33,671 nucleotides of DNA from an uncultured Lachnospiraceae bacterium (GTDB lineage: Bacteria; Bacillota; Clostridia; Lachnospirales; Lachnospiraceae): contig CANQRW010000037.1 of the NCBI GenBank assembly GCA_947626365.1, forward strand, positions 1-33,671. The letters run 5' to 3'. Below, piece by piece: positions 1-33,671 of this stretch. The translations under genes were made by a program, and so were the position numbers. Within the stretch, counting starts at the first letter, position 1. Each line of letters opens with the position of its first letter. The notes under the pieces were generated by a model. The model did not search any database. It worked only from the letters and a program-made list of their open reading frames with translations, and was not told the DNA's origin.

Positions 1-172
1 ACCGCCTCCTTTCCCTTCAGGGGGATATTCCCCGTTTGATTTCGCTTTTTTCGCACGTTTGACCCCGCGCCCGTTCCACAGAAAATCTGCTGTGAAGATT
101 CCGACCGCCCCTCCGGGTCAGCAGAAACCTCCACAGCATAAATCAACACAGCACTGATTCCCATAAAATAAA
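1..172. other. Left-edge region, no supported gene
   Basis: No gene can be supported here. On the minus strand the last bases (about 5-15) read AAAGGAGGCGG, a strong ribosome binding site pointing out of the window. The next phage gene, by position probably the small terminase subunit, should therefore start just left of position 1. A minus-strand frame stays open from an ATG at 164 to the edge, but it has no good ribosome binding site and no recognisable protein. Confidence 0.4.
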
Positions 173-532
173 TTAATGCTTGTGCCACCTGTCGCCACGC
201 TCCGCATGAATCCTTGCATGGCACGGCTGGCACAGTGACACGAGGTTTCCCTCGTCATGAGTGCCGCCCTCTGCCAGCGGCAGCTTGTGGTGTACCTCCT
301 CCACCGGATGCAGCAGCCCTTTCTTATAACACTCCTCACAGAACGGGTGCTTGGCGGCATAACGGTCACGGATACGTTTCCACGCCCTGCCATACCTACG
401 GCGTACAGCCGGGTCACGGTCGTACTTCTCGTAGCGGCGGTTCTCCTGCTTCTCATGCTCCTCACAGAACCTCCCTTCCGTCAGCTTCGGGCATCCGGGG
501 AAGGAACACGGCCTCTTCGGTTTCCTTGGCAT
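173..532 (-). CDS. HNH endonuclease (phage packaging-module type)
   Basis: A 119-residue HNH endonuclease of the small phage type usually found just upstream of the terminase genes, where it is thought to act with terminase in genome cleavage and packaging. The N-terminus has a small zinc-knuckle pattern (C9, C14, C23, H26). The HNH fold follows: C65-x2-C68, the catalytic EVHHKLPLAEGG stretch with H81/H82, N96, C101-x2-C104 and the closing HARIH. The ATG at 532 is preceded by GAGGAGGTGAGAGCA, an excellent ribosome binding site. The open frame continues upstream to 646, but that extension lacks a site and looks unlike a protein. It is the last gene of the minus-strand phage run in the window. 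Confidence 0.9.
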   Translation of the reverse strand: MPRKPKRPCSFPGCPKLTEGRFCEEHEKQENRRYEKYDRDPAVRRRYGRAWKRIRDRYAAKHPFCEECYKKGLLHPVEEVHHKLPLAEGGTHDEGNLVSLCQPCHARIHAERGDRWHKH

Positions 533-613
533 TGCTCTCACCTCCTCATGGCATAAAGAAAGCCCCCGCAGGATAATTCCCACGAAGGCCTTCTGTCTTT
601 TTGCAGTTTTCGA

Positions 614-629
614 TAATATCAGTATACCA
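614..629 (-). promoter_or_regulatory. Candidate extended -10 promoter before the HNH gene
   Basis: On the minus strand TGGTATACT (TATACT at 626-621, TGG just upstream) forms an extended -10 element about 80 bases before the HNH start. No good -35 is present, which is acceptable for an extended -10. It would let the packaging module be transcribed separately from the replication genes, possibly as a late promoter aided by the ArpU-like regulator. This is inferred from sequence only. Confidence 0.4.
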
Positions 630-657
630 CGCCATATGGCAAACATTTTACACGATA

Positions 658-1119
658 TTACTCATTTGTATCCCCGTCTGGTTTTTGCCCGCCGAACTTT
701 AAGTCTTTACAGACATTCGCAAAGGACCGGTATGTGCCTGCCACCAGTTCCGACCAGTGTTCCAGCTGCCCCGTCATGATCTCCATCTGCCGAAGCAGCT
801 TGTAGATGTGGAAGTCCGGGTCATAGCTGCCCACATTCTCGTTGATGTCCAGGTCGTCAAACATCTTCTGTGTGCTTTCCAATGCCACGGCATTAAAGAC
901 TTCCATGTTCTCAGCCATCGTCCCGATGATCAGCCTCTCCAGTTCCTCCGCCGTGCTGAATTCCTCAAACACCTCGAAATACCGGTACTGGTCGTTGTAC
1001 ACATAGAAAAAATTCGGCCCTTTCCTGCCAATGGCGATGTCGGAATGCCACTCATTAAAATAATCGCTGTATTTTTCTGCCACCGCCATGATCTTCCCGG
1101 CTTCATCCTCTTTAGCCAT
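658..1119 (-). CDS. Phage protein of unknown function
   Basis: A 153-residue acidic, mostly helical soluble protein with no signal peptide or membrane segment. I do not recognise a family. It starts with ATG at 1119 behind AGGAGGTGCAGG. It lies between the ArpU-like late regulator (78 bases upstream) and the HNH endonuclease, so it belongs to the transition between replication and packaging genes. Its middle is aromatic-rich (FFYVYNDQYRYFEVF, about residues 37-51). No catalytic motif is visible. Confidence 0.75.
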   Translation of the reverse strand: MAKEDEAGKIMAVAEKYSDYFNEWHSDIAIGRKGPNFFYVYNDQYRYFEVFEEFSTAEELERLIIGTMAENMEVFNAVALESTQKMFDDLDINENVGSYDPDFHIYKLLRQMEIMTGQLEHWSELVAGTYRSFANVCKDLKFGGQKPDGDTNE

Positions 1120-1196
1120 CCTGCACCTCCTCTCCTGCTGGTATGGTGCATATTACCGTCAACGGAAAAATATATCCACTCATATTTTCATGGATT

Positions 1197-1658
1197 TCAG
1201 CTTTTCCCAAAAAGCAGGATGGTAAGGTGGTGCAGCGCACGGTTCTTTTTGTTATAGGCGGAACTCTGCTCGATGCGGAAATGGTCGGCAATTTTATAAA
1301 TAATGCTGCTGCCGTATTCATTGCTGCCGCCATAGAAATTTTCCAGCACATACCGCTCATCCTCAGAAAGCTCCTCCCATGCCGGGAGGAACCACGCCAT
1401 ATATTCCACTGCCTGCCGGTAACGCTCTTTCAGGACATCGATCTCCTCAATGCCCTTTACCATCCTGTCCTCCACGGCATGGGGATTGTGCGTATGCGGC
1501 ATCCCGTCAGACTGCGGGCTGCTGACGCCGCCCATCTTCTCATATGCCGCCTTTATCTCATCATCCGTGTGTTCGATGATGAATTTCATGCTGCTGTAAT
1601 CCTTCAGTGCATCCACGGCCGCCGACCGCTTGTCAAGGTACTTCCAGATAATGCTCAT
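1197..1658 (-). CDS. ArpU/RinA-like phage late transcriptional regulator
   Basis: A 153-residue protein resembling the ArpU/RinA/DUF1492-type regulators that sit just before the packaging genes in Gram-positive phages and switch on late transcription. The C-terminal half reads as a sigma-70 region 4-like helix-turn-helix: LSEDERYVLENFY (about 105-117), then the IADHF and SSAYNKKNRALHHL helices. The N-terminus forms a long helix. The best start is the ATG at 1658, with GGAGG eight bases upstream. A TTG start at 1673 would lie inside that ribosome binding site. The family call rests on the HTH pattern and gene order. Confidence 0.65.
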   Translation of the reverse strand: MSIIWKYLDKRSAAVDALKDYSSMKFIIEHTDDEIKAAYEKMGGVSSPQSDGMPHTHNPHAVEDRMVKGIEEIDVLKERYRQAVEYMAWFLPAWEELSEDERYVLENFYGGSNEYGSSIIYKIADHFRIEQSSAYNKKNRALHHLTILLFGKS

Positions 1659-1767
1659 AAGCCATGCCTCCAATCAAAAATATTTTATTTCCCACGGATT
1701 TTCAAAGATTGTCACTGGTTTTCATTGATTGGCTCAGATTTGCATTTTTGACTGGCGGCATTCCCGC

Positions 1768-3139
1768 TTATATCTTAAGGTCTGCTTTCACCGCATCGAT
1801 CAGTGCGGCCTGCGTGGTGTCCTTCTCGGATAACGCCTTCATGATCCGCTCGTCTATGGTGCCTTTCGTGATGATGTGCTGCACCACCACGGTTTCGGAT
1901 GCCTGCCCCTGCCGCCACAGCCTCGCCACCGTCTGCTGGTATAATTCCAGTGACCAGGTAAGGCCGAACCACACAAGGGTGTTCCCTCCGCTCTGGAGGT
2001 TGAGGCCGTGTCCGGCGGATGCCGGGTGGATCAGCGCCACCGGGATTTCCCCGGCGTTCCATTTCCGGATGCTGCCGTCCGTGTCCAGCCGGGAACATGG
2101 GACTTTCAGTTTGTGAAGCCGTTCCGTGATGCGTTCCAGGTCATGCCGGAACCAGTAAGCCACAAGCACCGGCTTGCCGTTCGCCGCTTCGATGATGTCC
2201 TCCAGTGCGTCCAGCTTCCGCTCATGGATGGCGACTGTCTCCCCGGCATCCGTGTACACCGCGCCGTTCGCCATCTGCGACAGCTTCCCGGAAAGGGATG
2301 CGGCATTGGCGGCTGTGATATCGCCGTCAGGCAACTGCAGGACGAGGTCTTTCTTCAAATCCGCATACCGCGAATCCTCCTTCTCAGAGAGATACACGGT
2401 GTATCTGGAATTTATCAGCTCCGGCATCTGCAGGTGGTCGGTGGACTTCATGGAAATGGTGATGTCGGATATTTTACCGTATATCTGCTTTTCCGCCCCA
2501 GGCAGCGGCTTGTAGGAAAATACCACCTGCCCGTTCTGCTTATCCGGCCGGAAGTAAGAAGTGCGGTACTGCCCGATGAACCTCCCAAGCCGCTCGCCCA
2601 TGTCCAGCAGCCGGAACTCCGCCCACAAGTCCATCAGGCCGTTGCTGGAAGGCGTCCCTGTCAGCCCCACGATGCGCTTCACCTTTGGCCGTACCTTCAT
2701 CAGCGCCCTGAACCGCTTCGTCTGGTGGTTCTTAAAGGAGGACAGCTCATCGACCACCACCATGTCGAAGTCAAACGGTATGCCGCTCTCGGAAATCAGC
2801 CACTGTACGTTCTCACGGTTGATAAGGTAAATGTCTGCCTGCCGCTTTAATGCCGCCAGCCTCTCCGCCGCAGTCCCGACCGCCACGCTGTACTTAATCC
2901 CCTTGAGGTGGTCCCACTTTTCAATCTCTGCCGGCCAACTGTAAGAGGCTACACGGATTGGCGCTACCACAAGCACCCTGTGGATTTCAAAGCTGTCAAA
3001 CATCAGGTCGTTGACTGCCGTCAGCGTTATTCCTGTTTTGCCCTTAACCCAAGCCCATATCCAACAGAACAGCCGCTATCGGATGGCTTTCAATATACTC
3101 GATTGCAAATTTCTGATAACTGTGTGGTACGAACTTCAT
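1768..3139 (-). pseudogene. SNF2-family phage helicase, frameshifted in Walker A
   Basis: A DEAD/SNF2-family phage replication helicase. The true start is the ATG at 3139, which overlaps the TAA of the VRR-NUC gene (TAATG). From there the frame reads the usual N-terminus (VPHSYQKFAIEYIE, then AAVLLDMGLG) and hits TAA exactly where the Walker A Lys-Thr should follow. Relative to the expected GGCTTGGGCAAAACA the sequence carries seven extra bases (TTAAGGG, about 3040-3046 on the plus strand). The downstream frame is otherwise intact: motif II VVVDELSSF, motif III LTGTPSSNG, motif V GHGLNLQSG and motif VI QTVARLWRQGQ. A 411-residue product could start at 3003 but would lack the nucleotide-binding motif I. 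Confidence 0.8.
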
Positions 3140-3423
3140 TAGGCATCACCCCCAATCTCTGATATGATTTTTTCTATCTGCCCCTCGTCATCCAGCACAT
3201 ATACTTTAAATCCAAGCCGCCGGAGAAGCCTGTGCCGTGCCAGCTGCAGGGGGCGGGGCTTTTTCCCAGGAGCCTTGACCTCCACGAATGCCATCCTCCC
3301 ACCAGGGAGAAGTGCCAAACGGTCAGGCACCCCATCAAAACCGGGCGATGCGAACTTGACTGCCAAGCCCCCGGCGGCCTTGACTGCCGTCCTGAACTTC
3401 TGCTCTATGGTTTTCTCTCTCAT
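3139..3423 (-). CDS. VRR-NUC domain nuclease
   Basis: A 94-residue stand-alone VRR-NUC (PD-(D/E)XK superfamily) nuclease, a standard companion of the SNF2 helicase in phage replication operons. The core is visible: GFDGVPDRLALLPGG (about 28-42) carries the catalytic Asp, AFVEVKAPG (about 45-53) the E-x-K pair, and PRPLQLARHRLLRRLGF (about 56-72) the conserved Gln helix. It overlaps both neighbours by a few bases, so it is translationally coupled. It probably acts as a structure-specific nuclease in replication or recombination. Confidence 0.9.
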   Translation of the reverse strand: MREKTIEQKFRTAVKAAGGLAVKFASPGFDGVPDRLALLPGGRMAFVEVKAPGKKPRPLQLARHRLLRRLGFKVYVLDDEGQIEKIISEIGGDA

Positions 3424-3692
3424 ACACTGCTCCTGTCCGCAGGCATTTCATAAGCCTTTACACCCGCTGCAATTTGCCCATAGATTTCTGCCAGGACAGC
3501 CTGTGCCACCTCCGGTTCCTTATAACTGCCAGCTTTCCGCATGGCGGTTCTGAACCTCGTGAGGCCGGGCATCTCCACATAATCTATGGCTGCCACTACC
3601 AGATATGCCCCTTCGTTTTCCTGGCTGATGGCAATCCTGTCGTAATTCTCCGTATTGAGAATTGACTTTCCGTTTTGCTCTTTTATCCACAT
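3420..3692 (-). CDS. Small phage protein of unknown function
   Basis: A 90-residue protein starting MWIKEQNGKSI at 3692, behind AGGAGGAAG. Its beginning looks like the short beta-rich N-termini of small proteins that often accompany phage and mobile-element replication genes. No catalytic motif is visible. It overlaps the VRR-NUC gene by four bases (ATGA) and so belongs to the same operon. Function unknown. Confidence 0.75.
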   Translation of the reverse strand: MWIKEQNGKSILNTENYDRIAISQENEGAYLVVAAIDYVEMPGLTRFRTAMRKAGSYKEPEVAQAVLAEIYGQIAAGVKAYEMPADRSSV

Positions 3693-3826
3693 AACATCTT
3701 CCTCCTTCCTGACTGGTTCTGTGACACTCTCGACACTCGTACCATAAACCTCTCTATATAAGATTTTTTACAAAAAAACTGCCCTAAAGGGGGTTTTATA
3801 CTAAGAATGTCACGACCGTCACACAC
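3693..3826. promoter_or_regulatory. 134-bp gap with short repeats and a possible promoter
   Basis: On the minus strand this gap between the primase gene and the following small gene contains AT-rich TATAAA and TATATA hexamers, a T run after a short CCC-TTTA-GGG stem, and two short direct repeats: GTCAC-GACC-GTCAC near 3810-3823 and GACACTC-TC-GACACTC near 3722-3737. It is the most AT-rich gap in the replication operon. It could hold an internal promoter or a protein-binding site. Confidence 0.35.
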
Positions 3827-6067
3827 TCAAAAATCCTCTGTCTTTTCCGCCAGGCACAGCCCCAGCACGAAACGCCCGTCACGCCTTTTCTCGCGCCGGA
3901 ACCCACGCTGTACCACCGCATTATAAAATTCAGTTGTACTCCTTACAAAATCCCCCACCCTTGCACAGTAGGAACGGTATGCCCTGTAAAACTCCCCTGA
4001 CTTTTCTTCCATCCCGTCCCCGACTTCACAGCAGTCCTCAATGAAATGCGACAGCCAGTCATTGTCCTGCCGGTATTTTGCTATGGCACCCTCCACACAC
4101 TTCGGAAGGGCTATCCTGAAATTATTTTTAATGGCTTTTTCTGCGCCTTCAATAATCCACGCCATAATATAAGGCGAGGCATTTTCTGCAAGATAATCTG
4201 CATAATTTTTTTGGTCGCTGCCCCCTGTTATCTTTGCATTGAAAGGAATAACAATCAGCCGCCGCCAGATGCCGGAATCCATTGCCCCGACTTTCGGCAG
4301 ATGGTTGGTGTACAGCACGAGGGTATGGCTCGGCGTAAAGGAAAACGGGTCTTTATATTTCTTTTCCGCAAAAATCTCATCCGTGGAACAGAGCTGTTTG
4401 ATGATGGACGTGTTCAGGCGCACGCCCTCCTCCAGCTCAGATGCAATAAGCAGCCTTTTCCCCTTCGCCTCGGCAAGCTCCGGCTTCACGTTCCGCTTGC
4501 ACCCGACCGTCAGCGCATCCGCAGACATGTTCCCGCTGTAAGTGCCAAGCACACGGGCTATGGTGTTCCAGAAGGTGGATTTGCCGTTGCTGCCCTCCCC
4601 ATAGGCAATGATCAGCGCCTCCATGTAGACGCGCCCCACCGCCGCCATGCCCACGATCTGCTGCACATAATCAATCAGCTCCTGGTCTTTGCAGAAAATG
4701 GTGTCCAAAGAATCCAGCCACAGACTCTCCCCTTTATCGCCGGGAGCTGCCGCCGTGATCTTCGTGATATAATCCTCCGGGCTGTGGTCACGTTTCCCCT
4801 CCAGACCATCCGGGAGGTAATAGGTGCCGTCCGGCGTGTTCAGCAGGAAGCCGTCTTTGTCAAGGTCGGAAACGCTGATCTCCAGCATCGGCTTTGCCGC
4901 CTGCAGTGCGGAAACCACATACTTCATATCCCGTCGTTTCATCACGAACGCCTTGTATGCCTGGGCGGACATATACGCAAGGTAGGCGTCCATCTGCCCG
5001 GTGCTTATCTTCTTCTCCAGCGATTTCCCGCCGGAGATGATGGCATCCTCCGAAATGCCCGTGTCCATGAGCACCTGTTTCGTCCGGGCGATCTCATCCT
5101 TTGCGTCCGCAAGCTGGAGGTCTAAAAACTCCTCCGCCGCGCCCACTGCCTGCTGCTTGGACTCCACCCAATACTGCCCGCAGAAACGGAGATAATCTGT
5201 AGCCGCCGTATAGCGCAACTCCACGCCGTACTCCCTGGTCAGCACCTTCGCCTGCCCGATGTCGGAGTAATCACCCGGCTTCAGCGATTCCCGCCCGAAC
5301 TCGTCATTGTACGCATCCGGGGCGACATACCCCTCCTGCCCCTGCACCTTCTCCGCAAACCGGCAGGCGCTCTGCCAGATCATGGCAAGCTCCGCTTCTT
5401 CAAGAGGCGGATTGCACTTTGCCGCCTCCTCCATGAAAATCTCATGCGCCTTTTCCGTCGCGCCGTACCGTTTGACAACACGCCCCGCAAAATGGGACAT
5501 GGTGGCGTTCCTCTGCCCCTGCGGTATCTCCCTGCCGCCCTGCGGCTTCACGATGCAGTCAATGGTAATCTCACCCTCGTGCCACAGGATGGAATCCGCC
5601 GGATGCCCGAAGATGAACCGGGCAGAGTCCAGCGCCTTGGCGTCAAAGAACGGGAACTCCTGCTGTATGGCTTTCTTCAGAGCGGCACACGCCTCCCCGT
5701 CCGCGATTGGATCATGCGGGAAGTACACATGAAACCTCGGCCTTGCGGACTTTCCCTCCTTCAGCTTCATGTTGTTCCGGCTCGGCACCACAACAAACGC
5801 CACATCCTTCCCAACCTTCCCTTCCAAATCCTCCGGATGAATCCAGTCTGCCGGATTGTCAGAATGGGAATTGTCGCAGTCCATCACGTCCACATCGCAG
5901 GAGAGGAAGTTATCCCCGCTCCTGCGGCAGCCCTTGAATTCCGCACACACATGGTCGAACGCCACCACCTCCATGCAGTCATCCTCATTGTCAATGACGC
6001 GCCTGTTGGGATAAAGGCTGTTCTTTGCGTTCCCCCTGCAGTTCGCCGTATAAAATGTCATTTTCAT
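3827..6067 (-). CDS. Phage primase-helicase (AEP-like N-terminus, D5/P4-type helicase)
   Basis: A 746-residue replication protein combining primase and helicase. The N-terminal part looks like an archaeo-eukaryotic-type primase: DVDVMDCDNSH (about 58-68) gives the catalytic acidic pair and RPRFHVYF (about 109-116) the conserved His strand. The C-terminal half is a superfamily 3 helicase of the D5/P4 type: Walker A GEGSNGKST (490-498), acidic Walker B region ASELEEG, and the sensor stretch LVLYTNHLPKVG. The start (MKMTFYT, 6067) overlaps the upstream DUF4406 stop by four bases. It should prime and unwind DNA for the family A polymerase encoded 1 kb upstream. Confidence 0.9.
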   Translation of the reverse strand: MKMTFYTANCRGNAKNSLYPNRRVIDNEDDCMEVVAFDHVCAEFKGCRRSGDNFLSCDVDVMDCDNSHSDNPADWIHPEDLEGKVGKDVAFVVVPSRNNMKLKEGKSARPRFHVYFPHDPIADGEACAALKKAIQQEFPFFDAKALDSARFIFGHPADSILWHEGEITIDCIVKPQGGREIPQGQRNATMSHFAGRVVKRYGATEKAHEIFMEEAAKCNPPLEEAELAMIWQSACRFAEKVQGQEGYVAPDAYNDEFGRESLKPGDYSDIGQAKVLTREYGVELRYTAATDYLRFCGQYWVESKQQAVGAAEEFLDLQLADAKDEIARTKQVLMDTGISEDAIISGGKSLEKKISTGQMDAYLAYMSAQAYKAFVMKRRDMKYVVSALQAAKPMLEISVSDLDKDGFLLNTPDGTYYLPDGLEGKRDHSPEDYITKITAAAPGDKGESLWLDSLDTIFCKDQELIDYVQQIVGMAAVGRVYMEALIIAYGEGSNGKSTFWNTIARVLGTYSGNMSADALTVGCKRNVKPELAEAKGKRLLIASELEEGVRLNTSIIKQLCSTDEIFAEKKYKDPFSFTPSHTLVLYTNHLPKVGAMDSGIWRRLIVIPFNAKITGGSDQKNYADYLAENASPYIMAWIIEGAEKAIKNNFRIALPKCVEGAIAKYRQDNDWLSHFIEDCCEVGDGMEEKSGEFYRAYRSYCARVGDFVRSTTEFYNAVVQRGFRREKRRDGRFVLGLCLAEKTEDF

Positions 6068-6495
6068 AATTTGCAGACCTCCTCGCAGTTTTCTGTGAAA
6101 TAGCGTACCGGCATATTCCTCTTTTCCGCCTTCTCAATTTCCGCCGCCATCCCCGTGGATATGGTGCAGCCAAACACCCATAACTGCTCGCATTTCCCCA
6201 AAAGCACCATACCCATAAACATACCGATTGCCCGCTCCGCAGGCTTTCCGTCATCCAGGAACTGCGGAAAGAGCAGGTGCGGGGCAAACGGGATCGCGCC
6301 GTTCTTCACCGCAAACCTGCTGTACCGCCTTGCCTTTTGCGTGTTCCCCTCCGTATCCCCGGCAAACGGGGAGCATATATAGACAATCGGCCGGTATGCC
6401 CGTTTCGCCGCCTTTTCCTCCCTCCTGATCCCCGATAACGCCGCATGGCTCGTCGGGTCGCTGTATCCCTCACTGTTATATCTGCTGATTCCCAT
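6064..6495 (-). CDS. DUF4406-like protein
   Basis: A 143-residue protein with the DUF4406/nucleoside-deoxyribosyltransferase-like pattern: a first strand YICSPFAGD (about 41-49), the helix NTQKARRYSRFA, then a conserved PFAPHLLFPQFLDD loop and a closing VFGCTISTGM strand. Proteins of this fold are common in phage early operons; their substrate is unproven, with nucleotide or nucleotide-sugar metabolism suggested by the fold. The start is the ATG at 6495, with GGAGGT eight bases upstream. It overlaps the preceding cysteine-rich gene by about 20 bases and the primase gene by four. Confidence 0.8.
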   Translation of the reverse strand: MGISRYNSEGYSDPTSHAALSGIRREEKAAKRAYRPIVYICSPFAGDTEGNTQKARRYSRFAVKNGAIPFAPHLLFPQFLDDGKPAERAIGMFMGMVLLGKCEQLWVFGCTISTGMAAEIEKAEKRNMPVRYFTENCEEVCKL

Positions 6496-6667
6496 CGACC
6501 ATACCTCCATTCTGCCTGCGCTGTTCTTCCCAGACCGTGTCCGCAGGCTTGTAAAACGGGCAGTCCCTCCCGCCAAAGTCATTGTCCTTTAAGCAGGTGC
6601 AGACGCCGCCCCTGTTTGCGAAACAGTCGCCGTGTGTCCTGCACCCCTGCATTGCCGCCCTGCTCAT
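6476..6667 (-). CDS. Small cysteine-rich phage protein
   Basis: A 63-residue protein with five cysteines (C9, C15, C23, C25, C36) spaced as in a small zinc-binding or knuckle protein (GCRTHGDC, VCTCLKDNDFGGRDC). Similar short cysteine-rich proteins sit beside the polymerase in clostridial phage operons; their function is unknown. The start ATG at 6667 overlaps the stop of the gene upstream and has GGAGGCGGAAAGGA before it. Confidence 0.75.
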   Translation of the reverse strand: MSRAAMQGCRTHGDCFANRGGVCTCLKDNDFGGRDCPFYKPADTVWEEQRRQNGGMVDGNQQI

Positions 6668-6993
6668 TCCTTTCCGCCTCCTGAAATTAGTTTGATATTC
6701 CCCTCCATCCTTCTGCGGAGGACTTCCGTTTTATTAAACTGCGCCCTCCAGTGCCTCCGCTCCGGGGAATCCGCAGGAAGCCCCTCCGCCTTTTCTGTGT
6801 ACATATCACAAAGAGCCTTGTACCCGTCCGCCATTTCCCGCAGTTCAGAGAGCAGCGCCGCCCTTGCCTCATCAGAGCAGTATGAATTGATGAGCCTTGC
6901 GGCTTTCCTCATCACCGGCATCTTGCAGGGGAAGAACGCCTCCACATTCAGCTCCATGTACCCCGTTCCGTATTCAATCCGCAGCCGTTCCAT
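6664..6993 (-). CDS. Phage protein of unknown function
   Basis: A 109-residue soluble, helix-rich protein (MERLRIEYGTGYM...). The chosen start is the ATG at 6993, with GGGGGTG just upstream; an adjacent ATG at 6996 is equally possible. The frame is open upstream to 7032, but that stretch overlaps the polymerase C-terminus. The C-terminal half is a predicted helical hairpin rich in Arg and Glu. It lies between the polymerase and the cysteine-rich protein with overlapping ends, so it is co-transcribed. Function not recognised. Confidence 0.7.
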   Translation of the reverse strand: MERLRIEYGTGYMELNVEAFFPCKMPVMRKAARLINSYCSDEARAALLSELREMADGYKALCDMYTEKAEGLPADSPERRHWRAQFNKTEVLRRRMEGNIKLISGGGKE

Positions 6994-7007
6994 CATGCAC
7001 CCCCTGC

Positions 7008-8942
7008 CTAATCCTTCTGGTAAAACGAGCATTCATATCCATCCGCGCGGAGCAGCAGCCCCTTTGCCCAGGGCGGCGTCCTGCCCATCTGCTCGCACAC
7101 AGCCTCCACTGACATCCGTTGGTCTGCTTCGATAATGACCTCATCATGTACATGAGCCACAATCGCACAGTTTTTCAATGTCTGCATGGCATAGCACAAG
7201 ATATCACGGGCGGTTGCCTGCACGATGTTTTCCACAAACTTCGGGCCGTAGCTTTCCAGCCGCTCCCATTTCTTCGTTCCGCCCACGCCCATGTAGGTGA
7301 CGGACTCCCCGCCAAACTGGTTCTCTCCGATGCGTGGCTTTACATAGGCAAGCCGCCTCCCGGAGAAAAGCGTGATGAACAGCATCCCGCTTTCATAGCT
7401 GAAACGGATACCGTGTGTTTCTGTTGGCACCCTCTTTTTGATACACTCCTTCACGGCACGGTCGACCGACCACCAGAACTCCGTAATGCCTGGGTTGGAA
7501 TCCCGCCATGCCGACACAAGCGGCTGCAGTTCTTCCTCCGCAAGCCCCATCTCCAAAGCACCCATTGACTTCAAAGCACCGACTGAGCCGCCGTAGCCGA
7601 GGGCCAGTTCCGCTATCTTGCCTTTCTGCCGCAGATGCCCGTTTATGCCGTGCTTTTCCACAGGCACATGGAACATCTGGCTTGCCGAGGCGCAGTAAAT
7701 GTCACCGCCGCCTTCAAACACCTTAAGCCTCCACCGCTCCCCGGCAATCCACGCAATCACTCTCGCCTCAATAGCGGAAAAATCCGCCACGATGAACTTC
7801 CTGCCATCCTGCGGCACAAAAGCCGTGCGGATGAGCTGCGAGAGCGTATCCGGGATATCTTCGTACAATATGGAGAGAGCCTCGAAATCCCCTGCTTTCA
7901 CAAGTTCCCGCGCCTGGGCCAGATCGGGGATATGGTTCTGAGGCAGATTCTGCAACTGTATAATGCGCCCAGAGAACCGGCCGGTCCTATTTGCACCGTA
8001 GAAGGCAAACATCCCATGCGCCCGGCTGTCCGCACACACCGCATTCTCCATTGCCTGGTATTTCTTCACAGAGGATTTGGCAAGCTGCTGCCGGAGCGTC
8101 AGCACTGTTTTCAAAGGCTCCGGCGCATCCTGCAGAAGCCCCGCCACCGCTTTCTTGTCAAGGGAATCTGTCTCCATCCCGTTTTCCGAAAGCCACTGTT
8201 TCATCTGCTGCACGGAGTTTGGGTTCTCCAGTTCCGTCAGTTCCTGCATGGCGGCTGACAGCTCCGACTTGGAACGGCCATCCATGGCGATTGCCTGTGT
8301 GACCATCCCCATATCCACACCGATGCCCCGGTCGTTGATCTCCTGGTCCTGCCAGTATTCCTCCCACACAAAATCCGGAACCGGGAACTTTGAAAGCCTC
8401 TGCTGTATCTGCATCTCCGCCTCCACATCACGGAGGTTGTATGCCTTGAACCGCTCCCACTTCTCCATGTCGTGTTCCGGCAGGTTCCGTGTCCTGCCGC
8501 CATTCACCTTTGTCGGCTTGCATGGGACGCAGAAATACCGGATCAGGTCTTTCCCCTCGGTCAGCTTCTGCTTTTCCAGCCCAAGCACCGCACCCACATT
8601 TTCCAAAGACAGCGGAAGGCCAAGCGTGGCCGACCACACCATGGAGCATTTCCACGATTCCGGCTCCAGCCACTCCCCAAGGTAATTTGACAGGCAGACT
8701 CTTTCGAACATGGCATTGAACGCCCACTTTGTGACGGCCTCATCAGAAAGTGCCTCCAGTATTTCCGTGGGGATTTCCTCCCCCTGGCATAAGTCAACCA
8801 CCCTTACCCCGTCTCCATCTACGCTGTATCCAAAAAGCAGGATTTCAAAATTGGGTGAGGAAGCATATTTATAAACACCGCATTTATACAAATCCACATC
8901 ACTGTATGTCTCAATGTCAATTTCTATAGACTTCAATTCCAC
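7008..8942 (-). CDS. Phage family A DNA polymerase
   Basis: A 644-residue replicative DNA polymerase of the phage pol I (family A) type with an N-terminal 3'-5' exonuclease domain. Exonuclease motifs: DIETYSD (9-15) and YNLRD (168-172). Polymerase motifs: motif A VADFSAIEAR (385-394), motif B around RQKGKIAELALGYGG (438-452) and motif C HVHDEV (597-602). All catalytic acidic residues are present, so it should be active. Length matches clostridial phage polymerases of about 645 residues. It follows the single-strand binding protein gene by about 90 bases. Confidence 0.95.
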   Translation of the reverse strand: MELKSIEIDIETYSDVDLYKCGVYKYASSPNFEILLFGYSVDGDGVRVVDLCQGEEIPTEILEALSDEAVTKWAFNAMFERVCLSNYLGEWLEPESWKCSMVWSATLGLPLSLENVGAVLGLEKQKLTEGKDLIRYFCVPCKPTKVNGGRTRNLPEHDMEKWERFKAYNLRDVEAEMQIQQRLSKFPVPDFVWEEYWQDQEINDRGIGVDMGMVTQAIAMDGRSKSELSAAMQELTELENPNSVQQMKQWLSENGMETDSLDKKAVAGLLQDAPEPLKTVLTLRQQLAKSSVKKYQAMENAVCADSRAHGMFAFYGANRTGRFSGRIIQLQNLPQNHIPDLAQARELVKAGDFEALSILYEDIPDTLSQLIRTAFVPQDGRKFIVADFSAIEARVIAWIAGERWRLKVFEGGGDIYCASASQMFHVPVEKHGINGHLRQKGKIAELALGYGGSVGALKSMGALEMGLAEEELQPLVSAWRDSNPGITEFWWSVDRAVKECIKKRVPTETHGIRFSYESGMLFITLFSGRRLAYVKPRIGENQFGGESVTYMGVGGTKKWERLESYGPKFVENIVQATARDILCYAMQTLKNCAIVAHVHDEVIIEADQRMSVEAVCEQMGRTPPWAKGLLLRADGYECSFYQKD

Positions 8943-9028
8943 CAGCTCCTTTCACCGCCTTAAGGGCGGCAGGGAAAAGGCAGACGCCCATTCCCCGCCA
9001 CCCGGCGGCTGTGCTATTGCTTATCTGG

Positions 9029-9595
9029 TTATGACAGGAAATCCTCCTCGTCCTCATCTGCAAAATCATCCTCCGCACGGGAACGCCCGCCCAAAGGCTC
9101 CCCGTCACGGATTTTCTGTAAATTGTTCAGCCCGCAGGCGATACCCTTATTCCCGTTGGAATTGAAGGCATAGAAATTGATGCTCGCCCTGCCGTACACG
9201 CCGCTGTATACCTCGGAATGGTCTAAAATTGGCTGGCGGTCTGCATCCACGATTCCCGGTGCCGTGGAGCTGTTGGCATTGACGAAATAAGAATCCGCAT
9301 AAGCCTCATCATCCGGGCGCTCCACATCCCCGTCACGCAGCGGGGTCTTCAGTACGGAAAGCGCCGGGACGCTCCTGCCGTTCCCCTTCAGCTTTGCCTC
9401 GCCCTCACGGTACGCCGCCTTGATCGCCTCCTCAATCTTGGCAATGGTCTTTTTGTCCGACTTCGGGATGATGAGCGACACGGAGAACTTCGGCGTGCCG
9501 CCATTAATTGCCTTCGCTTCCCATGCGTTGCAGTAGCTCCACCGGGTATTTGGCCCGGTGATCACTTTCGTTGGGTTATTGACATTGTTTGACAT
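9029..9595 (-). CDS. DUF2815 single-stranded DNA-binding protein
   Basis: A 188-residue protein of the DUF2815 family, the gp2.5-like OB-fold single-strand binding proteins of Gram-positive phages. Typical features are the N-terminal TGPNTRWSYCNAWE, the PKFSVSLIIPKSD strand and the SGVYGRASINFYAF core. The tail is strongly acidic (ADEDEEDFLS), as expected for single-strand binding proteins that recruit partners through an acidic C-terminus. It lies between the Cas4-like exonuclease and the polymerase. The start ATG at 9595 follows a GGAGGAAAATC ribosome binding site. Confidence 0.9.
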   Translation of the reverse strand: MSNNVNNPTKVITGPNTRWSYCNAWEAKAINGGTPKFSVSLIIPKSDKKTIAKIEEAIKAAYREGEAKLKGNGRSVPALSVLKTPLRDGDVERPDDEAYADSYFVNANSSTAPGIVDADRQPILDHSEVYSGVYGRASINFYAFNSNGNKGIACGLNNLQKIRDGEPLGGRSRAEDDFADEDEEDFLS

Positions 9596-9611
9596 ATGAT
9601 TTTCCTCCTGA

Positions 9612-10736
9612 CTATTCTTCCTTGAAATCTTCCTGCGCCGTGTTCATCTCCGGCCGCTTGTCGCTCTCCGGGACTAATGCGGGCTTGCCCTGCGGCTTCT
9701 CCACAAGGCCCTTTAAAACCTCCGCAAATTTCTTCTTGCCCAGCAGCTTCTCCATGGCCGTGATGCCCAGGAGCTTCGGCTCATACGGGTCGAAGCCCGC
9801 CTTCTTCACAGTATCCGCCACAGCCTGTTCATCGGTGTACTTCCGGTTGGATCTTCCGGCCACGACTTTAAATCCGTCATACTTCACGCCGGAGAGCGCC
9901 TGCTGCAATGCAAACTCCTTCACATCCGCTGCCCATGCCGCCAGTTCATCCGCTTTCACGAGGATTGCCGCGATCTCGTCATCCTCCAGCGTGGCGGGCA
10001 TCTCAAAGTCATATTTTGCAAGTTCTAGGTTGTACTCTGCCCGCTTCCTGCAGACCGCCTTCGCCTTGCAGAATTTGCAGTGTTCCCCCGCACAGAACTC
10101 ACCCTCCCCGGCATAGGCCAGCTTTGCCTTTTCCGAAAGCTCGCCCTCCGCCCACTGGAGCAGGTCATCCTTCGCCATGGCATACACGCTGACATTTTCC
10201 CGGCGCGGCTGGTAGATCGCCATGCGGACGGTGTCAATATCATAAATGCCGTCAAACAGCTCCAGCGCACCCAGGGCATACAGCATCATCTGGGGGTTCC
10301 CCTCGGCGGAAACCTCCACGCCCTTGCCGTGCTTGTAATCGATGATATACAGCGTCCCGTCTGCAATGATCACGCAGTCACCGGTGCCGAATCCCTCCTC
10401 CACATACCGGGAAAAGTCCAGCCGCTGCTCAATCAGCACCACCGGGTCCTTGCAGGTTTTCTTTGCCTCCTCCACAAGCGAAAGGACATACTCTGCATAG
10501 CCGCAGGCGCATTCCTCCATCTCATCATCGTAAAAGGAAAGCCCTGCGGTCGGGTCTGTGGTCTCCATCCCCAGGGACAGCTTCAGCTTGTGTTCGCACA
10601 GGCTGTGGGCATCGGTGCCCTGCTGCGCATATTCGCTGCCCGTATCCTTATAATTCTCACAGAGCCTTGCAGACGGCGGGCAGGCAAGCCACCGGTGGCT
10701 GGAGGATGCGGACAGTAAAGCGTGTCTCCCCATCAC
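9612..10736 (-). CDS. DUF2800 protein, Cas4/RecB-like exonuclease
   Basis: A 374-residue DUF2800 protein of the PD-(D/E)XK Cas4/RecB-nuclease superfamily, used by phages of this type for recombination or end resection beside the single-strand binding protein. The nuclease core is visible: GTGD (117-120), IIDYKHG with the D133-x-K135 pair, and NPQMMLYA with the conserved Gln near 149. A Cas4-like iron-sulfur cluster is suggested by cysteines near the N-terminus (C19, C26) plus C215, C220, C223 and C229. Its first bases overlap the stop of the upstream gene. Together with the single-strand binding protein it resembles a phage recombination pair. Confidence 0.85.
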   Translation of the reverse strand: MMGRHALLSASSSHRWLACPPSARLCENYKDTGSEYAQQGTDAHSLCEHKLKLSLGMETTDPTAGLSFYDDEMEECACGYAEYVLSLVEEAKKTCKDPVVLIEQRLDFSRYVEEGFGTGDCVIIADGTLYIIDYKHGKGVEVSAEGNPQMMLYALGALELFDGIYDIDTVRMAIYQPRRENVSVYAMAKDDLLQWAEGELSEKAKLAYAGEGEFCAGEHCKFCKAKAVCRKRAEYNLELAKYDFEMPATLEDDEIAAILVKADELAAWAADVKEFALQQALSGVKYDGFKVVAGRSNRKYTDEQAVADTVKKAGFDPYEPKLLGITAMEKLLGKKKFAEVLKGLVEKPQGKPALVPESDKRPEMNTAQEDFKEE

Positions 10737-11110
10737 AGCACCTCCGCTTCCGCAAGGAGCGCCGCATACTCCGCCGGGTCGATCTCCGACAGCTTATCCG
10801 CGCCGTGCTTTGCAAGCAGCTCCCTCACTTCCTCCGTGTGTCCGGAGCGGGACTTCTCCGCCAGCACCGCACGGACTTCCTCCAGCGTCAGCGGCTTCTC
10901 TTCCGGCTCCTGCTTTGCCGCCTTCGTATCTTTCTTCGCCGTGTTCTTTGCAGCCGCCTTCCCGTTCTTTCCCGCTTTCTCCGGCTCCTTTGTGGCCGTC
11001 AGCTCTGCCGCCGCATCATTGTTTTCCACCGCATCCGCAACGGCCTGCAGGCTGTCGGCAAGGGAGCGTAAATCCCCGATGACGTCAAGCAGTAACTTCA
11101 CTTTTCCCAT
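10733..11110 (-). CDS. Lys/Ala-rich phage protein with C-terminal helical domain
   Basis: A 125-residue protein in three parts: an N-terminal helix (VKLLLDVIGDLRSLADSL), a low-complexity Lys/Ala/Glu linker (about 45-70), and a C-terminal helical domain (LTLEEVRAVLAEKSRSG...LLAKHGADKLSEID) that resembles SAP/HeH nucleic-acid-binding helices. Such proteins are common next to DUF2800 genes in clostridial phages and are often misnamed as an rRNA biogenesis protein because of the linker. A DNA-binding or accessory role is inferred. It overlaps both neighbours. Confidence 0.75.
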   Translation of the reverse strand: MGKVKLLLDVIGDLRSLADSLQAVADAVENNDAAAELTATKEPEKAGKNGKAAAKNTAKKDTKAAKQEPEEKPLTLEEVRAVLAEKSRSGHTEEVRELLAKHGADKLSEIDPAEYAALLAEAEVL

Positions 11111-11303
11111 GTACGTTTCCTCCTTCCATAACTTCGCTCACTGCCAGCTCCCGGACGGAATCGCCCGGAACGATGATGGCCAGCCTCCGCTTCTCCCCAA
11201 GGAGGAAGCGCACGAGACGCTCCCTCACAGAGATATGGCGGCAGCTCACGATCCCGCCAGATGCCGGCTCCTTTGAAACACTGATCCTTAACATGTGTTC
11301 CAT
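11085..11303 (-). CDS. Small phage protein of unknown function
   Basis: A 72-residue protein beginning MEHMLRISVSKEPAS. The ATG at 11303 has GGAGGT seven bases upstream; an ATG at 11318 would overlap that site. Its last codons overlap the start of the next gene. It has a beta-rich, basic pattern (RHISVRERLVRFLLGEKRRLAII). No family recognised. Gene order places it as the first structural partner of the DUF2800 operon. Confidence 0.6.
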   Translation of the reverse strand: MEHMLRISVSKEPASGGIVSCRHISVRERLVRFLLGEKRRLAIIVPGDSVRELAVSEVMEGGNVHGKSEVTA

Positions 11304-11386
11304 GTCCATGACCTCCATTTCCGAAAGGCTGATTTTTCGCGCCTTTCACTATACGGAGATTTGGACGCCCTTTTGGATACCCACAT

Positions 11387-11773
11387 TTAAAAATTTTTCT
11401 TGAAAATTTTCTTTGCGGCCTTGATTGACTTCACGACCGCCCGATGCTGTACCTTTTCCTCCCGCGCAATCTCACGCATGGATTTCCCGTCTGCAAGCAT
11501 CAGAAGTCTCCGCCGCTGTACTTCCGACAGCCCGTCCAATACATAGGCAATACGCTCCGTATCCAACTCCTGCTCCATCTGCGTTTCCGGTGTTTCTTTA
11601 GTGGCATATTCCGCACCCTCGAACTGTGCCGCATCCAGCGAATAGCAGTGATACCGCTCCTTGCGGGAAAGGTTGTCCTCCAGCCGCCTGTCCTCAATGA
11701 TGACGGCACCGATGGATTCCTCCACCTCGACTTCCGACACTGTGCCATCCGCAAATTCATATTTTATTTTCAT
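11387..11773 (-). CDS. Sigma-70 region 4-like regulator
   Basis: A 128-residue protein with a C-terminal helix-turn-helix of the sigma-70 region 4 type: LDGLSEVQRRRLLMLADG (about 78-95), then KSMREIAREEKVQHRAVVKSIKAAKKIF. Proteins of this shape are common at the head of early operons of clostridial phages and integrative elements, where they regulate element transcription. It has no region 2, so it is unlikely to be a complete sigma factor. It is the first gene of the replication operon. A perfect 12-bp inverted repeat lies directly before its ribosome binding site (GGAGGGAATCTG), pointing to control at this position. Confidence 0.75.
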   Translation of the reverse strand: MKIKYEFADGTVSEVEVEESIGAVIIEDRRLEDNLSRKERYHCYSLDAAQFEGAEYATKETPETQMEQELDTERIAYVLDGLSEVQRRRLLMLADGKSMREIAREEKVQHRAVVKSIKAAKKIFKKNF

Positions 11774-11784
11774 TCAGATTCCCT

Positions 11785-11821
11785 CCAGTCTTGAAATTTG
11801 GTTAAACAGTTTCAAGACTGG
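11785..11821 (-). promoter_or_regulatory. Perfect 12-bp inverted repeat before the sigma-like gene
   Basis: The arms CCAGTCTTGAAA (11785-11796) and TTTCAAGACTGG (11810-11821) are perfect inverted repeats separated by 13 bases. On the minus strand the downstream arm ends in CTGG, directly abutting AGGG of the ribosome binding site. It may be a protein operator for the encoded HTH protein or an RNA hairpin that affects access of ribosomes. Confidence 0.6.
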
Positions 11822-11873
11822 AATGGCGGCGCACGGCCCCTGAAAGGTGGCTTATGACCACATCTCAGGGCGC

Positions 11874-11906
11874 AAAAAAAGCGTACCGGCAGAGTGTCCG
11901 GTGCGC
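11874..11906 (-). terminator. Intrinsic terminator, minus strand
   Basis: On the minus strand a stem of GCGCACCGG and CCGGTACGC (one G-T pair, loop of eight) is followed directly by seven Ts (11,880-11,874). It would stop transcripts from the cargo side before they enter the phage early operon. Confidence 0.75.
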
Positions 11907-11968
11907 CCATAATAAAAACTATGTACTTTTTTGTATTCTCATTGGGAAACAGATAGGAATGTGTCGAA

Positions 11969-12002
11969 TAAAAAAATTCCGCAGTCCCCCTTGAGGCTGC
12001 GG
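11969..12002 (-). terminator. Intrinsic terminator, minus strand
   Basis: On the minus strand CCGCAG and CTGCGG form a six-bp stem with a 12-base loop, followed by AATTTTTTTA. It lies about 65 bases before a second terminator, giving a tandem pair upstream of the phage early operon. Confidence 0.65.
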
Positions 12003-12274
12003 TATGTACAGAAAAAATATGATGTCTGGCCGTGAGTATTGGGAGCCGGTTCCCTGCCCGTGACATGCCCATGCTATCACCCTTTCCTGGGGATAACATT
12101 TTGTTCCGGCTTCCCCGGAGCCTGCCGGTGCCGCCCGCCGGGAAGCCCTCCAAAACCTCCCGCGGTATGGCCTGTCCTTTTCTCGAACAACAGAAAACAC
12201 CCGGCAAAGAGCAGCCCTCCCGGCTGCTTTTATCGGGTGTCCACATCGTCGGCCTCCTCCTTAGTGGTTCCGCA

Positions 12275-12302
12275 CCGCCTGCCCTGCAGGCGGCATTTTC
12301 TT
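12275..12302 (+). terminator. Hairpin with T-rich tail, plus strand
   Basis: CCGCCTGC and GCAGGCGG form an eight-bp perfect stem with a three-base loop, followed by CATTTTCTT. No plus-strand gene lies upstream. It may end an unrecognised or antisense transcript, or simply be a structured part of the minus-strand RNA. Confidence 0.4.
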
Positions 12303-12332
12303 AAAAATAAGCTGTATTTTCTCCTTCTAAAG

Positions 12333-12383
12333 ACAAAAAGGGCGTACTGCAATCCACATCTATTGTGAAACGCAGCACGCCCT
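12333..12383 (-). terminator. Intrinsic terminator, minus strand
   Basis: On the minus strand AGGGCGTGCTGC and GCAGTACGCCCT form a 12-bp stem (one G-T pair) followed by TTTTTGTCTTT. It lies 31 bases after the stop of the 34-residue zinc-knuckle frame and ends the cargo operon that begins with the unknown cluster. Confidence 0.75.
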
Positions 12384-12413
12384 CCAATATGTATCGCATT
12401 CTTTTTACCGTTT

Positions 12414-12518
12414 TTAAATGTATTGCGGGAACCCAGGCACCGTCTCGCCCGACGGCATCTGTTCAATGTCAAGGATGTGCCGCCCGCATTTAGGGTTCGG
12501 GCATCTGGTCCTTTCCAC
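12414..12518 (-). CDS. Possible 34-residue zinc-knuckle peptide (GTG start)
   Basis: A short frame, too small for standard gene finding, beginning with GTG at 12518 behind GGGGAGGCGGTTGTCA. The peptide begins MERTRCPNPKCGRHILD, a CPxxKCG knuckle reminiscent of the small Com-like zinc proteins of phages, but the second cysteine pair is absent. Just upstream, another frame reads TYQCGEAVVSG, so the gene may be a frameshifted remnant of a longer zinc-ribbon protein. A terminator follows after 31 bases, which supports its being the end of a transcribed unit. Confidence 0.4.
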   Translation of the reverse strand: MERTRCPNPKCGRHILDIEQMPSGETVPGFPQYI

Positions 12519-12614
12519 TGACAACCGCCTCCCCGCACTGATATGTAACAAGGGAACCAGACATGAAATGTTCCTGCCAGTTCCCTTTTATCGTTTGTGC
12601 TTTATGTATTCTTC

Positions 12615-13151
12615 TCATGCCCTCGCATCAAATCCGCCCTGCACTTCCATCCCGGAATTTATCTCCTGCCTTGCCGCATGGTACGCATCATAGTAGGCAG
12701 CCTTCAAAGCCCCATGTACTTCCGTCTCCGCTTTTGATTCCTTCTCATGCCAGCCTACGCCCGCAGTATAGGTCAGTATCTCGTCACCGTTCCCGTCATA
12801 CACATGGATGGCGGAACCCGTACCTTCTGACTGGAACTTGGCTTCATACGGCTCGCCAAACAGGATGCACAGCCACCGCCTATCAGCCTCCTTTATTTCT
12901 TTCATATCCGCCATTTCCTGATTGAGTTTCCCCATCAGCGCAGACCTGTCCGGCGCAACTTTGGCAACCTCGCTTTTCCGCAGGGCAAGGAACTTATTCC
13001 CCATATAGACATTCTGCGCCGCATCCTCCCTGGCGTATTCCGTTATCTTCTCCCGGAGGGAATCAGACAGCTTCCATTCCTTCTTGGATGATGTCTTTCC
13101 TGACTTTCGGATGCCTGCCTGATGGCTTTTTGCTATTCCTGTAATATCCAT
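12615..13151 (-). CDS. Cargo protein of unknown function, FDA(R/K)A-tail family
   Basis: A 178-residue protein starting MDITGIA behind AGGAGGAGACTTAA. I do not recognise a named family. Its second half aligns by eye with the protein at 14,330-14,932: VAPDRSAL (here) and VSPDRKGI (there), then YDGNGDEILTY against YDKNGEMVATY, a Gly-Trp pair, a KAE helix, a YYDAYHAA/YNEAWGNA helix, and the last residues FDARA against FDAKA. There is no signal peptide or membrane segment. It is the last large gene of the minus-strand unknown cluster. Confidence 0.75.
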   Translation of the reverse strand: MDITGIAKSHQAGIRKSGKTSSKKEWKLSDSLREKITEYAREDAAQNVYMGNKFLALRKSEVAKVAPDRSALMGKLNQEMADMKEIKEADRRWLCILFGEPYEAKFQSEGTGSAIHVYDGNGDEILTYTAGVGWHEKESKAETEVHGALKAAYYDAYHAARQEINSGMEVQGGFDARA

Positions 13152-13186
13152 TTAAGTCTCCTCCTATCCGGTTGGAAACCGGACAT

Positions 13187-13837
13187 CTATGAACACAACA
13201 CTCCTAAAAGTGATTTGTACCTTTCCGTTTCATTTTTTATATCTTCGGCAGTAACACCGTAATACAAATATATCTTTTTATACAGTTTCCTTAACTGTTT
13301 CATGGTTTTCTTATCCCCGCTGAATGAACCGTCAAGCACCTGCCAGACAGTCTCCACTCCTATCTGCATACGGTCTTTCTCTGTCAATTTAATCTCATAT
13401 ATGTGGAAATCTAATGGGAAGATGTCATCTGCAATTTCCGCTGCTATCTTCTCCCGTTCCTGAATCTGCCCCAAAAATGTTTTTAAGGCTTCCACATTTT
13501 CTCCTTCGGGTGGCTTCAAATCCATCAGTTCACCAAGTAAATCCGGGCGGTTGCGCATTACAAGAGATGCCTTTAAGCACTTTCTCTGTTCCTGATAATT
13601 AAAAGACTGCTGCGAAACCTCCACCGCACCATATTCCCGTTTCAGCAGTTCCACAACTTCCTCCAGTGTATGGGGATTGGCAGTAATCTGCTTTTTTAGT
13701 CTGTTCCTTTTCAATTCGCGGAAGTAATTCTGTATGCGTATTGTGAGCTTTACCTTGCCGCCTTTTCCTACAATAAAAATACTTGTAGGCCCATCTGCTC
13801 CGCCTATAATGGATACACTGCCTGCGCCCTTTCCCAT
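13187..13837 (-). CDS. Unknown protein with N-terminal GGADGPT motif
   Basis: A 216-residue protein beginning MGKGAGSVSIIGGADGPT. The GGADGPTSIF stretch matches the membrane motif of oxaloacetate/glutaconyl-CoA decarboxylase beta subunits, but nothing else does: the rest is a soluble, Lys/Glu-rich helical protein with no membrane segments, so it is not a decarboxylase. A similar motif recurs in the protein at 21,854. The start is either the ATG at 13837 (GGGAG eight bases upstream, preferred) or the ATG at 13852. The middle (about 55-80) has a helix followed by a region rich in Gln and Arg. Function unknown. Confidence 0.7.
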   Translation of the reverse strand: MGKGAGSVSIIGGADGPTSIFIVGKGGKVKLTIRIQNYFRELKRNRLKKQITANPHTLEEVVELLKREYGAVEVSQQSFNYQEQRKCLKASLVMRNRPDLLGELMDLKPPEGENVEALKTFLGQIQEREKIAAEIADDIFPLDFHIYEIKLTEKDRMQIGVETVWQVLDGSFSGDKKTMKQLRKLYKKIYLYYGVTAEDIKNETERYKSLLGVLCS

Positions 13838-13870
13838 ATCTACATCTCCCATTCAAAAAATAAATCCTGC

Positions 13871-13951
13871 TCCCCGATTCCCCAATCTACCAGAAAGCCG
13901 GGGGATGTCTGCCCTGTTCGTCCTCTGTGGCTTATTGGGGATATGCTACTG
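13871..13951. repeat. Intergenic repeat R, copy 1
   Basis: About 80 bases nearly identical to 14,234-14,312. The two share the blocks CCCGATTCC, CTGCCCTGT, CGTCCTCTG and the 20-base GGCTTATTGGGGATATGC region, with scattered changes. The copy contains CCCCAAT and ATTGGGG in inverted order, so it can fold. It lies between two cargo genes. Confidence 0.75.
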
Positions 13952-13966
13952 TTGAACTTTTGCATA

Positions 13967-14146
13967 CTATGTTTTCATTTTTCCAAAAATCGCACCAATC
14001 ACTGCACCGAAAGCACTTCCCATGAAAAGAACAACTAACAAATGCTCAAGAAGCAAAATACTAAACATTCCTCCAACAAATGTTCCATAAGCTATACCCC
14101 AGCCAACATAATAAGACACTTTATCTTTGTTGTTGCCTTTTTTCAT
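13967..14146 (-). CDS. Small two-helix membrane protein with glycine zipper
   Basis: A 59-residue protein: a basic N-terminus (MKKGNNKDK), then two hydrophobic helices (about 13-36 and 38-55) rich in Gly and Ala (GWGIAYGTFVGG; GSAFGAVIGAIFGK), the glycine-zipper pattern of small membrane proteins. The start ATG at 14146 has AAAGGTAGAATT upstream; the open frame continues to 14188 without a ribosome site. It lies between repeat copies R and among the unknown cargo genes, so it may anchor or export them. That role is speculative. Confidence 0.65.
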   Translation of the reverse strand: MKKGNNKDKVSYYVGWGIAYGTFVGGMFSILLLEHLLVVLFMGSAFGAVIGAIFGKMKT

Positions 14147-14185
14147 AATTCTACCTTTTCTTTCAAAAACATGAAGCCACCCCTG

Positions 14186-14206
14186 CACCCTCTACGGAAT
14201 AGGGTG
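14186..14206. repeat. Short hairpin CACCCT-AGGGTG, related to the 15.56-kb hairpin
   Basis: CACCCT and AGGGTG separated by nine bases, embedded in CCACCCCTGCACCCT...CGGAATAGGGTGTAA. The same flanks occur at 15,558-15,610, where a second 10-bp stem is inserted between the arms. Confidence 0.55.
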
Positions 14207-14233
14207 TAAGATCCATACCGACCTTCACCTCAT

Positions 14234-14312
14234 CTTCCCGATTCCTCAATCTGCCGGAAACCGGAGATGCCTGCCCTGTCCGTCCTCTGCGGCTTATTGG
14301 GGATATGCAGCC
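14234..14312. repeat. Intergenic repeat R, copy 2
   Basis: Second copy of the ~80-base repeat at 13,871-13,951, in the same orientation, located between the gene ending at 14,330 and the small membrane protein gene. It includes CCTCTGCGG, which is also an arm of the hairpin at 15,592-15,601. Confidence 0.75.
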
Positions 14313-14329
14313 GTGGGATTTCTTTCCTG

Positions 14330-14932
14330 CTATGCTTTGGCATCAAAGCTACTCTGCATATTTTCTACATTTATCATTTCTTCACTTGCCATTGGAATCC
14401 CCCTCTTAGCATTTCCCCAAGCCTCATTATAGATCATGCACATTTCCGTCTGTCTCGCCGCCTCTGCCTTGGTAGTGAACATCGTCCATCCATTATTGGA
14501 ATAAGTTGCCACCATCTCCCCATTCTTATCATAGAACTCTATGTACTCACTATTGCCTGACGGCAGTTTCTGATATTTCACTTTCCCTTCCAGCAGAGTT
14601 GCCACAAAATCTATCGGCTTTAACACATTCTGCCTGTTTCTTGAAACAGCTTTCAGACCAGAAGTGATGATCCCTTTTCTGTCCGGGGAGACTTCCGATG
14701 TGTAACTTTTCATCAGTCTGTTGAAGCCTTCTGATTTATTTTGGAATTGCCCTTTTGCAAAATCCTTATATGCTTGTTCCACAATCTGTTTCCGATATTC
14801 TTCATCGCTGATGCCGCTTTTCTTTTTGGAGAAAACATATTTGTCATTGAAGTCTGGCAGATGAATGCCGCCTATACTGCCTGTTCCCGAAAAATATCTG
14901 TTTTGCAATCCATTGGACGAACTTACCTGCAT
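14330..14932 (-). CDS. Cargo protein of unknown function, FDA(R/K)A-tail family
   Basis: A 200-residue protein that ends FDAKA and is related by eye to the protein at 12,615-13,151 over its C-terminal ~120 residues. It also shares the stretch A-Y-K-D-F-A-K-G ... E-V-S-P-D-R-K with the 388-residue protein upstream (KEFATG ... TVSPDRKAI). The N-terminus is Ser/Gly-rich (MQVSSSNGLQNRYFSGTGS) and probably disordered. There is no membrane segment. Its ATG overlaps the TAA of the previous gene (TAATG), so the two are translationally coupled. Function not recognised. Confidence 0.75.
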   Translation of the reverse strand: MQVSSSNGLQNRYFSGTGSIGGIHLPDFNDKYVFSKKKSGISDEEYRKQIVEQAYKDFAKGQFQNKSEGFNRLMKSYTSEVSPDRKGIITSGLKAVSRNRQNVLKPIDFVATLLEGKVKYQKLPSGNSEYIEFYDKNGEMVATYSNNGWTMFTTKAEAARQTEMCMIYNEAWGNAKRGIPMASEEMINVENMQSSFDAKA

Positions 14933-15459
14933 TATTTCACCCTCTCCTGTAAATTTCCTAATCGGTTGAGCATTTCAGGAATATTCCCTTGAATGACCTG
15001 CCCCTGGGCTACTATTCTGGCACAGGACTTCTGCCACTCTACTTCCTGCTCATATTGCATATCCAACCATTCAATTTCTTCTTCCTTTGTCAGCGGCGTT
15101 CCATCTGCCTTATAATACCGTTCATTTTCATGGCGCTGCTCAATTTCGGAATACAACCTTGCATAACTCAGCCCACAGGCATTTACAACATCCGAATAGC
15201 CATACTGTCCTTTTTCTTCCCTGACTTCCTTTAATATTCCAGCTCTCATATCACTGAGTGATACCGCCGACTGCACCACTGTATGCTTAATCTTATCCAT
15301 TAAGATTTCCCTGTTTTTCGATAATTGGGAAACTTCTAATGAATCTCTATCAAATACTTTCTGGGCTTCATTTTGACTTCCCTGAGATTTCAAATACTCT
15401 CTATTAAGTTTAAGATCATCCTGTAAATGAACACGATAATCGTAAATACTAATTGACAT
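14932..15459 (-). CDS. Coiled-coil cargo protein of unknown function
   Basis: A 175-residue, strongly helical protein (MSISIYDYRVHLQDDL...) with heptad-like stretches around residues 40-70 and 105-165 (KEEEIEWLDMQYEQEVEWQKS), suggesting a coiled coil. There is no catalytic motif, signal or membrane segment. The start ATG at 15459 follows AGGAGAAAAATGT. It is coupled to the FDAKA gene that follows, which suggests a two-protein complex. No family recognised. Confidence 0.7.
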   Translation of the reverse strand: MSISIYDYRVHLQDDLKLNREYLKSQGSQNEAQKVFDRDSLEVSQLSKNREILMDKIKHTVVQSAVSLSDMRAGILKEVREEKGQYGYSDVVNACGLSYARLYSEIEQRHENERYYKADGTPLTKEEEIEWLDMQYEQEVEWQKSCARIVAQGQVIQGNIPEMLNRLGNLQERVK

Positions 15460-15557
15460 ACATTTTTCTCCTATTTAAAATATCCGCCAAATGGTAAAAT
15501 GCCACCTATGCTGTCCGTCCTAATACTTAGTCCCTTTCCCGCTCAGAGCCGCCCCTG

Positions 15558-15610
15558 CACCCTCGCAGTCCGCAGAGGCAAAGGTTTATGCGCCTCTGCG
15601 GAATAGGGTG
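15558..15610. repeat. Nested hairpin between cargo genes
   Basis: An outer CACCCT/AGGGTG stem encloses a perfect 10-bp stem CCGCAGAGGC (15,570-15,579) and GCCTCTGCGG (15,592-15,601) with a 12-base loop. There is no T run on either strand, so it is not a typical terminator. It may be an RNA-processing or stability element between the two halves of the unknown operon. The outer arms recur at 14,186-14,206. Confidence 0.6.
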
Positions 15611-15616
15611 TAAAGA

Positions 15617-16783
15617 TTATATCTGTATATCCAATGTACTGCCCGAAGACGGTGCTTTTGTACCTGCTGCCAAGTCAGACTGTATCTGCTGATAAGATAC
15701 GGTCCCTTTTGCGTTTTCCCCATACTCTTTTTTCAGACGTGCCAATTCATCATTATAAATAGATGTAAACACCCGCGCCCTTGCAAATTCTTCCTCCGTG
15801 CTTATGGCTTTCCTGTCCGGGGAAACGGTCTCTCCATGCTGCATACATAATTTCCTATATGCCGCATCATCCCGCTTCCCGGTGGCAAATTCTTTCTGCG
15901 CCAGCTCCTTTATTGCCGCCTCAAATTCTTTCTCCGACATTGCAGGCTTATCACGCTTCGTCATGATGTTATCCCAATTCGGTTTTGTGAATTGAATGTC
16001 AGCCGGCTTGAACCGCAGTGCAAAATTCCCATAATCACATTGGGCTAACGGATTGGTGGAACTTTTCTTATTGCCAAACATCTGCTGTACCATGTTGGCA
16101 TATTGTAAATAATTGTCTCTTGTTATCTGCACTTCGCCGCCTGCACAGTAATTCTTGAAGCTGTCAACCGCTTTCGCAAAACTGTTCACAAACCTTTCTT
16201 TACTGCCCACGTCAAGATTGGAGAACATCCTGTAAATATCAATGTTCGCCTCCCTGTTCAGTTCCACGCTGTTCTTTCCAGAAGCGCTCTTATTCACAAG
16301 GCTTCCCTTCATTTCCGCCGCGCCTTTCCTGTAATCAGGCTTTCCATGCTCCTTATAGAATTTTTCCTGTTCAATCTTCACCTGCTTTGCAACAGACTCG
16401 ATCATATGGTTTACTTTACTGATTTTTTCTTCTGCCTGTTTTCCGTATGCGCCTGTTATCTGCCCTGCCGCTTCATCAGACAGGCCAATCTCCTTACAGG
16501 CATAAGAGAGCTGTGAAACTTTAAGCCCAAGCTGTGCATAAGCCCCAACATTCCATGAATCACCTAAGTTTCCATGCGGCTGTTCTTCCAACCCCCTGAT
16601 CACGCTTTGGAGCTTTTCGCTCTGCTCTTTTGTCACGCTTACACCGTAAAAGCTCGCCATTCCGTTTGCACCGTTTCCGACTGCCCTATGCGCTGCATCG
16701 CCATATTTCCCGCGCTCCCCGCTTTGTATCCTCTGCCGGACCGCTTCCGGCAAGTCCTTTGAAATCTCAACGACCACGCCCAA
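15617..16783 (-). CDS. 388-residue cargo protein with VSPDRK motif; start region frameshifted
   Basis: An unknown protein, helix-rich, with the motif KEFATG...TVSPDRKAI (about 310-340) shared with the gene at 14,330. As written it begins at a poor TTG (16783). Upstream the same frame continues (AGGYPYQPKAANDLKEEV), and a proper start with AAGGAGGATGATGAC lies at ATG 16890, reading MDVSNVG, but that ATG is one base out of frame. The N-terminus matches MDITGIA of the gene at 13,151, so the real gene probably runs 16,890-15,617 with a single-base deletion near 16,870. It is the first gene after the LytTR box at 16,986. Confidence 0.65.
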   Translation of the reverse strand: MGVVVEISKDLPEAVRQRIQSGERGKYGDAAHRAVGNGANGMASFYGVSVTKEQSEKLQSVIRGLEEQPHGNLGDSWNVGAYAQLGLKVSQLSYACKEIGLSDEAAGQITGAYGKQAEEKISKVNHMIESVAKQVKIEQEKFYKEHGKPDYRKGAAEMKGSLVNKSASGKNSVELNREANIDIYRMFSNLDVGSKERFVNSFAKAVDSFKNYCAGGEVQITRDNYLQYANMVQQMFGNKKSSTNPLAQCDYGNFALRFKPADIQFTKPNWDNIMTKRDKPAMSEKEFEAAIKELAQKEFATGKRDDAAYRKLCMQHGETVSPDRKAISTEEEFARARVFTSIYNDELARLKKEYGENAKGTVSYQQIQSDLAAGTKAPSSGSTLDIQI

Positions 16784-16985
16784 GTTCCTCTTTTCGGAAT
16801 CGGGTGTGTTCCTGACTTCCTCCTTCAGGTCATTTGCTGCTTTCGGCTGGTACGGATAACCGCCTGCCGCCCTACATTTGAAACATCCATGTCATCATCC
16901 TCCTTGACTAAATTTTTTTGCGCCAACCCTGACCTATATGCTTCATAGAAATTTTCGGCAGATGTAGCCCATTTTCCTACCCGGA

Positions 16986-17025
16986 CTGCACCAAGTGACT
17001 ATAAATTGCACGAAATGACCATAAA
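16986..17025 (-). promoter_or_regulatory. Tandem 20-bp LytTR-type box, site B
   Basis: On the minus strand two direct 20-bp units lie head to tail: TTTATGGTCATTTCGTGCAA (17,025-17,006) and TTTATAGTCACTTGGTGCAG (17,005-16,986). The pattern TTTATRGTCRTTTSGTGCAA is the same as at site A. A 20-bp period with two half-sites fits LytTR regulators, which bind direct repeats about two helical turns apart. It begins directly after the kinase stop codon and about 95 bases before the ATG at 16890. Confidence 0.75.
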
Positions 17026-17027
17026 GT

Positions 17028-18311
17028 TCATATCATCACCACCGCCTGGAACTTTTCCCCATCGCAGAAGACGGCAAAATCGCCGCCATATTTATCCACC
17101 ACAGCCTTTACGTTCATAAGCCCGATGCCGTGCATCCCTTCACTGGAATCCAACACAATGCCGTCCGTGGCCTGCACTTTCTCCGCCACGGGGTTCTTTA
17201 CGGAAAAAATCATCTTCCCGCCCTCCTGCACCAGCTTGATGTTTATGACGGCTTTCCGCCCCGCCTTTACAACCTTGACACACTCATGGATAGCATTATC
17301 CAGCAGGTTGGAAAGCAGGATTACTATTTCCTCCCCGTCCAGCCGCATCCCGCTCATATCGCCCACCTTGAATATCATGGACACGCCCTGTTCCCTTGCG
17401 GCATGGAACTTCTGGTTCAGGACTGCGTTCACGACAGGGTGGTTCGTGTTGACCGCCGACATCTCCACCGATATGCTCTCCGTCAGCCGTTCCGCAAGCC
17501 CGGCGGCTGCCTGCACATCGCCTTCCTTTAACAGCACCTGCATTGTCCTTATCTGGTTCTTATAGTCATGCATCTTCCGCCCCTGCCGCTCGTAGACCGC
17601 CTGCATATCCCGGTAATGCGCGAGCTGGCTTTCCTTCTTCTGGTCTGTCAGCGCGCTTTCCCGCAGCAGCTCCCCTTTCATAAGGATGTCACGCATCAGC
17701 ACCATCACAAGGAAGTTTATCATGATCAGCCCCGCCGCAATGAAAAGGTAGACCGCCTGCACCTTTTTCTCACCGCTGTAACAGAAATACATAAGCAGCA
17801 TGGACGCCAAGGTGAACAGCGGCACCATGCCGAATTTCCGCCATTCCTTGTGGGAAAGTTCACCATAGCTATTTTTCCCTTTCCATATCCTGCGGAGCAT
17901 AAAAAGCAAGAGAACCCAGACCAGTTTTGTGGTCAGCGCCAAAAAGGTATATTTAAACGCATATGCCTCATCCTTGGCTGTCAGTATGTTCTCAGCCAGC
18001 ACTGAAAAAAGGTCTGCCAAAAACAGCAGCGAATAATTCAACCCGGAAAAGAAAATACACTGCTTCCAGTCCGCCCCATAGAAAACCGCACAGAACACCA
18101 TGTACACCAAAACAATCAACAGTACCTTAATCCCCATTACATCAAAGCGTCCTGCAAGAACCGCAACAGGCACACAGAAAAAATACAGAATAATCTGCCT
18201 GCATTTATCCAGCCAGCCTTTCCTTTTCCTTTCCATGAAGATGTCAAAAAAGTATATGCTCCCCCATGTCTCTATCGCCATGATGCAAAAAGAAAGTATC
18301 CATCTTCCCAT
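17028..18311 (-). CDS. AgrC-like GHKL sensor histidine kinase
   Basis: A 427-residue membrane histidine kinase of the AgrC/GHKL type. The first ~205 residues hold about six hydrophobic segments. A coiled linker then leads to the H box RKMHDYKNQIRT (His near 248), the N box LLSNLLDNAIHEC (about 333-345) and the G box GMHGIGLMNV (about 392-401). AgrC-type kinases sense peptide signals and phosphorylate a LytTR regulator, here the overlapping gene upstream. The start is ATG 18311 (GGAG upstream) or GTG 18317. No AgrB or AgrD is seen nearby, so the ligand is unknown. Confidence 0.9.
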   Translation of the reverse strand: MGRWILSFCIMAIETWGSIYFFDIFMERKRKGWLDKCRQIILYFFCVPVAVLAGRFDVMGIKVLLIVLVYMVFCAVFYGADWKQCIFFSGLNYSLLFLADLFSVLAENILTAKDEAYAFKYTFLALTTKLVWVLLLFMLRRIWKGKNSYGELSHKEWRKFGMVPLFTLASMLLMYFCYSGEKKVQAVYLFIAAGLIMINFLVMVLMRDILMKGELLRESALTDQKKESQLAHYRDMQAVYERQGRKMHDYKNQIRTMQVLLKEGDVQAAAGLAERLTESISVEMSAVNTNHPVVNAVLNQKFHAAREQGVSMIFKVGDMSGMRLDGEEIVILLSNLLDNAIHECVKVVKAGRKAVINIKLVQEGGKMIFSVKNPVAEKVQATDGIVLDSSEGMHGIGLMNVKAVVDKYGGDFAVFCDGEKFQAVVMI

Positions 18312-18313
18312 AA

Positions 18314-19009
18314 TCACTCCGCCCCCTTAAACAATGTGTACTGCCGCTTCACTTCCGGGTACCTTGACTTCGGCACGGATATCTCCTTCCCCGTGGTCAG
18401 GATCATGACATAGCTGCTGATCCTCTCGATGTACTTCATGTTGATGAGGAAACTCTGGTGTATCCGTACAAAGCCCATCCCCCTCAAGTCCTCCTCCAGC
18501 TCATCCATCTTTTTGTAGATGCTGAATGTCTGCTCCTTCGTGTAGAACACATTCTTATGTTTGCTCGTCTCGATATAGATGATGTCGTCCACCTTAAGCC
18601 GGACGTTCCCCTCCACGAAGCCGAACTCCACCACCCGCTCCTCCTGCCGGATTTCCCGCAGGATGTCGTCCATGCACTCCTGCAGGGTCTGTTCCAGGTC
18701 ATCCTTCAAAAGGAACCGGCTCGCCTTTACCTTATACCCGTCCAGCGCATAGTTCACATAGGCAGTGACCAGCACGATATGCACCTTCGGGCATTCCGCC
18801 TTTATCTGCCTTGCCACCTCCAGACCATCCATGCCCTCCATGTTGATGTCGAGAAACACGATGCCGCATTCCCGTATGTAATCCATATCCCCGCACAGGC
18901 TTTTCCCGGAGCCGTATTCCCTTATTTCAAAATCCCGCCCATAGGCTTCCAGCAGCGCCTTAATCGCGCCGCGGTCATCCGCCCTGTCATCGCAGACTGC
19001 TATCTTCAT
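18314..19009 (-). CDS. AgrA-like LytTR response regulator
   Basis: A 231-residue response regulator. The receiver domain (1-120) has the acidic pair D7/D8, the phosphoacceptor D54 in VFLDINMEG and the Lys of the RFLLK segment. The C-terminal LytTR DNA-binding domain (about 130-228) begins VVEFGFVEGNVRLKVDDIIYIET and includes the FVRIHQSFLINMKYI strand typical of AgrA/LytR. It should bind direct repeats such as the 20-bp boxes at 19,067-19,106 and 16,986-17,025. The ATG at 19009 has GGGAGGTCGGTGCG before it. The stop overlaps the kinase start. Confidence 0.93.
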   Translation of the reverse strand: MKIAVCDDRADDRGAIKALLEAYGRDFEIREYGSGKSLCGDMDYIRECGIVFLDINMEGMDGLEVARQIKAECPKVHIVLVTAYVNYALDGYKVKASRFLLKDDLEQTLQECMDDILREIRQEERVVEFGFVEGNVRLKVDDIIYIETSKHKNVFYTKEQTFSIYKKMDELEEDLRGMGFVRIHQSFLINMKYIERISSYVMILTTGKEISVPKSRYPEVKRQYTLFKGAE

Positions 19010-19030
19010 CGCACCGACCTCCCATCATAC

Positions 19031-19060
19031 ATAATATCGGATTATGGGGTATCCCATCAA
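19031..19060 (-). promoter_or_regulatory. Promoter of the two-component operon
   Basis: On the minus strand TTGATG (19,060-19,055), an 18-base spacer and TATTAT (19,036-19,031) give a good sigma-A promoter. The LytTR box ends six bases upstream of the -35, the usual position of an activator site. The transcript would start near 19,024, some 15 bases before the ATG. Confidence 0.7.
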
Positions 19061-19066
19061 ATCCCA

Positions 19067-19106
19067 TTGCACGAAACTCCCATAAATTGCACCAAACGAC
19101 TATAAA
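19067..19106 (-). promoter_or_regulatory. Tandem 20-bp LytTR-type box, site A
   Basis: On the minus strand TTTATAGTCGTTTGGTGCAA (19,106-19,087) is followed directly by TTTATGGGAGTTTCGTGCAA (19,086-19,067). It has the same unit, period and orientation as site B. Its place just upstream of the -35 of the two-component operon indicates self-activation by the LytTR regulator. Confidence 0.75.
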
Positions 19107-19627
19107 GCCGTGTCTGCATATTACCTCTAAGTTCCCCCGCTTTCCAAGCAATTTCCCTTATCAGGCCGCCCGGCCTGCCTATGGGAATGACAGACCGCCG
19201 CATATGGCGGATGGAATCCATAGTGCGGCGGTTTGTCTTTTGTGTATTTTCAGTTTATGAACTATTGCTGCTACAATTAAGAAAGCAACACTGACAGCAA
19301 GTCACACTCCGACATAATGAATGCATAGTAAGTAAACGCCTCCAAAGCTAAAGTTATAAACAGAAGAACAAGTTTTACAAGCAAAGAAGTTTCATGCTTT
19401 GGGAAAAACAGGATAATATTAAACACAAAGGTATTAGCCAACATATGTGTTGGCGTAGTCTGAAAATGCCATAAATACAGCGTCCTGATATAGTAAAAAT
19501 GCAATAACCAACACAGTTATTGACTAACACGTTTTTATTTATATCCCGCCTTCCCAGATTTTTAGTCTTGTTTACCATGGCAAAGCAGGCATCAAAACCA
19601 TTGATTGTTTGCCATTTTTCTACATCA
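19107..19627. other. 520-bp gap with a degraded membrane-protein frame
   Basis: The part from 19,260 on is AT-rich like the ABC operon next to it. On the minus strand, fragments in two frames read hydrophobic stretches: TVLVIAFLLYQDAVFMAF (around 19,520-19,465), and in another frame NIILFF followed by KLVLLFITLALEAFTYYAF, ending SECDLLSVLLS near 19,280. They look like pieces of one small membrane protein broken by a stop and frameshift, the former third partner of the ABC operon. No intact gene is seen. Confidence 0.4.
19189..19241 (+). terminator. Strong terminator-like hairpin, plus strand
   Basis: GACAGACCGCCGCA and TGCGGCGGTTTGTC form a 14-bp stem (one G-T pair) with a 21-base loop, followed by TTTTGTGTATTTT. 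No plus-strand gene is visible upstream, so it either protects the two-component promoter from opposing transcription or ends an unseen RNA. Confidence 0.6.
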
Positions 19628-20269
19628 CTATGAATGCAACTTTGTATAGAAATAAACTGATAGTTTATAAGAAATTGCCCCTATAACTGCCAAAACAACA
19701 ACACTGATAATACTTGCATAATTTGCAAGCCATAAAGCTAAACTTTCCAAATCAACATTAAATTTCTTTAGGATATATGCAATGGCCAAAACCAGCATAA
19801 CGGAAAGCATCATTGTAAATGAACCGCCATTAGCTCCCAGGGCATAACCTGTTGGAATCGTCAGCAATCCATAAAATAGTGCAATGACAAATCCAGCCAG
19901 AGAAAACTTCACGCACAGAGCAAGTGTAAGTTCTTCAAAAAATAATCCTGCTGCAACACACAGAGCGAATGAAATGATAGACATTACAACAGCAAGGATT
20001 GTAAAAAACAAGTATCTGCTTGCAATAATTGTTTTTCGTGTGGCAGGTAGCGCAATCGCAAATTTATCCCATTTACATTGCGTGTCATATACCATAATCG
20101 TTTTAGGAATACCTACTAAAATCAACGGCAGGAAAAGTGATACATACATTGCTCCTACTGATCGAAAATAAGTTAACACAGCCAGTGCAGCAAAAGCGAT
20201 AAGAGCATAGTTCACAGGACGTATACGTTCTCTCATTACATAAAAATCTTTTTGAATTAATCCCTTCAT
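19628..20269 (-). CDS. ABC-2 type permease
   Basis: A 213-residue integral membrane protein with six hydrophobic helices, matching the ABC-2 permease type (ABC2_membrane_5-like) that pairs with a YtrA-regulated ATPase. The N-terminus is MKGLIQKDFYVMRERI, typical of the family, and YDTQCKWDKFAIALPATRKTI (residues about 76-96) is the usual cytoplasmic loop before the next helices. The start overlaps the ATPase stop by four bases. It is probably the membrane half of a small-molecule or peptide exporter. Confidence 0.88.
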   Translation of the reverse strand: MKGLIQKDFYVMRERIRPVNYALIAFAALAVLTYFRSVGAMYVSLFLPLILVGIPKTIMVYDTQCKWDKFAIALPATRKTIIASRYLFFTILAVVMSIISFALCVAAGLFFEELTLALCVKFSLAGFVIALFYGLLTIPTGYALGANGGSFTMMLSVMLVLAIAYILKKFNVDLESLALWLANYASIISVVVLAVIGAISYKLSVYFYTKLHS

Positions 20270-21129
20270 TTTGTTTCCCCCTTTATATAGAACAGCATAA
20301 TATCATCAATGTTTGCGGGTTCTACAATTGCCTTGGGATATTTCTTTTCTGCTTTTCGCCGGTTTCGTACAAGAGCTTTATATTGAAAATCCTGTTTGCG
20401 AAAAGCAATAATCTCTGATTTATCCATACTATCAAATACGGCGGCACCGCAAATCACAATCCCATAGTTATCAATCAGTTCATCTTTAGGGTGGCTGAAG
20501 ATCAACTTGCCCTTGTGTATAAAAGTGACATAATCGGCTACTTTCTCTAAATCACTTGTTATGTGGGTAGAAAACAATACAGAGTGATTTTCGTCTTGAA
20601 CAAAGTCGATAAGGATGTCAAGAATATCATCTCTGATTATAGGGTCAAGTCCACTGGTTGCTTCGTCCAGGATTAACAATTCCGCATTATGAGAAAGAGC
20701 AACCGCAAAAGCCAATTTGACTTTCATCCCTCTTGAAAAATCTTTAATTTTCTTTTTAAGGGGCAGCTCAAATTGTGTAAGATAATTTTGATACTCACGG
20801 TTTTGCCAGTTTGAATAAATACCGGCCATACATTTCCCAAGTTCAATAGGTGTCAATACATCGGGAAAATGATTTTCGTCAAATATTATCCCAATCTTAT
20901 TCTTGATGAAAACTTCATCCAAAATATTGTCTTTTCCAAAAATAGTGATTTGGCCATCTGTAATCGTGATTTCATTAAGTATACAGTTGATTGTTGTGGA
21001 CTTTCCGGCTCCATTTTCTCCGATCAGCCCCATAATTGCACCACGGGGAATTGTGAAACTTAGTTTATTAAGAAGAAAATCCCCATAATCTTTCGTAAGA
21101 TTTTTAACTTCCAAAGCATTACCTGCCAT
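20266..21129 (-). CDS. ABC transporter ATP-binding protein
   Basis: A 287-residue ABC ATPase. Walker A is GENGAGKST (about 37-45), signature FSRGMKVKL (about 134-142; SRGMK in place of SGGQ, as often seen in this subfamily), Walker B LLILDEAT (about 153-160) and switch His in STHITSD. It partners the permease encoded directly downstream. The start ATG at 21129 follows AGGAGGACAATTAA and touches the GntR stop. Composition is more AT-rich than the phage genes, indicating a different origin. Confidence 0.93.
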   Translation of the reverse strand: MAGNALEVKNLTKDYGDFLLNKLSFTIPRGAIMGLIGENGAGKSTTINCILNEITITDGQITIFGKDNILDEVFIKNKIGIIFDENHFPDVLTPIELGKCMAGIYSNWQNREYQNYLTQFELPLKKKIKDFSRGMKVKLAFAVALSHNAELLILDEATSGLDPIIRDDILDILIDFVQDENHSVLFSTHITSDLEKVADYVTFIHKGKLIFSHPKDELIDNYGIVICGAAVFDSMDKSEIIAFRKQDFQYKALVRNRRKAEKKYPKAIVEPANIDDIMLFYIKGETK

Positions 21130-21507
21130 TTAATTGTCCTCCTGATATAAAATCGAAAGCAGCCCTATTAGTTTTTCGAGAGTTATTCCGCTTGACCGGG
21201 CAATCTCTATCGCTTCCGTAAACTTTTCTTCTATCTTTTTTTGCTGCTCCTCCATATAGAAGTCTTGGTTTTGGGCTGATACATAACACCCTTTTCCTGC
21301 CGTTGTTTCTATAAAGCCCTCGCTTTGCAAGGTTTCATAGGCTTTTTGCACAGTCAGTACACTAATCTGTAAAGACTTCGCCAATGCGCGCATTGACGGA
21401 ATAGGTTCACCCGCACTTAATTCACCGCTCATTATTGCAGCTTTAATTTGTGAAGCAATCTGCTCATAAAGTGGCCGGCTCGCCCTATTGCTTACTACTA
21501 TTTCCAT
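21130..21507 (-). CDS. GntR-family regulator (YtrA type)
   Basis: A 125-residue GntR-family regulator of the short YtrA subfamily, which carries an N-terminal winged helix (PLYEQIASQIKAAIMSGEL, PSMRALAKSLQISVLTVQKAYE, FIETTAGKGCYVS) and only a short dimerisation tail. YtrA regulators repress the ABC operon they lead. The start is ATG 21507, with GGGGTG eight bases upstream; the ORF extends to 21522 by a weaker start. The operator-like inverted repeat at 21,528-21,550 supports self-regulation. Confidence 0.92.
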   Translation of the reverse strand: MEIVVSNRASRPLYEQIASQIKAAIMSGELSAGEPIPSMRALAKSLQISVLTVQKAYETLQSEGFIETTAGKGCYVSAQNQDFYMEEQQKKIEEKFTEAIEIARSSGITLEKLIGLLSILYQEDN

Positions 21508-21527
21508 TAATTTACACCCCATCCGTT

Positions 21528-21550
21528 CTGTACTGTTCTAACAAGTACAG
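21528..21550 (-). promoter_or_regulatory. Operator for the GntR/YtrA regulator
   Basis: CTGTACT (21,528-21,534) and AGTACAG (21,544-21,550) form a perfect seven-bp inverted repeat with a nine-base centre. It overlaps the -10 hexamer and the expected transcription start of the operon, where a bound repressor would block initiation. Confidence 0.7.
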
Positions 21551-21577
21551 TATACAACAGAACACACCAGCCGTCAA
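21549..21577 (-). promoter_or_regulatory. Promoter of the gntR-ABC operon
   Basis: On the minus strand TTGACG (21,577-21,572), a 17-base spacer and TATACT (21,554-21,549, preceded by TG) give a near-consensus promoter. The -10 overlaps the operator. Confidence 0.8.
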
Positions 21578-21812
21578 CAGCTTTCAATAAAAAGTTACAG
21601 ACAAATTCTGTAAGGCGGTACAGACAACACAAAGCACACCCCCCTAAAAAAAACAAACTACCAGCACCCCCGCATAAGAACGCCCGTTGACTATACCATA
21701 GAAACTCTCCCGCATTTTATTAGATTGCATGAAACAACTATTTTCTGGAAATGAAAAGCATAGAACTACCATACCGCAGACAAGCGCACTCATAGAATTA
21801 TTTTTGCATACA
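21578..21812. other. Gap between divergent units
   Basis: No gene is supported here. A minus-strand frame of 68 codons lacks a ribosome binding site and protein character. One sequence at 21,725-21,744 (TTGCATGAAACAACTATTTT) resembles a single LytTR half-box of sites A and B, but it is not tandem. Confidence 0.4.
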
Positions 21813-21821
21813 TGGTATAAT
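21813..21821 (+). promoter_or_regulatory. Extended -10 promoter of the 333-residue gene
   Basis: TGGTATAAT is a perfect extended -10 (TGN-TATAAT). The -35 region is poor. It lies 33 bases before the ATG, with AAGGAGGAAC in between. Confidence 0.65.
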
Positions 21822-21853
21822 TGCTTCATTGAACACTTAAGGAGGAACATTTA

Positions 21854-22855
21854 ATGGACGTATACCATGATAACAATATATGGGGGAAAGGCACGCCTGA
21901 AACCAAGCTGACGCCCCTCCCTGTCAACCGCTCTTTTCTTTGGGACAAACAGGAAATTCTAATCCCGGCAGTCTATGTAGGGAAAGCGGGCGCTGCCCTT
22001 GACGTATGTGCAAAAGTCCCGACAGGAGACATGGCAGCGTTCTTGACAAAATGGGATTATGAGCGGCGGATATCCCTAAAAACTCAAGAAGAATTTGATC
22101 AGTTAGATGCAGAGAACCCCGGATGCAGGGAATTTGCCGTAAAAATATTCCTCGATGATACACCTCTGTTACTCCGCATGAGCAGCAGCCTGAGATGGTA
22201 TCCAGAAAATATAATTCAGATGGGGAATGTACCTGCCAGCGAGGGCGGATTTGAAAATAACAAAACTGCGGGGGAATGGATGGATACTTATAAATGCAAC
22301 AGAGAATGTTGCTGGTATTTTGAACGGCTTTGCTATGACTGGAACGGAGAACCGATTCTGTTCCCTCAAAAAATATCACTGGCTTTCCAGGCAAACTTAA
22401 TTTCCATCACTACGGGACATTTTTCCACCGGCGTTTCCTGTAATGGTGAAACGGTAAAGGTGGCCCATCCCATAACCGGGCAGGAATACATCCTGACACT
22501 GCACGAGTGTGAACAGACCAGGCACAGCTTCGCAGAAATTGGGGCAAAAGGCGTGGTTTACCCAGAATACTGCCAAATACTCTCCTACAGCATTGCGCCG
22601 GAATTAGACCGAAGCCTCTTTACCATCCGGGACTGCGCAGAAGGCGACAAGCCAAGAATGGGTGATGCCCAGGGGCAGCCGGGCGGGTCAGACGGCCCCA
22701 CAGCAGTTTTTATGGCCGGAAAAAATGTCGCCCCTGACAAACGGATGGCAGTTTCCTCCCTGCATTTTGAGCCTGTGCCAGAAGTACAGTGGCGGGTGAT
22801 ATTCAAGATAAAACCCAAAAATGATGCGGAAACCAGTTTTCCTATCAAGGCATGA
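21854..22855 (+). CDS. 333-residue cargo protein of unknown function with GGSDGPT motif
   Basis: A soluble protein without signal peptide, starting MDVYHDNNIWGKGTPETKL behind AAGGAGGAACATTTA. It is rich in Trp, Tyr and Cys (about ten Cys), with beta-strand character and no known catalytic motif. Near residue 280 it has GGSDGPTAVFMAGKNVAPDK, the same short motif as the N-terminus of the protein at 13,187-13,837 (GGADGPTSIFIVGK). The surrounding sequence is unlike a decarboxylase, so annotations based on this motif alone would mislead. It is the last gene before the element end and is followed by a strong terminator. Confidence 0.8.
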   Translation: MDVYHDNNIWGKGTPETKLTPLPVNRSFLWDKQEILIPAVYVGKAGAALDVCAKVPTGDMAAFLTKWDYERRISLKTQEEFDQLDAENPGCREFAVKIFLDDTPLLLRMSSSLRWYPENIIQMGNVPASEGGFENNKTAGEWMDTYKCNRECCWYFERLCYDWNGEPILFPQKISLAFQANLISITTGHFSTGVSCNGETVKVAHPITGQEYILTLHECEQTRHSFAEIGAKGVVYPEYCQILSYSIAPELDRSLFTIRDCAEGDKPRMGDAQGQPGGSDGPTAVFMAGKNVAPDKRMAVSSLHFEPVPEVQWRVIFKIKPKNDAETSFPIKA

Positions 22856-22881
22856 TTCCATACTCTCATGCATCATTCATA

Positions 22882-22912
22882 CCTTTTAACGATTCCTGCT
22901 ATCGTTAAAAGG
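22882..22912. repeat. Perfect 12-bp inverted repeat near the element end
   Basis: CCTTTTAACGAT (22,882-22,893) and ATCGTTAAAAGG (22,901-22,912) are perfect inverted repeats with a seven-base centre. There is no T run on the plus strand, so it is not an ordinary terminator. It lies 27 bases after the stop of the 333-residue gene and about 140 bases inside the comM junction. A recombinase or accessory-protein site is possible. Confidence 0.55.
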
Positions 22913-22978
22913 GGGTGCAAAATCGGAAAACGGAGCAGTCCCCACAGCCGGAAAAAGGCTCAAAAAATGAAAAAATAA

Positions 22979-23031
22979 AACCGCAAAATCCGTGAAAAGG
23001 CTTATTTCCACGCATTTTAGCGGTTTTTTAT
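22979..23031 (+). terminator. Terminator at the element end
   Basis: A long stem (CCGC, AAAAT and CGTG pairing with CACG, ATTTT and GCGG, with one mismatch and one bulge) is followed by TTTTTTATTG. It ends transcription of the 333-residue gene just before the comM fragment. Because the comM stop (23,028) lies in it, element DNA supplies the new end of comM. Confidence 0.85.
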
Positions 23032-24137
23032 TGTATCAATTTCGTTGTTGCGATGTTAGCCGCGGCCACCAGCATGAAATCCGCAGGAAACTCATAACGG
23101 CCGCTGACCCTCGACAGCACGATCTTATGGCTTTCGAGCGGCTGACGGAGCAGCTCGATGGCATTCTTCGAAAATTCCGGCAATTCATCCAGAAACAGAA
23201 CACCGCCGCTGGCCAAAGACATTTCCCCCGGCATCGGCGATCTGCCCCCGCCTGTCAGCGCCTGGGCCGTCGCGGAATGATGCGGACTCCGAAACGGCCG
23301 CCTGGTCACAAACGGCTGCTCCTTCGGCAGCATTCCGCAGATGCTGTAGATCTTGGAAATCTCCAGCATCTCCTCCATCGTGCACGACGGCATGATCGTG
23401 GGGATCCGCTCCGCAATCATCGTCTTCCCCGTACCGGCCGGGCCGATCAGAAGGAGGTTATGGCGTCCCGCCACAGCCACCTCCGTAGCCCGCTTCACAA
23501 GTCCCTGCCCCTGCACGTCCTGATAATCGACGTCGTAGACCTCCCGCAGTACAGGCGGGGAAGGCGGGCCCGGACGCTCCTTTGGCGCTCCGGCGCCGGC
23601 GCCGTTTTCCTCCCTTCCGCATCCGGTTCGTCCGTTCACCCGCACGATCAGCTCACGGATATGCCCGATCCCGATGATGGAAAGTCCCGGTATCATCCGT
23701 CCCTCCTTCACGTTCTCAAGCGGCAGATAGCAGACGCTCTTCCCGCAGCGCTTGGCCTCGATCACCATGGGAAGAATGCCCCGAACCGGCTTCACGACGC
23801 CGTCCAGCCCCAGTTCCCCGATCAGCACCGCATCATGAAGCCGTTCCCAGTCAAGCGCCTGATGCGCGCCGAGAACCGCGGCCGCGATGGGCAGATCAAA
23901 CCCGGTTCCGCTCTTATGTACATCCGCGGGCGACAGATTCACCGTCACCTTCTTCGGCGGAAAGCGGAACCCGGCGTTCTTAAGCGCGGTCCGCACCCGG
24001 TCCTGCGCCTCCCGCACCTCCGGCGCCAGCGCGCCGACCATAACAAAACCAGGCAGACCCTCCTGCACGTCCGCCTCCACATGGACAAGACAGCCTTCTA
24101 CCCCCAGAAGGCCGATTCCACACACTTTACTAAACAA
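23028..24137 (-). pseudogene. comM: ComM/YifB Mg-chelatase-like ATPase, 3' end removed by insertion
   Basis: The first 361 codons match ComM/YifB, a hexameric AAA+ helicase with a Lon-like N-terminal domain that aids branch migration in DNA uptake. Visible are MFSKVCGIGLLG, Walker A GPAGTGKT (232-239) and Walker B VLFLDELPEF (313-322). The family then has AANPCPCG; here the frame reads AAN followed by IATTKLIQ and stop. About 140 C-terminal residues (sensor motifs and the zinc-like Cys block) are missing. The start is TTG 24137 behind GAGGAGGAACG. The displaced 3' part should lie at the other end of the element. Confidence 0.88.
23045..23063. other. Right attachment junction in comM
   Basis: On the minus strand comM sequence GCGGCTAAC (23,063-23,055) passes into unrelated ATCGCAACAACG. 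The crossover therefore lies at about 23,054-23,060. The target is the codons for Ala-Asn just before Pro-Cys-Pro-Cys. Without the other end the exact core cannot be fixed. Confidence 0.7.
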
Positions 24138-24220
24138 CGTTCCTCCTCGCGACTCTCCAATGCGCGGGATCCGATGCGATACGCACCAATCAGACTTTCA
24201 GAATATCTCTGACAGAATTA

Positions 24221-26269
24221 TCATACCTGATCCGGCCCAAAAACGCAAGCACTTTCTTCCGGCGCGCTTCCCGCGCGCCCGGTCTCCGTCCAAACCCCAT
24301 ACCAATCGAGACACGCCTGATGCCAGACCTCCCAGGCCTGTCCATACGCGCGCCGCAGACTTTCCATATCCCGCAGACTCTCCATATCGTTTTCACCGGC
24401 CGCCTCTCCTGTGGCCCACCGGCCGTATTCGCTCTCCCGCGCCTCCTTAAGCCGCGCAAAGCTCTCCTCCGCGGCGCGGTCAGCCCGCGCAAGCGCCTCT
24501 GCCGCCAGGCGCATCCGCCAGTCCGCATATGCCTCCTCCTCCGGAATCTCGCGGAGGCGATGTCTCTCCGCCCTGGGCACCGCCCGAAGATCCGCAACCA
24601 GCGCCGCGTCCTCCGCGGCCACACAGGCCGGAATCGTATCCTGCGCCATTCCTCTGCGCTGCCGCTCGAGATAATGTTCATAGCCGAACGGATAATACAT
24701 CGCTTTCCCATTCTCAAAAATCAGCATACAGTCCGCCACCTGCCGCAGGAAATAGCGGTCGTGGGACACAAACAGGATCGTCCCTTCGTAAGCCCGAAAG
24801 GCCGACTCCATCGTCTCCTTGGCCTGAATATCCATATGGTTTGTCGGCTCATCCAGAATCAGGAAATTCGGCCGGCTCTGCAGTAGCTCCGCGAGCACCA
24901 GTCTGGCCTTCTCGCCGCCGGAGAGGGCTGAAACCTTCGTCTGCGCCGCCCTGCCGCCGAACAGAAACGCCCCCAGGATCTGCCGCACCTCCTTCTCCGT
25001 AAGCGCCGGGAAGCAGTCATGGAAATGCTCCGCCACGCTCTTTTCCGAAACAATCTCCGCCGAGTGCTGGTCAAAATATCCGACTGTCACATGCGGACCC
25101 GTTTTCAGGCTCCCCGAAAGCGGCGGAAGATACCCTGCCGCCGTCTTTAAAAATGTGCTCTTGCCCACCCCGTTGGGCCCCAGTATCCCTACCTTCTGCC
25201 CTCTGCGGATCCTCACGCCAATCTCCAAAAGCGGCGTTTCATATCCGATTTTCAGATGCTCCGCCTCCACTACCCATTTGCCGCCCAAAGCGGCCGGCGT
25301 GATCGGCCCGGTAAAAAGATGGACGTCGTCCGCCTCCGGCTTCTCCAACAGGACAGTCCGTTCCAAAAGCGTCTTCCTGGAGCGCGCAAAGGCGGCCTTC
25401 GCGGGCTTATGCTTAAACCGCTCGATCAACTCCGTCAGCCTGGCGATCTCCGCCTGCTGCTGCTCATACGCCTTCTGCGCAAGCCGGATCCGCTTCACCT
25501 TCTCCTGGCGGTAATGCGTATAACTGCCGGGATAGCGCGTCAGGCGGCCCCCGGACAGTTCGTAAATCACGTCCGCCGTCTGATCCAAAAAGAAGCGGTC
25601 ATGGCTGACCAGGACAATCGCGCTGGGATAGCTCTGGATATACCGCTCCAGCCACTCCACGGCCTCCAGGTCCAGATGGTTCGTCGGCTCATCCAAAAGC
25701 AGTATATCCGGCTTTTGAAGGAGCAGCCGTATCATCATAATCTTTGTCTGCTCTCCTCCGGAAAACTCGCCGAGACGGCGGCATTTATCCGCCTTGTCAA
25801 AGCCGAATCCGGTAAAAAGGCGGTCGTATTCCTTCTCATAATCGTAGCGTCCGCGGGAATAGAGATCCGTATCCCCGGCGTCCCGCGAGCCGTCTCCCGA
25901 GGTTTGCGCGCTGCGACCATCCATTTCCCAGCCGTCCCCGGCGCCGGACTCCCGCGGCAAAGCCGCACTCCGGCCGGGGCAGCCGGCCAGCAGGATTTCC
26001 TCGACGGTCTGATCCCGCTCCCCGGGATACGCCTGCTGCCGCAGCATACCGATGGTCAGGCGTCTGGAAGCCGAAAGGCCGGGGCCCACCCGCTTATCGT
26101 CCCGGTCCAGCTCAAGCTCCCCGGCCAAAAGGCGCAAAAGGGTCGTCTTACCAGCGCCGTTGCGGCCGACCACAGCGATCTTCTCATTTCCTTTTATTTC
26201 AAAATCAATGTGGGAAAGGACAGTCTTCCCTCCCAGGGACAGCGTCCCGTCCGTAATCTGATACAGCAT
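24221..26269 (-). CDS. ABC-F family ATPase
   Basis: A 682-residue soluble ABC-F protein: two ATPase domains, no membrane part, acting on the ribosome (translation factor or antibiotic protection). First domain: Walker A GRNGAGKT (35-42), signature FSGGEQTK, Walker B ILLLDEPTNHLDLE. A linker (QEKVKRIRLAQKAYEQQQAE) follows. Second domain: Walker A GPNGVGKS, signature LSGGEKAR, Walker B FLILDEPTNHMDIQ. The C-terminal ~130 residues after HYLERQRRG are extra, helical and Ala/Arg/Glu-rich. The start is ATG 26269 with GGGTGG upstream; the frame extends to 26329. Subclass cannot be assigned by eye. Confidence 0.92.
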   Translation of the reverse strand: MLYQITDGTLSLGGKTVLSHIDFEIKGNEKIAVVGRNGAGKTTLLRLLAGELELDRDDKRVGPGLSASRRLTIGMLRQQAYPGERDQTVEEILLAGCPGRSAALPRESGAGDGWEMDGRSAQTSGDGSRDAGDTDLYSRGRYDYEKEYDRLFTGFGFDKADKCRRLGEFSGGEQTKIMMIRLLLQKPDILLLDEPTNHLDLEAVEWLERYIQSYPSAIVLVSHDRFFLDQTADVIYELSGGRLTRYPGSYTHYRQEKVKRIRLAQKAYEQQQAEIARLTELIERFKHKPAKAAFARSRKTLLERTVLLEKPEADDVHLFTGPITPAALGGKWVVEAEHLKIGYETPLLEIGVRIRRGQKVGILGPNGVGKSTFLKTAAGYLPPLSGSLKTGPHVTVGYFDQHSAEIVSEKSVAEHFHDCFPALTEKEVRQILGAFLFGGRAAQTKVSALSGGEKARLVLAELLQSRPNFLILDEPTNHMDIQAKETMESAFRAYEGTILFVSHDRYFLRQVADCMLIFENGKAMYYPFGYEHYLERQRRGMAQDTIPACVAAEDAALVADLRAVPRAERHRLREIPEEEAYADWRMRLAAEALARADRAAEESFARLKEARESEYGRWATGEAAGENDMESLRDMESLRRAYGQAWEVWHQACLDWYGVWTETGRAGSAPEESACVFGPDQV

Positions 26270-26362
26270 ATGCCCACCCTGAACTGCCGTAAAATGCGCC
26301 TGCGGTTTTCGCACCGCCCGTTTCTTCATCTGCAGTGTAGCACATTTTTATCAATTCTGCCA

Positions 26363-26516
26363 GGGCCTATCCGTATCTCTGCCAAGGCTTGTCCGTATTT
26401 CTTTCTGCGCTTGTTCACATTTCTTTCAGCGCTTGTCCGCATTTCTTTCAGTGCTTGTTCGCATTTCTTCCAGCGCCTGTCTGCATTTCTTTCAGCGTTT
26501 ATCCGCATTTTCGAAG
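26363..26516. repeat. Seven-copy 22-bp tandem repeat
   Basis: Seven imperfect copies of a 22-bp unit (consensus GCGCTTGTCCGCATTTCTTT plus CA) run head to tail at 26,363, 26,385, 26,407, 26,429, 26,451, 26,473 and 26,495. The last is degenerate at its 3' end. It occupies the divergent promoter region between the ABC-F gene and the coat genes. A minus-strand frame of 60 codons crosses it but has no ribosome site. Confidence 0.9.
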
Positions 26517-26602
26517 GTTTCGCTTATAATCGCCGCCGTTTCTGCGCATATTAAGAGCGAAGGCTAAGGCCTGCAAAATTGAATGAAACAGGAGGAACCG
26601 AC

Positions 26603-26776
26603 ATGAGTCCGAAAGAACTGTCCTATATCGAGGACGCGCTGAGCCACGAGAGTTTTCTGAAGAATCAATGTACCGACGCGATCCGCAGTCTGCAGGATCC
26701 GGAGCTGAGAAGCTGTGTGGAGGAGATCCAGCAGAAGCATCAGCAGATATTCAACGATTTCTACAACCTGATCTGA
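26603..26776 (+). CDS. Small spore-coat-associated protein
   Basis: A 57-residue helical protein (MSPKELSYIEDALSHESF...) starting behind GGAGGAACCGAC. Sequence and position directly before a CotF-type gene suggest that it belongs to the spore coat protein group of clostridia, in which short helical partners are paired with CotF. No enzyme motif. The frame opens earlier, at 26579, without a better site. A sporulation-type -10 (CATATTAA near 26,549) may drive the pair; this is only suggestive. Confidence 0.75.
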   Translation: MSPKELSYIEDALSHESFLKNQCTDAIRSLQDPELRSCVEEIQQKHQQIFNDFYNLI

Positions 26777-26789
26777 GGAGGGAATGAAC

Positions 26790-27038
26790 ATGGACGACAA
26801 ATGCATCATGGAAAATCTGCTCTTGACCACCAAGGGCGTATGCGATCTGTACCTGCACGGAACGATCGAATCTTCGACGCAGAATGTGCACCAGACATTC
26901 GACAGGGCGCTGGACGACAGCCTTTGCATACAGGACGACATCTACCGTAAGATGTCCGCAAAGGGATGGTACGCAACGGAGAACGCAGAGATGGAAAAAA
27001 TCCAGAAGGTGAAGAACCAGTTCGCGGGACAGCAGTAG
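26790..27038 (+). CDS. CotF-family spore coat protein
   Basis: An 82-residue protein of the Coat F family (ferritin-like helical bundle): MDDKCIMENLLLTTKGVCDLY, the SSTQNVHQTFDRALDDSL helix and DIYRKMSAKGWY, all typical of CotF. It is deposited in the spore coat and points to a spore-forming host. The ATG at 26790 has GGAGG eight bases upstream; ATG 26784 is too close to that site. It follows the small coat gene by 13 bases, and a terminator follows it. Confidence 0.88.
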   Translation: MDDKCIMENLLLTTKGVCDLYLHGTIESSTQNVHQTFDRALDDSLCIQDDIYRKMSAKGWYATENAEMEKIQKVKNQFAGQQ

Positions 27039-27046
27039 ACAAGCGA

Positions 27047-27089
27047 GGCCGTATCCAGGAAAACGAAAACCCGGATGCGGCCGTTTTTT
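27047..27089 (+). terminator. Terminator after the coat genes
   Basis: GGCCGTATCC (27,047-27,056) and GGATGCGGCC (27,073-27,082) form a 10-bp stem (one T-G pair) followed by GTTTTTTG. Confidence 0.85.
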
Positions 27090-27090
27090 G

Positions 27091-27138
27091 GACGTAATAC
27101 AGAAAGCACGCTGCTGGTACCCTTTTTGCATGGAAATA
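27091..27138 (+). repeat. 48-bp conserved-end element, copy X
   Basis: It begins GACGTAATACA and ends TGCATGGAAATA. The same 11- and 12-base ends, in inverted orientation and with an equal 25-base middle, form copy Y at 30,099-30,146. The middles match at only about half of their positions. Copy X lies between the coat terminator and the stop of the EamA gene. Confidence 0.7.
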
Positions 27139-28023
27139 TTATCCCTGTCGCGGAAGCTGCGCGAGGATGACAGCCGCAAAGACCAGAACGCAGCCGGTCA
27201 GCTCCCGCAGCGAAAGCTTCTGGTGCAGGACGATCCAGCCGGCGAGGAGAGAAAAGACCGATTCCAGGCTCATAAGGAGAGAAGCTATCGTGGGATCCGT
27301 GTCTTTCTGGGCGACGATCTGAAGGGTGTAGGCGACGCCGCAGGACAAAACCCCGGCATAGAGAATCGGGGACGCCGCGGCAAGGATGGCGGACAGGCGC
27401 GGGGTCTCAAAGAGGAACGCCAGGACGGCGGACAAAATCCCGGCAGTAAAAAACTGCACGCAGGAAATCAGAAGCCCATTGGCCCTCGGCGAGACACGGT
27501 CGATCACCAGGATATGGACCGTGAAGCTGAGCGCGCAGAAAAACAGGCAGATATCGCCTCGGTTCACCGTAAAGCTCTCGGTGACGCACAGAAGATACAT
27601 GCCGACCGTCGCCAGGGCTACGCCGAACCACACCAGCTTCGGAATACGTTTCTTCATAAAAAAGCCGCAGACCGGAACCAGCACAATATAGAGCGCCGTA
27701 ATAAATCCGCTCTTCCCGACCGTCGTCATGGAAATACCGATCTGCTGGAAGCTGCTGGCCACGAAAAGGATAACGCCGCAGGCCAGCCCTCCCTTGACGC
27801 CCTCGCGCACGCCGAACGTCTGGTCCGGATGCTCTTTCCTGCATACGGACGCAAGGACACAGACCACAGGTACAAGCGACAGCCCTCCGATCAGGAAGCG
27901 CGACATATTAAACGTAAACGCCCCTACATAGTCCATGCCCACGCTCTGGGCCACGAACGCGGTTCCCCATATAAAGGCCGTCAAAAGCAGCAGGAGATTG
28001 CTGCGCATCCTTTTTGTATTCAT
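27139..28023 (-). CDS. EamA/DMT-family permease
   Basis: A 294-residue drug/metabolite transporter of the EamA type with about ten transmembrane helices in two repeated halves; each half carries a typical EamA pattern (LLLLLTAFIWGTAFVAQ at the start, and the ALSFTVHILVIDRVS/SLLMSLESVFSLLAGWIVL segments). The substrate cannot be inferred; family members export amino acids or metabolites. The start ATG at 28023 overlaps the stop of the ApbE gene (ATGA). The open frame extends upstream to 28083. Confidence 0.9.
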   Translation of the reverse strand: MNTKRMRSNLLLLLTAFIWGTAFVAQSVGMDYVGAFTFNMSRFLIGGLSLVPVVCVLASVCRKEHPDQTFGVREGVKGGLACGVILFVASSFQQIGISMTTVGKSGFITALYIVLVPVCGFFMKKRIPKLVWFGVALATVGMYLLCVTESFTVNRGDICLFFCALSFTVHILVIDRVSPRANGLLISCVQFFTAGILSAVLAFLFETPRLSAILAAASPILYAGVLSCGVAYTLQIVAQKDTDPTIASLLMSLESVFSLLAGWIVLHQKLSLRELTGCVLVFAAVILAQLPRQG

Positions 28024-29153
28024 GATTTCTCGTAAGCGGCAAAACCGCTGCTCCTTTCCTCGCTTCCGTCCGGATAGATCCACAGCGCCTCCACGCCCTC
28101 CAGGCTCTCAATCAGCGCCAGGCCGTCCTCGATTTCCATATTAAATACGGCCGTGGACAATCCGTCCGCCAGACCGGAGTCCCCGCAAAGAATCGTCACG
28201 GACGCATACCGGTTCCAGGGTGCCAGAAGCTCTGGATGAATGATATGGTGATACCGGACGCCGTCCGCCTCATAATAGCGCTGATAGGTTCCGCTGGTCA
28301 CCAGCGCGCCTCCGGTCAGCTCCACGGTGTGAAGATAGGCGCCTCCGTCTCCGTCCGGATCCTGGACGCCCACAGTCCACGCTTCCCCGTCCGCCGCGCC
28401 GCCTCCAAAAAGGCCCAAAAGCCCTTTCTGTTCCGGCTTCGCGCCGATTGTGCGCACATTGCCGCCCACGTTCAGCATGGCGCTCGTCAGGCCGTCCTCC
28501 TGCAGTTTCCTGCACACCATCTCCGCCGCGTAGCCCTTGGCCACCGCTCCCACATCCAGCCGCATCTCTGGATCCGCCAGATAAACAGTACCGGCTTCGC
28601 GGTCGATCTTAAGGTCCGCAATATCCATATGCGCGCCGGCCTCCTCCAAAAGCCCGGCTGGCGGAACCTGCGCCCGCTGCGGATCGGCAAGGGCAGCCTC
28701 GCGGTACTCGTGCCACACGGAAAGAACGCTCCCCATCGCCACATTGACGGCGCCCCCGGTCTGCCCGCAGAGATCGACGGCCTCCTCCAAAAGCCCAATG
28801 ATCCGCCCGTCCACCTGCACGGGCTCCACCCCCGCGTTGTCATTGATTGTCTTAATGTTATTTATTCCTTCATAGTCATGATAAATATCATAAAGCCGGT
28901 GGTATTCGGCCAGCTCCCCGTACATCTCCCCGGCATAGCGGTCAAACGTCTCCTGATCCGGCGCATATCCGGTAAACACCGTCACCGTGTCAAACAGATC
29001 GAAATACTGGGCGCTGTACCTCTCCAGACGCTGCCCGCGAAGTCCCGCGCAGCCGCACAGCACCAGACACAAAGCTGCGGCAAAGCATACCAGGAGCCGC
29101 CTGCCGCATACCGCCCTGCTGCCGTGCCATCTCATTTCTCCATACGGATTCAT
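28020..29153 (-). CDS. ApbE-family FMN transferase lipoprotein
   Basis: A 377-residue ApbE-type flavin transferase anchored to the membrane. The N-terminus has a lipoprotein signal (basic start, LLVCFAAALCLVLCGCAG with the lipid-receiving Cys). The mature part has FDLFDTVTVFTGY, the LDVGAVAKGYAAE and NVGGNVRTIG flavin-binding strands, and GGALVTSGTYQRYY with the HHIIHPELLAPW segment conserved in ApbE. It attaches FMN to threonine residues of flavoproteins such as Rnf/Nqr subunits. The start chosen is MNPYGEM at 29153, with a GGAAACGATAGGG site; the frame opens at 29234. Confidence 0.92.
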   Translation of the reverse strand: MNPYGEMRWHGSRAVCGRRLLVCFAAALCLVLCGCAGLRGQRLERYSAQYFDLFDTVTVFTGYAPDQETFDRYAGEMYGELAEYHRLYDIYHDYEGINNIKTINDNAGVEPVQVDGRIIGLLEEAVDLCGQTGGAVNVAMGSVLSVWHEYREAALADPQRAQVPPAGLLEEAGAHMDIADLKIDREAGTVYLADPEMRLDVGAVAKGYAAEMVCRKLQEDGLTSAMLNVGGNVRTIGAKPEQKGLLGLFGGGAADGEAWTVGVQDPDGDGGAYLHTVELTGGALVTSGTYQRYYEADGVRYHHIIHPELLAPWNRYASVTILCGDSGLADGLSTAVFNMEIEDGLALIESLEGVEALWIYPDGSEERSSGFAAYEKS

Positions 29154-29307
29154 CCCTATCGTTTCCTCGTTTCGGCTCTCTCTTCTCCCATTCGTGACAG
29201 AAACCAGTCTATCACATCCGCCCGTTCCTTTCAACCGCTACTTTCCATTCTGAATTCAGGGAAAATTATTAACAATTTGGAAATTTCTTAACATTTTCGA
29301 AACACCC

Positions 29308-29336
29308 TTGTTTGCTAATCGCAATCGTGCTATAAT
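29308..29336 (+). promoter_or_regulatory. Promoter of the PAP2 gene
   Basis: TTGTTT (29,308-29,313), a 17-base spacer and a perfect TATAAT (29,331-29,336). The transcript should start near 29,343, about 30 bases before the ATG. Confidence 0.8.
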
Positions 29337-29371
29337 GCAGGATTAGAAAATCTTTGATGAAGGTGGGGGTC

Positions 29372-30031
29372 ATGAAAAAACTGATTCAGAAATACAGACA
29401 CGCCTGGGTGGCCGTCTATTTTCTGCTCTATGGGCCTTGGTTCATCTGGCTGGAGCATACGGTAACCCGGGATTTTCATGTCATACACACAGAGATTGAC
29501 GATATGATTCCGTTTTCCGAATATTTTATCGTACCATATCTGCTGTGGTTTGTATATATGTTCGGCGTCGTAATGTATTTCTTCTTTAAGAACAAGCACG
29601 ATTTTTACCGGGTCTGCGCTTACCTGTTCAGCGGGATGACCATTTGCCTGATGATCTGCACCGTTTTCCACAACGGCACGGACATGCGTCCGGCAATCGA
29701 CCCGCAGAAAAACGTATTCACCTGGCTGGTGTCCATGCTTCAAAGCATCGATACCTCGACCAATATTTTCCCGAGCATCCACGTTTTTGACTCGGTGGCC
29801 GCCCATGTGGCCGTCATGAAGAGCGAGGATCTGGGAAAACATCCGCACCTGCAGAAAATGTCTCTGGTGCTCTGCGTTCTGATCTGTGCGTCAACCGTCT
29901 TTTTAAAACAGCACTCTGTCGTGGATGTGATGGGCGCGCTGGTACTTGCCTACATCCTCTATCCGGTGGCCTACGGTTCTTCGACCTACGCCATCAGCGA
30001 GAGGAGATACCGCAGGAAAGCGCTCGGCTGA
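29372..30031 (+). CDS. PAP2-family membrane phosphatase
   Basis: A 219-residue integral membrane protein with about five to six helices and the PAP2 phosphatase signature: NIFPSIHVFDS (about 138-148; PS-I-H in place of PSGH) and a KQHSVVDVMGA stretch (about 190-200), which carries the S-x-H-x-x-x-D-like catalytic His. PAP2 members in Firmicutes act on lipid phosphates or transfer inositol-phosphate groups; the substrate here is open. The start is ATG 29372, with GGTGGGGGTC upstream; the frame opens at 29354. It is followed by a bidirectional terminator. Confidence 0.85.
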   Translation: MKKLIQKYRHAWVAVYFLLYGPWFIWLEHTVTRDFHVIHTEIDDMIPFSEYFIVPYLLWFVYMFGVVMYFFFKNKHDFYRVCAYLFSGMTICLMICTVFHNGTDMRPAIDPQKNVFTWLVSMLQSIDTSTNIFPSIHVFDSVAAHVAVMKSEDLGKHPHLQKMSLVLCVLICASTVFLKQHSVVDVMGALVLAYILYPVAYGSSTYAISERRYRRKALG

Positions 30032-30058
30032 CAATGAAAGCTTGCTGATGTAAAAAGG

Positions 30059-30094
30059 CCCCCTTCCTCCGGCATCACAGCCGCGGGAAGGGGG
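30059..30094. terminator. Bidirectional terminator between the PAP2 and galT genes
   Basis: CCCCCTTCC (30,059-30,067) and GGAAGGGGG (30,086-30,094) form a perfect nine-bp stem. The plus strand continues TTCGTATTT and the minus strand CCTTTTTACA, so it can end the PAP2 transcript and the opposing galT transcript. Confidence 0.75.
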
Positions 30095-30098
30095 TTCG

Positions 30099-30146
30099 TA
30101 TTTCCATGCAAACGGAGCGCCAGTGACGCTCCGTTTGTATTACGTC
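30099..30146 (-). repeat. 48-bp conserved-end element, copy Y
   Basis: Read on the minus strand it begins GACGTAATACA and ends TGCATGGAAATA, as in copy X. Its middle contains an 11-bp perfect inverted repeat (CAAACGGAGCG/CGCTCCGTTTG, 30,109-30,137). Copies X and Y flank a 3-kb segment in inverted orientation. Confidence 0.7.
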
Positions 30147-30177
30147 AGTATGCCAAATCTCTTCCGGGCGCGCCGCG

Positions 30178-31788
30178 TCAGACGCGCTTCATGCCAACCG
30201 ACGTCAGAAAACGCTCAAACGCCGCACGGCCCTCTTCGGTACATTTATAGACGCCCGCGTCCTCCAGCACCTTCTCAAATACCAGACCCACCTCATGTTT
30301 CAGTATCTCCTGCACATTCTCCGCCGTAATGCTCTCGTACTTCGGCGTAAATTCCTTCACCCAGTCCGCGTGCTTGGCAATGGACTCCTCCGACGCCACA
30401 TCCTTTCCGGCGACGATATATTCGCCCAGAAGCGCAAGCTCGTCCTTTAAGCGGGCCGGCAGCACCGCCAGGCCCATGACCTCGATCAGACCGATATTCT
30501 CCTTCTTGATGTGATGCAGGTTCTGGTGCGGATGATAGACGCCGAGCGGGAATTCCTCCGTCGTGATGTTATTGCGCAGCACCAGATCCAGCTCGTATTT
30601 GCCTCCGGCCCTCCTCGCGATCGGCGTGATCGTGTTATGAGGCTCGCCGTCCGTCTCCGCAAAGAGAAACGCCGCCTCGTCCGTATAGACGCGCCAGGCC
30701 GCCAGGATCTCCGTCGCCAGTTCCACGAGCCGGTCCGAATCATCGGCCCGCAGGCGCAGCACTGACATCGGCCAGTAGACGATGCCGGCCTCGACGTCCT
30801 CATAACCGGCCTTCGTATACAAGCGCTCCATCGGGGCCTTCGCCATCGCGAACGTGTAATGTCCGCCCTGGAAATGGTCATGGCTTAAGATCGAGCCTCC
30901 CACGATGGGCAGATCCGCGTTGGAGCCCAGGAAATAGTGCGGGAACAGCTTCACGAAGTCAAACAGCTTCTGAAACGCCGCCTTCTCGATCTTCATCGGC
31001 ACATGCCGTCCGTTAAAGACGATGCAGTGCTCATTATAGTAGACATAGGGCGAATACTGGAAGCCCCACTGACTGCCGTTAATCGTAACCGGAATGATCC
31101 GGTGGTTGTCCCGGGCCGGATGGTTCACGCGCCCGGCATAGCCCACATTCTCCATGCACAGCAGGCACTTCGGATAGCCGCTCTGTTTCGCCAGCTTGGC
31201 CGCCGCAATGGCCTTCGGATCCTTTTCCGGCTTGGAAAGATTCACCGTAATGTCCAGGTCGCCGTATTTGGTCTTCGTCACCCATTTCATGTCCTTGCAG
31301 ACACGATATCGGCGGATGTAGTCGGAATCCTGACTCAGCTTGTAGAAATAATCCGTCGCCTCCTCCGCCGAACGCTCATAGCTTTTCCAGAAATGTTCCA
31401 CCACCTCGTGAGGCATCGGCATCAGGCAGTTCATCAGCTTCGTGTCAAACAGATCACGGTAGGTGACTGTATTTTCCTTTAAAACGCCGGTCTCGGCGGC
31501 ATAGTCCAAAAGCTCGGCCAGAATCGCCTCCAGATCCGCATAGTAAGGGCGTCCGTCAGCCCCATTCTCAGTTCCGGCCGCATCTGCCGGAGTCACAACC
31601 CCGCTCTCAGCTTCGGACGCACCTGCCGGCCTCGCAGCCGCGCAGTCCGCCCCCGGCTGCGGCTCCTCATATTCATCCATCTGCATCCGCTCCAGGATGC
31701 GGTTCGTCACATAGATCCGATCCGTCTCCTGAATCAGTTCCGCGTCAATCCCATACTGTACCAGTTTCGCAATCGCTTCGTATACCAT
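30178..31788 (-). CDS. galT: UDP-glucose--hexose-1-phosphate uridylyltransferase, class II
   Basis: A 536-residue GalT of the Firmicutes class II type (about 500 residues). It interconverts galactose-1-phosphate and UDP-galactose in the Leloir pathway. Supporting segments are GGSILSHDHFQGG, which carries the active-site His block, PHNTITPIARR and GVYHPHQNLHHIKKENIGLIEVMG near the C-terminus, typical of the class. The linker around residues 40-80 is an Ala/Gly/Asp-rich insertion. The ATG at 31788 follows AGGAGGGAAAGT. The gap to the upstream Gx gene is 77 bases, so they may share a transcript. Confidence 0.95.
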   Translation of the reverse strand: MVYEAIAKLVQYGIDAELIQETDRIYVTNRILERMQMDEYEEPQPGADCAAARPAGASEAESGVVTPADAAGTENGADGRPYYADLEAILAELLDYAAETGVLKENTVTYRDLFDTKLMNCLMPMPHEVVEHFWKSYERSAEEATDYFYKLSQDSDYIRRYRVCKDMKWVTKTKYGDLDITVNLSKPEKDPKAIAAAKLAKQSGYPKCLLCMENVGYAGRVNHPARDNHRIIPVTINGSQWGFQYSPYVYYNEHCIVFNGRHVPMKIEKAAFQKLFDFVKLFPHYFLGSNADLPIVGGSILSHDHFQGGHYTFAMAKAPMERLYTKAGYEDVEAGIVYWPMSVLRLRADDSDRLVELATEILAAWRVYTDEAAFLFAETDGEPHNTITPIARRAGGKYELDLVLRNNITTEEFPLGVYHPHQNLHHIKKENIGLIEVMGLAVLPARLKDELALLGEYIVAGKDVASEESIAKHADWVKEFTPKYESITAENVQEILKHEVGLVFEKVLEDAGVYKCTEEGRAAFERFLTSVGMKRV

Positions 31789-31865
31789 ACTTTCCCTCCT
31801 GTTCTCGCCCGGCGCTTCCGGCCTCTGCCGCTCGAATCTGCTATCCGGCTTAAATCCTGGCCGCT

Positions 31866-32420
31866 TTACATTCTGCTTTTGCCTCGCCCGGCGCTTCCGC
31901 TTTCCCGCAGAAATTCCCGCACCGCCTTCCGAATCCGCGCCGTCACCAGCCCGCCCAGAAGCCCGATCACCGCTCCCGCGATGCAGCCGGCGGCCATCAG
32001 AAACGGCAGATAATAGAACACTCCCGGCGTCTGTGTCACAAACGCCGCCACCGCCAGCTGTCCGATGTTATGCCCCACCCCGCCGATCACGCTGACTCCG
32101 GTCTGGTCAAACCATCCAAGCTTCTTCACGGTCGCCATCAGAAGCAGGCTTAACGCGCCGCCCGCCAGACTGTACATCATGCTGAACGTATTGCTGAACG
32201 TAAACCCCACAAGCACGATCCGCAGAAGCGACACCGCCGCGGTTCCGGCCGCGCCCACGGTATAAAGTCCCACGACGGTCACCAGATTCGCCAGCCCCAG
32301 CTTGACGCCGGGAATCGGAACCGGCAGCGGAAGAATGGCTTCCAGATAGCTCAGGATAAACGCCAGGCCGATCAGCATTCCATAAACCGCCGTCTTCGCC
32401 GCGGCATTTCGCAGCTCCAT
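31866..32420 (-). CDS. Gx transporter family membrane protein (HepA-like)
   Basis: A 184-residue membrane protein with about five to six helices of the Gx transporter/heptaprenyl diphosphate synthase component I (PF07456) type. Typical segments are VYGMLIGLAFILSYLEAILP, GVKLGLANLVTVVGLY and GGVGHNIGQLAVA. Family members often accompany ApbE/NusG-II genes and may transport a cofactor or precursor. The start is ATG 32420, with GGAGG six bases upstream; the ORF starts at 32435 without a better site. Confidence 0.85.
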   Translation of the reverse strand: MELRNAAAKTAVYGMLIGLAFILSYLEAILPLPVPIPGVKLGLANLVTVVGLYTVGAAGTAAVSLLRIVLVGFTFSNTFSMMYSLAGGALSLLLMATVKKLGWFDQTGVSVIGGVGHNIGQLAVAAFVTQTPGVFYYLPFLMAAGCIAGAVIGLLGGLVTARIRKAVREFLRESGSAGRGKSRM

Positions 32421-32473
32421 CTCCGTCCTCCCCATCGCGTGACATTCTCTTCCACTTCTCCTATCGCCTATCT

Positions 32474-32502
32474 ATTCTACCACAGACCAGGCTTTTGCGC
32501 AA
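32474..32502 (-). promoter_or_regulatory. Promoter of the Gx-galT unit
   Basis: On the minus strand TTGCGC (32,502-32,497), a 17-base spacer and TAGAAT (32,479-32,474, preceded by TGG) form a sigma-A promoter about 55 bases before the Gx start. Confidence 0.65.
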
Positions 32503-32549
32503 GAATCTGCGGAATCTCACAGCACTCGGACTTTCCCGGCCGGCCCTCA

Positions 32550-33446
32550 TCACGCTTTTTTGAGGAATCCCACCCCAAGGGGATACGGACCGGTATGCAC
32601 GGCGATCGTGGCGCCGATCTGATACATCCGAATCTGTTCCACATCCAGGATTCCGCTAAACTTCTCCCTGATCCTGGCGAGAAATGCCTCCGCTTCCGGA
32701 ATATCATAGCCATACCCTACATCCACGATATAGTCCGCCATGTTCTCTCCGGCTGCCATCAGGGATTTTACATGGCTGTCCAGGAGATTGATCACGGTTT
32801 CCAGAGATTTCCTTCGGCTTCTTGAAAGACCGGACGGGAATATCTCGCCTTCCTTCAGCGTAATCAGCGGCCGGATCCCCAGCACGGAGGCAGCAAGGCC
32901 GGACAGCTTCCCGATCCGTCCCCCATGCTTTAAGTACTCCACATTTCCCACCGTGAAAAAGATCCTGCCCGTCTCCCGGATGCTTAAGAGACGCCGGATG
33001 GCTTCCTCATAAGGCACGCCCTGCTCCCTCAGCTTCACCGCTTCCAGCACATACATGCCCTGCAGAACCGTGTTTATCGTGGAATCGATGACCTCGATCT
33101 TCGCGTCCGGATAAGTCTCCAGCAAAATGCTCCTGGCATTCATCGCCGCCTGGTAAGAACCGCTGAACTTTACGGTGATGCAGATGCAGATAATGGGAAT
33201 GCCCTGCTTTACATACTTCTCAAAGGAGGCGATGAAATCCTCGATCGACGGAAGGGAGGATTTGGGAAATACGACATTCTCCTTTTCCACCATCTGATCA
33301 TAAAACTTCCGTATAGGCATTTCCTCTATTTCTTTATAATATGTCTTCTCGTCAAATGAGACATAGAACGGAACCACTTCTACTCCCTTATCCTTCGCCA
33401 GCTGCTCCGGCAGATCGCAGGATCCGTCGCTGATGATCTGATACAT
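32550..33446 (-). CDS. DegV-family fatty-acid-binding protein
   Basis: A 298-residue DegV protein (FakB-like), which binds a fatty acid and presents it to a fatty acid kinase. Typical segments are IISDGSCDLPEQLAKDKGVEVVPFYV at the N-terminus (SD-S-x-DLP), the ICICITVKFSGSYQAA loop with the Ser that binds the carboxylate, and EYLKHGGRIGKLSG followed by LGIRPLITLKEGEI. The ATG at 33446 follows GGGAGGGGAATTT. The open frame extends to 33500. The gene stands alone, ending 130 bases before the Gx gene start. Confidence 0.93.
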   Translation of the reverse strand: MYQIISDGSCDLPEQLAKDKGVEVVPFYVSFDEKTYYKEIEEMPIRKFYDQMVEKENVVFPKSSLPSIEDFIASFEKYVKQGIPIICICITVKFSGSYQAAMNARSILLETYPDAKIEVIDSTINTVLQGMYVLEAVKLREQGVPYEEAIRRLLSIRETGRIFFTVGNVEYLKHGGRIGKLSGLAASVLGIRPLITLKEGEIFPSGLSRSRRKSLETVINLLDSHVKSLMAAGENMADYIVDVGYGYDIPEAEAFLARIREKFSGILDVEQIRMYQIGATIAVHTGPYPLGVGFLKKA

Positions 33447-33500
33447 AAATTCCCCTCCCGCTTTCTTGTGTAGTAAACCCTGTTGTTTGGTTTTCCGCAT

Positions 33501-33671
33501 TTCGGTATATAGTTTATTTTACTACATGTTGTAGAATTTGCAAGCTGTTTTCTATGTGGAAGCAGAAAACTTACCCCGGAACAAAAAGTCTCTTCAGGGT
33601 TGTTTCATGAAGAATAATCTTAATCAGAAAAAACGTTGATTATATCGAGAGTTATGGATGGTATACAAATT
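33501..33671. other. Right-edge region, no gene seen
   Basis: AT-rich intergenic DNA upstream of the DegV gene. It contains a small palindrome CTACA-TGT-TGTAG (about 33,521-33,533) near the likely promoter, and GTTTTCT/AGAAAAC arms (about 33,547-33,570). No coding sequence is supported up to the edge. Confidence 0.4.

What the first reader, a model, noticed from the sequence alone, without database searches (positions are those of the whole stretch)
12615..16890. Operon of unknown cargo proteins sharing V-(S/A)-P-D-R and FDA(R/K)A motifs
Two proteins (12,615-13,151 and 14,330-14,932) align over their C-terminal halves and end in FDARA or FDAKA. A third (15,617-16,890) shares A-x-KEFA-G...VSPDRKAI with one of them. 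Two of the N-termini also look alike (MDITGIA, MDVSNVG). They are mixed with a coiled-coil protein, a two-helix glycine-zipper membrane protein and a GGADGPT protein, all on one strand behind a LytTR box. The conserved last five residues could be a recognition tail for export, processing or partner binding. I know of no described function.
Basis: partly seen in the sequence, partly recalled or inferred. Interest (0 to 1): 0.78.

Follow-up and report, generated by a model that had tools for sequence, protein, structure and literature searches.

The report
Flagellum-linked protein cassettes in gut commensals
The window carries a small, partly decayed set of uncharacterised proteins that belong to a mobile group found almost only in bacteria with flagellar genes, sharing a short tail and flagellum-type gene switches, so they are probably made with, and perhaps sent out through, the flagellum.

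Summary
The observation largely holds. A (12,615-13,151) and B (14,330-14,932) are homologous and share the PDR motif and FDARA/FDAKA tail. The 'third protein' is damaged; its ATG is out of frame. None of the six operon proteins passes a Pfam or NCBIfam cut-off.

B relatives (78 loci) are nearly all in Lachnospiraceae, in variable arrays of small proteins with DUF6033 and DUF3879. Sequence-unrelated families there share the tail: 87 of 1172 ORFs, 0.26 expected, by a pattern drawn after seeing the tails.

The link is the flagellum. FlhA is in 57 of 58 genomes behind B loci. In 200 genomes of one family (111 FlhA+), all 66 with DUF6033 and all 14 with DUF3879 are FlhA+. LytTR regulator promoters pair direct repeats with a sigma-28-type -10 (14 of 21; 1 of 424 other genes). 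DUF6033 genes outside such arrays have sigma-28 sites (6 of 10; 3 of 93 controls).

Best explanation: mobile, signal-gated members of the flagellar late regulon, probably exported by the flagellar type III apparatus. Export is inferred, not shown. The window's own genome lacks FlhA, flagellin and FliA; its copy was shared recently with another species and is damaged.

The parts
19063..19100 (-). LytTR-type direct repeat (period 20) upstream of the regulator gene
   Evidence: coordinates; one search scores the identical L011 copy 9/10, period 20
19034..19041 (-). sigma-28-type -10 element (CCGATAT core) of the regulator promoter
   Evidence: consensus in PMC3720852 (passages); same layout in 14 of 21 LytTR regulator promoters
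18314..19009 (-). LytTR response regulator
   Evidence: Pfam LytTR 1.7e-20, Response_reg 1.8e-15
17028..18317 (-). GHKL-type sensor histidine kinase
   Evidence: Pfam HATPase_c_5 6.5e-17
16986..17019 (-). LytTR-type direct repeat (period 20 by eye) before the array genes
16952..16959 (-). sigma-28-like -10 element of the array operon, one mismatch to GCCGATAA
15617..16890 (-). D: damaged; ATG at 16,890 lies in another frame, open frame 15,617-16,783; residues 215-388 correspond to a separate B-related protein with a 39-residue gap; residues 1-214 without relatives found; ends LDIQI
14932..15459 (-). C: array protein often just upstream of B; about 48 residues missing against relatives
14330..14932 (-). 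B: array protein with V-S-P-D-R motif and FDAKA tail, 78 related loci fetched
13967..14188 (-). [not shown]
13187..13852 (-). G: protein with GGADGPT start, unknown; relative (32%) beside B in L071
12615..13151 (-). A: paralogue of B with V-A-P-D-R motif and FDARA tail

Best explanation
A, B, the remains of D, and C are members of a large repertoire of small soluble proteins (with DUF6033, DUF3879 and further unnamed families) that belongs to the flagellar late regulon of motile Lachnospiraceae. Some copies are transcribed from plain sigma-28 promoters. Arrays can add a second lock: a GHKL kinase and LytTR regulator, often encoded at the head of the array, act on direct repeats placed about 25-30 bp before a sigma-28-type -10 element, so genes are read only when flagella have been built and a signal is present. 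The proteins have no signal peptide or membrane segment, B has disordered ends, and several families end in a common hydrophobic-Asp-x-x-x tail; I infer that they leave the cell through the flagellar type III export apparatus, with the tail as a docking or targeting signal. The arrays move between species and turn over fast. In the window they lie on a recently shared element in a host without FlhA, flagellin and FliA, and D and C are damaged. Shown by sequence: co-occurrence, promoter layout, tail sharing, the shared element, damage. Inferred: sigma-28 dependence, LytTR binding, export, role of the tail. Function outside the cell is unknown; effectors or modifiers acting on neighbouring cells or host surfaces are my guess.
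For: In one even sample of 200 genomes of the family of Eubacterium plexicaudatum (G450; Lachnospiraceae by my reading): FlhA in 111 (one of them, G660, only a doubtful fragment); DUF3879 in 14, all FlhA+ (p 1.8e-4); DUF6033 in 66, 65 over cut-off, all FlhA+ and none of them G660 (hypergeometric 3.7e-23 if genomes were independent).

LytTR-type repeat plus (A/C)CGATA at fixed spacing: 14 of 21 distinct LytTR regulator genes, 1 of 424 other genes; the 14 fall into about six box types. In a blind scan, 24 of 653 CCGATA sites have a 9-10/10 repeat against 26 of 9267 permuted sites; 15 of the 24 have a regulator or array gene as the next called gene. Flagellin genes of the same genomes: 7 of 22 score 10-11 of 11 for TAAA-N14-16-GCCGATA, 15 of 440 shuffles (8 of 30 loci had no start found). 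Butyrivibrio sigma-28 -10 is MCGATAa (PMC3720852, passages). DUF6033 genes outside LytTR arrays: 6 of 10 with a sigma-28-like site, 3 of 93 control ORFs (p 1.1e-5).

Tail: 87 of 1172 ORFs, 0.26 expected from internal frequency (pattern chosen after seeing tails); by family 57 of 67 A/B, 23 of 77 in the cluster with D and DUF6033-like proteins, 6 of 8 DUF3879, 1 of 916 other ORFs. A/B and DUF3879 profiles do not align (probability 0.5%). 1 of 311 array ORFs has a membrane-like window against 193 of 520 others. B model has disordered ends. FliA over cut-off in 5 of 6 flagellate genomes tested, split in the sixth; none over cut-off in G000, G114, G442.
Against: No secretion data. The tail is absent from the seven FlgM proteins read and from array families c2, c3, c7, c8, c13 and c25 (0 of 104 by the strict pattern), so it cannot be a general flagellar export signal. 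A likeness of array N-termini to FlgM N-termini is not clearly above composition: 29 of the top 40 hits are array proteins, but 30 column-shuffled models give 6-34 of 40; only the best E-value (0.0028) beats all shuffles (0.057 or more), and the FlgM C-terminal half used as a control also draws 26 of 40 array hits. Array proteins are not free of cysteine (0.2-1.0% against 1.7%). Array genes themselves seldom have the repeat-plus-CCGATA layout directly upstream (2 of 194), so its reach over the array rests on operon structure. 20 of 45 loci show a LytTR regulator upstream. B and D are rare in the even family sample (3 and 4 of 200, own genome included). The window's own genome lacks FlhA, flagellin and FliA, and one FlhA+ B carrier, G487, has no flagellin match. 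Genomes are related, so counts are not independent. Four of 10 DUF6033 genes show no sigma-28 site.
Confidence: 0.6

Rival explanations
1. Sigma-28 regulon proteins that stay inside the cell: they are made with flagella and act on motility, chemotaxis or gene control in the cytoplasm, and the tail binds an intracellular partner.
For: All regulon evidence fits equally; cysteine is low but present; no export shown.
Against: Variable arrays, many copies in some genomes and mobility are unusual for core motility factors; lack of hydrophobic stretches and disordered ends of B fit exported substrates.
Confidence: 0.25
2. The tail is a C-terminal ligand or degron read by a protease or PDZ-type domain (for example a C-terminal processing protease), giving processing or turnover rather than export.
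For: Short, terminal, hydrophobic-Asp pattern on a disordered arm.
Against: The last residue varies widely (A, V, I, L, G, M, F, C); it does not explain restriction to FlhA+ genomes.
Confidence: 0.1
3. Ordinary mobile-element or phage cargo with no tie to flagella; co-occurrence reflects shared ancestry of motile lineages.
For: In the window the array lies beside phage-like replication genes, and 16,600 bp are 100% identical in a genome whose sigma-70-type gene region is only about 78% identical.
Against: No relatives of A/B confirmed in viral contigs and none of D in phage or plasmid records; 66 of 66 DUF6033 genomes FlhA+ in a sample drawn evenly from the family (I infer from matching FlhA coordinates that it is essentially the sample, which spans 199 genera); promoter architecture.
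Confidence: 0.05

Closest known systems
[quoted passage not shown]
   Same: Non-structural proteins of the flagellar sigma-28 regulon (Feds: passages of PMC6196472); non-flagellar proteins exported by the flagellar type III system (PMC5223770: listing and start of abstract)
   Different: No sequence relation was tested; LytTR gating, arrays, a shared tail and mobility are features seen here and, as far as I recall, not described there
DUF6033 (PF19498) and DUF3879 (PF12995)
   Same: Occur in the same arrays, same tail pattern, same restriction to FlhA+ genomes
   Different: The window proteins A, B, C, D do not match either model; A/B and DUF3879 profiles do not align
C-terminal export signal of early flagellar subunits (FlgE residues 371-380 in Salmonella)
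   Same: A C-terminal stretch that helps target a protein to the flagellar export machinery (passages of PMC10936197)
   Different: That signal is not at the extreme end and has a different sequence; no homology claimed
Agr-type LytTR/GHKL two-component systems
   Same: Same domains; direct-repeat operators with 20-22 bp period here, as recalled for Agr-type regulators
   Different: Here the repeats sit before a sigma-28-type -10 element rather than a housekeeping one (recalled)

Membership tests
DUF6033 (PF19498) | HMM match over cut-off (25 bits) | tested here: not met
   no match for A, B, C, D; met by array neighbour L015:1653-2339 (33.3 bits)
DUF3879 (PF12995) | HMM match over cut-off (27 bits) | tested here: not met
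   no match for A, B, C, D; met by L019 and L022 neighbours
Oxaloacetate decarboxylase beta subunit (PF03977), for protein G | domain match over cut-off | tested here: not met
   22 of 349 positions, 21 bits against 31.6
LytTR/GHKL two-component system | receiver plus LytTR domain; GHKL ATPase kinase | tested here: met
Flagellar sigma-28 regulon | sigma-28 promoter element, by sequence | tested here: met
   LytTR regulators 14 of 21 with repeat plus MCGATA; DUF6033 6 of 10; window regulator promoter CCGATAT. Transcription itself not tested.
Flagellar sigma-28 regulon | host encodes flagella and FliA | tested here: inconclusive
   met in relatives: FlhA 57 of 58, 66 of 66 and 14 of 14, FliA in 5 of 6 tested and split in the sixth; not met in the window's own genome
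Flagellar type III export substrates | FlhA-dependent release from the cell | not testable with these tools
   needs a secretome of a motile carrier
Flagellar type III export substrates | N-terminal export signal resembling FlgM | tested here: inconclusive
   best E 0.0028 beats 30 shuffles but hit counts overlap with shuffles and with the FlgM C-terminal control
Flagellar type III export substrates | no signal peptide or membrane segment | tested here: met
   [not shown]

The most novel reading that the evidence does not exclude
Motile gut Lachnospiraceae carry a mobile, fast-evolving secretome that uses the flagellum as a type III exporter: interchangeable gene arrays, each gated by its own GHKL/LytTR pair with its own operator sequence plus the flagellar sigma factor, and many of their proteins marked by one portable C-terminal tail.
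Probability: 0.4. Interest if true: 0.9.

Novelty: new variant of a known kind. Interest (0 to 1): 0.75.

Why it matters
It gives two Pfam families of unknown function and several unnamed ones a testable role tied to the flagellum in gut commensals, predicts a composite promoter class (LytTR repeats with a sigma-28 -10 element), and suggests that commensal flagella may be a protein export route with a mobile, signal-gated repertoire. DUF6033 alone is in 66 of 111 FlhA+ genomes sampled and 0 of 89 without FlhA.

Tried and rejected
Phage cargo: A/B profile against viral contigs gave no confirmed relative (24 pattern stretches); D against phage and plasmid records gave none. Strict sigma-28 promoters with a -35 before array genes: no enrichment (9 sites in 931,927 bp of loci; one is the window's own D promoter); in the arrays the -35 seems replaced by LytTR repeats. 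First flagellin promoter scans ignored that some loci lie on the other strand; one search replaces them. Short FlhA-like hits were fetched for eight genomes; in all eight the hit lies in an ORF with an HTH-like start, unrelated to the arrays. A/B against C, against DUF3879 and against solved structures: nothing. Counting array hits of a FlgM N-terminal model as proof of export was rejected after the shuffle control. Mis-binning of the window contig: its host flank (GalT) is 95% identical to the same-genus genome G114 over 342 residues and has no match in G442, so the contig fits this genus; mis-binning of the shared stretch in G442 is not excluded. Not done: a structure of C and fold searches with the B model, because the machine was busy each time.

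Literature: no paper in the library holds DUF6033, DUF3879 or DUF4885. Searches on LytTR with flagella, Lachnospiraceae, sigma-28 or flagellar secretion showed listings only, several of them capped at 8 to 15 of more papers; nothing listed describes this. Roseburia hominis paper PMC5622956: passages only, nothing on these genes. One paper search of ten was not used.
Full report

Relatives. One scan of species genomes with B gave 78 loci, nearly all Lachnospiraceae by title, with two Acetobacterium loci, and several copies in some genomes. In even samples of 200 genomes of the window's own family, B is in 3 and D in 4, own genome included. Clustering 1379 ORFs of 80 loci (the 78 plus L089 and L090) shows B in variable arrays with families that include DUF6033 and DUF3879. 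Of 1172 distinct complete ORFs, 87 end in [FLI][DE][AILVTMS][KRQT][AVI], 0.26 expected from internal frequency; I drew the pattern after seeing tails. By family: A/B 57 of 67, the chained cluster that holds D and DUF6033-like proteins 23 of 77, DUF3879 6 of 8, families c2, c3, c7, c8, c13 and c25 together 0 of 104, other ORFs 1 of 916. In a wider DUF3879 set, 20 of 21 end hydrophobic-Asp and one hydrophobic-Asn, after 4 of 25 were set aside as broken, fused or much longer. Ten of 10 DUF6033 proteins read end [FI]D[FYIM]xx. The A/B and DUF3879 profiles do not align, so the tail travels between unrelated proteins.

The flagellum. The exception, G442, holds the same stretch as the window. To set a base rate I used one even sample of 200 genomes of the family of Eubacterium plexicaudatum: FlhA in 111, one of them a doubtful fragment, DUF3879 in 14, DUF6033 in 66. 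Every DUF3879 and every DUF6033 genome is FlhA+ (set check; chance of 66 of 66 is 3.7e-23 if genomes were independent, which relatives are not). In a class-wide sample of 245, one genome has DUF3879 (G316); it too has FlhA, flagellin and FliA. Against: G487, FlhA+, has no flagellin match.

Promoters. Upstream of the LytTR regulators lie two direct repeats with a period of 20-22 bp, then about 25-30 bp, then (A/C)CGATA: 14 of 21 distinct regulator promoters, 1 of 424 other genes, and 2 of 194 array genes, most of which lie inside operons. In a blind scan, 24 of 653 CCGATA sites have a repeat of 9-10 of 10, against 26 of 9267 permuted sites; 15 of the 24 have a regulator or array gene next. The repeat sequence differs between loci, as if regulators had their own operators. 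The -10 resembles that of flagellin genes in these genomes (7 of 22 strong sites, 15 of 440 shuffles) and the published Butyrivibrio sigma-28 -10 (PMC3720852, passages). DUF6033 genes outside LytTR arrays, taken from 10 of the 66 genomes among the stronger hits, have a sigma-28-like site in 6 of 10 against 3 of 93 control ORFs. The DUF3879 operon of G316 sits behind a TAAA...TCGATAT site. The window has both parts twice; the regulator copy matches the consensus core, the operon copy has one mismatch.

Export. Direct evidence is lacking. In favour: restriction to genomes with the export gate, late-class promoters, no hydrophobic segment (1 of 311 against 193 of 520; the control includes membrane proteins), lower cysteine, and disordered first 16 and last 17 residues around a folded core in the B model (mean pLDDT 76.5). 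Inconclusive: likeness of array N-termini to FlgM. Precedents exist for sigma-28 co-expressed proteins in Campylobacter (PMC6196472, passages) and for a C-terminal targeting signal in early flagellar subunits (PMC10936197, passages).

The window's host. G000, and its same-genus relative G114, lack FlhA and a FliA over cut-off; G000 also lacks flagellin. The window 6,333-22,932, all that L011 covers, is 100% identical to L011 in G442, although a sigma-70-type gene region (probably rpoD) of the two genomes is about 78% identical; the GalT flank is 95% identical to G114 over 342 residues and has no match in G442. The simplest reading is a recent transfer of an element, beside phage-like replication genes, between species without FlhA. 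D and C are damaged while A and B are open; whether the damage came before or after the transfer is not known, since L011 carries the same copies.

Verdict. Their meaning lies outside the window: a mobile, signal-gated part of the flagellar late regulon, probably exported. I put 0.6 on the whole statement, about 0.9 on the flagellar regulon part.

Noticed in passing
L092-L099 (for example G485:C20, G468:C6): Short proteins of about 250-320 aa with an HTH-like start match the cytoplasmic part of FlhA (FHIPEP) in eight of eight stretches fetched; a regulator family with an FlhA-like end.
   Followed up: partly
window about 13,880-13,950 and 14,240-14,310; upstream regions of array genes in many loci: Similar intergenic stretches recur between array genes (by eye); some 13-mers are shared upstream of several unrelated array families, possible seeds for shuffling of genes by recombination.
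   Followed up: partly
window 13,187-13,852: Protein G starts with the GGADGPT motif of oxaloacetate decarboxylase beta subunits but matches only 22 residues of that family.
   Followed up: no
window 6,333-22,932 and L011: 16,600 bp 100% identical in two genomes that differ elsewhere: probably a recently moved element.
   Followed up: partly
G450 (Eubacterium plexicaudatum) C1:1,870,226-1,870,884: FliA is found as two pieces in this assembly, although flagellar genes and arrays are present.
   Followed up: no
L202, L203: Arrays directly behind gene pairs that look like BlaI/BlaR1 instead of LytTR systems, a possible second type of gate (the BlaI/BlaR naming is recalled, not from a family search).
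   Followed up: no
L091/L197 (G316): DUF3879 operon lies beside a relaxase-like gene (naming by eye), another sign of mobility.
   Followed up: no
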